From: Clostridia bacterium
GTDB lineage: Bacteria; Bacillota; Clostridia; Oscillospirales; CAG-272
Assembly: GCA_017482355.1 (NCBI GenBank)
Contig: JAFUNJ010000007.1
Location: forward strand, 28,020 to 92,019
Length of the DNA: 64,000 nt
Direction of reading: 5' to 3'
The notes under the pieces are model-generated. The model made no database searches, was not told where the DNA came from, and saw only the letters and a list, made by a program, of their open reading frames with translations. The first letter of the stretch is position 1. Each line of letters begins with the position of its first letter. Below are positions 1 through 64,000 of this stretch, piece after piece. The translations under genes and the position numbers were made by a program.

Positions 1-1
1 T

Positions 2-730
2 TCCGCGTTTCACATTGTAATTAATGACGTAAATAAGGAAAGGGTCAATGCGTTTTGCTCCGAAACAGGAGCGATGAGCGGTGACCTTAGTGAGATCGCA
101 TCCGACTGCAAGTACATATTTCTTGCCGTCAAGCCGCAAATGCTTGCCGATCTGGCGTCTGAGCTGCGCCCGATGCTTGCCGAGAGGAAGGACGGCTTCG
201 TCCTTGTCTCGATGGCGGCGGGGATCACGACCTCGCGCCTATCTGACCTGTTCGGAAATTATCCGACTGTAAGAATAATGCCGAATCTCCCTGTATCTGT
301 CGGAGAGGGCGTCGTTCTTTACACAGCGACGGAAAACGTATCGGAAAATGACTTGAACGGATTCCTTAACATAATGAAGAATGCAGGCACTCTCATGCCG
401 CTTGACGAAGCACTTATCGACGCGGGAACGTCTGTCTCGGGCTGCGGTCCTGCCTTCGTTTGCCAAGTCATCGAAGCGCTTGCACGCGGAGGCGAAAAGT
501 GCGGTTTAAGCTACGAGGACGCTCTCGTTATGGCGGAGCATACCCTTATCGGAACGGCAAAAATGCTTGCGGAGACTAAGGGCGATCCGATCGCGCTCTG
601 CCGTGCGGTCTGCTCACCCGGCGGAAGCACCATTGAGGGCGTAAAGACGCTTGAAAAAGGCGGCGTCGACTCTTTGTTCAGCGCCGCGGTCGAGGCATCT
701 TATAAAAGAAATGTCGAGCTCGGAAAATAA
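2..730 (+). CDS. proC: Pyrroline-5-carboxylate reductase (5' end outside window)
   Basis: Reduces 1-pyrroline-5-carboxylate to proline with NAD(P)H in the cytosol, the last step of proline synthesis. The frame is open from base 2, so about 242 residues are seen and the N-terminal dinucleotide-binding GxGxMG loop, roughly 25 residues, lies upstream of the window. Visible family features are the Rossmann segment FLAVKPQ, the strand MPNLPVSVGEG, the GCGPAFV turn before the dimerisation helices, and the C-terminal signature CSPGGSTIEGVKTLE. The frame is intact to its TAA stop. rnhA follows after 9 bases with a GAGGC ribosome-binding site, so the two are probably cotranscribed. The identification is secure; the start cannot be placed. 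Confidence 0.93.
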   Translation, partial: SAFHIVINDVNKERVNAFCSETGAMSGDLSEIASDCKYIFLAVKPQMLADLASELRPMLAERKDGFVLVSMAAGITTSRLSDLFGNYPTVRIMPNLPVSVGEGVVLYTATENVSENDLNGFLNIMKNAGTLMPLDEALIDAGTSVSGCGPAFVCQVIEALARGGEKCGLSYEDALVMAEHTLIGTAKMLAETKGDPIALCRAVCSPGGSTIEGVKTLEKGGVDSLFSAAVEASYKRNVELGK

Positions 731-739
731 GAGGCATAA

Positions 740-1192
740 ATGAAAACAGTAAACATCTATACCGACGGTGCCTGTAGCGGAAACCCCGGTCCCGGAGGAT
801 ACGGAGCGATTCTTGTTTATCACGAACACGAAAGAGAACTGTCTGAGGGATTCGCCGAGACGACGAATAACCGAATGGAGCTTCTCGGTGCAATAAAGGC
901 GCTTGAGCTTTTGAAGGAGCCGTGCCGAGTGCTGCTTACGTCTGATTCGAAATACCTTGTTGACGGAATAAATCTCGGCTGGGCGAAAAAGTGGAAGAGT
1001 AACAACTGGGTCAAGTCCGATAAGAAAAAGGCGCAGAATATTGACCTTTGGGAGCAGCTTCTCGCCCTTAACGAGCACCACGACGTGACCTACGTTTGGG
1101 TAAAGGGACACGCAGGTCACCCATACAACGAGCGTTGCGACCGTCTCGCTGTTGAAGCAATTGAAAGAATAAAGAACGAAGCTGATGCGTAA
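740..1192 (+). CDS. rnhA: Ribonuclease HI
   Basis: Cleaves the RNA strand of RNA-DNA hybrids, removing R-loops and primers. At 150 residues it is normal length for a bacterial RNase HI. The four catalytic acids are visible: D9 in [14 protein letters not shown]47 in NNRMEL, D69 in TSDSKYL and D134 in NERCD. H124 of the flexible loop sits in [10 protein letters not shown]. The basic handle is present ([17 protein letters not shown]), so this is the E. coli-like HI type without an N-terminal hybrid-binding domain. The gene is the last of its transcription unit: its stop codon is embedded in a strong terminator hairpin. Confidence 0.96.
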
Positions 1193-1224
1193 AATAACCG
1201 TGAGAGATTCTCACGGTTATTTTT
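1191..1224 (+). terminator. Rho-independent terminator after rnhA
   Basis: A perfect 15-bp stem (arms 1191-1205 and 1209-1223) with a GAT loop ends in a T run. The left arm overlaps the rnhA stop codon. It closes the proC-rnhA unit. Confidence 0.9.
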
Positions 1225-1252
1225 GCGCTGAGTGAACTTTTGGTGAACAATG

Positions 1253-1281
1253 TTGACTTTATCGGGCGTTTGTGCTATAAT
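1253..1281 (+). promoter_or_regulatory. Promoter of the acyl-CoA synthetase/TetR operon
   Basis: TTGACT (1253-1258), a 17-base spacer and TATAAT (1276-1281), with an extended -10 TGC just upstream. It lies 35 bases before the ATG at 1317, and an AAGGAG ribosome-binding site is seen at 1305-1310. No clear operator palindrome was seen, although a TetR gene is in the operon. Confidence 0.85.
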
Positions 1282-1316
1282 GTTTACATTGATAACCTAA
1301 TTCTAAGGAGAAAGCT

Positions 1317-3005
1317 ATGGCTAAGTATAATCCGAATTTCGTATATGATACAGAAGATATAACGACGATAAGAGAGCTTATTGAGCGCTCCGTTTCGCAT
1401 TACGGCGAGCGTCCTGCCTTCCTCTATAACGAGGGCGGCGACGTAAGTAAAATTACCTACAGAGAGGTGTTTGAGCGTGTAAAGGGACTTGCGACCTATC
1501 TGAGAAGTAAGCTTCCTGAGGGATGCAAGGTTGCGGTTACCGGTAAAAATTCTCATAACTGGGTAATTTCCTATCTTGCTATAACCTGCGGCGTCGGAGT
1601 CGTTGTGCCGATAGATAAGGACCTTCGAGGAGAGGAGATAGCGGATCTTATTTCCGATGCGGAGGCGGATGCAGTTATCTATTCCCCCGAGCAGGAGGAA
1701 AAAATGGCGCTTGTTCCCGATGAGATACTGAAGCTCAATATGGACGATATTGAAAGCTTCGTCAAGGAGGGAAAGGCACTTATAAAAAATGGCGACCGTT
1801 CCTATGCCGATCATAAGATAAATCCTCACGCGCTCGGCTCGCTTCTTTATACGTCGGGTACTACGGGAGTTGCGAAGGGAGTTATGCTTTCGCAGTATAA
1901 TATCTGTTATGACCTGACGCATGCGCTTCGTCGCGTAAAAATATATCCTACCGACGTTATCCTTTCGATAGCGCCGCTTCATCATACCTATGAAACGACA
2001 GTCGGATGCCTTCTCATTCTTTATTCGGGAAGCGCGATAGCGTACAACAGCTCGCTCAAGCGTCTGCAGGCAGAGCTTAAGCTCTTCCGTCCGACAGTCA
2101 TGGCGGCAGTTCCGCTTATCCTTGAAACCTTCCGTAACGCGATACTCAAGAAATACAAGAAGATCAAGGGTGGTAAGATCATCTTCTCGCTTCAAAAGGC
2201 GGCGTCCGACGTGACGGGCAAAAAAGCGGGTAAAAAGATATTCAGTATTATAAACGAGACCTTCGGCGGCAGAATGCGCCTTATCGTATGCGGCGCCGCG
2301 CTTCTTGCGCCTGAGGTGTTCCGCGATTACGAGCGCTTCGGTATAAAGCTTATGATCGGTTACGGTCTTACCGAAACTGCGCCGATCTCGCTTATGCACA
2401 GTGATTTCTATACCTGCCCCGACGATATAGGTTACCCCCTTTCGGGCGTCTCGGTCAAGCTTGACGACGTGAATGAGGACGGCGTCGGCGAGCTTCTTGT
2501 CAAGGGACCGAACGTTATGCTCGGATACTACAAAAATCCCGAAGAAACCGCACGCGTGATGACTCACGACGGCTATTTCCGTACGGGAGACCTTGCGCGT
2601 CAGAAGCCGAACGGCGCATATCAGATCGCGGGCAGAGCAAAGAGCATGATCGTATCTCCCGGCGGAAAGAAGATATTCCCCGAGGAGCTTGAGCTTTACC
2701 TCGAGAAGAGTGAATTTATCAAGGAGAGCTTGGTTTACGAGGAAAATGACGATGAAGGCAGAAGAATAGTTGCCGCAGTGATCACAGATGAAGAAAACGT
2801 TTCGTCTAAAACCGGAATGAAACCGACCGATAAGGGCTATTGCGAGGCGGAAAGGCAGCTTGTTAACAAGATCGTAAAGGACGTAAACTCGCAGTTCCCG
2901 AATTACAAGCATATCGGCAAGGTATGTATCAGAAAGAAAGATTTTGTCAAGACCACAACGAGAAAGATCAAACGCAACGCCCCCGATAATCTAAATAACG
3001 TATAA
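1317..3005 (+). CDS. AMP-dependent acyl-CoA synthetase (FadD-like)
   Basis: A member of the ANL adenylate-forming superfamily. It probably activates a fatty or other carboxylic acid to the acyl-adenylate and then to acyl-CoA (or acyl-ACP). The 562 residues carry the full family motif set: phosphate loop YTSGTTGVAKGVMLS, the A5 motif GYGLTETAPI, A7 GYFRTGDLA, and the C-terminal hinge and lysine region KSMIVSPGGKKIFPEELE. The highly basic C-terminus (FVKTTTRKIKRNAP) fits the long-chain acyl-CoA synthetase type and contains the expected catalytic lysine region. A TetR regulator follows in the same operon, a frequent arrangement for genes sensing acyl-CoA levels. The actual substrate cannot be read from sequence. 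Confidence 0.88.
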   Translation: MAKYNPNFVYDTEDITTIRELIERSVSHYGERPAFLYNEGGDVSKITYREVFERVKGLATYLRSKLPEGCKVAVTGKNSHNWVISYLAITCGVGVVVPIDKDLRGEEIADLISDAEADAVIYSPEQEEKMALVPDEILKLNMDDIESFVKEGKALIKNGDRSYADHKINPHALGSLLYTSGTTGVAKGVMLSQYNICYDLTHALRRVKIYPTDVILSIAPLHHTYETTVGCLLILYSGSAIAYNSSLKRLQAELKLFRPTVMAAVPLILETFRNAILKKYKKIKGGKIIFSLQKAASDVTGKKAGKKIFSIINETFGGRMRLIVCGAALLAPEVFRDYERFGIKLMIGYGLTETAPISLMHSDFYTCPDDIGYPLSGVSVKLDDVNEDGVGELLVKGPNVMLGYYKNPEETARVMTHDGYFRTGDLARQKPNGAYQIAGRAKSMIVSPGGKKIFPEELELYLEKSEFIKESLVYEENDDEGRRIVAAVITDEENVSSKTGMKPTDKGYCEAERQLVNKIVKDVNSQFPNYKHIGKVCIRKKDFVKTTTRKIKRNAPDNLNNV

Positions 3006-3021
3006 GGAAAGGTCGCTCACT

Positions 3022-3597
3022 ATGAGAACGGCAAATGAAGCAAACAAGGAAAAATTTTTAAAGGCGGCAGTATGCGAGCTTGAAGAGCATGGAGTTGCCG
3101 ATTTTTCGATACGCCGCGTAGCGAAAAAATGCGGCGTTTCCTGTGCTGCGCCGTATAAGCATTTTGAAAGCAAAAACGACCTGCTCGCGGAGGTCATGCG
3201 TTACGTGGGCAGAAAATGGCAAGAGGTGCTTAAGAGCACGGCAGAAGCACATACGGATGAGTCGATAAGGGATCAGCTTGTTGCGATAGCTATGTCATAT
3301 ATAGTGTTCCTTTGCACCTATCCCGAATATCTTGCGATCCTCAGTATGAGCGATACCGTATTTAAGCCGAACGCTCTGACCGAAACCGATAGCGTCTCAC
3401 CTATTACAAGTAAGCTTATTGAGGAATATTGCAAAAAAACGCAGGTAGACGAGGATACCAGGGTGCGTAAGTATTACGTTATCCGTTCGCTGATCTTCGG
3501 AGGAACTAAAATGATAAACTCAGGCATATTGCCATTTGACAGCAAGACCCTTGATATGATACGTTCAAACATCGTAAGAGAATTTGAAATAGCGTAA
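3022..3597 (+). CDS. TetR/AcrR family transcriptional regulator
   Basis: A 191-residue one-component regulator. The N-terminal helix-turn-helix is clear (FSIRRVAKKCGVSCAAPYKHF, about residues 30-50) and follows the standard TetR pattern ending in YKHFESKNDLL. The C-terminal ligand-binding half is diverged. It starts 16 bases after the acyl-CoA synthetase with ribosome-binding site AAGGAAAGG, so the two are cotranscribed. Inference: it senses a product or substrate of that enzyme and regulates the shared promoter. TetR-type control of acyl-CoA metabolism genes is known in other Firmicutes (FadR/FasR-like). Confidence 0.87.
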   Translation: MRTANEANKEKFLKAAVCELEEHGVADFSIRRVAKKCGVSCAAPYKHFESKNDLLAEVMRYVGRKWQEVLKSTAEAHTDESIRDQLVAIAMSYIVFLCTYPEYLAILSMSDTVFKPNALTETDSVSPITSKLIEEYCKKTQVDEDTRVRKYYVIRSLIFGGTKMINSGILPFDSKTLDMIRSNIVREFEIA

Positions 3598-3627
3598 AAA
3601 ACAGAGCCGTTCGGCTCTGTTTTTTTG
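3596..3627 (+). terminator. Terminator after the TetR gene
   Basis: Stem ACAGAGCC/GGCTCTGT with a GTTC loop, preceded by an A run and followed by seven T. It ends the acyl-CoA synthetase operon. Confidence 0.9.
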
Positions 3628-3637
3628 CTCTCACCTA

Positions 3638-3666
3638 TTGATATGCGCAAAAAAATTTGTTATAAT
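3638..3666 (+). promoter_or_regulatory. Promoter of the galactokinase operon
   Basis: TTGATA (3638-3643), 17-base spacer, TATAAT (3661-3666) with extended -10 TGT. The ATG at 3709 is preceded by AAAAGGAGA. It is the only obvious promoter for galK and the following ATPase gene. Confidence 0.85.
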
Positions 3667-3708
3667 ATATAATTAGATAAATATAAGTATCTATAAAAGG
3701 AGATCACC

Positions 3709-4995
3709 ATGAAAATTCAGGAGCTTATAACCAAAATTTCCGAAGGATACCTCGATTCCGCATTCATTTCGCTTTACGGCGAAGAAAACGTCATAGCAGA
3801 GAGAGCGCGTTACACCGAAGCGGTAAAGGAGTTTGCCGCGATCTACGGTGAGAATAGAGACGTAAACCTTTTCTCCGTTCCCGGAAGAAGCGAAATTTCG
3901 GGAAACCATACAGACCATAACCGCGGTTGCGTAATTGCCGCCGCTATCGACCTCGATATTATCGCAGTTGCGTCGGTAAGCGGAAACGACACCGTAAGAG
4001 TAAAGAGCAAGGGCTTCCCCGAGGACGTTGTTACCTGCAATCCCGAAAAGCCCGACGAAAAGCTTTTCAATTCCTCCTCGTCCCTTATCTCGGGTGTTTG
4101 CGCCGGCTTTAAGAATCGCGGATATAACGTTTGCGGCTTTGACGCATATACGACCTCTAACGTTCTTAAGGGCTCGGGTATTTCTTCCTCTGCCGCTTTC
4201 GAGGTTATGATCGGAAATATCCTCAATTACTTCGTAAACGACGGAAAGATTACGAATCCCGTAATTGCTGAGATCTCTCAGTACGCTGAGAACGTCTACT
4301 TCGGTAAGCCATCGGGACTTATGGATCAGACCGCTTGCGCTGTCGGCGGATTCTCCTACATAGACTTTGCCGATCCTAAGGCGGCAAAGATCGAAAAGCT
4401 CGGCTTCGACCTCAGCGCCGAGGGCTATTCGCTCTGTATCACCAATACGGGCGGTAACCACGCAGACCTGACGGGTGACTATGCGGCAGTTCCTGCCGAA
4501 ATGAAGGCGGTCGCCAAGGAATTCGGTCAGGAGGCCCTTCGCGGTCTTGATAAGGAAACGCTCCTTTCGCGTGCAGGCGAGCTTCGTGAAAAGGTCGGAG
4601 ACAGAGCGCTTCTTCGCGCCTTCCACTTTATCGGCGAAAACGACCGCGTACAGGTACTTGCAGAGTGCCTTAGAAGCGGAGACCTTAACGGCTTCTTTAA
4701 CGGCGTTAAAGATTCGGGACGCTCGTCGTTTATGTGGCTCCAGAACGTATATACGACGAAAAACGTTGAGGAGCAGGGACTTTCTCTCGCTCTCGCGGTA
4801 ACCGAGCACGCGCTTACGAACACCTCCCGTCCTTCCGCTTGGAGAATCCACGGCGGCGGATTCGCAGGAACCATTCAGGCATTCGTTCCGAACGAGGACG
4901 TGCCGAATTACAAGAATGAGATCGAAAGAGTATTCGGCGCAAATTCCTGTACCGTTCTTAAGGTCAGAAAAGACGGAGCTATCAAGGTTCTTTAA
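3709..4995 (+). CDS. galK: Galactokinase-family GHMP kinase
   Basis: Phosphorylates galactose, or a related sugar, at C1 using ATP, the entry step of the Leloir pathway. The 428-residue protein shows the three GHMP blocks: the family signature PGRSEISGNHTDHNRG near residues 58-73, the ATP loop LKGSGISSSAAFE, and the C-terminal GGGFAGTIQAF. In classical galactokinases the first motif reads GEHTDY; here the Glu contacting sugar hydroxyls is Asn and Tyr is His, a variant I recall from clostridial proteins also annotated GalK, so another sugar is possible. No galT or galE is adjacent; the only partner is the ATPase gene 20 bases downstream. Confidence 0.82.
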   Translation: MKIQELITKISEGYLDSAFISLYGEENVIAERARYTEAVKEFAAIYGENRDVNLFSVPGRSEISGNHTDHNRGCVIAAAIDLDIIAVASVSGNDTVRVKSKGFPEDVVTCNPEKPDEKLFNSSSSLISGVCAGFKNRGYNVCGFDAYTTSNVLKGSGISSSAAFEVMIGNILNYFVNDGKITNPVIAEISQYAENVYFGKPSGLMDQTACAVGGFSYIDFADPKAAKIEKLGFDLSAEGYSLCITNTGGNHADLTGDYAAVPAEMKAVAKEFGQEALRGLDKETLLSRAGELREKVGDRALLRAFHFIGENDRVQVLAECLRSGDLNGFFNGVKDSGRSSFMWLQNVYTTKNVEEQGLSLALAVTEHALTNTSRPSAWRIHGGGFAGTIQAFVPNEDVPNYKNEIERVFGANSCTVLKVRKDGAIKVL

Positions 4996-5015
4996 TAAAA
5001 CTTACGAGGGTAGAT

Positions 5016-7175
5016 ATGTATATAGAATCCCTACAAATAACATCCTTTGCGGGGATAAGCGGATATGAGCTGTCTCTAAGTGACGGAGTTAATATCGTCC
5101 GAGGTAATAACGAGGCAGGCAAGAGCACGGTGGCGGAATTTATCCGTTACGTCTTTTACGGCTTCAACGGCAAGGGCGACCGCGAGAGGTATATCGGCTT
5201 TTCGTCGAATGCAGTCGCGGGAAGCATCGTTATCTGCGACGGTGATAAAAGATACAGAATAGAGAGAAAGACGGTTGGAACGAAGGACTCCGTTTCGGTA
5301 TATGACCTTGAAAACGGAAGCACCTGCTATGAGGGCAAGGTTCCCGGTGAGGTGTTCCTTGGAATGCCGTCGGGACTGTTTGCAAGTACCGCATTCGTCG
5401 GTCAGACGGGCGGAAGCCGTATAAACGGCAAGGATGCCTCCGAGCTTCTCGATAATCTTCTTTTCGCCGCAGACGAGGGCGTGAACGTCAAAAAGGCGCT
5501 GAAGCGTCTTGACGACGAAAGAGTCGCGCTTCTCTACAAAAACAAAAAGGGCGGAAAGATATTTGAGCTTGAAAACAAGCTCTCACAGCTCGATACTCGC
5601 GCTGAAAAGGCAAGAAACGACGGTAAAGAGCTTCTTTCTATCGAAAATAAGCTCAAGGATACCGACGCAACGCTCGAAAGCGACAGGGTAATAAGAGATA
5701 AGTTTGCGTCAAGCATAGACGATTATAAGCTGGCTAAGAGCCGCGAAAGCAAGGAACGCCTTCGTCAGCTCGAGGAGAATTATCAGAACGCGACCGATGC
5801 GCTTTTGGCACATAAGACGGCGCACACGAGAAAGAATTTCTTTCCCGATGCTTCGTATCTTCAGTCGCTCCGCGACTGCGCGAGCGAGGTAGCTAAATGC
5901 GACGAACGGATAGATGGCGTTGAAAGGCGTCTTGAAAACCTCAACAGGGAAATGGAGATCGACCGACTTGCGCGCGAAAAAGCCCTGCGCGAAAACAACG
6001 AGAAAAAGAAGAAGGTCGGAACGAAAAGAGGCGTCATGGCGGCACTCGGAGTCGTTTCCCTCATTATGCTCATTCTCTGTGCCGCACTTTGCGCATGGAT
6101 GTTTATAAGCGGAAGCAAGGGCGCAGGAATCGCGCTCGCCGTCGTTGCGATAGCGGGGCTCGCAGGCATGATCGGATCCTTCTCGCTTGTGAAGAAGCTG
6201 TCCGATACTATGAAGGATCTCGAGACCGAGGCACTCGTGCATGATGACGGCTACGAGGCAAAGCTCGATATAATACGGGGAGATCTCGAGGAGCATAAGG
6301 GCGAGCGCGCAAGATACTCAAAGGCGCTGAACGATCTTTGTGCAAGATGGGATATCAAGTATTCAAGAGCAGTGCTTGGTGAGATGGTCGAGGTCATTAA
6401 TACCGCAAATAAGCTTGAAACCGAAGCAGAACATGCGCGTATCGCTTACGTACAGATGAAGAGCGAAGCAGAGGAAAGACGTCCCTATGAGCCGATAGAT
6501 GACGGTAGGGAGCTTAACGTCCCCGATAATTTCGATTACCGCGATGCCGATCGCAAGTTCAAGCTTGCCGAGGAGTCGATCCGACTTAAGGAGGGAATCA
6601 AGCATAACCTTGAGGTCCGCCGTGCCGAGCTTTCTGTTACGTCCGAGCATCCTTACGACGTAGACGAGCTTATAAAGAGCACGCAGGCGGAAAAGGCGGC
6701 ACTGGGTGAGCGCCTCGATGCCTTCTCGCTTGCTTATTCGATGATAGAGACTGCGTCCGATAATATGCGCCGTTCCGTTTCGCCGCGTCTTTCGCGCGGT
6801 GCGTCGGAGAAGATGGCGTCGCTTACCGGCGGTAAGTACGATGAGATCGGTGTCGACGGCGAATTTTCACTTACATTCCGTCCGATCAGCGGAGAGGGAA
6901 GAGTGACTAAGGGCGAAAGCTTTATGAGCGCCGGAACGTCGGATATTACCTACGTTTCTCTGCGTCTTTCGCTTTCCGAGCTTATCTCGGGCGGAAAGCT
7001 GATACCGACGGTGTTTGATGAAAGCTTCTCGCGCCTTGACGATACGCGGCTCACCAATATGCTGAAGCTGCTGTCGGCAGAAAAGGGACAGGTTATAGTT
7101 CTCACGTCGAACGGCAGAGAAGTAGAGCTTCTGAATAAAGAGGGGATTTCTCATAACTACATAAATCTGGAATAA
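5016..7175 (+). CDS. SMC/YhaN-like ATPase with internal membrane segments
   Basis: A 719-residue AAA/ABC-type ATPase of the Rad50/YhaN kind. The N-terminal Walker A is GNNEAGKST (residues 30-38). Long coiled coils follow, then two hydrophobic stretches at about residues 339-392 in the middle, then a second coiled coil, an ABC-signature-like segment SAGTSDITYVSLRLSLSE and the Walker B region PTVFDESFSRLDD. This architecture matches B. subtilis YhaN-type proteins, which are usually paired with an SbcD-like nuclease (YhaO); no such partner is present here. The central hydrophobic pair suggests membrane attachment. It is cotranscribed with galK by spacing only; a functional link is not evident. 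DNA repair or recombination is a family-based guess. Confidence 0.78.
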   Translation: MYIESLQITSFAGISGYELSLSDGVNIVRGNNEAGKSTVAEFIRYVFYGFNGKGDRERYIGFSSNAVAGSIVICDGDKRYRIERKTVGTKDSVSVYDLENGSTCYEGKVPGEVFLGMPSGLFASTAFVGQTGGSRINGKDASELLDNLLFAADEGVNVKKALKRLDDERVALLYKNKKGGKIFELENKLSQLDTRAEKARNDGKELLSIENKLKDTDATLESDRVIRDKFASSIDDYKLAKSRESKERLRQLEENYQNATDALLAHKTAHTRKNFFPDASYLQSLRDCASEVAKCDERIDGVERRLENLNREMEIDRLAREKALRENNEKKKKVGTKRGVMAALGVVSLIMLILCAALCAWMFISGSKGAGIALAVVAIAGLAGMIGSFSLVKKLSDTMKDLETEALVHDDGYEAKLDIIRGDLEEHKGERARYSKALNDLCARWDIKYSRAVLGEMVEVINTANKLETEAEHARIAYVQMKSEAEERRPYEPIDDGRELNVPDNFDYRDADRKFKLAEESIRLKEGIKHNLEVRRAELSVTSEHPYDVDELIKSTQAEKAALGERLDAFSLAYSMIETASDNMRRSVSPRLSRGASEKMASLTGGKYDEIGVDGEFSLTFRPISGEGRVTKGESFMSAGTSDITYVSLRLSLSELISGGKLIPTVFDESFSRLDDTRLTNMLKLLSAEKGQVIVLTSNGREVELLNKEGISHNYINLE

Positions 7176-7192
7176 AAAATTCAAACAAATGT

Positions 7193-7221
7193 TTGACTTT
7201 TTAAACCGAATGTGGTATAAT
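7193..7221 (+). promoter_or_regulatory. Promoter of the SLOG gene unit
   Basis: TTGACT (7193-7198), 17-base spacer, TATAAT (7216-7221), extended -10 TGG. The first gene downstream starts at 7458, so the transcript would have a leader of about 230 nt that contains the repeats at 7279-7420. Confidence 0.82.
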
Positions 7222-7278
7222 TGGTTCAAAGAGAGTTCCGGGATCCAAATGCTACGCGTTGCCATTCGGACGTTCGGG

Positions 7279-7420
7279 GTAGAAACGCAAGTGTTTCTAC
7301 GGCGTCGCCGTCACCCTGAGCGGAGCAAAACGAAGTCGAACGGGTCTAGCGGCGCTACGCTCAGAATGACACGGCAGACGGAATCGAACGGGTCTGGCGA
7401 CGCTTCGCTCAGGATGACCG
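7279..7420 (+). repeat. Hairpin plus dispersed palindromic repeat (SERSE-type), two units
   Basis: A hairpin (GTAGAAAC at 7279-7286 with GTTTCTAC at 7293-7300) is followed by two related units. The first (about 7311-7370) begins TCACCCTGAGCGGAGC and ends GCTCAGAATGACA. The second (about 7371-7419) is a partial copy ending CGCTCAGGATGACC. Both share the core TCGAACGGGTCT. A third copy is at 44801-44862. The inverted ends (TGAGCG/CGCTCA) mark a miniature palindromic element. Short ORFs through it, with residues like SERSEAESNGSGDA, are artefacts. The whole stretch 7176-7457 holds only the promoter and these repeats. Confidence 0.75.
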
Positions 7421-7457
7421 CAGAGCAATACTTGTAGAAAATGAGGGGGGACACAAT

Positions 7458-7970
7458 ATGGAATACTCCCCCGACACCTGCGCCTGCTTCACGGGACACA
7501 GAGCTATGACCGAGGAAGAGCTTAAAAGCTCCGCATTGCTTGTCTCGGAGCGGATAAAAGCGCTTTATGCAAAGGGTATAAAGAATTATTACGCAGGAGG
7601 AGCACTCGGATTTGATTTTACGGCGGCGGTGACCGTGCTTAATATGAAGCAGGTCTATCCCGATATTACCCTGAACCTCGCGCTTCCTTGCCCCAATTAC
7701 CAAAGTAAATGGACAACGTCACAGGTCGAGCTGTTTGACCGAGTCCGCGCCCGCGCAGATAGCGAGGTATTTGTGAGTGGAAGCTACCATAGGGGCTGTA
7801 TGCATGTGCGAAATAAGTATATGGTCGATAAAAGCGTAGTTTGTATCGCCTATTTGAAGGAAAGATCGGGCGGAACCTATAACACAGTAACTTATGCCTT
7901 GAAAAAGGGACTTGAGGTCATAAACCTGACGGATCTTCCGTTGACAAACCAAATCAGCTTTGATTTTTGA
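7458..7970 (+). CDS. SLOG-superfamily protein (DUF1273/YpsA-like)
   Basis: A 170-residue single-domain protein with the Rossmann-like SLOG fold known from YpsA and DprA. Motifs seen in order: CFTGHR near the N-terminus, YAGGALGFDFTAA (nucleotide-binding loop), MHVRNKYMVDKS, and SGGTYNTVTYA. These match the DUF1273 pattern closely. Family members are thought to bind nucleotides or nucleotide-derived ligands; B. subtilis YpsA affects cell division, but no reaction is established. The start is supported by a GGGGGG ribosome-binding site. It is the first gene of a unit leading into the lipoprotein and recA genes: its TGA stop lies 11 bases before the next ATG. Confidence 0.82.
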   Translation: MEYSPDTCACFTGHRAMTEEELKSSALLVSERIKALYAKGIKNYYAGGALGFDFTAAVTVLNMKQVYPDITLNLALPCPNYQSKWTTSQVELFDRVRARADSEVFVSGSYHRGCMHVRNKYMVDKSVVCIAYLKERSGGTYNTVTYALKKGLEVINLTDLPLTNQISFDF

Positions 7971-7981
7971 TGAGAGATAAT

Positions 7982-8584
7982 ATGAAAAGAGTTTTAATTT
8001 TGATTCTTTCGCTTGCTTTGGCGGTATTATTCTTTTCCTGCAGCTCCTGCAATGAGCCGAAGGAGCCGCTCGAAATAAGCGAGGAAAAGGCATTCGAGGT
8101 GCTTTGCGACCTCGTTCCGCGCTCGTATGAGTTCAACGTGATATTCTTCGGCGAGGGTCTTCCTCATGAGGACGGCGACTATGATGATACAACGTACGTT
8201 GAGGTCGATCTGAGTGAGAGCAAATACTCCTCGATATCCGAAATAAAGGTCGAGGTAGAAAGGGTCTATTCGAAAAGATACCTGGAGTCGATCTACGTAA
8301 ACATGTTCGTCGGATCGAAAACGACGAGCAGTGACGGACTTCTCGATAACGACGTTAGTCCGCGATACAAGGATATCGACGGAAAGCTGATGATTGATGC
8401 AAGCTACAATGAGATCAATATTATGGGTCAGTTGACCGTGGTATCAACAAAGGTCGTAAAGAAAACGCCTGAATATGTCAGCGTGGACGCTGTGTGTCAG
8501 GACGAAAACGGAAACGAAATAGAAAAGCGCTTCTTTTTAACACTTGAAAATGAGGTCTGGCTGCTTGACGGTCCGACTTACTGA
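7982..8584 (+). CDS. Putative lipoprotein of unknown function
   Basis: A 200-residue protein whose first 20 residues form a signal peptide (basic MKR, hydrophobic core, then LFFSC at about 16-20), so the Cys is probably the lipidated residue. The start at 7982 puts the basic residues next to the core and has a GAGAG ribosome-binding site; an ATG at 7970 overlapping the previous stop is an alternative adding four residues. The mature part is acidic and mixed in composition, with no motif I recognise. It lies 16 bases before recA. Function unknown. Confidence 0.62.
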
Positions 8585-8600
8585 TAAGGAGAATAAAATT

Positions 8601-9695
8601 ATGGCTAAAGCAACACCTAAAAAGCCGGTAGAAATGCCCGGCACCGATGCTGAAAAGAAAAAGGCACTTGACGTTGCCATAACACAGATCACAAAGCAGT
8701 ACGGTCAGGGAGCGATCATGCGACTCGGCGAAAACAACGCCATGAGCGTAAGCGCAATTCCGACGGGCTCCCTCACCCTCGACCTCGCGCTCGGTATAGG
8801 CGGAGTTCCGAAGGGAAGAATAGTTGAGATATACGGACCCGAGTCCTCGGGTAAAACTACGATCGCGCTCCACATTGCCGCTGAAGCACAGAAGCAGGGC
8901 GGCGTTGCGGCTTTCGTTGACGCTGAGCACGCGCTCGATCCCGTTTACGCTAAGGCGCTAGGAGTTGATATTGACAACCTTCTTGTTTCCCAGCCCGACA
9001 GCGGTGAGCAGGCGCTCGAAATTACCGAGGCGCTCGTTCGTTCGGGCGCGGTCGACGTGCTTGTAGTCGACTCCGTTGCAGCTCTCGTTCCTCAGCAGGA
9101 GATCGACGGCGATATGGGCGACAGTAACGTCGGCGTTCATGCGCGTCTTATGTCGCAGGCAATGCGTAAGCTTTCGGGTGCTATCTCGAAGTCGAACGTC
9201 GTTGTTATCTTTATTAACCAGCTTCGCCAGAAGATCGGCGTTATGTACGGAAACCCCGAGACGACGACGGGCGGAACCGCGCTTAAGTTCTACGCATCTG
9301 TGCGTATCGACATCCGCCGCTCCGAGGTTCTCAAGAACGGAACCGAGCCCTACGGAAGCCGTACCAAGTGTAAGATCGTTAAGAACAAGGTCGCTCCTCC
9401 CTTCAAGACCGCAGAGTTCGATATAATCTACGGTAAGGGCATTAATCGCTCGGGCGAGATCATGGATATCGGCACCGAGCTCGGAATCATCGAAAAGGGC
9501 GGCTCGTGGTTCTCCTATAACGGAACCCGTCTCGGACAGGGACGCGATAATGCGCTCGCATTCCTTGAGAGCAACCCCGAAATGTTCAGCGAGGTTGAGG
9601 AGAAGATCAAGAAGGCGCTGACGGGCGACGAAGCACCGAACGAGGTTTCGCTCGACGAGGACGATTTCGAGTTCGACCTTGACGACGATGTATAA
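8601..9695 (+). CDS. recA: Recombinase A
   Basis: The ATP-dependent strand-exchange protein of homologous recombination and the co-protease for LexA cleavage. At 364 residues it is standard length. Walker A is GPESSGKT (about 79-86), Walker B is [11 protein letters not shown], the L1 loop contains [15 protein letters not shown], the L2 region is [20 protein letters not shown], and the C-terminus is a normal acidic tail ([14 protein letters not shown]). The ATG at 8601 is chosen because AAGGAGA precedes it; an in-frame start 57 bases upstream lies inside the lipoprotein gene. recX overlaps its 3' end by 8 bases. No LexA-type operator was identified in the short gap upstream. Confidence 0.98.
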
Positions 9696-10185
9696 AAAAC
9701 GCAAAGCGCCTGTCACGTCCGACCCCGAAAAGGCGTACGGAGCGGCGCTTCGCACGGCTATGAATATTGTCGGTTACAAGGATAATACGCTCAATCAGCT
9801 CAAAACGAAGCTGACCGAGCGCGGTTATTCCGAAACGACGGTAAACGATGTCTGCGAGTATATGACGATGAAGGGCTATGTGAACGACACGCGGATGATA
9901 TTCCGTTCGGCGCGTTCGCTGGCACTTAACAAGCTCTACGGCAAAAAGCGGATCATGAAGGAGCTCGCGCTCAAGCGGTTTACAGATGAGGCGTATGACG
10001 CGTTCACCTTCGACAGCGACGAGCTTGAGGACGTAGATTTCACCGAGGTCTGCCTGAAGCTGCTCAAGAAAAAAGGTGGAGCGCGTGACGATAAGACCTT
10101 TGCCTTTCTAATCAGATACGGACACTCCGTTTCCGACATTAAGGAAGCATACAAAAGATTACAAACAGAAAATGAGGATGAATAA
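9688..10185 (+). CDS. recX: Regulatory protein RecX
   Basis: RecX binds RecA filaments and limits their extension. The 165-residue protein has three-helix RecX repeats, with typical phrases [27 protein letters not shown] and [13 protein letters not shown]. The ATG at 9688 overlaps the end of recA (ATGTATAA arrangement); a TTG at 9679 is in frame but less likely. Translational coupling to recA fits the known recA-recX pairing. The basic N-terminus MYKKRKAP is ordinary for the family. Confidence 0.88.
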
Positions 10186-10437
10186 ATGACGAAACACGAA
10201 TATAAGACCAGCGGTACCTGCTCGCGCAAGATAATCTTTGAGCTTGACGACGATGGTAAGGTGCACAACGTAGTCTTCGAGGGCGGCTGCCACGGAAATC
10301 TCCAGGGCATCGGCAAGCTCGTCGAGGGCATGGACGCTGCTGACGTAATTAAGCGCGTCGAGGGCATCAAGTGCGGCTTCAAGCAGACCTCTTGCCCCGA
10401 TCAGCTTTCAAAGGCGCTTTCGGAAGCAGTTAAATGA
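10186..10437 (+). CDS. TSCPD-domain protein (TIGR03905 type)
   Basis: An 83-residue protein with the motif that names the family, QTSCPDQLSKAL, near the C-terminus, and three further Cys residues (TCSRK, GGCHGN, IKCGF). The same domain ends vitamin-B12-dependent ribonucleotide reductases (NrdJ), where it probably binds a metal or nucleotide; stand-alone versions are common in Clostridia and have no established function. The ATG directly follows the recX stop (TAAATG), so it is the last gene of the recA unit. Confidence 0.8.
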   Translation: MTKHEYKTSGTCSRKIIFELDDDGKVHNVVFEGGCHGNLQGIGKLVEGMDAADVIKRVEGIKCGFKQTSCPDQLSKALSEAVK

Positions 10438-10446
10438 TAAGCATAA

Positions 10447-10484
10447 CGCGGGGAGAAACTTTTTGAAAAAAGTTTCTCCCCGCG
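10447..10484 (+). terminator. Long perfect hairpin after the recA unit
   Basis: Arms CGCGGGGAGAAACTTTTT and AAAAAGTTTCTCCCCGCG meet with a two-base loop, an 18-bp stem. It is followed by CCCCTTTTC rather than a clean T run, so it may be a repeat-derived palindrome acting as a terminator. Nothing else ends this unit. The 325-base stretch to 10762 holds no gene: it contains this hairpin, the repeat at 10611-10675 and the convergent terminator. Confidence 0.6.
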
Positions 10485-10610
10485 CCCCTTTTCAAAAACT
10501 TTTGTAAGCCCAAAGCTCCGCTTCGGGCGGGATTATATTGACTCTATTCCATGGCGCACAAAGATTGTGCCACGTCATTGTAGGGGGCGAAGCTTCGCTG
10601 CGTTGTTATA

Positions 10611-10675
10611 CCTTCTCCAGCGGGAGAAGGTGTCAACCGAAGGTTGACGGATGAGGTGTAGGTTGCGAAGCAACC
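10611..10675 (+). repeat. Dispersed multi-hairpin repeat (GGATGAGG family), copy 1
   Basis: Three small hairpins in a row: CCTTCTCC-AGCG-GGAGAAGG (10611-10630), TCAACC-GAA-GGTTGA (10633-10647), the box CGGATGAGGTGTA, then GGTTGC-GAA-GCAACC (10661-10675). Related copies are at 27870-27917, 27970-28020 (inverted) and 41221-41277. Conserved parts are the first palindrome and the GGATGAGG box; the second stem changes in sequence but keeps pairing. Confidence 0.75.
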
Positions 10676-10708
10676 GTGTACCGAAGAAACGTAACGTTGC
10701 ATATACAA

Positions 10709-10740
10709 AACAAGACCTCCGCGTCTGGGGAGGTCTTGTT
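10709..10740 (-). terminator. Terminator of the ECF transporter gene
   Basis: Arms AACAAGACCTCC (10709-10720) and GGAGGTCTTGTT (10729-10740). Read on the minus strand the stem is followed by TTTTG; it lies 23 bases after the end of the minus-strand gene. It could also work on the plus strand. Confidence 0.8.
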
Positions 10741-10762
10741 ATTTTGATCAAATTTTTCCTTA

Positions 10763-11365
10763 CTATATATATGACTTATCGCTGCGCATTTTCTTGCAAA
10801 TGTCGATAACCTTCTTTATCACGGGTATCATAACAGCTGCAACTAAAAATTCAATGATGAAATTAACTCCAATTATCCCCACAATGAGAAACATGAACAC
10901 GTTTTTGCCGGGACCTGCCATCGCGGCAAGAGACGGTGAAAAGAATACCAAGGAACCGATGATGAAAATCGCGGTGTTTACTATCGGACAAGTCAAGGCG
11001 GAGACCGATATTGACAGAGTTTTGTTCTTTATAGCTTTGTATATAACGCCCGAAACAAAACCGGAAAGAGTGCTCTTGAGAAGGACAACGAATACAGTTG
11101 CAGCAAAATTCACGAGCAAGAACCCTTGAGTCGCGGGCTCAAACAAGACTACAACTCCCATAGACAAGCCAAGCCATGCGCCTGCCCACGGTCCGAGTAT
11201 AGATGCACCGATAACTATCGGTATGTGAGTCAGAGTGATTGAAAAAGTACCAAACTTAATGTTGGCGGAGATGATCTCGGTTAGCACGACAAGCGCCGTC
11301 ATCAGCGCAAGAAGCGTCAGATTTTTTATTTTGGTAGAGGGTTTTGCTTTTTTCAATTTTGTCAT
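10763..11365 (-). CDS. ECF transporter substrate-binding (S) component
   Basis: A 200-residue membrane protein with about six hydrophobic segments and the layout of energy-coupling-factor S components: a first helix TLLALMTALVVLTEI, the loop FGTFSITLTHIPIVIGA, and the glycine-rich ILGPWAGAWLGLSMG. Such proteins capture a vitamin or cofactor precursor and share the EcfA/A'/T module encoded elsewhere. The substrate is unclear; the FSITLTHIPIVIGA loop is of the type seen in pantothenate/folate-like S components, but I would not name it. The ATG has ribosome-binding site AAAGGAAA. It is divergent from the ribosomal operon and has its own promoter and terminator. No riboswitch is apparent in its short leader. 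Confidence 0.83.
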   Translation of the reverse strand: MTKLKKAKPSTKIKNLTLLALMTALVVLTEIISANIKFGTFSITLTHIPIVIGASILGPWAGAWLGLSMGVVVLFEPATQGFLLVNFAATVFVVLLKSTLSGFVSGVIYKAIKNKTLSISVSALTCPIVNTAIFIIGSLVFFSPSLAAMAGPGKNVFMFLIVGIIGVNFIIEFLVAAVMIPVIKKVIDICKKMRSDKSYI

Positions 11366-11392
11366 TTCCTTTCGAGGATCTAGAATAACAAC

Positions 11393-11421
11393 ATAATATC
11401 ACCTCCAAAGCGAAAAGTCAA
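11393..11421 (-). promoter_or_regulatory. Promoter of the ECF transporter gene
   Basis: On the minus strand: TTGACT (11421-11416), 17-base spacer, TATTAT (11398-11393). The predicted leader is only about 20 nt, too short for a riboswitch. It is back-to-back with the ribosomal operon promoter, about 90 bases away. Confidence 0.82.
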
Positions 11422-11511
11422 GAAACGAAGGCGAAAAAAATCAATTTCGCGGGAAAACATGTGAATAAATTGTAAATTATTTTAAAAATGAAAATTTCCT
11501 GCATTTTCCTA

Positions 11512-11540
11512 TTGCTTTTTACTAATTTATACTGTATAAT
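11512..11540 (+). promoter_or_regulatory. Promoter of the S10-spc-alpha operon
   Basis: TTGCTT (11512-11517), 17-base spacer, TATAAT (11535-11540) in an AT-rich setting. Predicted transcript start near 11547, which leaves a leader of about 385 nt before rpsJ. I saw no other convincing promoter before rplQ, so this may serve all 32 genes. Confidence 0.8.
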
Positions 11541-11546
11541 TGAAAA

Positions 11547-11930
11547 GCTTGATGTGCGTTGAAGCGGAAGGTTGCTCCAAAGACACCTACAGTTCAGTCG
11601 GAGGAGGTAATTTCCGTGGAGTATGTCCGTGTCCAAGTCAGCTTTTCGTCAAGGAAACCGGTCTATCCGGGTAATATCGGACAGGCTGAGATATCTTGGC
11701 GGCGGTTTGCCGAGGACTACAAACGGGCGGATGGAAATCGGACTGTGATGGATCGAAGGATCCCGCGTGCTGCTCACGGCGCACGTTCCGAAGGGTTTTT
11801 ATGCAGGATTGCATGCTGAAAAAACTTCGGGTTTAATTTAGGCCGAGTGAAGAAACACCCGGCTGAGTGTTCAGATTTTCGCCCCACTTTTAGTTGCATC
11901 AGCAGCAATATTAAAAAGGAGGCAAAAACG
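11547..11930 (+). ncRNA. Long structured leader of the S10 operon (candidate ribosomal-protein-controlled)
   Basis: About 385 nt from the predicted start to rpsJ with no convincing gene. Local hairpins can be read directly: GGATC-gaag-GATCC (11750-11763), and a long bulged hairpin joining CCGAAG (11788-11793) to CTTCGG (11825-11830), in which ATGCA pairs TGCAT (11801-11814) and the T5 and A6 runs pair. G-rich segments upstream look able to pair further. An ORF of 86 codons crosses the region but lacks a ribosome-binding site and typical composition. In E. coli, L4 represses this operon through its leader, and candidate S10 leaders have been proposed in Clostridia; whether this is one of them is inference. 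Confidence 0.6.
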
Positions 11931-12239
11931 ATGGCAGTACAGGAGAAACTCAGAGTCAGACTCAAGAGCTATGATCACTTCCTCATCGACCAGGCAGCAG
12001 AGAAGATCGTAGAGACCGCAAAGCGCAACGGCGCAACGGTTTCGGGTCCTATTCCGCTTCCTACCGAAAAGGAGATCATCACGATTCTTCGCGCGGTTCA
12101 TAAGTATAAGGACAGCCGCGAGCAGTTTGAACTCAGAACTCACAAGAGACTCATTGACATAATCAAGCCCTCTGCGAAGACCGTAGAAGCGCTTATGAGT
12201 CTGGAGCTCCCCGCAGGCGTTCAGATCGACATCAAGTAA
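11931..12239 (+). CDS. rpsJ: 30S ribosomal protein S10
   Basis: S10 (NusE) sits in the head of the 30S subunit and also joins NusB in antitermination. 102 residues, normal. Family phrases: [14 protein letters not shown]-like [25 protein letters not shown], and the loop [17 protein letters not shown]. The ATG at 11931 follows AAAAAGGAGG; in-frame upstream codons belong to the leader. First gene of the ribosomal block and followed by an unusually long 115-base gap before rplC. Confidence 0.97.
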
Positions 12240-12240
12240 T

Positions 12241-12327
12241 CCTTAATAAATAAGGATAGATCGAACCCGAGGGAAAGCCCCGAGGTTTTATGTCAAGTTG
12301 AGGCACACGGCCTTGCGTGCTTCAACC
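12241..12327 (+). promoter_or_regulatory. Intercistronic hairpins between rpsJ and rplC
   Basis: Two stems are readable: CCTTA-ataaa-TAAGG (12241-12255) and GTTGA.GCAC...GTGC.TCAAC (about 12297-12327). There is no T run after either, so they are not simple terminators. The gap of 115 bases is long for this operon, where most gaps are under 30. Possible processing or regulatory site; inference only. Confidence 0.4.
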
Positions 12328-12354
12328 AATAACTAAAATCAGGAGGAAAACAAA

Positions 12355-12984
12355 ATGAAAAAAGGCATTATCGGCAAGAAGATCGGTATGACTCAGATCT
12401 TCGACGCAAACGGCAACGTGATCCCCGTTACGGTGATCGAAGCCGGCCCCTGCACGGTTACTCAGAAGAAGACCGTGGAGACTGATGGTTACGATGCAAT
12501 CCAGCTCGGATTCATTGACGTAGCCGAAAAGAAGCTTACCAAACCCGAAGCAGGTCACTTTGCAAAAGCTGGCGTTTCCTGCAAGAAGCACCTTAAGGAA
12601 TTCCGTCTTGATGACATTTCCGGATTTAACACGGGCGATACCGTCACCGCTGACATCTTTGCAGCAGGTGAAAAGGTCGACGTTACCGGCATCACCAAGG
12701 GACACGGATACACCGGTGTTATCAAGCGCTGGAATCACCACCACCTCAGAATGACTCACGGTACCGGCCCTATCCACCGTCAGCCCGGTTCTATGGGCGT
12801 TATCGACCCCGCACACATCTTCAAGAACAAGAAGATGGCAGGTCAGTACGGTAACGAGCAGGTAACCGTTCTCAATCTTAGCATCGCCAAGATCGATGCG
12901 GAAAAGAACATCATCGCAGTTAAGGGCGCAGTTCCCGGAGCTCGCGGCGGTATCGTCTTCATCCGCAACGCCGTCAAGGCCTAA
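12355..12984 (+). CDS. rplC: 50S ribosomal protein L3
   Basis: Early assembly protein of the 50S subunit that reaches towards the peptidyl transferase centre. 209 residues. Visible: N-terminal [15 protein letters not shown], the central [19 protein letters not shown] with the loop that approaches the active site, QPGSMG, and C-terminal [18 protein letters not shown]. Start ATG follows AGGAGGAAAA. Next gene rplD starts 20 bases later. Confidence 0.97.
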
Positions 12985-13004
12985 TCGGAAGGAGGAAATT
13001 AACG

Positions 13005-13628
13005 ATGCCGAATGTAAAGGTTGTTAATATGAAGGGCGCCGAAGTCGGAACCATTGATCTTTCCGAAAAGGTATTTGGCGCAGAAGTAAACGGCGCAGTG
13101 CTTCACACTGCAGTTCGTGCTTACCTTATGAATCAGAGACAGGGTACTCAGTCCGCTCTCACTCGTACCGAGGTTTCGGGCGGCGGAAAGAAGCCCTGGA
13201 GACAGAAGGGAACCGGTCGCGCAAGACAGGGCTCGACCCGTGCTCCTCAGTGGACACACGGCGGCGTAGTCTTCGCTCCCAAGCCCCGTTCCTACAGAGT
13301 CACTATCAACAAGAAGGTTAGACAGCAGGCGCTTATGAGCGCTCTCTCCGCTAAGGTTGCAGATAACGACCTCGTAGTCGTTGACGCTATCGTAGCTGAA
13401 GAGTACAAGACCAAGGTAATGGCAGAGATGCTTACCGCAGTCGGCGCAAAGAAGAAGGTTCTCGTCGTTCTTGCTGACAATGACGCAAAGGTCATCGGCT
13501 CCTTCGCAAACATCGAGGGCGCTAAGACCGCTCAGACAAACACCATCAACGTTTACGACATTCTCAATGCAGACACGCTCGTAATCGCAAAGGGTGCTGT
13601 TGAAAAGATCGAGGAGGTGTACGCATAA
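13005..13628 (+). CDS. rplD: 50S ribosomal protein L4
   Basis: Early 50S assembly protein lining the exit tunnel; in enterobacteria also the repressor of the S10 operon. 207 residues. The tunnel loop is clear in [19 protein letters not shown] followed by the [15 protein letters not shown] segment. Ribosome-binding site GGAAGGAGG. Its stop overlaps the rplW start (TAATG), so translation is coupled. If the leader at 11547-11930 is autoregulated, L4 is the first candidate ligand. Confidence 0.97.
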
Positions 13629-13924
13629 TGAAGAACGTATACGATATTATCCGTCGCCCCGTCATCACCGAGGAATCTATGACTCTCGCATCCGAGAAGA
13701 AATACGTCTTCGAGGTAATGAAGAGCGCAACCAAGCCCGAGATCGCAAATGCGGTCGAAACCGTTTTCGAAGGCGTTAAGGTCGCTTCCGTAAACACTAT
13801 CAACATGAAGAAGAAGCCCAAGAGACTCGGAGTCCACTTCGGTTACACTTCCGAATGGAAGAAGGCAATCGTAACCTTGACCGAAGACTCCAAGACTATC
13901 GAGTTCTTCGATGGCATGTATTAA
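13628..13924 (+). CDS. rplW: 50S ribosomal protein L23
   Basis: Binds 23S domain III at the tunnel exit and provides the docking point for trigger factor and SRP. 98 residues. Family phrases: [17 protein letters not shown] at the start, [20 protein letters not shown] and the basic loop [13 protein letters not shown]. Starts on the rplD stop. Confidence 0.96.
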
Positions 13925-13939
13925 GAAGGAGTGATATAA

Positions 13940-14773
13940 ATGGCAGTAAAAACATTTAAGCCGACTACTCCGTCGAGAAGAAACATGTCTGTACCCTCTT
14001 TCGATGAGGTGACCAAGAGCACCCCCGAAAAGAGTCTTATAGTTACTAAGAAGAAGCATGCCGGACGTAACAGCTACGGCAGAATCACCGTTCGTCACCA
14101 GGGCGGCGGTAACAAGCTTAAGTACAGAATCATCGATTTCAAGAGAGCTGAGACAAACGAGCCCGCAACTGTTATCGGCGTTGAGTACGACCCTAACAGA
14201 ACAGCGTACATCGCACTTCTCCAGCACGCAGACGGTCACAAGAGCTACATCCTCGCTCCCGCAGGTGTAACCGACGGCGACAAGATCTACTCCGGCGCTG
14301 ATTCCGATATCAAGCCCGGTAACACTCTTCCGATTGCCAACATTCCCGTTGGTACTCTTATCCACAACATCGAGCTTTACCCCGGTAAGGGCGGTCAGCT
14401 TGTTCGTACCGCAGGCGCAGCTGCACAGCTGATGGCTAAGGAAAACGGCATGGCTCAGGTCCGTCTCCCCTCCGGAGAAGTAAGACTTGTTCGTCTTGAG
14501 TGCAAGGCAACGATCGGTCAGATCGGCAATATCGAGCACGAGACCATCAAGATCGGTAAGGCCGGTAAAAAGCGTCACATGGGCATTCGTCCTACCGTCC
14601 GCGGTTCTGTCATGAACCCCTGCGACCACCCTCACGGTGGTGGTGAGGGCCGTGCGCCCATCGGTAGACCGGGACCTGTAACTCCTTGGGGCAAGCCTGC
14701 TCTCGGATACAAGACCCGTAACAAGAAGGCCAAGACGAATCAGTTCATCGTAAAACGCAGAAACGGTAAATAA
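13940..14773 (+). CDS. rplB: 50S ribosomal protein L2
   Basis: Conserved 50S protein needed for subunit joining and peptidyl transfer. 277 residues. N-terminal [16 protein letters not shown], the OB/SH3-like core with [20 protein letters not shown], and the C-terminal [20 protein letters not shown] with the conserved His. Ribosome-binding site AAGGAG 5-10 bases before ATG. Intact and ordinary. Confidence 0.98.
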
Positions 14774-14786
14774 GGAGGCAACATAA

Positions 14787-15068
14787 ATGAGCAGAAGCCT
14801 GAAAAAGGGACCTTTTGTCGAAGAAAAGCTCTTCACTCGCATCGAAGCGATGAACGCAGCTAACGACAAGAAGGTTATCAAGACATGGTCAAGAGCTTCC
14901 ACAATATTTCCCGAGTTTGTTGGACACACGATCGCAGTTCACGACGGTAAGAAGCACGTTCCGGTATACATCACCGAGGACATGGTAGGTCACAAGCTTG
15001 GAGAGTTCGCTCCTACGAGAACCTTCAAGGGACATGCCGGCTCCAAGACGTCCAATAACGGTAAATAA
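14787..15068 (+). CDS. rpsS: 30S ribosomal protein S19
   Basis: Head protein of the 30S subunit that forms a complex with S13 and contacts tRNA. 93 residues. Starts [14 protein letters not shown], then [36 protein letters not shown] and a basic C-terminus. Ribosome-binding site AAGGAGG. Its TAA overlaps an ATG of the next frame. Confidence 0.97.
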
Positions 15069-15082
15069 TGGGGGTAACAAAA

Positions 15083-15424
15083 ATGGAAGCAAAAGCTAAG
15101 GTTCAATTTGTAAGGATCTCCCCCCGCAAGGTTAAGATCGTTCTCGACCTCGTAAGAGGCAAGAAGGTCGCAGACGCTGCGGCGATCCTTAAGCACACCC
15201 CGAAGGCGGCTTCGGAGTACGTATACAAGCTCGTTAAGAGCGCAGCCGCAAATGCTGAAAACAATTTCGGCATGGATCCCGAAAAGCTCTATGTTTCTGA
15301 GTGCTACGTTTGCCCCGGTCCTACTCTCAAGCGCATGATGCCGAGAGCAAAGGGAAGCGGCGACAGAATACTCAAGAGAACGAGCCACATCACGCTTGTC
15401 GTGAAGGAAAAAGAAGTTAAGTAA
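15083..15424 (+). CDS. rplV: 50S ribosomal protein L22
   Basis: Lines the peptide exit tunnel next to L4; its beta-hairpin is a site of macrolide-resistance changes. 113 residues from the chosen ATG at 15083, which gives the usual N-terminus [17 protein letters not shown] and has a GGGGG ribosome-binding site 8 bases upstream. An ATG at 15068 overlapping the rpsS stop would add five residues. The hairpin segment [18 protein letters not shown] is present, with Cys residues where many homologs have other amino acids. Confidence 0.95.
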
Positions 15425-15438
15425 AGGAGGCAGAGCAA

Positions 15439-16266
15439 GTGGGTCAGAAAGTTAATCCTCACGGTTTCCGTGTTGGAGTTATTAAAGACTGGAATTCGAG
15501 ATGGTTCACTAAGGACGAGTCCTTCGGCGATACCCTCGTTTCAGACTACAATGTGAGAAAATTCCTTAAAGAAAAATATAAGGAATCCGGCGTACCGAAG
15601 ATCGAGATCGAGCGCGATAACAAGCGCGTAAGAGTCTTCCTTCACTGCGCTAAGCCCGGACTTGTGATCGGTCGCGGCGGTGCCGAGATCGATAAGCTCA
15701 AGCTCGAGCTCGAGGCAATGGTCGGCATGCCTGTCCTCGTAAACGTTGTCGAGGTCAAGAACCCCGACGTAAATGCACAGCTCGTTGCTGAAAGCATCGC
15801 AAAGCAGCTCGAAGGACGCGCATCCTTCCGTCGCGCAATGAAGATGTCCATTCAGCGTACCATGCGTATGGGTGCTAAGGGTATCAAGGTTACTTGCTCC
15901 GGTCGTCTTGCAGGCGCCGAGATCGCAAGAACCGAGCATTACCATGAAGGTTCTATTCCGCTTCAGACTCTCCGTGCCGATATCGACTACGGCTTCGCAG
16001 AGGCAAACACCACCTACGGTAAGATCGGCGTAAAGACGTGGGTCTACAAGGGTGAGGTTCTCCGCGACACCGGAAAGAAGACACGCTTTGCAGAGGCAAA
16101 GATCGAGGCTCCCAAGCAGGAAAGACGCGGCGACCGCCGCGACCGTAAGCCCGGCTTCAAGGGCGACCGTAAGCCCGGATTCAATAAGAATCAGGGCAAC
16201 CGTCAGGGCGGTTTCAAGAACAACCGTCAGGGCGCACCCGCGAACAAAGAGGGAGGCGACAAATAA
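15439..16266 (+). CDS. rpsC: 30S ribosomal protein S3 with basic C-terminal extension
   Basis: Part of the mRNA entry tunnel of the 30S subunit. Starts with GTG after AAAGGAGG. The 275 residues comprise the normal S3 core ([13 protein letters not shown] start; KH domain with [13 protein letters not shown]-terminal domain with [12 protein letters not shown]) followed by about 55 extra residues made of Arg, Lys, Gly, Asn and Asp in short repeats such as RKPGFKGD and RQGGFKNN. S3 is typically 210-220 residues, so this tail is an addition, likely disordered and RNA-binding; such tails occur in several Firmicutes. Stop overlaps rplP ATG. Confidence 0.95.
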
Positions 16267-16694
16267 TGTTAATGCCTAAGAGAGTTAAGTTCAGACGTGT
16301 TCAGCGCGGCAGAATGAAGGGTACAGCCCACCGCGGTAACACTCTGGCATACGGTGATTACGGTCTTGTGGCAACACAGCCCGCATGGATCACCTCCAAC
16401 CAGATAGAAGCTGCCCGTATCGCGATGACTCGTTTCACCAAGCGTTCCGGACAGGTTTGGATCAAGATATTCCCCGACAAGCCCGTAACCGAGAAGCCGG
16501 CTGAAACTCGAATGGGTTCCGGTAAGGGTTCTCCTGAGTACTGGGTAGCAGTTGTTAAGCCGGGACGTATCATGTTCGAGATGAGCGGTGTATCGGAAGC
16601 TGATGCAAAGGAAGCAATGCGCCTTGCATCTCACAAGCTTCCCATCAAGTGCAAGTTCATCACCAAGAACGACACTATTTCCGAGGAGGAATAA
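16266..16694 (+). CDS. rplP: 50S ribosomal protein L16
   Basis: 50S protein that contacts the A-site tRNA; its Arg is a hydroxylation target in some bacteria. 142 residues. [19 protein letters not shown] at the start matches the family, so ATG 16266, which overlaps the rpsC stop, is preferred over the one at 16272. Further phrases: [22 protein letters not shown] and [20 protein letters not shown]. Confidence 0.96.
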
Positions 16695-16697
16695 GCC

Positions 16698-16886
16698 GTG
16701 AAAGCATACGATATCAGAAATATGTCTTCCGAAGAGCTCGAAGCAAAGCTCAAGGAGCTCAAAAACGAGCTTTTTAACCTCCGTTTCCAGAATGCGATCA
16801 ACCAGCTTGAGAATCCCCACCGCATCGGTGAGGTCAAGAAGGACATCGCACGCGTTATGACCGTTCTCAACGAGAAGAACGCATAA
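16698..16886 (+). CDS. rpmC: 50S ribosomal protein L29
   Basis: Small two-helix protein at the tunnel exit next to L23. 62 residues, GTG start at 16698 with ribosome-binding site GAGGAGG inside the end of rplP. Typical phrases: [20 protein letters not shown] and [15 protein letters not shown]. Very short gap to rplP (3 bases) indicates coupling. Confidence 0.95.
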
Positions 16887-16912
16887 TGAGAAAGCGAGAG
16901 GAGTAAAGCCCT

Positions 16913-17170
16913 ATGGAAGAAAGAAATCTTAGAAAAACCAGAGTCGGCATGGTTGTAAGCACCAAGATGGATAAGACCATCGTAGTTGCTATCGCCGACA
17001 ACGTTAAGCACCCCAAGTATGGCAAGGTCATCAAGCACACCGTCAAGATCCACGCTCACGACGAAAACAATGAGTGCGGTGTTGGCGATAAGGTTGAGGT
17101 AATGGAGACTCGTCCCCTTTCCAAGACCAAGAGATGGCGCCTTGTTAACATTATCGAGAAAGCAAAATAA
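16913..17170 (+). CDS. rpsQ: 30S ribosomal protein S17
   Basis: Primary 16S rRNA-binding protein of OB fold. 85 residues. [19 protein letters not shown] at the N-terminus, [19 protein letters not shown] in the middle and [14 protein letters not shown] at the C-terminus follow the family closely. Ribosome-binding site GAGGAG. Confidence 0.96.
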
Positions 17171-17184
17171 CAGTCGGAAACAGC

Positions 17185-17206
17185 AGAGCGGGGGCAACCC
17201 CGTGCA
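17185..17206 (+). promoter_or_regulatory. Intercistronic hairpin before rplN
   Basis: A GC-rich stem CGGGG-GCAA-CCCCG lies in the 69-base gap between rpsQ and rplN. No T run follows. This marks the classical boundary between the S10 and spc operons of E. coli, but no promoter was seen, so the hairpin may be a processing or stability element. Confidence 0.4.
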
Positions 17207-17239
17207 AGCCAAGGTTCGACTCAAAGGAGGATTTGCACA

Positions 17240-17608
17240 TTGATACAGCAGCAGTCATATATGAAGGTTGCCGATAACACCGGCGCCAAAGAGATTATGT
17301 GTATCCGCGTGCTTGGTGGCTCCGGACGCCGTTATGCAAATATCGGCGACGTCGTAGTAGCAGCCGTTAAGAAGGCAGCTCCCGGCGGACAGGTAAAGAA
17401 GGGTGACGTCGTAAAGGCAGTTATCGTTCGTTCTGTTAAGGGTCTCAAGAGAAACGACGGATCGTATATCAAGTTCGATGAGAACGCAGCGGTTATTATC
17501 AAGGAAGATAAGAACCCCGTAGGAACCCGTATTTTCGGACCGGTAGCAAGAGAGCTTCGTGAGAAATCTTACCTCAAGATCCTCTCCCTCGCTCCCGAAG
17601 TACTTTAA
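17240..17608 (+). CDS. rplN: 50S ribosomal protein L14
   Basis: Subunit-interface protein of the 50S particle, also contacted by the silencing factor RsfS. 122 residues. The start is a TTG at 17240 after AAAGGAGG: this yields [19 protein letters not shown], the family's N-terminus. Core phrases [24 protein letters not shown] and [24 protein letters not shown]. In E. coli this gene opens the spc operon; here it continues the same transcript. Confidence 0.96.
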
Positions 17609-17626
17609 GATGGAGGTATCGTTAAA

Positions 17627-17956
17627 ATGGAAAAGCTTCATGTTAAAAAAGGCGATACTGTCATCGTAGTATCCGGCGACGATAAGGGCCTCAAGGGCGA
17701 AGTTCTTGAAACCTCTCCCAAGGAAGGCAAGGTTATCGTTAAGGGCGTTAATATCGTAACCCGCCACGTAAAGCCCCGTAAGCAGGGTGACCAGGGCGGC
17801 ATCATCAAGGTAGAAGGCGCTATGTACGCCTGCAAGGTTCAGCTTTACTGCCCCAAGTGCGAGAAGGGCATCCGCCCCTCCGTTACCTACAAGGTAGATA
17901 AAGATGGCGTTAAGACTAAGGTCCGCGTTTGCAAGTGCGGACATGAATTCGAGTAA
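17627..17956 (+). CDS. rplX: 50S ribosomal protein L24
   Basis: Assembly initiator of the 50S subunit. 109 residues with a KOW motif ([19 protein letters not shown]) and the conserved [19 protein letters not shown]. The C-terminus holds a zinc-ribbon-like pair, CPKC and CKCG, common in Firmicutes L24. Ribosome-binding site TGGAGG. Confidence 0.96.
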
Positions 17957-17970
17957 GGAGGAACTTGGTA

Positions 17971-18510
17971 ATGGCAAGACTTAAGACAGTTTATAATTCC
18001 GAGGTTGCTCCTGCACTCATGAAGAAGTTTGAGTATAAGAGCCCCATGCAGATCCCGCGTCTTGATAAGATCGTTCTTAACATCGGCGCAGGCGACGCTA
18101 AGGAAAACGCTAAGGTTATCGATACCATCATCGCTGACCTCACTCTTATCACCGGTCAGAAGGCAGTTCCGACCTATGCAAAGAAGTCGGTAGCTAACTT
18201 CAAGCTCCGTGCAGGACAGAAGATCGGCGCAAAAGTTACCCTTCGCGGCGAAAGAATGTACGAGTTCATCGACCGTCTCTTCAACCTCTCTCTCCCCCGT
18301 GTCCGTGACTTCAAGGGTATAAACCCCAACGGCTTCGACGGACGTGGTAACTACTCTCTCGGACTTAAGGAACAGCTTATATTCCCCGAGATCGAGTACG
18401 ATAAGGTAGAGAAGATCCGCGGTATGGACATCGTTTTCGTAACTACCGCTAAGACCGACGAAGAAGCAAGAGAGCTGCTCTCCCTTATGGGCGCTCCCTT
18501 CGCTAAGTAA
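17971..18510 (+). CDS. rplE: 50S ribosomal protein L5
   Basis: Binds 5S rRNA and contacts the P-site tRNA. 179 residues from ATG 17971, which lies 9 bases after AAGGAGG; a TTG two codons upstream is a weaker option. Family phrases: [38 protein letters not shown], and [20 protein letters not shown]. Intact. Confidence 0.96.
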
Positions 18511-18527
18511 GAGAAGGAGATAACGAG

Positions 18528-18713
18528 ATGGCAAGAAAGGCTATGAAACTCAAGCAGCAGGCACCCCAGAAGTACTCTACCCGCGAGTACAACAGATGTA
18601 AGATCTGCGGTCGCCCGCATGCTTATCTTCGTAAATTCGGAATTTGCCGTATCTGCTTCAGAGAGCTCGCATACAAGGGCGAGATCCCGGGAGTAAGAAA
18701 GGCATCGTGGTAA
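18528..18713 (+). CDS. rpsN: 30S ribosomal protein S14, zinc-binding type Z
   Basis: Essential 30S head protein. The 61-residue short form with two CxxC pairs (CKICG and CRICF) is the zinc-containing (C+) paralog rather than the longer zinc-free form used under zinc starvation. C-terminal [13 protein letters not shown] is canonical. Ribosome-binding site AAGGAG. Confidence 0.96.
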
Positions 18714-18781
18714 GCAGAACTGCCTGCGACAAATACTGACAAGTCGTAAGCAAAGCTGGTTTACAAAGGAGGAAATATTAA

Positions 18782-19177
18782 ATGCAGATGTCAGACGTAA
18801 TTGCGGATATGCTCACAAGAATCCGCAACGCAAGTAATGCAAAGCATGAAACAGTTGATATTCCCGCCTCTAACATGAAGAAGTCCATCGCAGACATCCT
18901 CGTAAAAGAGGGCTACGTTAAGGGCTACAACATCGTTGAGGACGGCAAGCAGGGAATCATCCGCGTAACGCTTAAGTACAACGGTAAGGACAAGGCGATC
19001 AAGGGTCTCCGCAGAGTCTCCAAGCCCGGTCTCCGTATCTACGCAAGCTGCGAGGATATGCCCCGCGTAATGAACGGCCTCGGAGTCGCGATCGTATCTA
19101 CCTCTAAGGGTGTTATGACCGACAAGGAAGCTCGTAAGAACAACATCGGCGGCGAAATTCTCGCCTTCGTATGGTAA
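18782..19177 (+). CDS. rpsH: 30S ribosomal protein S8
   Basis: Central 16S-binding protein; in E. coli it represses the spc operon. 131 residues. Start [20 protein letters not shown] with ribosome-binding site AAAGGAGG; the ATG two codons later is an alternative. C-terminal phrases [12 protein letters not shown] and [19 protein letters not shown] are diagnostic. Confidence 0.96.
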
Positions 19178-19195
19178 TATCAGGAGGGAAAGAAT

Positions 19196-19735
19196 ATGTC
19201 AAGAATAGGCAGACAGCCCATCGTTCTTCCCGCCGGTGTTACTGTTACCGTTGGTGAAGACAATCTCGTAACCGTAAAGGGCAAGCTCGGAGAGCTTTCC
19301 GAGAAGATCCGCCCTTCTATCACAGTTAAGGTTGAAGGCAACGAAGTAATCGTTACTCGCGCAAACGACGAGAAGGAAAACAGAGCACTTCACGGCCTCA
19401 GCCGTACCCTTATCTACAACATGGTCGTCGGTGTAACCGAAGGTTACTCCAAGAAGCTCGAGATCATCGGTGTAGGTTACCGTGCGCAGAAGCAGGGCAA
19501 TAAGCTCGTGCTCAACCTCGGTTACTCTCATACGATCGAGTTCGTAGAAGAGAACGGAATCACTTTTGAGGTTCCGGATCAGACCAACGTAACCGTTAAG
19601 GGTATCTCAAAGCAGTCCGTTGGACAGATCGCGGCACAGATCCGTGAGAAGAGACCCCCCGAGCCCTACCTCGGTAAGGGTATCAAGTACGTCGGTGAAC
19701 ACATCCGCCGTAAGGCCGGTAAGACCGGTAAATAA
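19196..19735 (+). CDS. rplF: 50S ribosomal protein L6
   Basis: Supports the factor-binding stalk base. 179 residues consisting of two tandem repeated domains. [16 protein letters not shown] at the start; second-domain motifs [18 protein letters not shown] and the C-terminal [15 protein letters not shown]-like [16 protein letters not shown]. Ribosome-binding site AGGAGG. Confidence 0.96.
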
Positions 19736-19753
19736 AGAAGGGAGTAGACATAA

Positions 19754-20113
19754 ATGGTTAGCAGAAAAGACGCAAACATTCAGCGCCAGAAGAGACATAA
19801 GCGCATTCGTGCGAAGATCTCCGGAACTCCCGAGTGTCCTCGCCTCTGTGTCTACCGTTCTCTTAAGAACATTCAGGCACAGATCATTGACGACGTTAAC
19901 GGCGTGACCCTTTGCTCCGCTTCGACTCTCGGTAAGAGCTTCGAAGGCAACGGCGGCAACAAGGTTGCAGCAAGAGAAGTCGGCAAGAAGATCGCAGAGA
20001 TCGCTCTTTCCAAGGGCATCGAAAACGTAGTATTCGACCGTGGCGGATACATCTATCACGGACGCGTGCTTGAGCTCGCTGAAGGCGCCCGCGAGGGCGG
20101 CCTCAAGTTCTGA
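19754..20113 (+). CDS. rplR: 50S ribosomal protein L18
   Basis: 5S rRNA-binding protein. 119 residues. N-terminal basic tail [20 protein letters not shown], then [19 protein letters not shown] and the conserved [20 protein letters not shown]. Ribosome-binding site GGGAG. Confidence 0.96.
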
Positions 20114-20131
20114 GGATAACGGAGGTTAATT

Positions 20132-20629
20132 ATGGAAAAGAAATTCAATCCGAATACCGGTGACCTTCAGGAAAAGCTCGTTGTTGTAAACCGTGTATCT
20201 AAGACCGTAAAGGGCGGACGTATCGCACGCTTCGCAGCTCTTATGGTGGTAGGTGACGGAAACGGTCACGTCGGATACGGTCTCGGCAAAGCAGCCGAAG
20301 TTCCGGAAGCTATCCGCAAGGGCATCGAAGATGCAAAGAAAAATATGATCACCGTATCTCTTAAGGGTACTACCATTCCCCATGAGGTTCTCGGTGTATA
20401 CGGCGCAGGTAAGGTCCTTCTTAAGCCCGCTTCTGAGGGTACCGGACTTATCGCCGGCGGCACTGCAAGAAAAGTTCTTGAGATGGCGGGCGTCCGCGAT
20501 GTCAGAGCTAAGTGCCTTCGTTCCAACAACCCCGTAAACGTCGTTAAGGCAACCTTCGAGGGCCTTAAGGCTCTCCGCACTGCTGAAGAGGTCGCTAAGG
20601 CCCGCGGCATTGACGTTTCTGAGCTTTGA
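20132..20629 (+). CDS. rpsE: 30S ribosomal protein S5
   Basis: 30S protein at the mRNA entrance involved in decoding fidelity. 165 residues. [20 protein letters not shown] and [20 protein letters not shown] in the N-terminal dsRBD-like domain; [20 protein letters not shown] and [19 protein letters not shown] in the second. Normal length. Confidence 0.97.
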
Positions 20630-20646
20630 TAACGGGAGGTTAGAAA

Positions 20647-20829
20647 ATGGAAAACGTAAAGGTAACGCTCGTAAAGAGCACAATCGGCGCGAAGCCCAAT
20701 CAGAAGGCTACCGCTAAATCGCTCGGACTTGAAAAGATCGGTGACAGCATCGTACACGCAGACGACGCAGTTCTCGCCGGTAAGGTCAAGGTAATTTCTC
20801 ACCTTGTTAAGGTTGAGAAGCAGGGCTGA
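20647..20829 (+). CDS. rpmD: 50S ribosomal protein L30
   Basis: 60-residue protein of the 50S surface, present in most but not all bacteria. KVTLVKSTIGAKPNQKATAK and SLGLEKIGDSIVHADDA follow the family. GGGAGG ribosome-binding site. Confidence 0.95.
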   Translation: MENVKVTLVKSTIGAKPNQKATAKSLGLEKIGDSIVHADDAVLAGKVKVISHLVKVEKQG

Positions 20830-20855
20830 TTCTATACTAATAAGGAGGAACTCCA

Positions 20856-21296
20856 ATGAAGCTCCATGAACTTACACCGGCTGAAGGATCTGTAAAAGAC
20901 GCATGGCGTAAGGGCAGAGGCCCCGGCTCCGGAAACGGCAAGACTGCCGGCAAGGGACACAAGGGTCAGAATGCTCGCTCCGGCGGCGGCGTACGCCCCG
21001 GCTTCGAAGGCGGACAGATCCCGCTTTACAGAAAGCTTCCTAAGAGAGGCTTTAAAAACAAATTTGCAAAGGAATACACCACAGTCAATATTTCGGCGCT
21101 CAACTGCTTCGAGGACGGTGCGGTGATCGATCACCAGCTCCTTCTCGACGCTGGCCTTGCTCGCAAGGCAGATGACGGTCTTAAGATTCTCGGAAACGGC
21201 AACGTAGAAAAGAAGCTTACCGTTCGCGCCGCCGCATTCACCGCGGCTGCGAAGGAAAAGATCGAAGCAGCAGGCGGAAAGTGCGAGGTGGTTTAA
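20856..21296 (+). CDS. rplO: 50S ribosomal protein L15
   Basis: Late 50S assembly protein. 146 residues: [18 protein letters not shown] start, glycine-rich [19 protein letters not shown], and [18 protein letters not shown]. The TAA stop directly abuts the GTG of secY (TTTAAGTG), so SecY translation is coupled to L15. Confidence 0.97.
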
Positions 21297-22592
21297 GTGT
21301 TCAAAACAGTAGTAAACGCTTGGAGAACGCCTGAACTCAAGAAAAAGATAATATTCACTCTCGTGATACTTCTTCTTTACCGTCTTGGTTCTTGCATTCC
21401 CGTGCCCTACGTTGACCCCCATACCATTGACCCGGATGAATTCCAGGCCCTTGGCGGTATATTCCAGTACCTGTCAATCATGTCAGGTAGCGGATTCTCG
21501 CAGGCAAAGCTTTTTGCTCTTTCGGTCTCTCCGTACATCACGGCACAGATCGTTATTCAGCTTTTAACAATTGCTATCCCTGCTCTCGAGCGTCTTTCTA
21601 AGGACGGCGAAGAGGGCAGACAGAAGATAAACAACTATACCCGCTATCTTACGGTAGCGCTCTCTCTTGTCACCGCATACGGCTACTATAGCTTGATCAA
21701 GAATCAGACGACGTTCCTCATTGCAACAAAAAATGAGACGCTCAGAATGCTTGTAATGGTCGCATGCTACTGCGCAGGTGCTTCGCTTGTAATGTGGTTG
21801 GCAGACAAGATAAACGAGCACGGAATCGGCAACGGCGTATCTATGATACTCTTCGTTAACATCCTTTCCGGCGGTTCACAGGCAGCAGCTACCCTTATCG
21901 AACTGATAAAGGCAGGCGGCTTCTACAATATCTTCTCGGCAATTCTTTCGGTTATTATCATGCTCGCGGTTATCGTTCTTATCGTGTTCATTACGAACAG
22001 TGAGAGAAGAATCCCCGTTCAGTATGCAAAGCGCGTTGTTGGCCGTAAGATGTACGGCGGACAGAACAGCAATCTTCCGCTTAAGCTGAACATGGCAGGC
22101 GTTATGCCGGTCATCTTCGCTTCCTCTATCGTCTCGCTTCCTGCAACGATAGGCGCGTTCGCACAGCCCAAGGAAGGATCTTTCTGGTGGAAATTCGTTA
22201 ATCTTTTCACACCTCAGTCTTGGGTTTACGCCGTTCTTACGGTTGGACTGATCGTAGCATTCTCGTATTTCTACATCTCGATAAGCTTCAATACCGTTGA
22301 GGTATCGAATAACCTCAAGAAAAACGGCGGTTTCGTTCCCGGTATTCGTCCCGGACGTCCTACCGCTGACTATATCAAGAAGATTCTTAACAGAGTTACC
22401 TTGATAGGCGCACTCTTCCTCATCGTTATAGCAGGTCTCCCTATGCTCGCTAACATTATTGATGCTGACCGCTTCGCAGTTATCGGTATGGGCGGAACTT
22501 CGCTTCTCATAGTAATCGGCGTTGCACTCGAAACTGTCCGTGACCTTGAGTCGCAGCTTGCTATGCGTCACTACAAGGGCTTCCTTGAGTGA
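21297..22592 (+). CDS. secY: Preprotein translocase subunit SecY
   Basis: Channel subunit of the Sec translocon in the cytoplasmic membrane. 431 residues and about ten hydrophobic helices. GTG start immediately after rplO. Family phrases: RLGSCIPVPYVDP in the first loop, SPYITAQIVIQLL for the plug/TM2b-TM3 region, RRIPVQYAKR, and the cytoplasmic loop ADYIKKILNRVTLIGALFL. Ordinary for Firmicutes, in its conserved place between L15 and adenylate kinase. Confidence 0.97.
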   Translation: MFKTVVNAWRTPELKKKIIFTLVILLLYRLGSCIPVPYVDPHTIDPDEFQALGGIFQYLSIMSGSGFSQAKLFALSVSPYITAQIVIQLLTIAIPALERLSKDGEEGRQKINNYTRYLTVALSLVTAYGYYSLIKNQTTFLIATKNETLRMLVMVACYCAGASLVMWLADKINEHGIGNGVSMILFVNILSGGSQAAATLIELIKAGGFYNIFSAILSVIIMLAVIVLIVFITNSERRIPVQYAKRVVGRKMYGGQNSNLPLKLNMAGVMPVIFASSIVSLPATIGAFAQPKEGSFWWKFVNLFTPQSWVYAVLTVGLIVAFSYFYISISFNTVEVSNNLKKNGGFVPGIRPGRPTADYIKKILNRVTLIGALFLIVIAGLPMLANIIDADRFAVIGMGGTSLLIVIGVALETVRDLESQLAMRHYKGFLE

Positions 22593-22611
22593 TAGATTCG
22601 GAGGAAAGCGT

Positions 22612-23253
22612 ATGAAAATAATTTTTCTCGGTGCTCCCGGCGCAGGTAAGGGCACTCAGGCCGAAAAGGTCAGTGAGCGCTACAACATTCCCGCGATCTC
22701 TACGGGCGCAATCATAAGAGAAGCGATCAAGACCGGAACCGAAATGGGACTCGCTGCTAAGGCGTATACCGAAAGCGGTGCGCTCGTTCCCGACGAGGTA
22801 GTGATCGGAATTATTAAGGAACGGCTCGCAAAGGATGACTGTAATAACGGCTTCATCCTTGACGGGTTCCCAAGAACCGTTCCCCAGGCGGAAGCACTTG
22901 ATACGATGGGTGTTACCATTGATATGGTAATCAGCATTGAAGTTCCCGACGAGACGATCGTCACTCGTATGAGTGGCAGACGCGTCTGCGCAAACTGCGG
23001 TGCATCCTATCATACCGAGTTCAAGCCGAGCAAGGACGGAAAGACCTGCGACAGCTGCGGAAGCGAGCTTTCGATCCGCCGTGACGATGCTCCCGAGGTG
23101 GTACTTTCCCGCCTTGAGACCTATCACGAGCAGACCGAGCCGCTTAAAGCTTACTACGAAAAGACAGGTAAGCTTAAGCTCGTTGTCGGTCAGGTGGAAG
23201 TCGCCGATACGACTCGCCTCACCTTCGAGACGATCGACGGCGGTATCTCCTAA
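22612..23253 (+). CDS. adk: Adenylate kinase, zinc-lid type
   Basis: Converts AMP + ATP into 2 ADP. 213 residues from ATG 22612, supported by GGAGGA; a longer frame begins inside secY and is not used. P-loop GAPGAGKGTQ (7-16), NMP-binding segment ISTGAIIREAI, GFPRTVPQAEAL, and the long LID carrying four Cys (CANC and CDSC), which bind zinc in Gram-positive adenylate kinases. Last residues LKLVVGQVEVADTTRL fit. Confidence 0.97.
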   Translation: MKIIFLGAPGAGKGTQAEKVSERYNIPAISTGAIIREAIKTGTEMGLAAKAYTESGALVPDEVVIGIIKERLAKDDCNNGFILDGFPRTVPQAEALDTMGVTIDMVISIEVPDETIVTRMSGRRVCANCGASYHTEFKPSKDGKTCDSCGSELSIRRDDAPEVVLSRLETYHEQTEPLKAYYEKTGKLKLVVGQVEVADTTRLTFETIDGGIS

Positions 23254-23258
23254 GATTT

Positions 23259-24020
23259 ATGATACAGCTTAAAAACTCACTTCAGATCGAGAAGATGAAG
23301 ATAGCGGGGCGTATCACGGGTGAAGCTTTGCTTTTAGCCGGCGAAGCTATAAAAGAGGGCGTAAGCACCAAACACCTCGATGATATAATCCGTAACTACA
23401 TCGAAAAGTGCGGGGCCAAACCGACGTTCTTAGGATACGGCGGATTTCCCGGAAGCGCTTGCATCTCGATAAATGATCAGGTCATACACGGTATTCCTTC
23501 TCCTGAGGTCATCCTCAGGGAGGGAGACATCGTGAAGATCGACGTTGGTGCTAACATCGGCGGTTTCATCGGTGACAGCGCAAACACGTTTCCGGTAGGA
23601 AGGGTGTCCGAGAGTGCTCGGAAGCTTATAGAAACGACAAAGGAAAGCTTCTACCGAGGAGCTGAACAGTTTAAGGAAGGAAACAGGATCGGTGATATCG
23701 GTCATGCAATCCAGACTTACTGTGAGGATCGCGGCTTTGGAGTGATTCGTAAGTACGTCGGCCACGGTGTGGGCAGAGAGCTTCATGAGGATCCTGAGGT
23801 GCCGAACTACGGAAAGCCCGGACGGGGCCCACGCCTCGTAAAGGGAATGACGCTCGCCATAGAACCTATGGTCAGCGTCGGCTCCTACGAAGTCAAGGAG
23901 CTTCGTGACGGCTGGACCGTCGTTACAGCGGACGGCTCGCTCACCGCACATTACGAGCATTCGGTGGCACTCACCGAGGAAGGGCTCGTATATCTGACGA
24001 GAGTGGACGAAACGCTGTGA
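23259..24020 (+). CDS. map: Type I methionine aminopeptidase
   Basis: Removes the initiator methionine from nascent proteins after deformylation. 253 residues. The five metal ligands can be placed: Asp in VKIDVGANIGG, Asp in GFIGDSANTF, His in VGHGVGRELHEDP, Glu in TLAIEPMVS and Glu in YEHSVALTEEG. The start is 5 bases after adk. Its TGA overlaps the GTG of the next gene. Confidence 0.97.
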   Translation: MIQLKNSLQIEKMKIAGRITGEALLLAGEAIKEGVSTKHLDDIIRNYIEKCGAKPTFLGYGGFPGSACISINDQVIHGIPSPEVILREGDIVKIDVGANIGGFIGDSANTFPVGRVSESARKLIETTKESFYRGAEQFKEGNRIGDIGHAIQTYCEDRGFGVIRKYVGHGVGRELHEDPEVPNYGKPGRGPRLVKGMTLAIEPMVSVGSYEVKELRDGWTVVTADGSLTAHYEHSVALTEEGLVYLTRVDETL

Positions 24021-24277
24021 TAAGACGCGGCAGTTATGTCATATCCTTAAAGGGACATGACACGGGAAGAATATATCTCGTGACCGAGCTTGACGGGGCA
24101 GATGCCTACGTAAGCGACGGACGCGAGCATAAGATAGCCCGACCGAAACGAAAAAACATTAAGCATATATTTCCGATCCTTGAAGGGCATAAGACAGATC
24201 TGACGGGACTTACCGACGGAGTGCTCCGTAAGCTTCTGAGAGAAAAAGGAAATATCTATGACAGTATCGTAAATTGA
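24017..24277 (+). CDS. KOW-domain RNA-binding protein
   Basis: An 86-residue protein, GTG start overlapping the map stop (GTGA). The N-terminal half is a KOW/SH3-like barrel (IRRGSYVISLKGHDTGRIYLV), reminiscent of ribosomal L14e/L6e-type proteins, and the C-terminus is helical. Genes of this kind lie between map and infA in many Clostridia and are taken to bind RNA or the ribosome, but I know of no defined role. Confidence 0.75.
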   Translation: MIRRGSYVISLKGHDTGRIYLVTELDGADAYVSDGREHKIARPKRKNIKHIFPILEGHKTDLTGLTDGVLRKLLREKGNIYDSIVN

Positions 24278-24292
24278 AGAGGAGGGATTCTT

Positions 24293-24511
24293 CTGCCTAA
24301 GGATGATGTAGTAGAGTTCGAGGGTGTCGTTCTTGAGTCACTGCCTAACGCACACTTCAAGGTTCAGCTCCCTAACGGACACATCGTAACAGCCCACATT
24401 TCGGGCAAACTCAGAATGAACTATATATGGATATTGCCGGGAGATAAGGTAACCGTTGAGGTTTCCGTATACGACCTTACAAAGGGTCGAATCACCTGGC
24501 GTGCTAAATAA
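24293..24511 (+). CDS. infA: Translation initiation factor IF-1, apparent CTG start
   Basis: IF-1 occupies the A site of the 30S subunit during initiation. The frame encodes exactly 72 residues if it begins at the CTG at 24293: (M)[18 protein letters not shown], then [40 protein letters not shown] and TWRAK, a complete OB-fold IF-1. A GGAGGG ribosome-binding site lies 6 bases before this CTG. No ATG, GTG or TTG occurs at a suitable place: the next ATG is 44 codons in, past the fold's start. An ATT at 24287 is in frame but touches the ribosome-binding site. ORF finders limited to usual starts would miss the gene. Confidence 0.93.
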
Positions 24512-24529
24512 GAAAGGAATGGTAACAAA

Positions 24530-24643
24530 ATGAAGGTTAAGCCATCCGTTAAAAAGATTTGCGAAAAGTGCAAAATCATCAAGCGCAAGGGACGCATAAT
24601 GGTAATTTGCGAAAATCCCAAGCACAAACAGAGACAGGGTTAA
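24530..24643 (+). CDS. rpmJ: 50S ribosomal protein L36
   Basis: 37-residue zinc-ribbon protein of the 50S subunit. [20 protein letters not shown] followed by [16 protein letters not shown]; three Cys and one His form the zinc site, so this is the zinc-containing form. ATG preceded by AGAAAGGAATGG. Conserved position between infA and rpsM. Confidence 0.96.
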
Positions 24644-24661
24644 TAGAAAGGGGAAAATCAC

Positions 24662-25030
24662 ATGGCTCGTATAGCAGGCGTTGATATTCCGAACGCAAAA
24701 CGCGTTGAAATCGCTCTGACCTATATTTACGGCATCGGAAGAACCTCTGCCAAGAAGATCCTCGAGGTAACCGGAATCAACCCCGATACCCGCGCAAAGG
24801 ACCTTACCGAGGAAGAGATTGCAAAGCTCCGTGAAGAGATCGAAAACCACTACCATGTAGAGGGTGATCTCCGTCGTGAAGTTGGTCTTGACATCAAGAG
24901 AATGGTCGAGATAAATTGCTACCGTGGCATCCGTCACAGAAAGGGTCTCCCCGTAAGAGGTCAGAGAACCAAGACTAATGCCAGAACCCGCAAAGGTCCC
25001 GCAAAGACCATCGCTAACAAGAAGAAGTAA
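24662..25030 (+). CDS. rpsM: 30S ribosomal protein S13
   Basis: Head protein at the subunit bridge B1. 122 residues. [40 protein letters not shown], and C-terminal [20 protein letters not shown]-like segment with a basic tail. AAAGGGG ribosome-binding site. Confidence 0.97.
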
Positions 25031-25043
25031 AGGGGTGAACTAA

Positions 25044-25445
25044 ATGGCAGCACAGAATTCGGCCAAGAAGGTCGTAAGAAAGCGCCGTGAGCGCAAAAAC
25101 GTTGAAAAGGGTCAGGTTCATATCCAGGCAACGTTCAACAACACAATCGTAACCGTAACCGATATGGCGGGCAACGCCATCTCCTGGGCTTCCGCCGGTG
25201 AACTTGGCTTCAAGGGCTCGAGAAAGTCTACTCCCTTTGCTGCTCAGAGCGCATCTGAGACCGCAGCAAAGATCGCAGTTGACCACGGCATGAAGAGCGT
25301 AGAAGTTTACGTTAAGGGACCCGGATCGGGAAGAGAATCCGCTATCCGTGCGCTTCAGACAGCAGGACTCAACGTTGAGATGATCAAGGACGTAACTCCT
25401 ATTCCTCACAACGGTTGCCGTCCCCCCAAGCGCAGAAGAGTCTGA
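25044..25445 (+). CDS. rpsK: 30S ribosomal protein S11
   Basis: Platform protein of the 30S subunit. 133 residues with an N-terminal basic stretch ([16 protein letters not shown]), [19 protein letters not shown], and C-terminal [17 protein letters not shown]-like end ([17 protein letters not shown]). AGGGGTGA ribosome-binding site. Confidence 0.97.
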
Positions 25446-25480
25446 TGGCTCACATTAAGTAAGCAGGAGGAAAAAACAGT

Positions 25481-26110
25481 ATGGCAAGATATACAGGCTC
25501 TGTGTGCAAGCTTTGCCGCAGAGAAGGCACTAAGCTTTTCCTTAAGGGCGACCGTTGCCTTTCCGGCAAGTGCGCAATAGAGAAGCATCCTTCCGTTCCC
25601 GGCCAGCACGGTAATGGCAGAAAGAACGTAAAGGAATACGGAGTACAGTTCCGCGAAAAGCAGAAGGCAAAGAGATACTACGGCGTTCTCGAGAACCAGT
25701 TCAAGGGTTACTTTGAGAAGGCAGAAAAGACCGAAGGCGTTGCAGGTGAAAACCTTCTCAACCTTCTTGAAAGACGTTTCGACAACGTTATTTACAGAAT
25801 CGGTCTTGCAAACAGCCGTAAGGAAGCTCGTCAGCTCGTAACTCACGGTCACTTCCGTCTCAACGGTAAGAAGGTAAATATTCCTTCTCTCATCGTTCGT
25901 GCAGGTGACGTGATCACTCTCCGTGAAGAGAGCCGTTCTTCTGAAAAGTTCAAGGCACTCATCGAGTCCCTCGATTCTCACATCACTCCCAAGTGGATCG
26001 AGCTTGATAAGGGACAGGTAGTCGCTAAGGTCGCAGCTCTCCCTCAGAGAGACGACGTAGACTTCCCCTTCGAAGAGCACCTCATCGTCGAGCTTTATTC
26101 CAAGAACTAA
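25481..26110 (+). CDS. rpsD: 30S ribosomal protein S4, zinc-binding form
   Basis: Nucleates 30S assembly and takes part in mRNA unwinding. 209 residues. The N-terminal CKLC and later Cys residues (GDRCLSGKC) identify the Cys-containing (C+) form. The S4 RNA-binding domain is seen in [20 protein letters not shown] and [15 protein letters not shown]. Ribosome-binding site CAGGAGG. Confidence 0.97.
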
Positions 26111-26141
26111 ACCCGATAGCCGTATATGCGGCATCGGGGTT
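26110..26141 (+). promoter_or_regulatory. Intercistronic hairpin between rpsD and rpoA
   Basis: Stem of ACCCGAT.GCCG with CGGC.ATCGGGGT in the 96-base gap, no T run after it. It could slow exonucleases or set differential expression of rpoA; no promoter was found in the gap. Confidence 0.4.
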
Positions 26142-26206
26142 CAGCTCGGCTGCATAACGGTACTGATTTGTTTCAATAAATAAATACAGGAAGGGGTACA
26201 TTTTAA

Positions 26207-27157
26207 ATGATAGAAATAGAAAAGCCTAATATTGCTACAGTCGATCTCAGCGAGGACGGAAAGAGCGGTAAATTCGTTGTCGAACCTCTTGAAAGAGGAT
26301 ACGGCACGACCCTCGGTAACTCGCTCCGCAGAGTACTTCTCAGCTCTCTGCCCGGCGTAGCAGTAACAAGCATCAAGATCGATGGAGTTCTTCATGAGAT
26401 CTCTACTGCAGCAGGCGTAAAGGAAGACGTTCCGAACATCGTCCTTAACGTCAAAGGTATCACCGCAAAGCTCTTCAGCGATACCCCCAAGACCGCAGTC
26501 ATTGACGTGACCGGTCCTTGCACGGTAACTGCCGGCGATATCAAGGCAGACGCAGACCTCGAGATCCTCAATCCCGAGCATCATATCGCAACCGTAAGCG
26601 ACGGCGCACGCTTCTATATGGAGCTCACCTTCAGCCACGGTCGCGGATACGTATCTCAGGAGAAGAACAAGCTTAATAACCAGCCGGCGATTGGCGTTAT
26701 ATATACGGACAGTATCTATACTCCCGTTTATAACGTAAGCTACACGGTCGAGAATACCCGTGTCGGTTCCAACACCGACTACGATAAGCTCACGCTTAAC
26801 GTACTTACTAACGGCACTATCTCGGCGAAGGAAGCTATATCGCTCGCCGCCAAGATACTCAACGAGCATCTCAACTTGTTCGTAAACCTTTCGGACGAGG
26901 CACAGAAGATCGACGTACTTGTCGAAAGACCCGAAACTGTCAAGGAGAAGGTCCTTGAGATGACCATTGAGGAGCTTGACATGTCTGTTCGTTCCTTCAA
27001 CTGTCTGAAGAGAGCAGGCATTGATACGGTTGAAGATCTTACAAACAAGACTGAAGAGGATATGATCAAGGTTAGAAACCTTGGTAAGAAGTCTCTTGAA
27101 GAGGTAATTCAGAAGCTTCATTCTCTCGGACTTGATCTCAAGAAGGAAGTTGACTAA
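26207..27157 (+). CDS. rpoA: RNA polymerase alpha subunit
   Basis: Assembly platform of RNA polymerase. 316 residues: the N-terminal dimerisation domain contains [20 protein letters not shown] and [20 protein letters not shown]; the C-terminal domain, which binds UP elements and activators, contains [19 protein letters not shown] and [14 protein letters not shown]. Start ATG with GGAAGGGG. Standard member. Confidence 0.98.
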
Positions 27158-27200
27158 TAGTCAATTTCTACCGCATAATGATTAATGGAGGTATGAAATA

Positions 27201-27725
27201 ATGCCAGGAACAAGAAAGCTCGGCAGAACTACCGCCAACCGTATGGCAATGCTCCGCGGTATGGTAACGCTTCTGCTTGAGACCGGTAAGGTCGACACTA
27301 CCCTTACCAGAGCGAAGGAAGTTCGCGCTCTTGCCGAGAAGATGATCACTCTCGGAAAGAAGAATACACTTGCAACTCGCCGTCAGGCACTTGCATTCAT
27401 CACCAAGGAAGACGTAGTTAAGAAGGTCTTTGACCAGATCGCTCCCGAGAATGCAAACCGTAACGGCGGTTACACGGCAATCTACAAGCTCGGTCCCCGT
27501 CGCGGCGACGGAGCAGAGATGGCTCGTATAGTTCTTCTCAGTGAGGTTGAGAAGAAAGCAGCTGAGGAAAAGAAGGCTTCCAAGAAGTCCAAGAAGGCTG
27601 CAAAGAAGGTTGAAGCTCCTGTAGAGGAAGCTCCCGTAGAGGCAGTAGCAGAGGAAGCTGTAGAAGCTCCCGCTGAAGAGACTGCTACCGAGGAAGCTCC
27701 CGCAGAGGAAGCAACCGAGGCGTAA
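27201..27725 (+). CDS. rplQ: 50S ribosomal protein L17 with Ala/Glu/Lys-rich tail
   Basis: Tunnel-exit protein of the 50S subunit. The first ~117 residues are a normal L17 ([40 protein letters not shown]). They are followed by about 57 extra residues: a Lys-rich stretch, then repeats of [17 protein letters not shown] type, acidic and proline-spaced, surely disordered. Such extensions are seen in several Clostridia; role unknown. Last gene of the ribosomal operon, with a strong terminator 6 bases after the stop. Confidence 0.95.
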
Positions 27726-27731
27726 AAAGTT

Positions 27732-27767
27732 AAAAACTCCGAAAGCATCGCTTTCGGAGTTTTTTTG
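27732..27767 (+). terminator. Terminator of the ribosomal operon
   Basis: AAAAACTCCGAAAG-catcg-CTTTCGGAGTTTTTTT. A second GC-rich hairpin without a T run follows at 27776-27798 (AACCCCGC/GCGGGGTT). Confidence 0.93.
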
Positions 27768-27869
27768 TAACTGAAAACCCCGCGTGAGGGGCGGGGTTCA
27801 AAAAAGGTTTACCGATGAACAATAATAAGACAAAACCAAGAGGAGGAGAATTTGAAGGACAATGTCTTG

Positions 27870-28020
27870 CCTTCCCCAGCGGGGAAGGTGGCCGAGCTTG
27901 CGAGGCCGGATGAGGAGAAAAGAAACGGTGGATGATCAGAAAGGAACAAAAGAAACAAAACCTTGAAATCTCCTCATCCGTCTGCTCCTGCGTCGCAGCC
28001 ACCTTCCCCGCTGGGGAAGG
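27870..28020. repeat. Two inverted copies of the GGATGAGG repeat family
   Basis: Plus-oriented copy 27870-27917: CCTTCCCC-AGC-GGGGAAGG, then a GGCC...GGCC stem, then GGATGAGGAG. Minus-oriented copy 27970-28020: CTCCTCATCC, then a diverged middle, then CCTTCCCC-GCT-GGGGAAGG. The first palindromes match perfectly in both. About 50 bases separate the copies. The 427-base stretch from rplQ to the AraC gene holds only terminators and this pair; I see no gene in it. Confidence 0.75.
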
Positions 28021-28121
28021 CAAGGGTCGAACGGGTAGCAAGTAACAAATGCGTGGCTGGCAGACCTTTCTAAAGCGCACTTGTGCGCAGCCGCAAGGAT
28101 CAGCGCAACGCCCGAAACTGA

Positions 28122-28148
28122 AAATCCACCCGCAATGCGGGTGGATTT
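28122..28148. terminator. Bidirectional terminator, ends the AraC gene
   Basis: AAATCCACCCG-caatg-CGGGTGGATTT, placed 5 bases after the minus-strand stop at 28153. On the minus strand the stem is followed by a short mixed T/C stretch; on the plus strand by TCTATTTATCT. Confidence 0.8.
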
Positions 28149-28152
28149 CTAT

Positions 28153-28977
28153 TTATCTGTCTGTATTCGATTCCCTATATGTCGCGGGACTCATTCCGCA
28201 CTGTCTTTTGAAGATTGAAGAAAAATTAGAGAGCGATCCGAAGCCCGAAGCAAAGCATGCCTCCGAAACCGCAAATCCGCTTCTGAGAAGCGTCTTAGCA
28301 TAGTTTATTCGCAAAGAGGTGATGCGCTCGGTATAGTTTTCGCCCGTAGCCTTGTAAAAAAGCCTGCTGAGGTAAGCCGGATGATAACCGGCGATCTTCG
28401 CAAGATCTTCGAGGGTGATCTTCTCTCTGAAGTGCTGTTCGACGTAGGCAACTGCACGCACGATGCTGTCGAGGTGCTTGCTTTTTTCAATGCCTTGATA
28501 TTTCGCTTGATCAGACGGAACGAATCGGCTCACAAGATACTCAAGGAGCTGCCTCAGGCAGGGGCCGCCGCTTTCGTATTCGTTTTTTACGAGCATAGTC
28601 GCAGAGATGAAGCTCTCAAGCTCACTGCTTTCGAAATGCCGCATCTTCACATATTCGGGGGAGTAAACGAGATTCCGCGCTTCCTCCGTCAGCCAAGTCG
28701 CGTCGAACGATACGTTGATTATATCGAGAGAATTATCAGAGGATATTTTGTGAAAGTCAACGGGGGTAAGTAAATAAGCGTCACCTTTTCCGATATCATA
28801 TTCAATACCGTTGCAGAAATGCTTACCCGAGCCGTTTACCACCGCCTCAATTTCAAAGTAATCGTGCCAGTGCAGATCGTAGAAGCTGTAATTGTTTCTT
28901 TTGACAAAAATATGCTTGTTTCCCGTTTTTTCCGCCGTTTTCAGGCGCGGAACGTTGTCGTATATTTTCAAATTCAT
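28153..28977 (-). CDS. AraC family transcriptional regulator
   Basis: A 274-residue regulator. The N-terminal half is a cupin sensor domain (DLHWHDYFEIEAVVNGSG and CNGIEYDIGKGDAYLLTPVD), of the type that binds sugars. The C-terminal ~100 residues are the two-HTH AraC domain (ITLEDLAKIAGYHPAYLSRLF; SVSEACFASGFGS-like AVSEACFASGFGSLSNFSSIF; and GMSPATYRE). The ATG at 28977 is preferred to a GTG one codon upstream. The promoter places the transcript start only about 5 bases before this ATG. The target is unknown; the neighbouring divergent sugar-phosphate genes are candidates. Confidence 0.86.
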   Translation of the reverse strand: MNLKIYDNVPRLKTAEKTGNKHIFVKRNNYSFYDLHWHDYFEIEAVVNGSGKHFCNGIEYDIGKGDAYLLTPVDFHKISSDNSLDIINVSFDATWLTEEARNLVYSPEYVKMRHFESSELESFISATMLVKNEYESGGPCLRQLLEYLVSRFVPSDQAKYQGIEKSKHLDSIVRAVAYVEQHFREKITLEDLAKIAGYHPAYLSRLFYKATGENYTERITSLRINYAKTLLRSGFAVSEACFASGFGSLSNFSSIFKRQCGMSPATYRESNTDR

Positions 28978-28988
28978 CACCCGAAAAT

Positions 28989-29017
28989 ATAATATACTGA
29001 AATTTTATATTTGTCAA
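28989..29017 (-). promoter_or_regulatory. Promoter of the AraC gene
   Basis: Minus strand: TTGACA (29017-29012), 17-base spacer, TATTAT (28994-28989). An excellent match; the start codon is only 11 bases past the -10 box. Confidence 0.82.
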
Positions 29018-29057
29018 TAAAATCTTAAAAAACAGTCGATATATCTTCATAGATAGG

Positions 29058-29086
29058 TTGCCGCATCAAATTACGTATTTTATAAT
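29058..29086 (+). promoter_or_regulatory. Promoter upstream of the kinase-HAD gene
   Basis: TTGCCG (29058-29063), 17-base spacer, TATAAT (29081-29086). The transcript would have about 255 nt before the ATG at 29351. In the 373 bases between the AraC gene and 29351 I see only the two divergent promoters and the weak ORFs noted at 29225-29347. Confidence 0.65.
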
Positions 29087-29224
29087 GATTACATAAGAAA
29101 CAGTATTTGAAAAGCAGAAAAACAATATGCTTCAACCCGAAACGGTAGATTTTTCCAAAAGTAAGAGCTTCACGGCGAAGGACAGACGTGATCTTATAAC
29201 AATAGATAACCTCCGCACGCCGGT

Positions 29225-29347
29225 ATGCGGGACGACACAATATTTGAAAGGGAGAAGTTTTCGAGCTTGCTCAGAAAGCTTAAGGAAGCAAAGGAGAATT
29301 ACCGAGCCGAGACAATTTCGAGCTTGTACGCGGGACTGAAAGGATAA
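29225..29347 (+). CDS. Possible small protein or gene remnant
   Basis: A 40-codon frame, MRDDTIFEREKFSSLLRKLK then EAKENYRAETISSLYAGLKG, ending 3 bases before the kinase-HAD start. The composition looks like a real amphipathic helical peptide, but no ribosome-binding site precedes the ATG. A second frame upstream (from 29127) reads plausibly for about 30 residues before turning into unlikely sequence, so this could be a frameshifted remnant. No function suggested. Confidence 0.25.
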   Translation: MRDDTIFEREKFSSLLRKLKEAKENYRAETISSLYAGLKG

Positions 29348-29350
29348 TAT

Positions 29351-31174
29351 ATGAATACTTTTTTGGATAAAGACGAGCTTTTGAGTATACTTGATGGAAT
29401 AAAAAAGATAAAGGTGTGCTTCGTCGGCGACGTTGCGATCGACGCGTATTGGCGTGCCGATATGAAGAAAAGCACCTTATCGCGTGAAACGCCGCATTAT
29501 ATCTTACCTGTCGTAAGTGAGACCTATTCACCGGGTGGCGGCGGTAACGTGGTGAGCAATATCGCATCGCTTGAACCGCAGAAGCTCATTCCCGTTACGG
29601 CAATAGCCGACGATTGGCGCGGCAAGATCCTGACCGATCTGTTTGAGGCGCAGGGCGTGGATCTTTCGGGAATCGTAAAAAGAAAAGACGGTGTAACGAC
29701 CTGCTACGTCAAGCCCATTAAGGTCGGAATTTCCGGTATCGGGCAGGAGGATCCGCGCCTCGACTTTGAAAATTACGAGGAAATTGACCCCCGTGACGAG
29801 GAAAAGCTGCTCGCCGCTCTTGAAATTGCGGCAAAGGAAGCAGACGTTATAGCCGTTTCCGACTACTGCACCTACGGAGTTATCACGCAGCGGATGAGAG
29901 ACCGCCTCTGCGAGCTTGCGAAAACAATGCCTGTGATCGTTGACAGCAGAGACAGAATAGATCGGTTCAATAACGTAATTATTAAGCCGAACGAGGTCGA
30001 GGCGGCGAGAGCCGTTGGTGCAGATTTCGCGGCGCTGAGCGGATCGGTTCAGGACTATATCAATATCGGAAACAGGCTCGAAAGCAGGACGGGTGCGCCC
30101 GCTATAATTACGCTTGGCGCCCTCGGCGGACTTTGGTGCGAAAACGGCGAGTGTCATTACATTGAAACTGTTCCCGCTGACGGTGAGATCGACATCGTCG
30201 GTGCAGGTGATACCTTTTTGTCGGCGTTTTCCTGCGCGTATGCGGTTTGCAAGGACGGTGTAAAGGCGATGGCGTTTGCGAATCTTGCCTCGGGTGTGAC
30301 TGTCAAGAAGATAGGCACGACGGGAACTGCCTCACCCGACGAAATAATCGCGAAGTGGGAGAAATGCAAAAAGAACGATAATTTTGAGATATTGCAGCCG
30401 AGCCGTATCCCGAACGGTAAGGTGAAAGCGGCTGTCTTTGATTTTGACGGTACGATCTCAACGCTTCGTTGCGGCTGGGAAAGGGTAATGCGGGGATTGA
30501 TGCTCGACTTCCTTTCTGACGGAACTAAGGAACGTGAAAATGAGATTGACGCGTATATAGATTCATCAACGGGCATTCAGACCGTATATCAGATGAAGTG
30601 GCTGAAGGAGCAGGCAGACAAAATCGGACGCGGAGATATGAGTCACGACGTCTGGTGGTATAAGGACGAGTATAACCGACGACTTATGGAAGAGGTCGGC
30701 GCGCGAACGGAACGCTTGAAGCGCGGCGAGGATTCGCCGAACAAATACCTTATTTCGGGCGTAGTTGATTTCATCAAGGCATTGAAAGATGCGGGAATCG
30801 AGCTGTATCTTGCAAGCGGAACCGACCACGAGGACGTGCTTCTCGAAGCAGAGGCACTTGGTGTATCCGACTGTTTCGGTATCATTAAGGGCGCGCCGCG
30901 CAGAGCCGAGGCGTGCTCAAAGGAAGCGGTCATAAAAATGCTTCTTGAGGAGAGCGGACTCAGCTCCGACTCCCTGCTTCTCGTCGGCGACGGCAAGGTT
31001 GAGATCGCGCTCGGAGAGGAAAAGGGCTGCTTCACGCTCGGCGTTGCCTCTGACGAGGTAAAACTCAGCGGAGTAAACCCCGTCAAGCGCAAGCGCCTGA
31101 TAAACGCGGGAGCCGACGTGATAATCGGTGATTTCACCGAACGCGACGCCCTGATGCGTTGGCTCGGCCTCTGA
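29351..31174 (+). CDS. PfkB-type (heptose kinase-like) / HAD phosphatase fusion protein
   Basis: A 607-residue two-domain enzyme. Residues 1 to about 335 form a ribokinase-fold kinase like the N-terminal domain of HldE/RfaE, with GDVAIDAYWRADMKKSTLSR, ETPHYILPV, SPGGGGNVVSNIASL and the catalytic signature IVGAGDTFLSAFSCAY. Residues about 355-607 form a HAD hydrolase with motif I FDFDGTIS, motif II LYLASGT, a lysine region and motif IV LLVGDGKVEIALGEEKG; about 90 residues between motifs I and II form a cap. HldE normally carries a nucleotidyltransferase here, and GmhB is capless, so this fusion is unlike the standard pathway. A GmhA-like isomerase gene follows after 22 bases. Likely makes a sugar 1,7-bisphosphate and dephosphorylates it; inference. 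Confidence 0.75.
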   Translation: MNTFLDKDELLSILDGIKKIKVCFVGDVAIDAYWRADMKKSTLSRETPHYILPVVSETYSPGGGGNVVSNIASLEPQKLIPVTAIADDWRGKILTDLFEAQGVDLSGIVKRKDGVTTCYVKPIKVGISGIGQEDPRLDFENYEEIDPRDEEKLLAALEIAAKEADVIAVSDYCTYGVITQRMRDRLCELAKTMPVIVDSRDRIDRFNNVIIKPNEVEAARAVGADFAALSGSVQDYINIGNRLESRTGAPAIITLGALGGLWCENGECHYIETVPADGEIDIVGAGDTFLSAFSCAYAVCKDGVKAMAFANLASGVTVKKIGTTGTASPDEIIAKWEKCKKNDNFEILQPSRIPNGKVKAAVFDFDGTISTLRCGWERVMRGLMLDFLSDGTKERENEIDAYIDSSTGIQTVYQMKWLKEQADKIGRGDMSHDVWWYKDEYNRRLMEEVGARTERLKRGEDSPNKYLISGVVDFIKALKDAGIELYLASGTDHEDVLLEAEALGVSDCFGIIKGAPRRAEACSKEAVIKMLLEESGLSSDSLLLVGDGKVEIALGEEKGCFTLGVASDEVKLSGVNPVKRKRLINAGADVIIGDFTERDALMRWLGL

Positions 31175-31196
31175 AAACGAATTGTGAGAGGTAAAA

Positions 31197-31826
31197 ATGT
31201 TAAGTAACCTGATGGAACGTTATCCGTCGCTTAAGGCGTGTGAAACGGAAATAAAGAAAGCAGCAGCAAAGCTGATCGACTGCTACGAAAAGGGCGGTAA
31301 GGCGCTCATCTGCGGTAACGGCGGAAGCTGTGCCGACGCAGACCATATCGTCGGCGAGCTGATGAAGGGCTTTTTAAAAAAGCGTCCGCTTTCGGCTTCG
31401 CAGAGGCGGAAGATGTCGGAAAGCTGTCCCGTTTTGGCGACCGACACCTTGAATAAGCTTCAGGGAGCGCTTCCCGCAATCTCACTCTGCTCACTTAACG
31501 CCTTGAATACCGCGTTCTCAAACGACGTCGATTCCGAAATGATATACGCGCAGAGCGTTTACGGCTTGGGCGCAAAGAACGACGTTTTTATCGGCATCAG
31601 CACCTCGGGGAATGCCCAAAACGTTTATCTTGCCGCGTGCGTGGCAAGATCCATCGGAATGGCGGTCATAGGACTTACGGGTAAGGACGGCGGAAAGCTT
31701 AAGGAAATCTCCGATATATGTATAATCGCCCCCGAAAACGAAACCTATAAAATTCAGGAACTCCATCTTCCTATATATCACTACCTTTGCGCCGAGATTG
31801 AAAAGCACTTTTTTGCGGAATTATAA
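31197..31826 (+). CDS. gmhA: GmhA-like phosphosugar isomerase (SIS domain)
   Basis: A 209-residue SIS-domain protein. GNGGSCADADHIVGELMKGF matches the GmhA active-site start, including His and Glu of the metal site; ISTSGNAQNVYLAA is the phosphosugar loop; QELHLPIYHYLCAEIE supplies the C-terminal Gln/His residues. An insert after the first motif (KKRPLSASQRRKMSE) is typical of a Firmicute subgroup. In Gram-negative bacteria GmhA turns sedoheptulose 7-phosphate into glycero-manno-heptose 7-phosphate. Pairing with a heptose-kinase-like fusion supports a heptose-type sugar phosphate pathway, probably for surface glycans. Confidence 0.78.
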   Translation: MLSNLMERYPSLKACETEIKKAAAKLIDCYEKGGKALICGNGGSCADADHIVGELMKGFLKKRPLSASQRRKMSESCPVLATDTLNKLQGALPAISLCSLNALNTAFSNDVDSEMIYAQSVYGLGAKNDVFIGISTSGNAQNVYLAACVARSIGMAVIGLTGKDGGKLKEISDICIIAPENETYKIQELHLPIYHYLCAEIEKHFFAEL

Positions 31827-31856
31827 AACACCGAAAGCATAGCTTTCGGTGTTTTT
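31825..31856 (+). terminator. Terminator after the GmhA-like gene
   Basis: AAAACACCGAAAGC-ATA-GCTTTCGGTGTTTTT, overlapping the stop codon. Confidence 0.9.
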
Positions 31857-31859
31857 GTG

Positions 31860-31888
31860 TTGTTTTCTCACGTAAAATATGATAGAAT
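31860..31888 (+). promoter_or_regulatory. Putative promoter of the nitroreductase gene
   Basis: TTGTTT (31860-31865), 17-base spacer, TAGAAT (31883-31888), 27 bases before the ATG at 31915. Confidence 0.6.
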
Positions 31889-31914
31889 GTTGATATAAAA
31901 TATTGGAGGTAATT

Positions 31915-32427
31915 ATGGGTATTGAAATTTTCAAGGAAAGACGAAGTATAAAAAGCTATAAGAAAGAGCAGATAAAGCCCGAGGAGCTTGACGCGATCCT
32001 CGAAGCGGGAACCTACGCTCCGACGGGAATGAACCGCCAGAGCCCGCTCATCGTTGCGTTTACCGACGAGGCGGAAGTGCGCGAGATGGCGACGGAGAAT
32101 GCAAAAATCATGGGCAGGGAAGGAATAGATCCCTTTTACGGCGCACCGACCGTTGTCGTAGTCTTTGCCGACAGCGAGGTTAATACGGGAATGGAGGATG
32201 CCTGCCTCGTGCTCGGAAATATGCTGAACGCCGCTCACGCGATCGGCATCGGCTCGTGCTGGATACATAGAGCAAGGGAGGTCTTTGAAACTCCTTACGG
32301 AATCGAGCTCAAAAAGAAGCTCGGAATAGCGGATAAATACGTTGCTGTCGGAAATTGCATCCTCGGCTATCCAGAAGCGGTGCCCGCTGTACGTCCGCGC
32401 AGAGAGGGATATACAATTAAAGCGTAA
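31915..32427 (+). CDS. Nitroreductase family protein
   Basis: A 170-residue flavin (FMN) oxidoreductase-like protein using NAD(P)H. The N-terminal FKERRSIKSYKKEQI and ILEAGTYAPTGMNRQSP match the family's FMN-binding start; IGSCWIHRAREVFETPYG and CILGYPEAVPAVRPRR complete the pattern. The ATG at 31915 follows TTGGAGGT; a TTG four codons upstream is excluded because it overlaps that site. Substrate unknown. A single-gene unit. Confidence 0.85.
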   Translation: MGIEIFKERRSIKSYKKEQIKPEELDAILEAGTYAPTGMNRQSPLIVAFTDEAEVREMATENAKIMGREGIDPFYGAPTVVVVFADSEVNTGMEDACLVLGNMLNAAHAIGIGSCWIHRAREVFETPYGIELKKKLGIADKYVAVGNCILGYPEAVPAVRPRREGYTIKA

Positions 32428-32479
32428 TTATCACCAAATTAATACTGTTAATAGAGTGTAAAATTGACACTTATTCATC

Positions 32480-32508
32480 TTGCCCGAGCGCTCAAAAAAG
32501 AGTATAAT
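32480..32508 (+). promoter_or_regulatory. Promoter of the antiporter gene
   Basis: TTGCCC (32480-32485), 17-base spacer, TATAAT (32503-32508). A perfect TTGACA lies at 32464 but is too far from this -10 box (33 bases). Confidence 0.68.
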
Positions 32509-32555
32509 TTAACCTCGGTGGGTTTTACCCGCACAAAAACTAAAAGGTGAAATAA

Positions 32556-33866
32556 ATGTATACACTTCTTCCGCTCGCTCTTGCGCTGTTCGCAGGACTT
32601 ATGCTGTCAAGAGTGACGAAAAAATTTAATCTCCCTGCAGTTACCGCATATTTGGTCGCAGGAATACTGATCGGACCGTTTTGCTTAGGCGCACTCGGCG
32701 TACCCGGTCTCGGCTTCAATTCTCTTGATCAAGTACACGGCTTTAATCTTCTTTCTGAGGTCGCGCTCGGATTTATTGCGTTCACGATGGGAAACGAGTT
32801 CCGTCTCGACGCGCTCAAAAAAATAGGCAAAAAAGCCGTAATAATTGCGGTTTTCCAGGCGCTTGTAGCAACTCTGTTCGTTGACCTTGCCCTTTACGGC
32901 GTGCATTGCATTATGCCAAGAGCGCTCCCGCTTTCGGCAGTTCTGACGCTCGGCGCAATAGCAACGGCAACAGCTCCTGCCGCAACTCTGATGGTCGTAA
33001 AGCAGTATAAGGCGGACGGACCTCTTACGAGGATGCTCCTGCCGGTCGTCGCACTTGACGATATGGTCGGACTTGTCGTTTTTGCAATATCGTTCGGCAT
33101 CGCGAAGTCTCTTGAGCTTCATCATCTCGACGTAGCGTCAATAGTTATCGACCCGATTCTTGAGGTCGTATGTTCACTCGCAATGGGCGCGATCATCGGC
33201 TGGGCGTTCCATTTTATCGAGCAATTCTTCCATTCTCGCTCAAAGAGAATGAGCATCTCGGTAATGTTCGTATTCCTGGCAGTCGCGCTTTCGCAGCTCG
33301 AATTTGACCTCGGAGCAAATATAAAGCTTGTATTCTCACCGCTTCTCGTTTGTATGGCGATGGGAACGGTCTTCTGCAACCTCTGCGATTTCTCGGAGGA
33401 GCTTATGGATCGAATCGACCGCTGGACGGGACCCCTTATGGTTCTATTCTTCGTTCTCAGCGGTTGCGACCTTGACTTCAAGGTGTTCTCAGATTGGGCA
33501 ATTATCGTTGTCGGTGTCGTTTATATAATCTTCCGTTCGCTCGGTAAGATATACGGAGCAAAGCTCTCGGCAAAAATGACAAAATGCAGTCCGACGATTC
33601 AGAAGTATCTCGGCATAACTCTGCTTCCGCAGGCAGGCGTTTCGCTCGGGATGTCGCTTACCGCAATGGCGCTTCCGATCGCAGGACCGATCATCCGTAA
33701 CGTCGCGCTCTTTGCAGTCCTTGTATACGAGCTTGTCGGACCGCTTCTTACGAGAATCGCTCTCGAGAAAGCAGGCGAAATTAAAGAAAGACCGCTCACA
33801 GAACGCGAGATCGCGCATATCAACAAGAAAAATCAAAAGAAAAACCAAGAGAAAACTGCCGTTTAA
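32556..33866 (+). CDS. Cation:proton antiporter, CPA2/Kef type
   Basis: A 436-residue integral membrane protein with about 12 hydrophobic segments. The start LPLALALFAGLMLSRVTKKF, LPAVTAYLVAGILIGPF, the helix SEVALGFIAFTMGNEF and LALDDMVGLVVFAISFG-like VALDDMVGLVVFAIS (carrying the paired Asp residues of the ion site) are characteristic of NhaA/Kef-fold exchangers. No TrkA-N or USP domain follows; the C-terminus is a short Lys/Asn-rich tail. Probably exchanges Na+ or K+ for protons; ion not determinable. A monocistronic unit. Confidence 0.85.
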   Translation: MYTLLPLALALFAGLMLSRVTKKFNLPAVTAYLVAGILIGPFCLGALGVPGLGFNSLDQVHGFNLLSEVALGFIAFTMGNEFRLDALKKIGKKAVIIAVFQALVATLFVDLALYGVHCIMPRALPLSAVLTLGAIATATAPAATLMVVKQYKADGPLTRMLLPVVALDDMVGLVVFAISFGIAKSLELHHLDVASIVIDPILEVVCSLAMGAIIGWAFHFIEQFFHSRSKRMSISVMFVFLAVALSQLEFDLGANIKLVFSPLLVCMAMGTVFCNLCDFSEELMDRIDRWTGPLMVLFFVLSGCDLDFKVFSDWAIIVVGVVYIIFRSLGKIYGAKLSAKMTKCSPTIQKYLGITLLPQAGVSLGMSLTAMALPIAGPIIRNVALFAVLVYELVGPLLTRIALEKAGEIKERPLTEREIAHINKKNQKKNQEKTAV

Positions 33867-33878
33867 CGGCAGTTTTTT
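33852..33878 (+). terminator. Terminator of the antiporter gene
   Basis: AAAACTGCCG-tttaa-CGGCAGTTTTTT, with the stop codon inside the loop. The AT-rich 158 bases that follow contain a palindrome GTGAATATTCAC (33940-33951) with a near repeat GTAATATTCACC; no gene seen. Confidence 0.9.
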
Positions 33879-34037
33879 ATTCACATAATGTGTATAAATA
33901 TAAATAAATCGCAATTTGCATTCATAATATCCATAAAAAGTGAATATTCACGGTAATATTCACCGAAAAATCAAGAAAATTAGAAAACAGCGCCGCTTTT
34001 TATCGAAAAACCGACTTCGATTACAAAGCCAAAACCA

Positions 34038-34066
34038 TTTACAAGTCCGCTTCATAATGTTATACT
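34038..34066 (+). promoter_or_regulatory. Promoter of the small gene at 34097
   Basis: TTTACA (34038-34043), 17-base spacer, TATACT (34061-34066); the gene has GGAGGG as ribosome-binding site. Confidence 0.65.
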
Positions 34067-34096
34067 TGGCTAAAGGAATTTTGGAGGGCGGAAAAA

Positions 34097-34351
34097 ATGG
34101 GCAAAACGGCAGAACTTGTGATGGTAAACGTAGCCGAGGAGGACGGCATCGTCATAAGGTATTTTCTCTATGAGGATACTTATGAAAACCGCCCGTCGTT
34201 CTCTATCGAATGTCGGTGCGGAGAGGAGAGTGCGTTTTTGCCCGACGTTACGTCGATTTCCGAGCGCGCAAGGGAAATATTCGAGATGTTCGTCCGAGAA
34301 AAGGTGACGCCGATCTCGGCATTCGACGTGATGGAGGAAATATTGTCCTGA
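34097..34351 (+). CDS. Small uncharacterised protein (possibly DUF6514-like)
   Basis: 84 residues, well-formed gene with promoter, ribosome-binding site and terminator. Sequence reads as a small alpha/beta domain: IRYFLYEDTYENRPSFSIEC, then VTSISERAREIFEMFVREKV and TPISAFDVMEEIL. The ending VTPISAFDVMEEIL resembles the VSP.HL.DVVEDW pattern I associate with DUF6514, a Clostridia-specific family without known role. Two Cys (ECRCG) are present. The assignment is from memory of the pattern only. Confidence 0.6.
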   Translation: MGKTAELVMVNVAEEDGIVIRYFLYEDTYENRPSFSIECRCGEESAFLPDVTSISERAREIFEMFVREKVTPISAFDVMEEILS

Positions 34352-34373
34352 AAAGCCCAAGCGGGCTTTTTTC
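34351..34373 (+). terminator. Terminator of the small gene
   Basis: AAAAGCCC-AAGC-GGGCTTTTTT, starting at the last base of the stop codon. Confidence 0.88.
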
Positions 34374-34420
34374 ATTTATTAAGAATATGTTACCATTTTG
34401 TAATAATTAAAGCCGTTTTG

Positions 34421-34449
34421 TAGACTTTTTGCGCATAAAGAGTTATAAT
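34421..34449 (+). promoter_or_regulatory. Promoter of the DUF5685/J-protein unit
   Basis: TAGACT (34421-34426), 17-base spacer, TATAAT (34444-34449). Ribosome-binding site GGAGG precedes the ATG at 34480. Confidence 0.68.
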
Positions 34450-34479
34450 ATTATATTATATATTACCATCGGAGGCAAA

Positions 34480-35301
34480 ATGTTCGGATATGTAACTCCC
34501 CTTGAGGGCGAGCTCAAGGTAAAAGAACAGCTTTTTTACAAAAGTGCATATTGCGGACTTTGCAAGACGATGGGAAAGCGCGTCTGCAACGAATCGAGAT
34601 TGACGCTCAGCTACGACGTTGTTTTCCTAGCGCTCATCCGTTTTCTTCTGAGCGAAGAAAAGCTCGAATTCTATAAGGGAAGATGCTCGCTGTCACCATT
34701 CAAGAAAAAGGCGATAATGAAAAGCAATCCGTCGCTTGAATATTCGGCGGCAGTCGGAGCGCTTTTGGCGTATCACAATATCGCCGACGACGTAAAGGAC
34801 AAAAAGGGAATAAAGAGGGTTTTATCCCGTTTTCTTCTTTTTTCGGCAAAAAGGATGAAAAAGAAGGCGGCCCTTTCTGACCTTGACTGTTTCATCAAAA
34901 ACAAGCTCGATGAGCTTGATAAGCTCGAAAAGTCGGAAGAGGTAACTCTCGACTCCGCAGCGCAGATATTCGGCGAGCTTCTATCTGAGATCTTCGCAAA
35001 CGGTTTTGACGGCGAAAAGAAGATCATCGCATCGGAGATCGGGTTGCATATCGGCAGATGGATATACATAGCCGACGCCGCGGACGACTTTGAAAAGGAT
35101 AAAAAGCGCGGCGAATTTAATCCCCTTACCGAGCTTGCCCTGGAAAGAATAAAAATTTCACTTACTCTCGAGCTTGAAGCGACATCACGTGCCGTTGAGC
35201 TCATAACCCCGTACGACGGCGGGATAATGAATATAGTAAAGAATATAATTTACCTCGGGCTTCCGTCCCGAGCAGACAAAATAGTAAAGGAAGAAGCATA
35301 A
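34480..35301 (+). CDS. DUF5685 family protein
   Basis: 273 residues from ATG 34480 (upstream frame lacks a ribosome-binding site). The N-terminus [20 protein letters not shown] and [14 protein letters not shown] (CxxC) and [17 protein letters not shown] are the DUF5685 hallmarks. The rest is nearly all helical with two Asp-rich motifs, NIADDVKD and [18 protein letters not shown]. Their type and spacing resemble the paired Asp motifs of trans-prenyl-transferring enzymes such as phytoene synthase, which is only a suggestion. No signal peptide. The stop overlaps the next ATG (TAATG), so the J-domain protein is translationally coupled. Confidence 0.75.
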
Positions 35302-35936
35302 TGACAGATCCTTACAAGGTGCTTGGCGTTTCACGTGACGCAACAGATGAAGAAATAAAAAAGGCATATAGAGAGCTTGCGCGTAAGTATCACCCCGATA
35401 ATTATGCGAACAGTCCGCTGTCCGATCTCGCGAGCGAGAAGATGAAGGAGATCAATACCGCCTACGACGAGATCCAGAAGATCCGCGCCGCAGCATCAAG
35501 CGGACAGGGAGGTGACAGCTACGGCGGAAGCTATGGCTCATACGGAAGTACCTATACGGGTGACAATGCCGCAGAGTTCAAAAAGGTACGCGATTACATA
35601 AACATCGGACGCTATTCCGACGCCGATCTTATCCTCAATTCAATGCCTGTAGGCGCGCGTAATGCAGAGTGGAACTTCCTTAAGGGTTGCGTGCTTGCGC
35701 AGAAAAACTGGTTCTACGACGCGCAGAAATATTTTGAGACCGCATGCTATATGGATCCGAACAATATCGAATACCGTAACGCGCTGAACAGTATAAGAGC
35801 ACGTGCTCAATCATACGGCGGCGGTTACCGTACGAGCACGGGCGGCGGAATGTCGGCGTGCGATTGCTGTCAGGGGCTCATCTGCGCAGACTGCTGCTGT
35901 GAATGCTGTGGCGGAGACCTGATCCGTTGTTGCTGA
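35301..35936 (+). CDS. J-domain protein with TPR-like region and Cys-rich tail
   Basis: 211 residues. Residues 1-65 form a J domain with the HPD tripeptide ([10 protein letters not shown]), the part that stimulates DnaK ATPase. A Gly/Ser/Tyr linker follows, then two helical repeats resembling TPR ([41 protein letters not shown]), then a tail very rich in Cys: [19 protein letters not shown] and ending in RCC. It lacks the DnaJ zinc-finger and substrate domains, so it is a specialised co-chaperone. The Cys tail may bind metal or be lipidated. It sits between DUF5685 and a membrane protein, an arrangement I recall from other Clostridia. Confidence 0.82.
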
Positions 35937-35937
35937 T

Positions 35938-36474
35938 ATGAAGAGAAAACATTTGAAGAACAGTACGCGAATGCTCGCCGTATCGGCGGTGCTTTCGGCA
36001 CTCGGGATCGTCGTGATGCTTCTCGGAACGGTAATATCGGTTCTCGACCTCACGATGGTAGCGATCGCATCAATATTCGTTTTCTTCGCGATAATCGAAA
36101 TGGGGAAGCCGTATCATTATCTGATATACGTAACTACCTCGGTGCTCTCGGTGCTTTTGCTCCCCGATAAGCTTTCCGCTCTGCTTTACATAGTCTTCGG
36201 CGGAATATATCCGATGCTTAAGCGAGTCCTTGAAAAGCTCCCCGTAGTATTATCATGGGTGCTGAAGGCGGTATATTTTAACGCTGTTCTCGTCGGCACG
36301 GTGCTTGGCGCAAAGTACCTCTTCGGCGTTGATGAAGAGGGACTGACGCTTATGCTGTTCATAATCGGCAACGTCGCATTCTTCATGTACGATATCGCGA
36401 TGACGAAGCTTATAACATATTATTTGCTCGGTCTACGCAATAAATTACGAATCGAGAAGTATTTTAAGAAATAA
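35938..36474 (+). CDS. Integral membrane protein, function unknown
   Basis: 178 residues with about five hydrophobic segments (MLAVSAVLSALGIVVMLLG; VAIASIFVFFAIIEM; IYVTTSVLSVLLLP; and two more) and a positively charged C-terminus (LRNKLRIEKYFKK). The general look recalls ECF S components or DUF2232-type proteins, but no binding motif is evident. It begins one base after the J-protein stop, so all three genes form one unit. Inference: it anchors or is the client of the J-protein. Confidence 0.72.
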   Translation: MKRKHLKNSTRMLAVSAVLSALGIVVMLLGTVISVLDLTMVAIASIFVFFAIIEMGKPYHYLIYVTTSVLSVLLLPDKLSALLYIVFGGIYPMLKRVLEKLPVVLSWVLKAVYFNAVLVGTVLGAKYLFGVDEEGLTLMLFIIGNVAFFMYDIAMTKLITYYLLGLRNKLRIEKYFKK

Positions 36475-36478
36475 CCGA

Positions 36479-36513
36479 TTTTAACGCTTTTGTCATTGAC
36501 AAAAGCGTTAAAA
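36479..36513. promoter_or_regulatory. Perfect 16-bp dyad overlapping the yicC -35 box
   Basis: Arms TTTTAACGCTTTTGTC (36479-36494) and its exact complement (36498-36513) with a 3-base centre. Neither strand has a T run after the stem, so it is a poor terminator. The right arm contains the TTGACA of the next promoter, the position of a repressor operator. Confidence 0.6.
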
Positions 36514-36524
36514 AATAGTACAAT
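36496..36524 (+). promoter_or_regulatory. Promoter of the yicC-remA-gmk-rpoZ-priA operon
   Basis: TTGACA (36496-36501), 17-base spacer, TACAAT (36519-36524); ATG of yicC at 36565. Confidence 0.78.
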
Positions 36525-36564
36525 AAATGTATATATACTTTTCTCTTACGAAAGTGTGAAAACA

Positions 36565-37452
36565 ATGATAAAAAGCATGACCGCCTTCGGTAGAGCTACA
36601 GGTGTCGGCGAGGGAAAAAATTACGTGTGCGAGATAAAATCGGTAAATAACCGTTATCTCGATACCTACGTTAAGCTTCCGCGCGCCTACGGCTTCTTCG
36701 AAGAAAAAATAATATCGTATATCAAGGAAAGCGGAATTACAAGAGGTAAGGTCGAGGTAAACGTATTCGTTGAGGTGACTGAAAGCATAGGTACGACGGT
36801 AGAGCTTGATACCGCTTATGCAGAGGGCTATATTCAGGCGCTCAAAAAGCTTCGCGATGAGTTCTCGCTCAGCGACGATATATCGACTATGTCGGTTGCA
36901 CAAAACCGCGATATTTTCCTTATCAAAAAGCCCGAGGAGGACGAGGAGCGCGATTGGAACGAGTTTCTCCCGACTCTTGAAGCGGCGCTTACTGCCTTCA
37001 ACGCGGCAAGAGAGCGTGAGGGAGCAAATCTCCGCGCAGACCTGCTTGCTAAGAAGGAAAACCTTGTCATGATGGCAAATAAGATCGCAGAGCTATCTAA
37101 GACGCAGGTAGAGAGCTACCGCGACCGCCTTGAGAGCCGTCTGCGCCAGCATATATCCGAAATGAATTTCGATTTCGACTCGCAGAGGATCCTTACCGAG
37201 TGTGCGATATTTGCGGATAAGGTCGCAGTCGACGAGGAGCTTGTGCGCCTCGGCAGTCACTTCGCCGCGTTTGACGAGGCGATGAACAGCGACGGACCCG
37301 TCGGCCGCCGTCTCGACTTCCTTCTTCAGGAAATGAACAGAGAAGTGAACACTACCGGCTCAAAGTGTAACGACAGCGCGATAACCGCGCTCGTGGTCGA
37401 CGCAAAGTGCGAGCTTGAAAAGATCAGAGAACAAATACAGAATCTTGAATAA
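36565..37452 (+). CDS. yicC: YicC/YloC family endoribonuclease
   Basis: 295 residues. Starts MIKSMTAFGRATG, the canonical N-terminus, so ATG 36565 is used although its ribosome-binding site is weak; a longer frame reaches back through the promoter and is not used. Other family phrases: EIKSVNNRYLDTYVKLPRAY, KVEVNVFVEVTES, and the C-terminal DUF1732 part with RRLDFLLQEMNREVNTTGSK, which ends the family. E. coli YicC is an RNase acting with PNPase; in B. subtilis the ortholog YloC lies in the same place before remA. Confidence 0.92.
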   Translation: MIKSMTAFGRATGVGEGKNYVCEIKSVNNRYLDTYVKLPRAYGFFEEKIISYIKESGITRGKVEVNVFVEVTESIGTTVELDTAYAEGYIQALKKLRDEFSLSDDISTMSVAQNRDIFLIKKPEEDEERDWNEFLPTLEAALTAFNAAREREGANLRADLLAKKENLVMMANKIAELSKTQVESYRDRLESRLRQHISEMNFDFDSQRILTECAIFADKVAVDEELVRLGSHFAAFDEAMNSDGPVGRRLDFLLQEMNREVNTTGSKCNDSAITALVVDAKCELEKIREQIQNLE

Positions 37453-37464
37453 GGGAGTAGCGGT

Positions 37465-37725
37465 ATGAGATTTATCAGTATTGGCTTTGGAAACATGGTT
37501 TCCGCAGGCAGAGTAGTGTCTCTTGTCAGCCCCGATTCCGCGCCCATGAAGCGACTCATACAGGACGCGCGCGACGAAGGAAGAATTATCGACGCGACCT
37601 GCGGAAGACGTACAAGATCTGTGATCATTACCGACTCGGACCACGTTATTCTCTCGGCGATTCAGGCAGAAACGATCTGTAACCGTCTCAACGGCGAAAG
37701 CACCGACGAGGGTGACGACGAATAA
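37465..37725 (+). CDS. remA: RemA family regulator (DUF370)
   Basis: 86 residues. In B. subtilis RemA is a DNA-binding ring protein that activates matrix genes and osmoprotection genes. [20 protein letters not shown], then [20 protein letters not shown] and [20 protein letters not shown] match closely. The acidic extra tail after residue 78 is variable. Ribosome-binding site GGGAG; 12 bases after yicC. Confidence 0.93.
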
Positions 37726-37735
37726 GGGTGAGAAA

Positions 37736-38365
37736 ATGACGACACTTAAAACACCAAAAGGGATACTTCTTATCGTCTCAGGCGCGGCAGGAACCGGCAA
37801 GGGAACGGTAAACGGAATGCTTCTGCGTGACTATCCGAACTTTGCGTTCTCGGTTTCGGCAACGACGCGTGCACCGCGTCCCGGCGAAATTGACGGCAGG
37901 GAATATCATTTCCTGACAAGAGAGCAGTTTGAAGAACAGATAAAAAACGACGGTGTTATAGAATATACCGAGTACTGCGGAAACTATTACGGAACGCTGA
38001 AAAGCGAGCTTCGTAAGCTCGAGGAGGGCAAGAACCTCATACTCGAGATAGAGACGGACGGCGCGATGAACGTTAAGCGTCTCTTTCCCGACAGCGTAGC
38101 GGTCTTTATTCTTCCGCCCGATTACGATACGCTTAAAAGCCGTCTCGTAAACCGCGGAACGAACACCCCCGAGGACATCGAAAGAAGAATGAAGCGCGCT
38201 CTTGAAGAGTTTGCACTCGTCAAGGATTACGACTACGTCGTAGTAAACGAGGACGGCAAGGCAGACGAAGCGGCGCAGGCAATATACGATATCGTTATCG
38301 GCGAGCAGCATAAGGTCAGCCGAAGCGAAGGCGCAATTGAGAAGATATTTTTTGAAAACAAGTAA
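37736..38365 (+). CDS. gmk: Guanylate kinase
   Basis: Phosphorylates GMP to GDP. 209 residues from ATG 37736, preceded by AAGGGTGAG; a GTG further upstream overlaps remA and is not used. P-loop SGAAGTGKGT, GMP-binding SVSATTRAPRPGEIDGREYHF, and DYDYVVVNEDG near the C-terminus are all in place. The P-loop has AAGTGKG where most have PSGVGKG. Confidence 0.95.
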   Translation: MTTLKTPKGILLIVSGAAGTGKGTVNGMLLRDYPNFAFSVSATTRAPRPGEIDGREYHFLTREQFEEQIKNDGVIEYTEYCGNYYGTLKSELRKLEEGKNLILEIETDGAMNVKRLFPDSVAVFILPPDYDTLKSRLVNRGTNTPEDIERRMKRALEEFALVKDYDYVVVNEDGKADEAAQAIYDIVIGEQHKVSRSEGAIEKIFFENK

Positions 38366-38378
38366 AGGATAAACGACT

Positions 38379-38657
38379 ATGAATAACATGATCACCCCCT
38401 CTCTCGACTCTCTTACACAGAATAATAAGTATAACCGTTATACTCTCGTTATCGCAGTTGCAAAGTGCGCAAGAAAGGTAACCGAAGAGTACGTAGCACA
38501 GAGAGAAGAAGCTGAAAGAATGCTCGCAAACAAGGAGACCGATAAGTCCCTCTCCGCTCTCATCAAGAAGGATTACCGCGATGAAAAGGCAGTCAGAATC
38601 GGTATCAACCGTCTTTCCAGCGGCGAGTACGTTATCGACGATTCTTCTATTCAGTAA
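38379..38657 (+). CDS. rpoZ: RNA polymerase omega subunit
   Basis: 92 residues. Omega wraps the beta' C-terminus and binds ppGpp in proteobacteria. N-terminal MITPSLDSLTQNNKYNRYTL and VIAVAKCARKVTEE are the family core; the middle (AEKPVSLALKEI in others) is replaced by a longer helical part with KSLSALIKKDYRDEKAVRIG. Conserved gene order after gmk. Confidence 0.9.
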   Translation: MNNMITPSLDSLTQNNKYNRYTLVIAVAKCARKVTEEYVAQREEAERMLANKETDKSLSALIKKDYRDEKAVRIGINRLSSGEYVIDDSSIQ

Positions 38658-38689
38658 TAGTTTAAAAATTTGCTCCAAGGAGAAAAACA

Positions 38690-41152
38690 GTGAATAATTC
38701 GGTTGCTCGGGTATATCTGCTTGACGCGCCGTATCACATTGATAAGCTATACGATTATTACGTTCCCGAAGAACTTCGTTCCGTCCTTACGGTCGGCTCC
38801 TTTGTCGCCGTCCCGTTCGGAGGCGGGAACAAAAAACAGCTCGCTCTCATCGGCGGGCTGTCGGATGCTTCCGATTATACGTCGCTAAAGCCGATCATTG
38901 CCCCCGTTTGTCAAAGTATAGTGCTTGACAGCGAAATGCTCGGTCTTTGTATGTATATGAAGGAGCATTTTTTGTGTACAGTGGGCGACGCGGTGAAGGC
39001 GATACTGCCGTCAAACGCGCTCACGAAGGTAAAGGAATATTACACCGTAACCGAAAAGGGAAAAACGGATGCAGATACGCTTCCGCCCTCAAGTGCGGCT
39101 GTGCTTCGCTATATCGAGGCGCGAACGCGAGTGAGTGAGGAGACCGTAGTCAAGGACTGCGGAGAGAGCGCATCGTCGATCCTTCTTCGCCTGAAGAAAA
39201 GCGGAATGATAGAAGCCGAGGCGGAATTTTCCGACAGTAAGGGCGTTATTTCCGAAACCGTTTCAATAAGCGACGAATATGCCGAAATGGAGCTTGATAA
39301 GCTTCTTTCGCTTGTGCGCGGAAGTAAGCAGAAGGAAGCGCTTTCTGCAATATCGGTAAGCGGAAGCTGTAATATGAACGAGCTTCGCGACCGATATGAA
39401 ATAAGCAGAGCAATTCTTAAGCCCCTTGAAGCAAAGGGAATAATCAATATTTCGTCCTTTGATGTCTTCCGCGACCCATACAGAGGCAAAAAGCTTCCCC
39501 CCGATAAGGTCTATAATTTGTCGGAAAGCCAGACGGAAGCAAGAGATAGAATAACGGCGCTTACCGATAGCGGCGAGCCGAAGGCGGCGCTTCTCTACGG
39601 AGTGACGGGAAGTGGAAAAACGGGCGTTATACGCTCGGTAATGGATCACGTTATAAGCAAAGGCAAATCGGTAATACTCCTCGTCCCTGAAATAGCGCTG
39701 ACTCCTCAGACCGTCGCGATCTTCCGTGCGCATTACGGCGATAGAACCGTCGTTATACATTCGGGACTGTCCAAGGGCGAAAGATACGACGCGTGGCGAA
39801 AAATATCACAGGGCGAGGCGGATGTCTGCATAGGAACAAGATCTGCAATATTTGCGCCCTTCAAAAATCTCGGACTCATCGTTATCGACGAGGAGCACGA
39901 GCATACCTATAAATCGGATATGGATCCGAAGTACCACGCAAGAGACATAGCGCGCTACCGCTGTGCAAAGCAAAAGGCGGTAATGCTGCTCTCCAGCGCA
40001 ACTCCGTCGCTTGAAAGCTACCTGAAGGCAAAAGAGGGCAAGTATACTCTTGTGACCCTGCCCGAAAGATACGGAAAAAGCGTTCTTCCCGAAACGGTTA
40101 TAACCGATATGCGTAAGGACGCAAGAAACGGATATACTTCTCCTATCGGCAGTGAACTCCGTCAGCGTCTAAGTGAAGTTCTTGAGAAAAAAGAGCAGGC
40201 GATACTTTTTATAAATCAGAGAGGGTATAATAGATTCCTTTCCTGTCCGCTCTGCGGTCACGTTCTGACCTGCGAGCATTGCAGTGTATCTTATACCTAC
40301 CATACGACGACTTACGGAAGAGGTTACCTCTACTGCCATTACTGCGGAAGCAAGGAATTTGCGCCGAGCAAATGTCCGCAGTGCGGAAACGAGGTAATGC
40401 GGCACGTCGGCTACGGCACGCAGATGGTCGAGGAGGAGCTGAATAAGCTGTTCCCAACGGCGCGTATCACGCGAATGGACGCAGACACGACCTCGACGAA
40501 ATTCTCCTACGAAAACCTACTCGGCTCATTCAGAGACGGCGAGAGCGATATACTTATCGGCACGCAGATGGTAACTAAAGGACACGATTTCCCGAACGTC
40601 ACCCTCGTCGGAGTTATAAACGCCGATTCGTCGCTGTACTTAAACGACTATAAGGCAAACGAACGAACCTTTTCGCTTCTCACGCAGGTCATCGGCCGCG
40701 CAGGACGCTCCGACCGCAAGGGCTGTGCAATGGTGCAAACGACGAACCCAGAGCATCCGATCCTTCGTATCTCGGCGGATCAGGACTATGAGAGAATGTA
40801 CGAGAACGAGATCGCACTCCGATCCTCGCTCGTATTTCCGCCCTACTGCGATATGGTGCTTTTCACGTTCGGCTCGGCATCCGAGCACGAGCTTGTGACG
40901 GGCGCAAGTCAGTTTGCGGAAATGTTTAAAAAGCTCAAAGCCGAAAAATACCCCGAGGTTGCCTCGGTAGTTTTCGGACCGATGGAGGCACCGATATATA
41001 AAATAAACGGCGTATACAGAATGAGAGTCGTAATAAAAACTAAGCTCAACGCAGCTTCAAGAAAGCTTATGTCTGAAGCGTATTCAGAAATAAGTAAAAC
41101 ACTCGGTAAGCGAATCGCAATTTCTGCTGATGTAAACCCGACGAATTTGTAA
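38690..41152 (+). CDS. priA: Primosomal protein N' (PriA helicase)
   Basis: Restarts collapsed replication forks. 820 residues, GTG start after CCAAGGAG. The N-terminal 3'-DNA-binding domain is seen in YHIDKLYDYYVPEEL; Walker A GVTGSGKT at about 302-309; DEEHEHTYK (Walker B); eight zinc-binding Cys (CPLC, CEHC, CHYC, CPQC); and helicase motif VI VIGRAGRSDRKG. No coaBC gene lies before it, unlike in B. subtilis. Last of the operon before a repeat-filled 176-base gap. Confidence 0.96.
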   Translation: MNNSVARVYLLDAPYHIDKLYDYYVPEELRSVLTVGSFVAVPFGGGNKKQLALIGGLSDASDYTSLKPIIAPVCQSIVLDSEMLGLCMYMKEHFLCTVGDAVKAILPSNALTKVKEYYTVTEKGKTDADTLPPSSAAVLRYIEARTRVSEETVVKDCGESASSILLRLKKSGMIEAEAEFSDSKGVISETVSISDEYAEMELDKLLSLVRGSKQKEALSAISVSGSCNMNELRDRYEISRAILKPLEAKGIINISSFDVFRDPYRGKKLPPDKVYNLSESQTEARDRITALTDSGEPKAALLYGVTGSGKTGVIRSVMDHVISKGKSVILLVPEIALTPQTVAIFRAHYGDRTVVIHSGLSKGERYDAWRKISQGEADVCIGTRSAIFAPFKNLGLIVIDEEHEHTYKSDMDPKYHARDIARYRCAKQKAVMLLSSATPSLESYLKAKEGKYTLVTLPERYGKSVLPETVITDMRKDARNGYTSPIGSELRQRLSEVLEKKEQAILFINQRGYNRFLSCPLCGHVLTCEHCSVSYTYHTTTYGRGYLYCHYCGSKEFAPSKCPQCGNEVMRHVGYGTQMVEEELNKLFPTARITRMDADTTSTKFSYENLLGSFRDGESDILIGTQMVTKGHDFPNVTLVGVINADSSLYLNDYKANERTFSLLTQVIGRAGRSDRKGCAMVQTTNPEHPILRISADQDYERMYENEIALRSSLVFPPYCDMVLFTFGSASEHELVTGASQFAEMFKKLKAEKYPEVASVVFGPMEAPIYKINGVYRMRVVIKTKLNAASRKLMSEAYSEISKTLGKRIAISADVNPTNL

Positions 41153-41162
41153 ACGTTATTTT

Positions 41163-41277
41163 GCGGCGGGAGCAAGCCCCCGCTCTACAAAAATGTGGAT
41201 AAGATTCGATGCGTTGTTCGCCTTCCCTTTGGGGAAGGGGAACCGCGGGCGCTGCGCCCGCGGTGGATGAGGTGTAG
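41163..41277 (+). repeat. REP-like palindrome followed by a GGATGAGG-family copy
   Basis: 41163-41189 reads GCGGCGGGAGCAAGCCCC then CGCTCTACA, related to the palindromes in the transposase gene at 46814-46841 and 46982-47009. 41221-41277 is a member of the hairpin family: CCTTCCC-tttg-GGGAAGG, a 9-bp GC stem CCGCGGGCG/CGCCCGCGG, then GGATGAGGTGTAG. They sit between priA and def. Confidence 0.72.
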
Positions 41278-41328
41278 CCGTCGCAGACGGCATTACAATA
41301 ACAATGATTATAAAATGAGGACATAAAA

Positions 41329-41805
41329 ATGGCAATTCTTAAAATACTAACAAAAGAAGACGAGCTTCTACGCAAAAAAAGCCGTCCCGTTGATGAGATA
41401 ACCCCTCGCATACTCCGTCTGCTCGACGATATGAAGGATACGCTTCATAAGGCAAACGGCGCAGGTCTTGCCGCGCCTCAGGTCGGCGTTCTTCGCAGAG
41501 TAGTTCTTGTTGAAACCGAGCCGGGCGATCTCATTGAGCTTATAAATCCCGAGATAATCGAGGTATCGGAAGAGCGCCAGGAGGGAATGGAGGGCTGCCT
41601 TTCCGTTCCGAACGAATGGGGAATCGTCGACCGCCCAATGACCGTTACCGTTAAGGCGCAGAACCGAAAGGGCGAGTGGTTTACAATGACGGGTAGCGAG
41701 CTTAAGGCGCGTTGCTTCTGCCACGAGCTTGACCACCTCGACGGAATACTCTACACCGATAAAGCATCGAAAATGCTCGACCCCGACGAGCTTGACGAGG
41801 ACTGA
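41329..41805 (+). CDS. def: Peptide deformylase
   Basis: Removes the N-formyl group from nascent proteins. 158 residues. The three motifs are intact: GAGLAAPQVG, EGCLSVP (Cys metal ligand), and CHELDHLDG (HExxH, two His ligands and the catalytic Glu). Type 1 enzyme by length. Its TGA is one base before the ATG of fmt. Confidence 0.96.
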   Translation: MAILKILTKEDELLRKKSRPVDEITPRILRLLDDMKDTLHKANGAGLAAPQVGVLRRVVLVETEPGDLIELINPEIIEVSEERQEGMEGCLSVPNEWGIVDRPMTVTVKAQNRKGEWFTMTGSELKARCFCHELDHLDGILYTDKASKMLDPDELDED

Positions 41806-41806
41806 T

Positions 41807-42748
41807 ATGAAGATAATGTTTATGGGAACACCTGATTTCGCAGTCGCATCGCTCCGCGCGCTCGTGGAGAATGAGGCAGGTGAGATCACGGTAATAACCC
41901 AGCCCGATAAGCCGAAGGGCCGAAAAATGATATTGACGCCGCCCGAAGTAAAGGCTTATGCCGAAAGCGTAGGACTGCCCGTATATCAGCCGAAAACCCT
42001 TCGTGACGAGGAGTTTGACGCGTTTTTGCGCGAAAAGGACCCCGATATCATAATTGTCGCCGCATACGGAAAGATCCTTCCGAAGTCGGTGATCGAATAT
42101 CCGAAATACGGCTGTATAAACGTGCACGGCTCGCTTCTGCCGAAATACAGAGGTGCCGCACCTGTCCAAAGATGCCTGATAAACGGCGAGACCGAGACAG
42201 GAAACACGATAATGTATATGGACGAGGGTCTTGATACCGGCGATATGATAGTAAAATCGGTCGTACCGATAGATATAGACGATAACGCAGAAACGCTATT
42301 TTCCAAAATGGCAAAAAACGGCGCAGAGCTACTGATCTCGACTCTTCCGAATATTGTCAGCGGAAATATCGCGCGTCAAAAGCAGAATGACGCGGATGCG
42401 ACCTATGCAAGTAAGGTCGGTAAAGAGGATTGCCTTATCGACTTTACTATGACCGCGAAGGAGCTTCATGACCGAGTTCGAGGTCTTTCCCCTTATCTTT
42501 ACGCATACGCTATGAGAGGAGAGACGATGCTTAAGCTCGTCAGAACAGCGCTCACCGATAAAAAGTCCGATAAGGAAGAGGGAACGCTTATTTCCGACGG
42601 TAAAAAGCTCTACGTTACCTGCGGTGATAAAGCGCTTCTTGAGATCACGGAGGTGCTTCCCGCGGGCAAAAAGCAGATGAAAGCTATTGATTATTTAAGA
42701 GGAAATCCGGTCAAGGACGACGAGCGTCTGATACCGGTGAAGGAGTAA
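41807..42748 (+). CDS. fmt: Methionyl-tRNA formyltransferase
   Basis: Formylates initiator Met-tRNA with 10-formyl-THF. 313 residues from ATG 41807. MKIMFMGTPDFAVASL start, catalytic region GCINVHGSLLPKYRGAAPVQ (Asn/His), and MDEGLDTGDM. The C-terminal tRNA-binding domain is present (RGLSPYLYAYA). Coupled to def. Confidence 0.95.
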   Translation: MKIMFMGTPDFAVASLRALVENEAGEITVITQPDKPKGRKMILTPPEVKAYAESVGLPVYQPKTLRDEEFDAFLREKDPDIIIVAAYGKILPKSVIEYPKYGCINVHGSLLPKYRGAAPVQRCLINGETETGNTIMYMDEGLDTGDMIVKSVVPIDIDDNAETLFSKMAKNGAELLISTLPNIVSGNIARQKQNDADATYASKVGKEDCLIDFTMTAKELHDRVRGLSPYLYAYAMRGETMLKLVRTALTDKKSDKEEGTLISDGKKLYVTCGDKALLEITEVLPAGKKQMKAIDYLRGNPVKDDERLIPVKE

Positions 42749-42751
42749 ATT

Positions 42752-43444
42752 ATGTTTTGGATCGATTGGCCTTATATCGTACTTGTAGTACCGATGCTCA
42801 TAATATCCCTGTGGGCGCAGATAAAGGTTAAGACTACCTATCATAAATACAGTACCGTGCATAGCCGCTCGGGAATGACGGCAGAGGTAGCGGTTCGTAA
42901 GATCCTTGATTCAAACGGACTTTTTAACGTTGGGATCACGAGAGTCCCCGGCGAGCTTACCGACCATTACGACCCGAGAACAAACACAATAGCCCTTTCC
43001 GACAGCGTCTACGGAAGTACGTCGGTCGCGGCTATAGGTGTCGCGGCACACGAGGCAGGACACGCGATCCAGCACGCAGTCGGCTACGGACCTATAAAGC
43101 TCCGTACCGCGCTCATTCCCGTTACGAATATCGGCTCGCACCTCTCTATGCCGCTCTTTATCATCGGACTTTTGATGGCAAATGAATACCTCGCATACGC
43201 AGGTATAATACTTTTCAGCTTGACAGTTGTGTTCCAGCTCGTCACGCTCCCGACGGAGTTCAACGCAAGCCGCAGAGCGGTCAAAGCCCTCGGCGGATAC
43301 GGATATATGAACGACGAAGAGCTGAAAGGCACCAAAAAGGTGCTTTCGGCTGCCGCTATGACATATCTTGCCGCACTTTTCGTGGCACTTGCATCGCTTC
43401 TGAGACTGCTTCTTATCATTAACGGCGGACGGCGCAGAGACTGA
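42752..43444 (+). CDS. Membrane zinc metallopeptidase (YugP family)
   Basis: 230 residues. An N-terminal membrane helix, the zinc motif HEAGHAIQH (HExxH) at about residue 100, then three or four further hydrophobic helices. The extended glutamate/histidine region PTEFNASRRAVKAL includes the third ligand candidate. YugP-family proteins are membrane peptidases with unknown substrates. The placement between fmt and rsmB recurs in Clostridia. Stop overlaps the rsmB ATG (TGATG). Confidence 0.85.
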   Translation: MFWIDWPYIVLVVPMLIISLWAQIKVKTTYHKYSTVHSRSGMTAEVAVRKILDSNGLFNVGITRVPGELTDHYDPRTNTIALSDSVYGSTSVAAIGVAAHEAGHAIQHAVGYGPIKLRTALIPVTNIGSHLSMPLFIIGLLMANEYLAYAGIILFSLTVVFQLVTLPTEFNASRRAVKALGGYGYMNDEELKGTKKVLSAAAMTYLAALFVALASLLRLLLIINGGRRRD

Positions 43445-44748
43445 TGAAGGTAAGAGAAGCGGCGTATCTGTCGCTTGAAAGATGCGACAAGACCGATAAG
43501 TTTTCAAACCTCGAGCTAGACAGCGCAATTAAAAAATACGGCTTTACCGGTCCCGACCGCGCGTTTTTTACAGCGCTCGTCTACGGAACTATTGAGAGGA
43601 GAATAACGCTCGATTACGTGATCGGCGTCTATTCGTCAAAGTCGATAGAAAAGATCGAGCCGAAGCTGATGAACATTCTCCGCCTAGGTGCGTATCAGAT
43701 ACTTTTCCTTGACCGAACGCCCGACAGCGCGGCGGTAAACGAAAGCGTCGAGCTATCTAAGTATCATACCCATAAGGGAACGGCGTCATTCGTTAACGCA
43801 ATTCTGCGAAATATAAGCCGCGGAAAGGGAAATATCCCGATGCCGAAAGAGGGAAGCGACGAGTATTTGAGCGTCAAATATTCGCTCCCCGAATGGCTCA
43901 TATCAATGTGGCGCGATAATTACGGAAGCGAAAAGACCGAAAAGCTGCTTGACGGAATAAAGGTCGCACCGTATATGACCCTGCGCGTGAACACGCTGAA
44001 AAATACGCGCGAGGAGCTGATAGAAGCTCTTAAAAAGGATGGCATCGACTGCTCGCCGTCCGATAAATGCGACAGCGCCCTGATCCTTAATTCAAACGTC
44101 CCAATAGCGGAGCTGAATGCCCTCGGAGAGGGACTTTGCTTCATACAGGACGAGGCGTCACAGCTCTGCGTAAAGGCAGTAGGCGCAAAGCCGGGTGAAA
44201 CCGTTATAGATACCTGCTCTTGCCCGGGCGGCAAAAGCTTCGGTATCGCTCTTGAAATGAAAAACGAGGGCAAGCTGACCTCGCTTGATCTGCACGAAAG
44301 CAAGCTTTCGCTCGTAGTCAGCGGCGCCGATCGGCTCGGTATCAATATACTTTCGACTGCTGTTCATAACGGAACGAAGCCAAAGGAAGACCTTGTCGGA
44401 ACTGCCGACAGAGTCCTTTGCGACGTTCCTTGCTCGGGACTCGGAGTTATCGCAAAGAAGCCCGACCTGCGTCATAAATCCCCCGACGATATTTCGCGCC
44501 TGCCCGAAATACAGTATAAGATTCTTTGTAACGGCGCATCGTACCTGAAAAACGGCGGAACGCTCGTCTATTCGACCTGTACGCTTAATAAGTGCGAAAA
44601 CGAGGACGTAGTAACGAGATTCTTGAATGAACACCCCGAGTTTGAACCTTGCTCTGACGGAATGTACGAGGGCAAACCGATGATGACCTTCTTCCCCGAC
44701 GAGCACGGTACGGACGGCTTTTTCGTCGCAAAATTCATAAAGAAGTAA
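43444..44748 (+). CDS. rsmB: 16S rRNA (cytosine-967-C5)-methyltransferase RsmB
   Basis: 434 residues: an N-terminal NusB-like helical domain (AFFTALVYGTIERRITLDYV; LRLGAYQILFLDRTPDSAAV) and a SAM-dependent methyltransferase domain with CSCPGGKSFG for SAM, and the two catalytic Cys regions DVPCSGLGVI and YSTCTLNKCENEDVV. The latter two define the RNA m5C methyltransferase family. The last gene of the operon; a terminator follows. Confidence 0.94.
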   Translation: MKVREAAYLSLERCDKTDKFSNLELDSAIKKYGFTGPDRAFFTALVYGTIERRITLDYVIGVYSSKSIEKIEPKLMNILRLGAYQILFLDRTPDSAAVNESVELSKYHTHKGTASFVNAILRNISRGKGNIPMPKEGSDEYLSVKYSLPEWLISMWRDNYGSEKTEKLLDGIKVAPYMTLRVNTLKNTREELIEALKKDGIDCSPSDKCDSALILNSNVPIAELNALGEGLCFIQDEASQLCVKAVGAKPGETVIDTCSCPGGKSFGIALEMKNEGKLTSLDLHESKLSLVVSGADRLGINILSTAVHNGTKPKEDLVGTADRVLCDVPCSGLGVIAKKPDLRHKSPDDISRLPEIQYKILCNGASYLKNGGTLVYSTCTLNKCENEDVVTRFLNEHPEFEPCSDGMYEGKPMMTFFPDEHGTDGFFVAKFIKK

Positions 44749-44753
44749 AAATG

Positions 44754-44782
44754 AAAAATGAAGGCGTATGCCTTCATTTTTT
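44754..44782 (+). terminator. Terminator after rsmB
   Basis: AAAAATGAAGGC-gtat-GCCTTCATTTTTT. Confidence 0.9.
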
Positions 44783-44800
44783 CGGTTATTGCGCCTGCAG

Positions 44801-44862
44801 TGTCATTCTGAGCGAAGCGAAGCAGAATCGAACGGGTCTGGCGACGCTCCGCTCAGGATGAC
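44801..44862 (+). repeat. Dispersed SERSE-type palindromic repeat, full copy
   Basis: A 62-base unit with inverted ends TGTCATTCTGAGCG and CGCTCAGGATGACA and the core GAATCGAACGGGTCTGGCGA. Same family as the two units at 7311-7420. The ends pair except for one or two bases, leaving a small GC-rich core. It lies between the rsmB terminator and the NUDIX promoter. Confidence 0.8.
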
Positions 44863-44923
44863 AAGGCAAGACTTCGTTCACGATAACCGAACAAGTTTTC
44901 TCCACGATAATTTCGCAATCCTC

Positions 44924-44952
44924 TTGTATTCCCTAAAGAAATATGGTATCAT
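44924..44952 (+). promoter_or_regulatory. Putative promoter of the NUDIX gene
   Basis: TTGTAT (44924-44929), 17-base spacer, TATCAT (44947-44952), 30 bases before the ATG at 44982. Confidence 0.62.
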
Positions 44953-44981
44953 TTCATTATATTAAAATCTTCGAGGTTAAA

Positions 44982-45512
44982 ATGTCGGAAATCTGGGATC
45001 TATACGACCGCGACAGAAACCCTCTCGGCGTCACGCACGTAAGAGGTCACTATCTGCCGAAGGGAACGTATCATATAGCCGTCGGAATATGGACGGTAAA
45101 CAGTAAAAACGAGGTGCTTTTGACCCTTCGCTCGCCACTCAAGCGCGATTGGCCGAACGTTTGGGAAAACACCGCCGGCTCGCTTCTTCACGGTGAAAGC
45201 TCACGCGAGGGCGCGGTGAGAGAGCTCCGCGAGGAAACGGGAATTAAGGTAAGTGAGAACGAGCTTCACTTTCTCGGCACCGAGCGTGGACGTAGCGTTA
45301 TAGGCGATTGCTATATTGTCCGTAACGATACGGATATAAATGACATAGTCTTTCAGGAGGGGGAGACCTGCGACGCCAAATGGGTCACGATCCCCGAGCT
45401 TGATAAAATGATAGCGGATGGACTTGTCGCATCGCCCGTCGCTAGACGACTTAAAAAAATCAGAAAAGATTTCGAAAGCTTCATATACGGAAAGGAAGAA
45501 AACAATGAGTAA
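44982..45512 (+). CDS. NUDIX hydrolase
   Basis: 176 residues. The NUDIX box is perfect: GSLLHGESSREGAVRELREE followed by TGI (GX5EX7REUXEEXGU). N-terminal MSEIWDLYDRDRNPLG and the segment KRDWPNVWENTAGS resemble the IDI-like subgroup of NUDIX proteins that hydrolyse nucleoside diphosphate derivatives, though isopentenyl diphosphate isomerase activity is not implied. The start is chosen for the GAGGTTAA ribosome-binding site. The last 8 bases overlap the following gene. Confidence 0.9.
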   Translation: MSEIWDLYDRDRNPLGVTHVRGHYLPKGTYHIAVGIWTVNSKNEVLLTLRSPLKRDWPNVWENTAGSLLHGESSREGAVRELREETGIKVSENELHFLGTERGRSVIGDCYIVRNDTDINDIVFQEGETCDAKWVTIPELDKMIADGLVASPVARRLKKIRKDFESFIYGKEENNE

Positions 45513-46671
45513 AATGCCGTTCAGCCCCGCAGATATACTTCTGCCGAAAAATGCCTTTGACAAATGGTCGACCGTCGCCTGCGACCAGTACACCTCCCAG
45601 CGCGACTATTGGGAAAAAGCAGACGAGATCGTAAGCGAATCCCCCTCTGCGCTCAAGATCACGCTCCCCGAGGTCTATCTTAACGACGCAGACGTTAATG
45701 ATAGGATCAAGAAGATAAACGCAACAATGAAGGAATACATTGAGAAGGGAATCTTTACCGAGTACAAGGACGCTATGATATTCGTTGAAAGACGCTTGCA
45801 GGACGGCAGAGTGCGCAAAGGTATCGTCGGTAAGATAGACCTCGAAGCGTACGATTATACAGTCGGCTCGACCTCGCTCGTAAGAGCGACCGAGGGAACG
45901 GTGCTTTCCCGTATTCCGCCCCGCGTTGAGATCAGAAAGGACGCTCCGATCGAGCTTCCGCACATTATGATACTGATAGACGACGTGGAAAACGAGATCG
46001 TGCCGAACGAGCCCGACGGCGAGATAGTATATGACACCGATCTTATGCTCGGCGGCGGACATATTCGCGGCTCGCTTATGAGCGAAAGGTCGGCAAATAA
46101 GGCGATCGCCGCACTTGAAAAGCAGATGGAGAGCCGTGAGCTTGTATTCGCTATGGGCGACGGCAACCATTCTCTTGCGACCGCAAAGGCGTGCTACGAG
46201 AGGGATAAGAGCAATCCGCTTGCGCGTTACGCGCTTGTCGAGATCGTAAATATACACGATCCCGCTCTCGATTTCGAGCCGATATACCGTGTCGTTTTCG
46301 GCGTCGATACCGAAAAAATGCTGAACGAAGCAAAGAAGCACTTTGAAAATTGCACCGAAAACAAAGTCGTTACCGTCGTAAAAAATGTCGACGACGAATT
46401 TTGCGTCGACGGTCTTACCGCAGGAGTGCTTCAGGAATTTATTGATAAATACATAGAGGAAAACGGCGGCGAGGTCGATTATATACACGGCGAAAACGAC
46501 CTGCGCGAGCTCTGCATGCGCGATGACGCCATCGGCTTCCTCTTCGACGGAATTAAGAAAAGCGAGCTTTTCCCCTACGTCGAAAAGAACGGCGCACTTC
46601 CTCGTAAAACCTTCTCCATGGGCGAAGCGTACGACAAGCGCTACTATATGGAGTGCAGAAAAATTAAGTAA
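45505..46671 (+). CDS. DUF1015 family protein
   Basis: 388 residues from ATG 45505 (GAAAGGAAGAAAACA upstream). Conserved segments: SPADILLPKN and WSTVACDQYTSQRDYW at the N-terminus; EGTVLSRIPPRVEIR; GDGNHSLATAKACYE in the centre; GFLFDGIKK and YVEKNGALPRKTFSMGEAYD near the end. This matches DUF1015, a widespread family lacking a confirmed activity. Coupled to the NUDIX gene, and its stop overlaps the transposase ATG. Confidence 0.85.
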   Translation: MSKMPFSPADILLPKNAFDKWSTVACDQYTSQRDYWEKADEIVSESPSALKITLPEVYLNDADVNDRIKKINATMKEYIEKGIFTEYKDAMIFVERRLQDGRVRKGIVGKIDLEAYDYTVGSTSLVRATEGTVLSRIPPRVEIRKDAPIELPHIMILIDDVENEIVPNEPDGEIVYDTDLMLGGGHIRGSLMSERSANKAIAALEKQMESRELVFAMGDGNHSLATAKACYERDKSNPLARYALVEIVNIHDPALDFEPIYRVVFGVDTEKMLNEAKKHFENCTENKVVTVVKNVDDEFCVDGLTAGVLQEFIDKYIEENGGEVDYIHGENDLRELCMRDDAIGFLFDGIKKSELFPYVEKNGALPRKTFSMGEAYDKRYYMECRKIK

Positions 46672-46813
46672 TGGATGAAACAGTACCGAAAAGAAAATCT
46701 ACGAGATTAAAGAATTACGATTATAGTTCTGTTGGTGCGTATTTCGTTACGATATGTATAGCGGACAGAAAACCAATATTATCGGAAATTGTAAAGGCAT
46801 TCGATACCCAATT

Positions 46814-46841
46814 GGTAGGGGAGGGGCTTGCTCCTCCCGCA
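46814..46841 (+). repeat. REP-like palindrome inside the transposase gene, copy 1
   Basis: GGTAGGGGAGGGGCTTG then CTCCTCCCGCA. Half-arms GGGAG(G).../CTCCC pair around GCTTGC. Confidence 0.85.
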
Positions 46842-46981
46842 TATTCAGTTAGATTAAAACCATGCGGCTTGATTGTTAGAGAGCAATTAAAGCAAATAGA
46901 AATCCGTTTTCCAAGCGTATCTGTCGATGATTTTGTTATTATGCCGGACCATATCCATGCGTTAATCTTTTTACATAAGAA

Positions 46982-47009
46982 TACGGGAGGAACAAGCCCC
47001 TCCCCTACC
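46982..47009 (-). repeat. REP-like palindrome inside the transposase gene, copy 2 (inverted)
   Basis: Reads, on the minus strand, GGTAGGGGAGGGGCTTG then TTCCTCCCGTA, identical to copy 1 in 26 of 28 positions, opposite orientation, 140 bases away. Confidence 0.85.
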
Positions 47010-47232
47010 TTGAATGACGTTATATGTGCCTTCAAATCCTTGACTTCTCGGATATGCAAAAAGCAATGTGGAATAGAAAAAATATTCCAACGCTCGTTTT
47101 CTGAACATATTGTGCGAGATCAAGAGGATTATGTGAGACGTAAGAATTATATGCGTAAAAACCCCGTACGTTGGTATTATGACGAATTAAATTCAGAGAA
47201 GAAATAAAGATGTATGATATACGAAAAAACGC

Positions 47233-47259
47233 AAAAGCGACGGAATCCTGTCGCTTTTT
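47233..47259 (+). terminator. Terminator after the transposase gene
   Basis: AAAAGCGAC-ggaatcct-GTCGCTTTTT. It also ends the NUDIX-DUF1015 transcript. Confidence 0.85.
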
Positions 47260-47320
47260 ACTATTTGCACAATAAAACGCCTATTTTAATGTATATTATA
47301 TCGAAAATTGAACAATCCCA

Positions 47321-47349
47321 TTGCAATGCCAATTGTATTGTAGTATAAT
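47321..47349 (+). promoter_or_regulatory. Putative promoter of the unknown gene at 47472
   Basis: TTGCAA (47321-47326), 17-base spacer, TATAAT (47344-47349). The leader of about 115 nt contains GGCATCAGTG and CTGTGTCGCTCAGCG segments able to fold; no known riboswitch recognised. Confidence 0.65.
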
Positions 47350-47471
47350 AATTATAGCGAACAAAACGGCAAATCCTCGCACAGGCATCAGTGTTCGCTG
47401 TGTCGCTCAGCGCTTCAATGCATGAAATCCCTGTGTCTGACGTATTCGTCATGTCATAGTATGAGGTAATA

Positions 47472-48473
47472 ATGGGATTAAAGATTCACAATTTTCCCAT
47501 ACAGTATATGGGATACAGTAACTTTGAAAAAATACGCAAATACATTAACGAAACCATTAACGGCAAAAACAGAAGAATAATGATGTATGACGATTATTTT
47601 ACCGAGAATTTTGTTGACGGGGGATACTTGTATTATCCTTTAGCGATACTCGGTAAAAAGAATCATCAAATACACTGGATAAAGTGGCGCATAAAAGAAT
47701 TTGAGCCACCTTACGAATGGGAAGACGATGCAGTGGTCGAGGACGGAAACGAAACTGTTCCGCAGAAATTCATCTACACAATGTCAAATCGAACGTATTA
47801 TTATGATTATTCAAAGTATTTGAAATTCAGGCATGAGCCGACGTACCTGGAAATAAACAGAGGATACGGCAAGAGCGCGAAATACTTTTATTCAAAAGAA
47901 ACCCATTACGAGCAGCGCCTTATTGACGATGTTGCAATGCAGGTAAGCGATTGGCTAAAATCGCATGTAAAGCGAGAAGGATGGATTAAGGAGGAGTATA
48001 ACGGTTCTATAGGATTTACGGATATTAGGCATAATAGCGTTGATAATCTATGGTATTGGAGAGTTGGAATACACGATAGAAACGCATTTGGGAAACATTT
48101 GTGGCTCAGATCCGAAGAAAAGCCCATACCCGGTATGACATCCTTAAAGATAGAGATATGCGATAAGGTGAGCAAGGAAATAGATCCAAAAGAAGGGTAT
48201 GACGCAAAGGTTCCCACTCCGCCTCCCGGAGAAACTTTATATTTTATGAGAGAGGTGCCGTACAATACGGCAGACCATTATAAACCGCCTAAACCGTATT
48301 CTTCGAACGACGTAGTACACCTCATCGAAACGCGAGGTGAAGATGAAGCGGCAGGTTGGATTGATACTATTAGTGCAATACTAAATGGTGCTCCGGAAAT
48401 TGTTGAGAAAAACCCCAAGCTCAAGAACTGGCGTGATAAAATGAACGAGGTTCGGGAAAGGCGAAAAAAATAG
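47472..48473 (+). CDS. Unknown protein, aromatic-rich
   Basis: 333 residues, GAGGT ribosome-binding site. I do not recognise it. Tyr and Trp are abundant (GGYLYYPLAIL; IHWIKWRIKEFEPPYEWEDD; NRTYYYDYSKYLKF; NLWYWRVGIHDRNAFGKHLW), with a Pro-rich turn (VPTPPPGETLYFM) and a basic end. There is no signal peptide or membrane segment, so it is cytosolic. The coding sequence is visibly more AT-rich than the genes on both sides and follows a transposase, suggesting recent acquisition. It reads as a single folded protein rather than a degenerate gene. Confidence 0.65.
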   Translation: MGLKIHNFPIQYMGYSNFEKIRKYINETINGKNRRIMMYDDYFTENFVDGGYLYYPLAILGKKNHQIHWIKWRIKEFEPPYEWEDDAVVEDGNETVPQKFIYTMSNRTYYYDYSKYLKFRHEPTYLEINRGYGKSAKYFYSKETHYEQRLIDDVAMQVSDWLKSHVKREGWIKEEYNGSIGFTDIRHNSVDNLWYWRVGIHDRNAFGKHLWLRSEEKPIPGMTSLKIEICDKVSKEIDPKEGYDAKVPTPPPGETLYFMREVPYNTADHYKPPKPYSSNDVVHLIETRGEDEAAGWIDTISAILNGAPEIVEKNPKLKNWRDKMNEVRERRKK

Positions 48474-48486
48474 TAGTTAATGGAGA

Positions 48487-48921
48487 ATGATTAATGAAAG
48501 TGTTCAAAAAATCGTCCATATTCTTTTTGCTGTTCTACTGATCATGACCGTCGCATGGTCGATTATTGATATACATTCCGAATATTCAATAGCAGCGAAA
48601 AGCGGAGAGGGAATAGAGCTTGCACTGCTTCCTATCGTTGCCGTTTTTTGGGGAGTTATTATAATAAGCGAGATCAGTTTATTTATCAGCGCCGCGTTTA
48701 TATTACGCGATTGCTGTGCCCAAAGATGGTTTTTGGCGGTATATTACATTGTTTTAGCTGAACTTTCACTTGTTGCGCATTACTTAATGGTGTTCTACCG
48801 TTACGGAAATATATCAAACAAAGGAAGCGATATTGCACTAATTGCACTCGCCGCCGCGATAATTATGCACATTGCCGGCGCGATAGTGAGAATTGTGAAT
48901 TGGTGTAAGAAGATAACCTAA
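48487..48921 (+). CDS. Small membrane protein, four helices, unknown
   Basis: 144 residues with about four hydrophobic helices: VHILFAVLLIMTVAWSIID, LLPIVAVFWGVIIISE/ISLFISAAFIL, WFLAVYYIVLAELSLVAHYL and IALIALAAAIIMHIAGAIV. It has a basic C-terminus (WCKKIT). The GGAGA lies directly before the ATG, which is too close for a good site, so the true start may differ by a few codons. It follows the unknown gene by 13 bases and shares its AT-rich composition. Function unknown; the pair may be a unit. Confidence 0.6.
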   Translation: MINESVQKIVHILFAVLLIMTVAWSIIDIHSEYSIAAKSGEGIELALLPIVAVFWGVIIISEISLFISAAFILRDCCAQRWFLAVYYIVLAELSLVAHYLMVFYRYGNISNKGSDIALIALAAAIIMHIAGAIVRIVNWCKKIT

Positions 48922-48923
48922 AA

Positions 48924-48956
48924 CAAACCCGCTACTGCATCGCAGTAGCGGGTTTT
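48924..48956. terminator. Bidirectional terminator between the unknown gene pair and ddh
   Basis: AAACCCGCTACTGC-ATC-GCAGTAGCGGGTTTT. It serves the plus-strand pair and the minus-strand ddh gene, whose stop is 7 bases away. Confidence 0.9.
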
Positions 48957-48962
48957 GTCATA

Positions 48963-49955
48963 TTACAAAAGCTTCTTTCTTATCTCTTCGCCCGAGAGGG
49001 GAGAGAGGTATGCGGGCGGAACGTCGAATACCGTCTTCGCTCCCGAAATTCCCTCGCGGTTCATTCTTACAGCGGCTCGGCCGTAGGCAACGAGAACGCT
49101 TGCGGTAAACTCGGGATTCGAGCCGAGCTTGAGCGAATACTCGATCATCTGCTTCGTCTCGTAATCCTTGCCTGTCACACCCGTGCGGATAACGAAACCG
49201 CCGTGGGGGATTCCCGCGTGATCGCGGTCGAGGACTTCCTTCGTTACGAAATACACAGTCGTGTCGTAGTCTGCAAAATAGTTCGGCATTGTCTTAATTT
49301 CATTTTCAATGCGAGCTTTGTCCGCGCCCTCTTCGGCAACAACGTAGCACTCTCTTGTGTGCTTTTCTCTCGTCGTAAGAACGGGGTTTTCACCGCTTCT
49401 TACGCGGCCTATCGCGCTCTCAACGGGAACAGTATACTGCTTCGCGTCAATAACACCGTCAATACGGCGTATAGCGTCGGAATGCCCCTGGCTTACGCCT
49501 CTGCCCCAGAATGTGTAATCGCTTCCGTCTGGAATGATAGCACCCGAAAGCAGACGCTGTAAACTGAACATACCGGGATCCCAGCCGACCGAAATGAGAG
49601 CGATCCTTCCGCTTTCCTTCGCCGAAGCGTCGCAATTTGCAAAATGCTCGGGGATCTTCGCGTGAGTATCAAAGCTGTCGACGACGTTAAAATACTTCGC
49701 GTATTCGGGCGTCTGCTTCGGCAGATCAGTCGCACTTCCTCCGCAGATGAAGAGAACGTCGATCTCGTCCTGCTTTGAGAGAATATCGTCTATGTGATAA
49801 ACGGGAACCTCAGGGCTGAACGTTTTAAGCGTTTCGGGCGCGCGTCTTGTAAAGAAGGCAGTCAGCTCCATATCTGGATTCTGCCTGAGCGCAAGCTCGA
49901 CTCCGCGTCCGAGATTTCCGTAGCCGAGAATAGCTGCTCTAATCTTGTTTGACAT
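48963..49955 (-). CDS. ddh: meso-Diaminopimelate D-dehydrogenase
   Basis: Forms meso-diaminopimelate in one reductive step from tetrahydrodipicolinate with ammonia and NADPH, bypassing the acyl branches of lysine synthesis. 330 residues. N-terminal Rossmann IRAAILGYGNLGRGVELAL, ICGGSATDLPKQ, the conserved NVVDSFDTHAKIPEHF, VGWDPGMFSLQRLLSGAIIP and FWGRGVSQGHSDAIRRIDGV characterise the family. GAGGT ribosome-binding site. With dapA, dapB and lysA on the other side of the phage-like cassette, the organism has a complete dehydrogenase-type lysine route apart from the early aspartate steps. Confidence 0.93.
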   Translation of the reverse strand: MSNKIRAAILGYGNLGRGVELALRQNPDMELTAFFTRRAPETLKTFSPEVPVYHIDDILSKQDEIDVLFICGGSATDLPKQTPEYAKYFNVVDSFDTHAKIPEHFANCDASAKESGRIALISVGWDPGMFSLQRLLSGAIIPDGSDYTFWGRGVSQGHSDAIRRIDGVIDAKQYTVPVESAIGRVRSGENPVLTTREKHTRECYVVAEEGADKARIENEIKTMPNYFADYDTTVYFVTKEVLDRDHAGIPHGGFVIRTGVTGKDYETKQMIEYSLKLGSNPEFTASVLVAYGRAAVRMNREGISGAKTVFDVPPAYLSPLSGEEIRKKLL

Positions 49956-49986
49956 AATTAAGTACCTCTTGAAAAAATGTAATTAA

Positions 49987-50015
49987 AGTATATCACAAAA
50001 ATTTCCGCTTGTCAC
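49987..50015 (-). promoter_or_regulatory. Promoter of ddh
   Basis: Minus strand GTGACA (50015-50010), 17-base spacer, TATACT (49992-49987), with TG before the -10 box. No lysine riboswitch precedes ddh. Confidence 0.68.
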
Positions 50016-50033
50016 CATAATTTTATAAAAAAA

Positions 50034-50064
50034 TACGGCATACGGAAATTTTCCGTATGCCGTA
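50034..50064 (-). terminator. Strong terminator ending the repeat-protein/phage cassette
   Basis: TACGGCATACGGAAA paired with TTTCCGTATGCCGTA; on the minus strand followed by a run of seven T. It is 14 bases after the repeat-protein stop. Confidence 0.9.
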
Positions 50065-50077
50065 CTGATATTTGACC

Positions 50078-50494
50078 TCAGTAGCCGCAGCTATTGTTGT
50101 TGCAGCCGCAACCGTTATTTCCGCAACCGCCGCAAGAGGAGAGCGAACGGTCAAGGCCGCGAACTATGCGGTTTGTAGTGCAGGCAAAGCCCTTGGCGAG
50201 ACTGCCTATGATACCGTTGCAACCGCAACCGTTGTTGTAATCGCTTGTGCCGCCGACGTTGTTGCCGCAACCGCAACCGTTGTTGTAATTGCTTGTGCTG
50301 CCGACGTTGTTGCCGCAACCACAGCCGTTGTTGTAATTGCTTGTGCTGCCGACGTTGTTGCCGCAACCACAGCCGTTGTTGTAATCGTTGGCGCTTCCGA
50401 CGTTGTTGCCGCAACCACAGCCGTTGTTGTTTGCGTTATTGTAAGCGATGGCACCTCTGCCGCCGCATACGCTTCTGTTACAGTTTGAACACAT
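50078..50494 (-). CDS. Cys/Gly/Asn-rich tandem-repeat protein
   Basis: 138 residues. The centre is four near-perfect copies of a 16-residue unit, YNNGCGCGNNVGSTSN, flanked by MCSNCNRSVCGGRG at the start and SCGGCGNNGCGCNNNSCGY at the end. Over 20 Cys residues are regularly spaced as CGCG, so metal binding or disulfide cross-linking is likely; no signal peptide. An AAAGG ribosome-binding site precedes the ATG. The opposite strand is also open but reads as monotonous Ala/Val. It is the last gene before the terminator that closes the phage-like cassette, 74 bases after the amidase. Compositionally it recalls Cys/Asn-rich spore-coat type proteins, but no homolog is recognised. Function unknown. 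Confidence 0.68.
   Translation of the reverse strand: MCSNCNRSVCGGRGAIAYNNANNNGCGCGNNVGSANDYNNGCGCGNNVGSTSNYNNGCGCGNNVGSTSNYNNGCGCGNNVGGTSDYNNGCGCNGIIGSLAKGFACTTNRIVRGLDRSLSSCGGCGNNGCGCNNNSCGY
50225..50435. repeat. 48-bp tandem repeat, about 4.4 units
   Basis: Units start at 50225, 50273, 50321 and 50369, with a partial unit from 50417. Units 2 and 3 differ at very few positions; all carry GACGTTGTTGCCGCAACC. It codes for the 16-residue repeat of the protein above. Confidence 0.93.
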
Positions 50495-50568
50495 TATTTT
50501 TAATCGACCTTTCTGTCATTAATCAGGGCATAGCCCTAATTAAAGTATATGCGTGATTCCGACTTCCG

Positions 50569-51306
50569 TTAATCCTCTTTAATTATGGCAGGATAGCCGT
50601 CGGAGATAAGCTTCGCCTTCATCTCCTCAGCGTTTTCACGCTTCGAATAAGCGCCGACTTGAACGCGGTAAAGCTTTTCTTCCTTCGGTGTTTCTTCCTT
50701 TTTCGGTGTCAGAAGCTTGTCGACCTCACTTCGAAAATCGTTCATCGTAAGACCGAATTTAAGAAGCCAATGATCAATGTCGGAATGATTTGACGCATAG
50801 CCCTTCGCGTGCGCCTCGCGGTGCGAAACGATCACGCTCGACTTCCAGCCGTAGCGGCGGCAAATATCGGCGCAAAGCTCGACAGCCGCGCGGTAGACCG
50901 CGTCAAAATATTCCTTATTTTTGAGATTGTCCTCACAAATTTCAAACTGAATATGACCTGTCGGCTCGTAGTTGTACGAGCCATTTTTGCCCTTGCCGCT
51001 TCCCCAGGCGGCAATGTCCTCGGGCAGATTCTGCACAACGCCGACCGTACCGTCGGCAAGCTTGCCGACGAAATAGTGGACCGCCTTGCTCGTAGCCGAA
51101 CGGTTCCAGTGGTTGCCGTACTTATTCACGCCGATAAGCGAAAGAAGCTCGCTTCTTCTCGGATCATTGTCCGACGGCTGACTGTACCTCTTTATCGACG
51201 AATTGTTAGCGCCCGTGCTGTGAACTACGATGCCGACGGGCTTTATCGCCTGACGCTTTTTACCGTAGCAACGGCTCTGCGTGTGCATACATTCAATTAT
51301 CTTCAT
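50569..51306 (-). CDS. Phage-type N-acetylmuramoyl-L-alanine amidase with SPOR domain
   Basis: Endolysin of the phage-like cassette. 245 residues from ATG 51306. Residues about 20-190 form an Amidase_2/PGRP domain: KPVGIVVHSTGANN (first zinc His), GVNKYGNHWNRSATSK, VGVVQNLPEDIAAWGSGKG, and VSHREAHAKGYASNHSDIDH with later zinc ligands. After a Lys/Glu/Pro linker the last ~40 residues form a SPOR-like domain (LYRVQVGAYSKRENAEEMKA) that binds denuded glycan. No signal peptide, so release needs the holin encoded just upstream. Confidence 0.9.
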   Translation of the reverse strand: MKIIECMHTQSRCYGKKRQAIKPVGIVVHSTGANNSSIKRYSQPSDNDPRRSELLSLIGVNKYGNHWNRSATSKAVHYFVGKLADGTVGVVQNLPEDIAAWGSGKGKNGSYNYEPTGHIQFEICEDNLKNKEYFDAVYRAAVELCADICRRYGWKSSVIVSHREAHAKGYASNHSDIDHWLLKFGLTMNDFRSEVDKLLTPKKEETPKEEKLYRVQVGAYSKRENAEEMKAKLISDGYPAIIKED

Positions 51307-51520
51307 CTTCGTTTTCCTCACTGTTTCTAAGCTCGGGAAGTCCTGCTACGCTTGTAAGCAACGAAAGCAGTCCCGAGAGCACCGATGCCGACAGGAGCGA
51401 AATCCAATCAACCTCGCTTAAAAGCATAGACGTGCCGAGCATAGCGATCGCCGTCTGTGAAACGGTTCTTAATGCTCTTATCCCTGCGGCATGAAACCAT
51501 TTTGCTATTTTAGTCTTCAT
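51293..51520 (-). CDS. Holin, r1t-like
   Basis: 75 residues from ATG 51520. Two hydrophobic segments (TVSQTAIAMLGTSMLLS and WISLLSASVLSGLLSLLTSV) followed by AGLPELRNSEENEDED, an acidic tail. The pattern ALRTVSQT... VDWISLLSAS... LLTSVAGLPE matches r1t-type phage holins, which open the membrane to let endolysin out. It overlaps the genes on both sides by a few bases. Confidence 0.85.
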   Translation of the reverse strand: MKTKIAKWFHAAGIRALRTVSQTAIAMLGTSMLLSEVDWISLLSASVLSGLLSLLTSVAGLPELRNSEENEDEDN

Positions 51521-51788
51521 TTCTTTTCTTACTCCTTTTTTTCGCTTGCTCGAGATTTTTGAGCCGTCCCTCGTGATTTTCGAGAACGCGCTCATTACTG
51601 TTTATGCGTGCAAACATTTCCTTGTGAGTATTGTGACTGTTGTTCTTGAACTCGCTTATAACTTTATTAAGGGTATTTATCGTCGTTTCAAGAATGGCAA
51701 GCGTCTTGCTCAATTTGCTTACCCACGTCGCAATGCTCCCTGCAAACCCGAGCAGCGCTATAACTCCGAGCGCGATTTCCCAGTTCAT
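51510..51788 (-). CDS. Membrane-anchored coiled-coil phage protein (XhlA-like)
   Basis: 92 residues: an N-terminal membrane helix (IALGVIALLGFAGSIATWVS), then a coiled coil (AILETTINTLNKVISEFKNN; ARINSNERVLENHEGRLKNL) and a Lys-rich end. Shape and position before the holin fit hemolysin XhlA-type lysis accessory proteins. The N-out/C-in orientation is typical. Assignment by architecture only. Confidence 0.65.
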   Translation of the reverse strand: MNWEIALGVIALLGFAGSIATWVSKLSKTLAILETTINTLNKVISEFKNNSHNTHKEMFARINSNERVLENHEGRLKNLEQAKKRSKKRNED

Positions 51789-51794
51789 ACCGAT

Positions 51795-52358
51795 TCAGGC
51801 CTTCACGCCGTAAAGGGCAAAGACCTTTCCTCCAGAAGTGCCGTTGTACTTTTCGGTGTAAAACCCGGTCTCGTGGAACATAAAGACGGTATAAGACTCA
51901 TTGTCCGCGATCTGAAGCTCCATGGGAGATTGTACGTCCTTGCAATACGTGATCGGAATAGTGCTGCAGATCGGAGAATTTCCGCTTGTGGGGCTTGCAT
52001 AGCAAATGAGAAAATCAAAATCGGTGAGGTTGCCGCTATAGGAATAGGATGCCTTTCCCGTGCTGTCGGCAAAGATCGTCGTGAAGTTGCTTTTTCCGTC
52101 AATGTATCCCTTTACGGTCGCGTTGGAAACGGGATTCATACTCGTATCCGACATCTCATCGTCGATGTTAAAAGAACCGTCGGGAAGAGGAAGAACGAAG
52201 TCAAGCTTAAAGAATTCACCGTCGTCATAGCCGGTGACGGACGGATTTTCGCGGTAGGTAGCGGAACGCACATTTCCTATCTTCAGGTTGTTAATGCGTT
52301 CCTTGATAACTACCGCCTCTGAAAAGTCAAAATTGAAATTGTTGTTAAAGTTTTCCAT
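51795..52358 (-). CDS. Phage fibre-like or receptor-binding protein
   Basis: 187 residues. The first part is acidic and beta-rich. It holds DDEMSDTSMNPVSNATVKGY, a close relative of the STSENPVQNKVVK motif common in phage tail-fibre and baseplate-upper proteins. The C-terminal half (FDFLICYASPTSGNSPICST; YTVFMFHETGFYTEKYNGTS) looks like a small beta-sandwich. GAGGTGA ribosome-binding site. A short fibre without an obvious tail to attach to. Confidence 0.65.
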   Translation of the reverse strand: MENFNNNFNFDFSEAVVIKERINNLKIGNVRSATYRENPSVTGYDDGEFFKLDFVLPLPDGSFNIDDEMSDTSMNPVSNATVKGYIDGKSNFTTIFADSTGKASYSYSGNLTDFDFLICYASPTSGNSPICSTIPITYCKDVQSPMELQIADNESYTVFMFHETGFYTEKYNGTSGGKVFALYGVKA

Positions 52359-52369
52359 TATTTCACCTC

Positions 52370-52666
52370 TTACATAGAATCCTCAGGATACTTCTTCTTT
52401 AGGGCGACCTTTCGTATATCGGAAACGTAAACCTTTGCGTCGTCAGTTCTGAACGTCATCTGAAGCTCAATGATGCCGGGGTCAAACTCCATTGTTTCCC
52501 AATCCTCAAGCGTAAAGGAAGCGTAGTATCCGTCGAAGGTAAATCTTTCGTGCTCGATTACGATCGACCATACGTTCTCCTGAATGAGAATGGCTTCAAG
52601 ATAAGTTATCATATCGCTGTGAACGGGAAGCTTCAGAGTAAAAGTCGGTGTAGAACCCTTTACCAT
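52370..52666 (-). CDS. Small phage structural protein
   Basis: 98 residues, AAGGAGG ribosome-binding site 7 bases before ATG. MVKGSTPTFTLKLPVHSDMI then FTFDGYYASFTLEDWETMEF and IELQMTFRTDDAKVYVSDIR. This matches the layout of a short beta-rich protein I recall next to phage fibre genes in Firmicutes (GTTPT.TF.LP...LTQEDT..F....IQ..V). Role in the particle is unknown. It overlaps the upstream gene by 7 bases. Confidence 0.6.
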   Translation of the reverse strand: MVKGSTPTFTLKLPVHSDMITYLEAILIQENVWSIVIEHERFTFDGYYASFTLEDWETMEFDPGIIELQMTFRTDDAKVYVSDIRKVALKKKYPEDSM

Positions 52667-53007
52667 TCAGATCCCTCCTTCAAACGGTTAAGACGTCTTC
52701 TTCTGTATGAGTGGAAAACGTCGGCAATATAACCGAGAATGTCGCAAAGGTCAAGAGGGTCGGGAAGAACGTCGCCAAAAATCTTCACGACCGCGCCGTC
52801 ACCTATCAGAGTGTCGATGGCATAGCTCAGAAACGCCGATGCCTCAGTGACCTCGTTTTCCGCATCCTTGCATTCCTCGGCTCTTTTGCCCGCCTCGTCG
52901 GCGAGAAGCGAAATACGCTCGGCAAAATCGCTGTCGGGAACGAATGAAAACTCTTTTCCGTTAATGCAAAGCGGGATTTCAGGTGCTTCAATTATAAGGT
53001 TTTTCAT
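52660..53007 (-). CDS. Small phage protein, possible assembly chaperone
   Basis: 115 residues from ATG 53007. KNLIIEAPEIPLCINGKEFS then DFAERISLLADEAGKRAEECKD, and a basic end HSYRRRRLNRLKEGSEW. The order beta-strand with INGKEF followed by helical segments resembles phage proteins annotated as tail-assembly chaperones (DUF6673-like). A longer frame to 53124 would start in a Thr/Asp-rich stretch translated from the repeat of the upstream gene and is rejected. Weak evidence for role. Confidence 0.5.
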   Translation of the reverse strand: MKNLIIEAPEIPLCINGKEFSFVPDSDFAERISLLADEAGKRAEECKDAENEVTEASAFLSYAIDTLIGDGAVVKIFGDVLPDPLDLCDILGYIADVFHSYRRRRLNRLKEGSEW

Positions 53008-53023
53008 GGTTATCTTCCCCGAA

Positions 53024-53509
53024 TTATTCTCCGACTGCATCGCTGAATCCGTCATTGTATCCGGCGTTGTATCCGTCGTCGTAACCGTTGTCGTATCCGC
53101 TATCGTAGCTGTTATCGGTCTCATCTTCGGGTACTTCCTCCTCCTTTATCGGGATGTTGTATGCAATAATTTTTATGTGCTGAACGTGGTGCGAGCCGGT
53201 CGTGTGAGTTTCGACTTGTCTGACCTCATACGAGTCACTGGGCGGGAAATCATCTTTGCAGCTGCCTATGACCAGCTTTTGTCCCGTCACCACTGTAAAC
53301 GTTCTTTTCGTGAGCTTGTACATTTTTGAGGGAGGAAGGTATTTAAGAGAGCGCCTGCTGTATAACGGGATGTAAACCGTTACCTTGGTGTCCTCGACGT
53401 TGTCGCTGTTAACTATACATACCTTCGTTGCATCTAAGATGTGGCGCATGAATATACTGCCGCTGGGCGTGAAAAGAGTGACGGTATCGTTGAAACGGTA
53501 AAAACTCAT
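53024..53509 (-). CDS. Phage structural protein with GYxDGY tail
   Basis: 161 residues from ATG 53509 with GAGGAAGAG upstream. N-terminal MSFYRFNDTVTLFTPSGSIF; middle SRRSLKYLPPSKMYKL and a small beta domain. The last ~30 residues are an imperfect repeat (DSGYDNGYDDGYNAGYNDGF), acidic and aromatic. No recognised family; by place between the connector and fibre genes it is a minor head or neck protein. Confidence 0.55.
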   Translation of the reverse strand: MSFYRFNDTVTLFTPSGSIFMRHILDATKVCIVNSDNVEDTKVTVYIPLYSRRSLKYLPPSKMYKLTKRTFTVVTGQKLVIGSCKDDFPPSDSYEVRQVETHTTGSHHVQHIKIIAYNIPIKEEEVPEDETDNSYDSGYDNGYDDGYNAGYNDGFSDAVGE

Positions 53510-53901
53510 AGCTCTTCCTCCGCGTAAACACAACGGGACATAAGCCCTTCCTTTTTCAGTATGGCGACGGTCATTCCGGCAACGGGAACGCCGCCGATCG
53601 AAAAGCATCTCTTCTGGTTGGAAACGTAAGGGGTGCCGATCGAATAGTCGCCGAGCTTCTCGTCGATACCGGACGTAACCGCCGCAAGTCCGCTCAGAGC
53701 ATCAATTCCTCCCTGCGCAAAAAGCGTTTCCGCCTCGTAAGCGACGGCGAGTCGTATCTTTTCGGTTATGATCGAAATCGGAGAGCTGACGAGCAGATCA
53801 ACGACAGTGCTTGCGGCAGAGGCAATATAGGAAAATTCTTCTTCAGGTATCATGGAGCCGCCATATTGCGAAATGTAGTAATCGTATGAAATGTACTTCA
53901 T
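53506..53901 (-). CDS. Head-tail connector (gp6-like)
   Basis: 131 residues. MKYISYDYYISQYGGSMIPE then FSYIASAASTVVDLLV and KIRLAVAYEAETLFAQGG: an all-helical protein with the YGG.MIPE.EF pattern of phage gp6-like adaptor proteins, which form the ring below the portal. ATG with AAGAGGTG. Its 3' end overlaps the next gene by 4 bases. Confidence 0.72.
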   Translation of the reverse strand: MKYISYDYYISQYGGSMIPEEEFSYIASAASTVVDLLVSSPISIITEKIRLAVAYEAETLFAQGGIDALSGLAAVTSGIDEKLGDYSIGTPYVSNQKRCFSIGGVPVAGMTVAILKKEGLMSRCVYAEEEL

Positions 53902-53912
53902 GATGGCACCTC

Positions 53913-54356
53913 TTATCTTACCGTTCGGTAGTTTAAGGAGGAGATCGGCGTGTCAGCGCTGTTGAACGCGCTGAAAACAGGGGCAGATACCTTTTCGCGC
54001 TTAAATGCCTCGGGATCGTTTTCCATAATTTTTTCAAGCTCCGCCCTGATGCATCCGCCTTCGCATTCGGAAAGAACGCGGCGAAGCTCATTTTTCGCAA
54101 GCACAGATGACGGGCGTGCCTCCTTGATCATTTCGTCAATTATTCCGTTTTTAAATGCGGCGTGCCTTTCGTTCTCTTCCGAAAGAGAAACGATAAGCCC
54201 GTCGCGCTCGGCGGTAAGCGATGCGATAATACCGTCCTTTTCGTCATAGTCCTTGCACTTTTCCTTTAGTGCCGAAACGCTTCTGCCGTGCTCCGACATA
54301 ATAGCGTCAATTATGGACTTATCAAGTCCAAGCTCTTCAAGAAATTCTCTTTTCAT
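53913..54356 (-). CDS. Phage scaffolding protein (GP20-like)
   Basis: 147 residues, start MKREFLEELGLDKSIIDAIM after GGAGGAAC. A long central coiled coil (SALKEKCKDYDEKDGIIASL; TAERDGLIVSLSEENERHAA) and a helical C-terminal part (ASVLAKNELRRVLSE-like) follow the minor structural GP20/scaffold family, which acts inside the procapsid during assembly. It directly follows the portal gene, whereas the capsid gene is upstream of the portal here, an unusual order. Confidence 0.8.
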   Translation of the reverse strand: MKREFLEELGLDKSIIDAIMSEHGRSVSALKEKCKDYDEKDGIIASLTAERDGLIVSLSEENERHAAFKNGIIDEMIKEARPSSVLAKNELRRVLSECEGGCIRAELEKIMENDPEAFKREKVSAPVFSAFNSADTPISSLNYRTVR

Positions 54357-54370
54357 GTTTGTTCCTCCGT

Positions 54371-55645
54371 TCATTTGTACCAACGTGCTTTATACTCGTC
54401 GGCGGTTATTATTCCGCATTTAACGTCCTCGCGCCAAGCTTCTTTTACGTTGTCATTTACGTCAATTATACCGTCGCCTATCATAATGCCAAGCGATGGC
54501 TTTCCGATATTGAGCGAGTAGAGAGAGCAAAGAGTCGTGAGCGCATTGAAAAGCTCATTAAGAGCGTCTTTGAGCGCAGTTCTTATCGCTAAAACGGTGG
54601 TGTAGGTCCTCTGACGCATCGAACGAACCTCGGTAGCGGTCTTCGCAATTTCGGAAGGGTCTGAGAATGTGCCACGCGCAATTCCGCAAGCGTCCTCAAT
54701 GAGCATAATTATACGGTTAAGCCCGTTGATGAGCGACTTGTCGCGAAGCTCGGGGGCAAAGATCTTGAAAAGCTCGTTTGAAGAACAGCAGGCGTCAAGA
54801 GCGTTTGTGCGGAAAAGGCGCTCCTTTCCGAGCGGAAGCACGGGCTTGCCGTCCTTCCCGATACGGAACGCCTCGTCACTTGCATCAACGGCAAGCTCGC
54901 CGCCCTCAAACTCCCAAAGAAGACGTTCAAACTGCTTGTCTGCCTCGTGAATGAGATTCTCTGCGCGACGGAAAACGGGAACGCCGAACGGCGAAAACGG
55001 ATGGGTCGGATTTCCGAACGGCATGCCGAAATATACGAATAACGGCTTGCTCAGACCTTTGATCTCGACCCTCGGTGAGATACTTGCCCACTCGGCGACG
55101 TAGGAAAGCAGGGATGGCGCTGTGGCATTTTCGCCTTCAAAAACGCGGTTTGTTATAACGTAACCGTCGTCTGAACGGCGGTGCTCCTCGATTCTCGTGT
55201 AAAGCTTGCCATTTCTCTCGACGCGGTAAATAAAGGCGCATTCGTCGATCCTGCCGCTTGCGTCGGTTCCGAGAGGAATAAAATCAAACGGCAGAACTGT
55301 CTCAACGCCGAGATCTTTTCCGTCGTAGGTCGGCTTGAAAATGATTCCGCCGATAGCACAGGCGTATTCGACCGCCTTTTTAAGCTTGTTCTTCAGCGCG
55401 TCAATGCAGGAGATGATCTTTCCCTTTCCGTTTTTCGGCTCAATATCGAATTCCGTTACAGATAGAGTTGCAAGCTCCTTTGAAATAGAGGCGGCAAGGC
55501 TTATGCCGTGACTGTCAAGATATATTCCGTAGCTCCTCTTAAGCTCAAGTATCTCGTCACCCGAAATTATTCCGAACGGGATAAAGCTTTCGCCTGACTC
55601 CCCTCTTGAACGGAAAAATCGGGCAATATTTTCGTGTAGTTTCAA
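54371..55645 (-). CDS. Phage portal protein, SPP1 type
   Basis: 424 residues; TTG start at 55645 with GGAGGT 6 bases upstream. The portal ring is the DNA gate of the capsid. Conserved features: IFKPTYDGKDLGVETVLPFDF, SPFGVPVFRRAENLIHEADK, QFERLLWEFEGGELAVDAS, and late FSDPSEIAKTATEVRSMRQR, which match the SPP1 gp6-like family. Intact frame. It is separated from the capsid gene by a 63-base gap with a hairpin. Confidence 0.85.
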   Translation of the reverse strand: MKLHENIARFFRSRGESGESFIPFGIISGDEILELKRSYGIYLDSHGISLAASISKELATLSVTEFDIEPKNGKGKIISCIDALKNKLKKAVEYACAIGGIIFKPTYDGKDLGVETVLPFDFIPLGTDASGRIDECAFIYRVERNGKLYTRIEEHRRSDDGYVITNRVFEGENATAPSLLSYVAEWASISPRVEIKGLSKPLFVYFGMPFGNPTHPFSPFGVPVFRRAENLIHEADKQFERLLWEFEGGELAVDASDEAFRIGKDGKPVLPLGKERLFRTNALDACCSSNELFKIFAPELRDKSLINGLNRIIMLIEDACGIARGTFSDPSEIAKTATEVRSMRQRTYTTVLAIRTALKDALNELFNALTTLCSLYSLNIGKPSLGIMIGDGIIDVNDNVKEAWREDVKCGIITADEYKARWYK

Positions 55646-55672
55646 AACAGTACCTCCGTTAATAATTCTTTT

Positions 55673-55698
55673 TTAAGCTCCCGCGGAAGCGGGAGCTT
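55673..55698 (-). promoter_or_regulatory. Intercistronic hairpin between capsid and portal genes
   Basis: TAAGCTCCCGC-ggaa-GCGGGAGCTTA, 11-bp stem, no T run on the minus strand. It could stabilise the capsid mRNA or dampen readthrough, giving more capsid than portal. Confidence 0.5.
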
Positions 55699-55708
55699 AT
55701 TTGCTTGA

Positions 55709-56599
55709 TCAGGGTTTGACTACAAAAGAGACTCCTTCGTAACGGTTAGGAAGAACAAATACGTCCTCGAAGCTTTCCTCGTAGTAAACGTACTTGCCGC
55801 CGGTAGCAGCGGACGGCTCGTCAAGGCAGGCGAACTCATAAGAAACGGGGGTTATGACGGATTCGGGATGAATGAGCAGCATTTCGATCTGCTGAGCATT
55901 CTCGGAAACCGTGCAACCGACGGAGAAGTTGTATTCGGTCTTCATAAGAGAAGCGGGGACCTCGATAACGGTTACGCCGTCAAGGGTGGTAACGGTGCGG
56001 TTAACGTCGCCACCGCCGTTGTTTACAACAAAGCTTCTGCTCATCTCGGGGGCACATTTAAGCGCCATCATTATTTCGGGAGTAACGTAAAGAATTCTTC
56101 CCGAAACAGGGATACGGGCTTCAGTCATGTTTGCCATGAGAAGGTCGAACACCGAAATTACGTTGTCGGAGTCGACATTGCTGACCTCGGGCTCTCCGCC
56201 AAGGTAGATCCAGTCGGAGTAGATCTTCGAAATGGTGTAAGCATCCATTTCGGGGAATTTGTGCTCGTTGTTGAAGACTGAAGTTATGTTCGCAATGGTT
56301 GCGGCATAGTTGGTCTGATCAACGTCTGCGGGGTGAATGAGGGTGCTCCACTTTCTTTGGTTGGTAAGCACAAGCTCTTCCCACTGGTTTTCGTAATTGC
56401 GGGTAAGAGCATCAACGCTGTCTCTGTCAACATCGCTTCGTCCCGTAGTGGTTATAACGGGAATTTCGATCGTCTTACCGCCCTTGAAGCGGAAGCGACC
56501 GTTGTTTTTGGTAGCGTAAAGCGCACCGAAGTTAAGCGCGTAGGGAAATGCCTGCGCGAGCTGGTCGGAATAGACCTTTGCATAGTTAAGATCGTTCAT
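55709..56599 (-). CDS. Phage major capsid protein
   Basis: 296 residues, AAGGAG ribosome-binding site. NDLNYAKVYSDQLAQAFPYA, FRFKGGKTIEIPVITTTGRS, WEELVLTNQRKWSTLIHPAD, and the C-terminal IEMLLIHPESVITPVSYEFA/ YYEESFEDVFVLPNRYEGVS reflect an HK97-fold coat protein of the P22/SPP1-like group without N-terminal delta domain or protease. Intact, well expressed-looking gene with host-like codon use. It is the first gene after the terminase. Confidence 0.82.
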   Translation of the reverse strand: MNDLNYAKVYSDQLAQAFPYALNFGALYATKNNGRFRFKGGKTIEIPVITTTGRSDVDRDSVDALTRNYENQWEELVLTNQRKWSTLIHPADVDQTNYAATIANITSVFNNEHKFPEMDAYTISKIYSDWIYLGGEPEVSNVDSDNVISVFDLLMANMTEARIPVSGRILYVTPEIMMALKCAPEMSRSFVVNNGGGDVNRTVTTLDGVTVIEVPASLMKTEYNFSVGCTVSENAQQIEMLLIHPESVITPVSYEFACLDEPSAATGGKYVYYEESFEDVFVLPNRYEGVSFVVKP

Positions 56600-56686
56600 T
56601 TGTTTTTCTCCTTGTTTTTGAAAAAATATTTATATCATCGTGCTTTATAACGCCGATTTTACGCCTCGGCCGGCGAGGGCACGGTG

Positions 56687-57904
56687 TTATCCTATCAATT
56701 TTATCGCATCTCGCTCAATTGAATATTCAAGCGCGTCAAGCGAGTCAATATCTGTGCTTCCGTTGTCAAGACGCTCGTCGTGGGCGCCGTCCTGACGGTA
56801 AAGCGCGGTAGAAAGGGCGTTTTTCACGCTTTCGGCATCACGGCAAACGTAAAAACGTCTTTGAGCCATGAGCCGACAGGTGAGCCGTATTCGGTCGTTT
56901 ACGGGCGACTTTTTTGCAAGCCGTATGGCGCATCCAAGTCCTGCCTGCCGTGCCGTCTTTTTCAGGGAACGAATGAGTATCGGCTCGGCGTTGTCGCATA
57001 AGACCTGACCGATGTCGCCGAAATCACGCTCTACGGAATGGATAAAATCGCAAAACAGCTCGCCAAGTCGATCACTGTCGATAAGCGAGGAATGAAGCTC
57101 GCTTCTCAGAATAACAACGCTTTCATAATTTCCGACAGTACCGGTCGCAACGAAAGCCGTCGCGCTTTTGTTTCCGCCGAAGTCGATCCCGACAGTGATC
57201 TTCGAAAGCCGGAAAGTGGATATCTCCTCCCGCGAGAGTAAAAAGGAACTCGGGTCGTCGGCAAAACGGCGGTAGATGATGCCCTCCGCCGCAACCCACC
57301 GACCGAGAATGTATCGGTCGTAGTAAACGGTGCCCTCGTATTCCTTTTTCAAGCTGTGCACGAAGGAGGGAGAGAGAAAGGGATTATCGTCGATAATGTA
57401 GCTCTGATGGAAAATGTCGGCGTCACTGTCTAAAAACCGCTTGAACCAATGCTCGGGACCAACGGGGTTGCAGGTGCCGTCAAAGACCGAATGATCCTTG
57501 TCGAGACGGCTTTTGAGCATCTCAAAAACGTTCTCGCTCCAGGTCGTTATCTCGTCACCGTAAGCGTACTCAATTCCGCTTCCCTGAAGCTTTGACGCCT
57601 GATCTCCGCGTCCCGCGCCGACAAGCCAGCACTTGTGCCCGAACAGCATCACAGTGTCATTGCTTGACGGCTTACCGACGAAAAACTCACCCCAAATCTC
57701 TCTCATCGGATCAAGAATGTTGCGGCAAAGAGTCGAGACCGTCGTTCCGATGAGAACGATAAGTCCCTCGCCCTGACAGGCGCGTATCCGCTTTGGAATC
57801 ATGAAATAATCACAGTATGTCTTGCCGGATCGCGTGGCTCCGCTTTTTATGTTCCACCTGTGGGTCGCACCGTCAAAATATTCTCTTTGCTTGTGACTGA
57901 ACAT
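56687..57904 (-). CDS. Phage terminase large subunit
   Basis: 405 residues from ATG 57904, chosen for the AGGAGGTGAG ribosome-binding site; the frame extends upstream into sequence without a site. The motor ATPase has Walker A KSGATRSGKTYC and Walker B YAYGDEITTWSE; the nuclease (RNase H fold) has VGIDFGGNKSATAFVATG with the first Asp, LCDNAEPILIRSLKKTARQ with the second, and DSLDALEYSIERD with a third. All key residues are present, so it looks active. No small terminase gene is seen in the 286 bases upstream before dapA's control region. Confidence 0.9.
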   Translation of the reverse strand: MFSHKQREYFDGATHRWNIKSGATRSGKTYCDYFMIPKRIRACQGEGLIVLIGTTVSTLCRNILDPMREIWGEFFVGKPSSNDTVMLFGHKCWLVGAGRGDQASKLQGSGIEYAYGDEITTWSENVFEMLKSRLDKDHSVFDGTCNPVGPEHWFKRFLDSDADIFHQSYIIDDNPFLSPSFVHSLKKEYEGTVYYDRYILGRWVAAEGIIYRRFADDPSSFLLSREEISTFRLSKITVGIDFGGNKSATAFVATGTVGNYESVVILRSELHSSLIDSDRLGELFCDFIHSVERDFGDIGQVLCDNAEPILIRSLKKTARQAGLGCAIRLAKKSPVNDRIRLTCRLMAQRRFYVCRDAESVKNALSTALYRQDGAHDERLDNGSTDIDSLDALEYSIERDAIKLIG

Positions 57905-57918
57905 CGCCTCACCTCCTC

Positions 57919-58188
57919 GGCATAAACAGAATACCATAACGGAAAATATATTTCGCCCCGACTTTTTCCCCTCTTTTTCCCACGATTTTGCGCGGGAGAA
58001 GCGCGTGGGGTTCCCGAAAACGAACAAAGCGAGTTTTTGGGGTTCCCGAGGTTGTCCGTCTCTACAATTAAACGTATCGAAGCTTCCTATAATCGAAAGG
58101 GGTTTCCCCCTTGGCGCGCTTCTTTTGTAACTTTTCTTGCGCGAGCAAGAAAAGTTAATAAAACGGTATTAAAATTTTTCATCTATGC
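57919..58188. other. Gene-free stretch between the phage cassette and the lysine operon
   Basis: Holds a direct repeat GGGGTTCCCGA (58007-58017 and 58039-58049), which flanks an imperfect stem CCCGAAAAC/GTTTTTGGG; a hairpin AAGGGG-TTTC-CCCCTT near 58097-58111; and a 12-bp stem AACTTTTCTTGC-GCGA-GCAAGAAAAGTT (58129-58156) without a T run. I found no convincing minus-strand promoter for the phage genes, no small terminase, and no clear attachment site. Confidence 0.6.
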
Positions 58189-58217
58189 TTGACATATAGA
58201 AATATGTGTGCTACAAT
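58189..58217 (+). promoter_or_regulatory. Promoter of the dapA operon
   Basis: TTGACA (58189-58194), 17-base spacer, TACAAT (58212-58217), with TG before the -10 box. The transcript begins with the lysine riboswitch. Confidence 0.85.
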
Positions 58218-58224
58218 AAACGCG

Positions 58225-58402
58225 TACACAGTAAAGGCGCATCCGCGCAAGAGTACCGCTTATAGAAAAGATCCCATAGGCGAGGGAGATTATAGGCGGG
58301 AAAGGGCAGGATGCCGAAAGAAAGAAGCCGCCACCCTTTCTTGGTTCTTCAAAATAAGATTTGCTGAACTGTCGCCGAAGAAATCGGCGGAGCGTTATCT
58401 GT
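58225..58402 (+). promoter_or_regulatory. Lysine riboswitch (L box)
   Basis: Senses free lysine. The conserved blocks of the lysine aptamer are in order: AAAGGCGCATC...CAAGAGTA, GAGGGAGA, GGCGGGAAAGGG, ATGCCGAAAG, the TTGCTG...CTGTC junction, and GGCGGAGCGTTATCTG at the 3' end; the ends ACAGTAA and TTATCTGT pair as P1 with one bulge. These match the B. subtilis lysC element closely. It precedes dapA, dapB and lysA and is expected to switch them off in lysine by favouring the terminator just downstream. Confidence 0.9.
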
Positions 58403-58414
58403 AAGACCTCGGAC

Positions 58415-58471
58415 TATGCCCGCGGTGTAAGCATGATGCTCGGACTTTACTGTTCGGGTATTTTTTATTTT
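58415..58471 (+). terminator. Riboswitch-controlled terminator
   Basis: Outer stem TGCCCG/CGGGTA with a long imperfect interior (GTAAG with CTTTAC; GCATGATGC), then TTTTTTATTTT. It is the expression platform of the lysine riboswitch; dapA starts 20 bases later. Confidence 0.78.
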
Positions 58472-58490
58472 AAAAAGTGGGGAAATGACC

Positions 58491-59384
58491 ATGAAAAAAA
58501 CAGTATTTACAGGCGCAGCAAGTGCAATAATCACGCCCTTTGATAAGGACGGAAAGGTAGACTTTAAGGCATTTGCAGACCTGGTCGAATGGCAGATCAA
58601 GGAGGGAATCGACGCTATCGTAGTCTGCGGAACGACGGGCGAAGCATCGACGCTTTCCGACGAAGAGCACCGCGAATGTATCTCCTTTATGGTAAAGCAG
58701 GTCGCAGGACGCGTTCCGGTAATCGCAGGAACGGGAAGCAACTGCACCGAGTATGCAGTCGATATGACGAAGTTCGCATGTGAAGCAGGCGTTGACGGAG
58801 TTCTCTGCGTAACTCCATATTATAATAAGGCGACACAGAAGGGACTTATCAAGATGTATACTGAGATCGCCGACGCGTCGACGGTTCCCGTTATCCTCTA
58901 TAACGTCCCCTCGCGTACGGGAGTAAATATTGAGCCCGAGACCTACGCTGTCCTTGCCGAGCATCCGAACATCGTCGGAATCAAGGAAGCAAACGGCAAT
59001 ATCGGTAAGATAGTTGAGACATTCGCGCTCTGCGGAGATAAGCTCGATATATACAGCGGAAACGACGACCAGATCGTTCCGATAATGGCCCTCGGCGGAA
59101 AGGGCGTAATTTCGGTTCTTTCGAACCCGATGCCGAAGGAGACCTCCGAGCTTTGCAAGCTCGCGCTTTCGGGCGACATAAATGGTGCGGCTGAGCTTCA
59201 GTATAAGTATCTGCCTTTCATCAAGGCGCTCTTCTCCGAGGTAAACCCGATTCCCGTAAAGGCGGCAATGGCGCATATGGGCTACGGTGAAAACGTCCTC
59301 CGTTCTCCCCTCTATCCGATGGAAGAGAAGAACGAGGAGAAGCTCGTAAATGAGATGAAAAAGCTCGGCTTAAACGTAAAATAA
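58491..59384 (+). CDS. dapA: 4-Hydroxy-tetrahydrodipicolinate synthase
   Basis: Condenses aspartate semialdehyde with pyruvate, the first committed step to lysine and diaminopimelate. 297 residues from ATG 58491, 8 bases after GTGGGG; an ATG six bases earlier has too short a spacing. Key parts: CGTTGEASTLSDEEH, VTPYYNKATQKGL, YNVPSRTGVNIEP (catalytic Tyr, Arg) and GIKEANGNIGK (Schiff-base Lys). A normal (beta/alpha)8 aldolase. Controlled by the lysine riboswitch. Confidence 0.96.
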   Translation: MKKTVFTGAASAIITPFDKDGKVDFKAFADLVEWQIKEGIDAIVVCGTTGEASTLSDEEHRECISFMVKQVAGRVPVIAGTGSNCTEYAVDMTKFACEAGVDGVLCVTPYYNKATQKGLIKMYTEIADASTVPVILYNVPSRTGVNIEPETYAVLAEHPNIVGIKEANGNIGKIVETFALCGDKLDIYSGNDDQIVPIMALGGKGVISVLSNPMPKETSELCKLALSGDINGAAELQYKYLPFIKALFSEVNPIPVKAAMAHMGYGENVLRSPLYPMEEKNEEKLVNEMKKLGLNVK

Positions 59385-59402
59385 TTCAGGAAGTAAAAAT
59401 AA

Positions 59403-60137
59403 GTGAAAATAATTCTTGTAGGCGCTCTCGGAAGAATGGGCGCACAGGTAAAGGCAGCGGCAGAAAAGCTTGGATATGAGATCGCGGCAATGGTCGATGT
59501 CGGCTACGTTACCGACGGCGACGGCTGCTACGCATCAGTAAGTTCCGTCAAGGAAAAAGCCGACGTGATAATCGACTTCTCTTACCACGCAGTAACGGCT
59601 GACATCGTTGCATACGCGGCGGAAAACAAGATCCCCGCAATAATCTGTACGACGGGACATACTGAGCAAGAGAAAAACGAAATAGTAAAAGCGTCCGAAA
59701 AAACTGCTATATTCTATTCGGGCAATATGTCGATAGGAATCGCAACTCTCTGTGACGCAGTAAAGCGCGTAGTGTCGGTATTCCCCGACGCTGACGTTGA
59801 GATCTGCGAAACTCACCATAACAGAAAGCTCGATGCACCAAGCGGCACGGCCCTTATGCTCTTTGACGCAGTCAAGGAGGTTCGCCCCGATGCGGTGCCT
59901 GTGAACGGCAGAGCAGGGCAGAGTAAGCGCGAAAAGAACGACGTCGGTATCTCGGCGCTCCGAATGGGAAATATAGTCGGAATACACGAGGTCGCTATCT
60001 GTACCGATAACGAGCGCATAACGCTCAAGCACGAGGCGTTCGACCGTGCGCTCTTTGCAGACGGCGCGATCAAGGCGGCGGAATACCTTATCGGCAAGCC
60101 CGCCGGCTTCTACAATATGAAAACAATGCTTAAATAA
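59403..60137 (+). CDS. dapB: 4-Hydroxy-tetrahydrodipicolinate reductase
   Basis: Reduces the DapA product with NAD(P)H to tetrahydrodipicolinate, the substrate of Ddh. 244 residues, GTG start. Rossmann loop LVGALGRMGAQ, VIIDFSYHAVTADI, and the signature EICETHHNRKLDAPSGTAL with the catalytic His-His and Lys. A Tyr/Gly-rich C-terminus (IGKPAGFYNMKTML) closes the fold. 18 bases after dapA. Confidence 0.95.
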   Translation: MKIILVGALGRMGAQVKAAAEKLGYEIAAMVDVGYVTDGDGCYASVSSVKEKADVIIDFSYHAVTADIVAYAAENKIPAIICTTGHTEQEKNEIVKASEKTAIFYSGNMSIGIATLCDAVKRVVSVFPDADVEICETHHNRKLDAPSGTALMLFDAVKEVRPDAVPVNGRAGQSKREKNDVGISALRMGNIVGIHEVAICTDNERITLKHEAFDRALFADGAIKAAEYLIGKPAGFYNMKTMLK

Positions 60138-60139
60138 AG

Positions 60140-60171
60140 AAGAAGCGAAAGCCAAACGGCTTTCGCTTCTT
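60140..60171 (+). promoter_or_regulatory. Intercistronic hairpin between dapB and lysA
   Basis: AAGAAGCGAAAGCC-aaac-GGCTTTCGCTTCTT, 14-bp perfect stem, followed by AAAAGGA, so not a terminator. The lysA ribosome-binding site (AAAAGGAAA) lies just after it. Possibly an mRNA-stabilising element or a partial attenuator. Confidence 0.6.
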
Positions 60172-60185
60172 AAAAGGAAAAATAA

Positions 60186-61481
60186 ATGCTTCATACAAAT
60201 CTTTCGGTAAACGAAAATAATCATCTTACGATCGCAGGCGCTGATACGGTATCTCTCGCAAGAGAGTACGGAACGCCTCTTATGGTGCTTGACGAGGAAA
60301 GAATAAAGAGCAATATGCTCGCATACGTAAGCGCTATGAAAAAGCACTTCGGCGATAACGCAACCCCGTTCTACGCAAGTAAGGCGTTCTCCTGCAAGTA
60401 TCTTTATCGCCTTGCAAGCGAAACCGGAATGGGTATAGATATCGTCTCCTCGGGCGAGCTTTATACCGCGAAAGCGGCGGGCTTTGACCTTTCTCTTTCC
60501 TGCTTCCACGGAAATAATAAGACAGATGCGGATATCGTGTATGCTCTTGAAAACGGTGTCGGACACTTCGTCGTCGATAACCTCTCCGAGCTTGACCGCA
60601 TAGACGAGATAGCGGCTGAAATGGGCAAGACTCCGTCAGTCCTCCTTCGCCTTTCCCCCGGAATCGACCCGCATACATTTGCTGCGGTCGTGACCGGCTC
60701 TGTCGACTGTAAATTCGGTATAGCCATCGAAACGAGCCAGGCAGAAGAAGCGCTACGTTACGCGCTAACAAAGAAGAATATATCCGTAGACGGTATCCAC
60801 GCGCATATCGGCTCGCAGATATTTGACGTTGAGCCGTTCTGCGACGAAGCAAAAATAATGGTCGGATTCCTTTCGGATATGAAGAAAAAGCTCTGCTTTG
60901 ATTGCAAAATACTGAATCTCGGTGGCGGCTTCGGCGTAAAATATGTCGAAGGACAGCCGAATATAAACGTCGAAAGCTTCATTTCCGAAATCGCAAAATA
61001 CGTTAAAAACGAAGTCGAAAAATGCGGAATAAGCTACCCGAAAATCTATATGGAGCCGGGCAGAAGCATAGTAGCAGACACGTGCCTTACGCTCTATACG
61101 GTAGGCGGCACAAAGGAGATACCGGGCTTCAAAAACTACGTGTCGGTCGACGGCGGAATGTCGGATAACCCGCGTTACGCCCTCTACGGCTCGGAATATA
61201 CCGTATGCCTCGCGTCGAGAATGGCAGACGAAAAGAGCTTTACTTGTACTGTCGCAGGCAGGTGCTGTGAAAGCGGAGACCTGATCCAGGAAAACGTGCT
61301 TCTCCCGAAGCCGAACCGCGGCGATATCCTCGCCGTTCTCGTCACGGGCGCCTATAACTACTCAATGGCGAGTAACTATAACCGCATCCCGCGCCCCGCA
61401 GTCGTAGCGGTAACGAAGGACGGCGTCAAGACCGTCATCCGCCGCGAAAGCTTTGAGGATATAATCAAAAACGATCTATAA
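60186..61481 (+). CDS. lysA: Diaminopimelate decarboxylase
   Basis: PLP enzyme that decarboxylates meso-diaminopimelate to lysine. 431 residues. FYASKAFSCKYLYRLA carries the PLP lysine; DGIHAHIGSQIFDVEPF, LNLGGGFGVKYVEGQ, EPGRSIVADTCLTLYTVG and GRCCESGDLI line the active site (Cys/Glu at the dimer interface). GAYNYSMASNYN near the C-terminus. The last gene of the lysine operon, with its own terminator. Confidence 0.96.
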   Translation: MLHTNLSVNENNHLTIAGADTVSLAREYGTPLMVLDEERIKSNMLAYVSAMKKHFGDNATPFYASKAFSCKYLYRLASETGMGIDIVSSGELYTAKAAGFDLSLSCFHGNNKTDADIVYALENGVGHFVVDNLSELDRIDEIAAEMGKTPSVLLRLSPGIDPHTFAAVVTGSVDCKFGIAIETSQAEEALRYALTKKNISVDGIHAHIGSQIFDVEPFCDEAKIMVGFLSDMKKKLCFDCKILNLGGGFGVKYVEGQPNINVESFISEIAKYVKNEVEKCGISYPKIYMEPGRSIVADTCLTLYTVGGTKEIPGFKNYVSVDGGMSDNPRYALYGSEYTVCLASRMADEKSFTCTVAGRCCESGDLIQENVLLPKPNRGDILAVLVTGAYNYSMASNYNRIPRPAVVAVTKDGVKTVIRRESFEDIIKNDL

Positions 61482-61483
61482 AA

Positions 61484-61510
61484 AAATCCTCCCGAAAGGG
61501 AGGATTTTTC
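61484..61510 (+). terminator. Terminator of the lysine operon
   Basis: AAAATCCTCCC-gaaa-GGGAGGATTTTT. Confidence 0.93.
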
Positions 61511-61607
61511 GCTCTTGTTCGACGAAAATTGTGAATATTTTGTGACTTTTACACAAAAATCGGAATTAAATTTCGTCACGCTCAATTTAAAAAACGGGCT
61601 TGAATTA

Positions 61608-61636
61608 TTGAAAAATAAACAAATACATGGTACAAT
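61608..61636 (+). promoter_or_regulatory. Promoter of the secreted-protein gene
   Basis: TTGAAA (61608-61613), 17-base spacer, TACAAT (61631-61636) with TGG extension. The gene starts at 61692 after TAGGAGGT. Confidence 0.8.
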
Positions 61637-61691
61637 GAAGTATGATTATAGTGGATATATAATAATCACAATTTTTTATAGGAGGTTAATA

Positions 61692-64000
61692 ATGAGTAAC
61701 CTGAAAAGAATTCTTTCATTTCTGCTTGTAACGGCGATGCTGTTCACGTGTGTAACAGTTTTCGCGGTTGAAGAAGCAGAAGAAGCCGCGAAGACGTATT
61801 CTTTCGACCTTTCTATCACAGATTCCGTCTCGGAAAATAATTTCCGTTTTGACGCGATCTCGAAGAAAGACGGTAGACTTGTCGGCGCAGAATCCACTGC
61901 GAGAGGAACCTGGTCTGATACTTGGCTCGGATATTGGCCGATAGGCGCAACAGGCAAATCCGACTACGTGTTCTATGACACGGAGGACAAATACTATGGT
62001 AGTATCATCGACATGTCCTGTGGCGGCGATTACAAGTCCGCCGTCGTATTTACAGCTCCCGAGGACGGTGTTTACGACATCTATGTCAAGGGTAATAAGT
62101 ACCAGAGCCAGACGGACGCAATCATAGACGTTGCGCTTATGAGAAACGGATATTCTCAGCCCCTTGCAACTGCTCTTGACGTTGTCGGAGCAAACGGCGC
62201 AGGCGAGGTAGTCTTTGACGTAAAGGAAGTTAAGCTCTCCGCAGGCGACGAGATCATGCTGGTATCGACGCTCAGTGACCTTAATACACGTCAGGGCTGC
62301 GACAACTTCGGTATCATCAAGTTTGACGTAACCAAGACAGGTACTGAGGGCGGTTATACTTACGGCAACCCGACGTATGAATTCGGCTGCGATCTTACTG
62401 CTAAGACCTGCGGTAACTTCTATCTTGCAGGAAGAGACTCCGAGGGAAATATCGACCGTCTCAAAATGGAGGTCGGTACTGCTTGGGGCGAGTGGAAGGG
62501 ATGGTATCTTAACACAGGAGCTGCGTACGTTTTCTGTGAAACTCAGGTATCTAATTCTAAGCTGAGCGGCGATCCTCATGGCTTGAGCGGTCAGTTTGCG
62601 TACATTGATATGATGCCGACAGCAGACTATGATGCGGTTGTAGTATTTGCTGCACCCGTAAGCGGCACCTATTCCTTCGACGCACTGTTTAGCAAGCTTC
62701 GTATTACTGCAGGCAGATCCGCCGGATATAAGGTAGAGGCGCTTAAGGGCGAGGAAGTGCTTGCAAGCCACACCTTTGCTACGCAGTCTCCTGCCGAAAA
62801 TCACGAGGATGCGAATCTTACAGGCAGCGATGTATACCTTAAGACAGGCGAAACCATAATGTTCGTTGCATCTCACGTTTCTGATGCCGCTTACGATGCC
62901 GAAATAGCTATCCGTTCGATCAAGGTGACACTCACTAACGCATCGTGCGAGCATGATTGGTTGAACGGCGTTTGTGAGACTTGCTATGCTTATTGCATTC
63001 ACGAATGGAATAACGGTATATGCTCTATATGTGGCGCCGAGTGTGTTCACGGTTGGAATAACGGCATTTGTGACTACTGCGAAGCATCCTGCTATCACGA
63101 TTGGAGCTACGCTAACGGCGAAAGCACCTGTGCGATCTGCGGACGCGTAACGGACGAAGTATACGTAGAGTATGTTTCTAACCTCGCTACCGATAAAACG
63201 GTTGACGGTAACTTCTTCCTTGCCGGCTTCCGTAACGACGGTGTGGTTTGCGAAGTGGAAGCAACTCCTAGAGCGACATGGAGCTCAAGCTATCCCGGAA
63301 ACTGGGTAGCCGGTGCTGCTACGCCCGATGCGTATATTACTCAGAAGACCGAAAGCACGTTCAATTCCGACGTAAAATTCGATATGTATCCTACCGCTGA
63401 TGGAACGTATGCGGCAGCACTCGTATTCAAGGCACCTGCAGACGGCATCTATAACGTAAATGCTCAGCTCCAGGTAATATACAGCGCTAAGGTTGAGATC
63501 GTTCTTATGAAGAACGGAACAGAGCTGCTTACCAAGAAAGCCAGCGAGTGGAGAGAGCTTATTGATATAACGTACGGAAATATCGAGCTTAACAAGGATG
63601 ATCAGCTTATCATCGCAGTCTACAAGGGCGATGCAGGAGACGCGTTGAATACCGGTTATGTTTCCTTCAACGTAGGCGGTCTCTTCGCAACCTGTCCTCA
63701 CGTTTGGGACGCTGAAACAGGCACCTGTTCCGTATGTAACGTTGGTTGCCCCGATCATAACGAGAAGACCGAATCGGGCGCTTGTGCTACCTGCGGAAAG
63801 GGACATACTCATACCGTAACTGCTGACAACGCTACCTGTAAGGCACCTGCAATCTGCGGCACTTGCGGATACGAGGTTGCTCCTATCAACCCCGAAAATC
63901 ACGGTGAAATTTCTTACGAAGCAAACGGCGACAGAACTCATAAGGTTCTTTGCTCGCTCGGATGCGTGATCGACGAGAATGCAACTTGCGTTCTTGACGA
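61692..64000 (+). CDS. Large secreted protein with Cys/His/Trp repeats (3' end outside window)
   Basis: At least 769 residues without a stop. A signal peptide is clear (KRILSFLLVTAMLFTCVTVFA). Three similar beta-sandwich modules follow: the first (SFDLSITDSVSENNFRFDAI; PEDGVYDIYVKGNKYQ), the second from about residue 230 (GCDLTAKTCGNFYLAGRDSE; APVSGTYSFDALFS), and the third from about 495 (SNLATDKTVDGNFFLAGFRN; APADGIYNVNAQL). Between the second and third lie four short Cys modules of the form C.HEWNNGICSICGAEC; further such modules start at about 670 (CPHVWDAETGTCSVCNVGC). The Cys/His set is that of a small zinc or disulfide knuckle. Likely a surface or cell-wall-associated protein, perhaps glycan-binding. 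Codon use is host-like. Confidence 0.8.
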   Translation, partial: MSNLKRILSFLLVTAMLFTCVTVFAVEEAEEAAKTYSFDLSITDSVSENNFRFDAISKKDGRLVGAESTARGTWSDTWLGYWPIGATGKSDYVFYDTEDKYYGSIIDMSCGGDYKSAVVFTAPEDGVYDIYVKGNKYQSQTDAIIDVALMRNGYSQPLATALDVVGANGAGEVVFDVKEVKLSAGDEIMLVSTLSDLNTRQGCDNFGIIKFDVTKTGTEGGYTYGNPTYEFGCDLTAKTCGNFYLAGRDSEGNIDRLKMEVGTAWGEWKGWYLNTGAAYVFCETQVSNSKLSGDPHGLSGQFAYIDMMPTADYDAVVVFAAPVSGTYSFDALFSKLRITAGRSAGYKVEALKGEEVLASHTFATQSPAENHEDANLTGSDVYLKTGETIMFVASHVSDAAYDAEIAIRSIKVTLTNASCEHDWLNGVCETCYAYCIHEWNNGICSICGAECVHGWNNGICDYCEASCYHDWSYANGESTCAICGRVTDEVYVEYVSNLATDKTVDGNFFLAGFRNDGVVCEVEATPRATWSSSYPGNWVAGAATPDAYITQKTESTFNSDVKFDMYPTADGTYAAALVFKAPADGIYNVNAQLQVIYSAKVEIVLMKNGTELLTKKASEWRELIDITYGNIELNKDDQLIIAVYKGDAGDALNTGYVSFNVGGLFATCPHVWDAETGTCSVCNVGCPDHNEKTESGACATCGKGHTHTVTADNATCKAPAICGTCGYEVAPINPENHGEISYEANGDRTHKVLCSLGCVIDENATCVLD

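Follow-up and report, generated by a model that had tools for sequence, protein, structure and literature searches.

The window, a 64,000-nucleotide stretch of Clostridia bacterium DNA (contig JAFUNJ010000007.1), carries a compact run of phage head and lysis genes, and the question it raises is what kind of element such a run represents. The initial annotation offered three readings, namely a domesticated particle resembling a gene transfer agent (GTA), the residue of a tail-less or very short-tailed phage, and a satellite that borrows tails.

Gene content and boundaries of the cassette

All twelve minus-strand genes at 50569–57904 are uninterrupted, as first annotated, and profile matches back most of the assigned roles (Table 1). 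The cassette has a GC content of 49.4%, against 49.2% for the window, and the genes surrounding it from rsmB to lysA are host-like according to Pfam and ORF lists. No integrase or repressor was seen in the cassette or among these neighbours (Pfam and ORF lists, window beyond its first 28 kb), in agreement with the initial annotation, and the stretches 46671–47207, 47472–48921 and 61716–63941 contain no Pfam family above the cut-off. The reported absence of a small terminase was likewise confirmed among upstream ORFs of at least 40 aa. Replication, integration and immunity genes are absent from this cluster of phage-derived structural and packaging genes, and a comparison of its two ends (49956–50640 and 57851–58500) revealed no shared, att-like exact repeat at a minimum length of 10 bp.

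Table 1. Features of the cassette and its borders, in window coordinates.
Feature	Position	Strand	Length and basis
Gly/Asn/Cys-rich host gene, cassette boundary	50078..50494	-	similar gene adjoins dapA in G006
N-acetylmuramoyl-L-alanine amidase with SPOR domain	50569..51306	-	245 aa; PF01510 1e-15, PF05036 4e-7, phrog_15001 4.5e-54
Holin	51293..51520	-	75 aa; PF16945 1e-11, phrog_443 7e-14
XhlA-like membrane/coiled-coil protein	51510..51788	-	92 aa; phrog_1009 4e-9 (unknown function), PF10779 XhlA only 0.34
Short fibre or receptor-binding candidate	51795..52358	-	187 aa; no family match
G-S/T-TPTF-motif protein, perhaps fibre or baseplate adaptor	52370..52666	-	98 aa; phrog_15594 1e-3 (unknown function)
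Tail-assembly-chaperone homologue (DUF6673-like)	52660..53007	-	115 aa; custom profile
Putative head-closure (stopper)-like protein	53024..53509	-	161 aa; custom profile
Head-tail adaptor	53506..53901	-	131 aa; phrog_541 2.8e-12
Scaffold	53913..54359	-	148 aa from ATG at 54359; PF06810 8e-7 (under cut-off), phrog_194 3e-5
Portal	54371..55645	-	424 aa; phrog_533 1e-78; portal tree
Major capsid protein	55709..56599	-	296 aa; phrog_422 2.9e-95
terL, terminase large subunit	56687..57904	-	405 aa, ATG start; phrog_2 1.7e-28, PF03237 over cut-off
Putative extended -10-like element of terL promoter, TGGTATTCT	57928..57936	-	conserved across six aligned terL upstream sequences
Three tandem repeats, 11 bp apart, GGGAAAAAGAG/GGGAAAAAGTC/GGGGCGA	57953..57981	-	upstream of terL
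dapA lysine riboswitch, marking the host side of the cassette border	58224..58405	+	RF00168 1.2e-20

Head, tail-related and fibre-like proteins

TerL shares 95, 94, 70, 72 and 67% identity with its homologues in genomes G002, G007, G001, G004 and G005 of the same genus. The Walker-A-like motif GAxRSGKT, YAYGDE and residues D241, D304, D385 and D387 are invariant in six aligned terminases; the initial annotation had noted the key terminase residues as present. The capsid protein is 58% identical to those of the Clostridioides phages phiCDKH02 and phiC2, which are complete tailed phages with records of ~56 kb. The placement of the capsid gene before the portal gene had been called unusual, and this is borne out: the order occurs in 13 of 49 non-duplicate loci in which both are labelled (73 further loci with an unlabelled capsid being left out of the count), with all 13 belonging to this cassette class, and is absent from the other 36.

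The profile of the 161-aa protein matches proteins in the post-adaptor slot of ordinary phage relatives, which points to a head-closure (stopper)-like function; its C-terminus is repetitive, of the GYNDG type, and an SPP1 gp16-like fold is expected. In ordinary relatives the 115-aa profile hits the gene that follows the one for the tail tube, a position belonging to the tail assembly chaperone, and a gpG-like chaperone fold is expected; the window protein has no Pfam match, and its G069 homologue reaches DUF6673 at an E-value of 0.098 only. The 98-aa protein, with a G-S/T-TPTF motif in a seven-row alignment, is perhaps a fibre or baseplate adaptor. The 187-aa protein, a candidate short fibre or receptor-binding protein, shares a D-SxNxVxN motif with a 508-aa fibre-like protein of phage locus L102, and its identity is 86% to the G002 protein and 45% to that of G007, with a variable C-terminus.

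Absence of a recognisable tail

Neither tube, tape measure, Dit nor Tal was found in the cassette, and profiles for PF10145, Dit (two profiles), Tal and the tube families gave no match in the six genomes of the genus that carry it. Searches for Dit, Tal and the tape measure were negative in all nine genus genomes, within a profile sensitivity at which phrog_3099 missed one of three positive relatives and PF10145 matched only 7 of 14 control genomes; completeness is 77.5% for G000 and 95–96% for G002 and G005. The initial claim that tail genes are missing thus stands for these four components but not for the 115-aa chaperone homologue. This is also the one tail-assembly gene to emerge among the small ORFs, where tail genes had been said to point to an ordinary reduced prophage. 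An ordinary tailed prophage would have a complete tail module and an integrase, and the cassette has neither.

The tail might instead be encoded elsewhere, as part of a two-locus agent like the Faecalibacterium agent FpGTA, whose clusters I and II lie ~125 kb apart in one strain (PMC12946183). Fibre-region and lysis genes, of the sort named for FpGTA II, are, however, already in the cassette, and together with the searches of the nine genomes, within the sensitivity given above, this makes a second locus very unlikely.

Tape-measure-less cassettes occur in two further genera of the same family, g62 and g70. They share the terL-capsid-portal-scaffold-adaptor-stopper-chaperone order and the portal group of the window cassette, but differ in having, in addition, genes for neck and tube-like proteins, Dit, Tal and a fibre. 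Sister genera with tube-like genes, Dit and Tal but without a tape measure suggest a stepwise loss of the tail.

Distribution and chromosomal location

The cassette is present in six of nine genus genomes and adjoins dapA in five of them, where its opposite end is flanked by ddh, DUF1015, NUDIX or rsmB, so the proposed check for a conserved location gave a positive answer; the G005 cassette sits at another chromosomal place. All twelve genes are open in G000, G002, G007, G001 and the metagenome contig L085. The G004 locus stops after the chaperone homologue and its second half is missing at this site. In G005 the scaffold, 161-aa, 92-aa and holin proteins of the window have no blast match, and the scaffold and 161-aa slots were matched by custom profiles only.

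The cassette is lacking in G003 and G006. G006 has an empty site resembling the dapA lysine riboswitch stretch (107 bp, 79%), and its gene beside dapA is 41% identical over 87 aa to the boundary gene of the window, a value partly due to composition, with RIVRGLDR in common. Absence from close relatives combined with flanking attachment sites had been put forward as the mark of an ordinary prophage; a well-sequenced relative does lack the cluster, but no att site was found. Portal and terminase matches in G006 were rejected as evidence of the cassette, both belonging to a different prophage. The terL fragment of G008 does not lie at an unrelated place: next to it is a DUF1015 gene that shares 46% identity with that of the window, and DUF1015 also neighbours the cassette in G001 and, beyond ddh, in G000 and G002. 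L085 includes the flank upstream of dapA and the contig L086 begins at terL, and therefore neither of these IMG/VR contigs shows a free virus.

These data bear on a satellite, or a stripped prophage, that takes its tails from helper phages. Capsid-forming phage-inducible islands (cfPICIs) possess an integrase, att sites, a regulator and their own TerS, none of which was found here. The head-only gene set would suit such an element, as would the different prophage with a related terminase in G006, but five species share the same neighbourhood and the six carriers show no phage tail family by profile search; we therefore disfavour this reading and regard it as very unlikely.

Selection and portal phylogeny

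Purifying selection acts on each of the twelve genes, with dN/dS values of 0.05–0.30 (Nei-Gojobori, three species pairs), far below 1 for terminase and capsid, for which this check had been proposed, as for the others; the YN00 estimate for the holin reaches 0.35. For terL the ratio is 0.053–0.057, compared with 0.05–0.09 for four flanking host genes, and TerL has a higher protein identity than the other eleven products across the three closest species; in G005 it is surpassed by the capsid. Between G000 and G002, dS is 1.27 for the 161-aa gene and 1.07 for the adaptor versus 0.47–0.64 in the flanks; it rises to 2.1 in some cassette genes between G000 and G007, above the flanks, and is itself uneven in the flanks (0.22–0.77 in G002–G007). 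Recombination within the cassette region is therefore possible.

A prophage remnant in decay would account for the lost tail genes, the missing half in G004 and the L086 portal, which is split over two frames. The twelve genes are nevertheless open in five of the loci compared, and the three species for which selection was estimated show them to be under purifying selection; the relaxed selection and broken genes of a decaying prophage are not seen, the G004 truncation being a partial exception. Given also the recurrence in six of nine genomes, in five of them beside shared neighbours, decay, which the initial annotation had already doubted, is the least probable explanation. The twelve cassette portals tested form one group among phage portals (SH-aLRT 100). 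The vertical inheritance and purifying selection expected of a GTA are thus found, alongside the uneven dS, the G005 site and the two genomes without a cassette.

A repeat motif upstream of terL

The tandem repeats (Table 1) are conserved in G002, G007, G001, L085 and, at its other site, G005; they are partial in G004 and less exact in genus g62, and could not be seen within 220 bases upstream of terL in G008, G077 and G132. A search of eight genomes with up to three mismatches recovered the terL sites of G000, G002, G007, G001 and G005; the G004 and G069 sites escaped it. Cassette-free G006 yielded 12 sites, all with two or three mismatches, versus five for the reversed control, and the motif is therefore not specific at this threshold. 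In G000 a second site (one mismatch) separates parA from a gene judged by eye to be noc/parB-like and is next to a parS-like sequence, and G002 has a similar second site. Control of the terL promoter by MraZ, considered for its tandem GGG repeats, was rejected because the repeats upstream of mraZ in G000, G002 and G007 (AAAGTGGGT/AAAGTGG, 10 bp apart) are not the cassette motif; the mraZ-type repeat had no match in the other five genomes examined.

Comparison with known gene transfer agents

RcGTA-type agents of Alphaproteobacteria are domesticated siphovirus clusters with vertical descent and unspecific packaging, and RcGTA keeps a tube, a short tape measure, Dit and a hub. None of these siphovirus tail components was found in the window cassette.

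The literature on GTAs and domesticated prophages in Clostridia and Bacillota yielded one relevant paper, according to which GTA-like packaging is prevalent in human gut Clostridia, the gene cluster identified being that of Faecalibacterium (Borodovich 2026; PMC12946183). FpGTA forms 40 nm particles without identifiable tails that contain ~9 kb of DNA, and has holin and endolysin genes (PMC12946183). Like the cassette, it comes from Clostridia and comprises head, packaging, fibre/receptor-binding and lysis genes without replication genes. The resemblance extends to tail and packaging: FpGTA particles lack identifiable tails and its TerS has no obvious DNA-binding domain; in the cassette, tube, tape measure, Dit and Tal were not found and no TerS was seen. 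FpGTA consists of two operons (10.5 and 5.5 kb) with a TerS and is podovirus-like according to its authors, its capsid and portal having the accessions RCH50849.1 and RCH50851.1; the cassette is a single 7.3-kb operon of siphovirus-type ancestry with the capsid before the portal, and shows neither a TerS candidate upstream of terL nor a separate second operon. No Faecalibacterium title was present among 29 portal relatives from a scan of 84,980 species genomes by two peptide patterns. By its description FpGTA is the closest published kind, and the cassette would be a variant with another operon layout.

A head-and-lysis module probably kept as a particle

The cassette is best read as a domesticated siphovirus head-and-lysis module, passed on vertically and retained as a GTA-like particle with no tail or a stub (probability about 0.62), for which DNA packaging and transfer are predicted from the genes. 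Purifying selection, recurrence across the genus, shared neighbours, the empty site in G006, the single portal group and the conserved promoter favour this reading of the three proposed, including over the residue of a tail-less or very short-tailed phage, which does fit the ancestry of the cassette. The twelve genes would be co-transcribed from the conserved promoter, and capsid and scaffold would assemble the head, starting from the portal. With no recognisable small terminase to direct it to viral DNA, TerL would load the heads with chromosomal DNA; the adaptor and the 161-aa protein may seal the vertex. A short receptor-binding tip for attachment and DNA delivery may come from the 98- and 187-aa proteins, and the XhlA-like protein, holin and amidase would lyse a few producer cells.

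A domesticated head might also serve other ends, as a PBSX-like killing particle, a phage decoy or a lysis device in which packaging is incidental. The cassette offers no tail for DNA injection and combines a lysis module with a variable fibre candidate, as such a role would allow. PBSX has a tail, however, unlike the cassette, and terL, useful for packaging, shows the highest identity in the three closest species and a housekeeping-like dN/dS. A PBSX-like role is also something that Borodovich et al. do not exclude for the FpGTA particle (PMC12946183). We consider a non-transfer role unlikely, though the least so of the alternatives to a GTA-like particle.

We tentatively propose, at somewhat less than even odds, that siphoviruses were domesticated on two or more occasions in this family of uncultured gut Clostridia, and that the line of the window lost first the tape measure and then tube, Dit and Tal, until a tail-less particle remained that packages DNA and bears a receptor-binding tip. 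If true, GTAs would have had a separate origin among Gram-positive bacteria, and the cassettes would form a natural series in which a phage tail can be seen to become dispensable. The cassette provides a compact single-operon candidate in deer-gut relatives, with a candidate regulatory motif and intermediate tail sets in sister genera, and with it one can test which genes are dispensable for a DNA-packaging particle and whether such a particle needs a tail at all.

Gene content of the cassette

The existence and order of the twelve minus-strand genes agreed with the initial annotation, and all of their ORFs were open at the annotated coordinates. Terminase, capsid, portal, adaptor, holin and amidase were firmly identified by profile searches; the scaffold had weak profile support, yet fits. 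Two features favour the ATG start of terL at 57904: a GGAGG site (57916–57912) and a conserved promoter immediately upstream. The longer TTG start in the ORF list would overlap this promoter.

Profiles of the small genes were made from the cassettes and searched against ORFs from the window and from 131 related loci, including nine duplicates. Because the same loci served for iterating the profiles, drift is possible; agreement in position is independent of this. With these profiles, the 161-aa protein matched the gene after the adaptor in ordinary phage relatives, and the 115-aa protein matched the gene after the tail tube, with which it shares a similar G-x-G-x-x-x-x-IFG stretch. In those relatives, the latter slot is that of the tail assembly chaperone. 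A motif of the 187-aa protein also occurs in a fibre-like phage protein, and closely related species differ strongly at the C-terminal end of the 187-aa sequence. No named family matched the 98-aa protein in profile searches. The window amidase has a C-terminal SPOR domain, and the same C-terminal sequence occurs in G002 and G007 of the genus; this end differs in G001, G005 and the IMG/VR contigs L085 and L086.

The initial claim that tail genes are missing stood for tube, tape measure, Dit and Tal, which were not found, and failed for the 115-aa protein. As predicted from its genes, the cassette combines one tail-assembly relic with head-closure and fibre-region genes. The genomes compared come from uncultured sources and are incomplete to varying degrees, and such absences rest on profile searches with controls: the tape-measure family was positive in 7 of 14 control genomes, the tube family was found in two of three positive relatives, and Dit was recovered in 3/3 and 4/4 controls in two separate profile searches.

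Features in the window and loci of the second compact group
Feature	Coordinates or loci	Strand	Remarks
RAYT-type (REP-associated) transposase-like gene	46671–47207	+	178-aa protein; named by eye; 3.4 kb from cassette
Gly/Asn/Cys-rich gene	50078–50494	−	repetitive 138-aa protein; similar gene beside dapA/cassette in four other genus genomes
Amidase	50569–51306	−	
terL promoter repeats	57953–57981	−	three repeats
Lysine riboswitch	58224–58405	+	precedes dapA in lysine/DAP cluster (dapA-dapB-lysA, ddh nearby)
Second group, genus g65	L195, L197, L200, L201		
Second group, genus g24	L190, L196, L198, L023		
Second group, genus g77	L189, L191–L193		

Chromosomal site and selection

Six of the nine genomes of the genus carry the cassette (G000, that of the window, and G001, G002, G004, G005 and G007). 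In G008, a contig end carries a fragment of terL next to a DUF1015 gene, and no cassette was found in G003 (71% complete) or G006 (94%). The location between ddh and dapA, proposed earlier as possibly conserved, recurs in G000, G002 and G007, where dapA and a Gly-rich gene, then ddh, flank the entire cassette. Elsewhere it does not hold: the cassette of G001 has dapA on one side and, on the other, a Gly-rich gene with DUF1015 and NUDIX genes beyond it, the cassette of G004 lies between dapA and rsmB and ends after the chaperone homologue, and that of G005 is at a different place, with blast matches to 8 of the 12 window proteins. Because the window and G002 carry rsmB, NUDIX and DUF1015 beyond ddh, the neighbourhoods beside dapA form one syntenic block with losses. 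The dapA/Gly-rich junction of G006 lacks the cassette; the similarity there is to the riboswitch region, and the Gly-rich match is partly compositional. The relatives that carry names are MAGs from uncultured Clostridia and Oscillospiraceae; water-deer and roe-deer colon are the sources of the two closest. Near the cassette, the antisense strand of the Gly/Asn/Cys-rich gene is open along nearly its full length, and the transposase-like protein had no Pfam match at 1e-5.

The intactness noted initially was borne out by dN/dS, computed for the terminase and capsid among all genes: every cassette gene gave 0.05–0.30 (Nei-Gojobori; G000, G002 and G007), with terL at 0.053–0.057 and the flanking ddh, dapA, dapB and lysA at 0.05–0.09. 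YN00 values, obtained for only part of the pairs, were similar, with the holin reaching 0.35. Synonymous distances of cassette and flank overlap, several inner genes being higher (up to 1.27 vs. 0.47–0.64, G000–G002). The low dN/dS and overlapping synonymous distances support long residence under purifying selection; recombination may also have occurred.

Relatives in the wider family

At 1e-30, a portal profile found matches in 17 of the 295 family genomes. Gene maps placed nine of these in the capsid-before-portal class, plus G174, where a contig end truncates the portal; the remaining seven carry different elements. Cassettes of genera g62 and g70 additionally encode neck, tube-like, Dit, Tal and fibre proteins, and in them Dit comes immediately after the chaperone, leaving no tape measure in the interval. 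The tube-like protein of G069 matched phrog_3099, a family of unknown function, at 3.7e-5, and that of G077 matched it at 0.026. Genes resembling spmA/spmB (named by eye) adjoin the cassette in G077, G132 and G174. The cassette proteins of G077 and G132 share 50–87% identity, and the flank proteins 70–84%.

The portal tree held 116 rows from 130 matches over 380 aa, with near-copies removed and G174 and L086 omitted for length; its phage set was drawn from 80 of 113 viral-contig loci, 29 genome loci and further genome loci. Twelve cassette portals fell on one side of a branch (SH-aLRT 100), nested in phage portals under midpoint rooting, in a short search without bootstrap and with long-branch or composition warnings on L115, L045 and L017. 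Phage-like loci with Dit/Tal related to those of the cassettes occur in G077 (L187, C2), G174 (L185 and L186) and G350 (L188), with tape-measure-sized ORFs of 716–1241 aa, and are a possible source of recombination.

A search with the Tal family, positive in 41 of 395 genomes (20 stretches retrieved), led to a second compact group. Its order, terL-portal-scaffold-capsid-...-Dit-Tal-fibre, is siphovirus-like. Between tube and Dit, ORFs in the mapped loci did not exceed about 320 aa; the g77 loci have one of 274–320 aa there, tape-measure-like by eye in L193. The portals, with 12 of 13 loci represented in the tree, all formed one group (support 91) separate from the cassette group, and the second group is possibly an independent GTA-like domestication.

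Promoter repeats upstream of terL

Three GGGAAAAA-type repeats, 11 bp apart, precede terL together with an extended −10-like element. Both are conserved in the genus, including G005 with its displaced cassette; G004 has two repeats only, they are recognisable in g62, and none was visible before terL in G008, G077 or G132. The repeats imply a regulator that would act on them. One more G000 site with GGGAAAAA tandem repeats 11 bp apart lies between parA and a noc/parB-like gene (L249, 988–1012), with parS-like sequences alongside.

Proposed function

Most likely, cells would build heads, load chromosomal DNA into them and then undergo lysis; for DNA entry without a tail, a fibre-bearing portal stub would be the simplest guess. 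No small terminase was recognisable upstream of terL, which fits unspecific packaging. Two g70 genomes have a short ORF immediately upstream of terL with a TerS-like tail at its end (L046, 5994–6347; L047, 14297–14626), by eye perhaps a truncated small terminase remnant.

In the literature searched, the sole close precedent found was FpGTA, the gene transfer agent of Faecalibacterium (PMC12946183). That report describes particles of 40 nm in which no tail could be identified, containing about 9 kb of DNA, two operons holding structural and lysis genes, and metagenomic reads in which GTA-like packaging also appears in Oscillospiraceae and Christensenellaceae (PMC12946183). The two-operon layout differs from that of the cassette. 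On paper the two would work alike, and the cassette may thus resemble FpGTA in kind, with a different operon layout.
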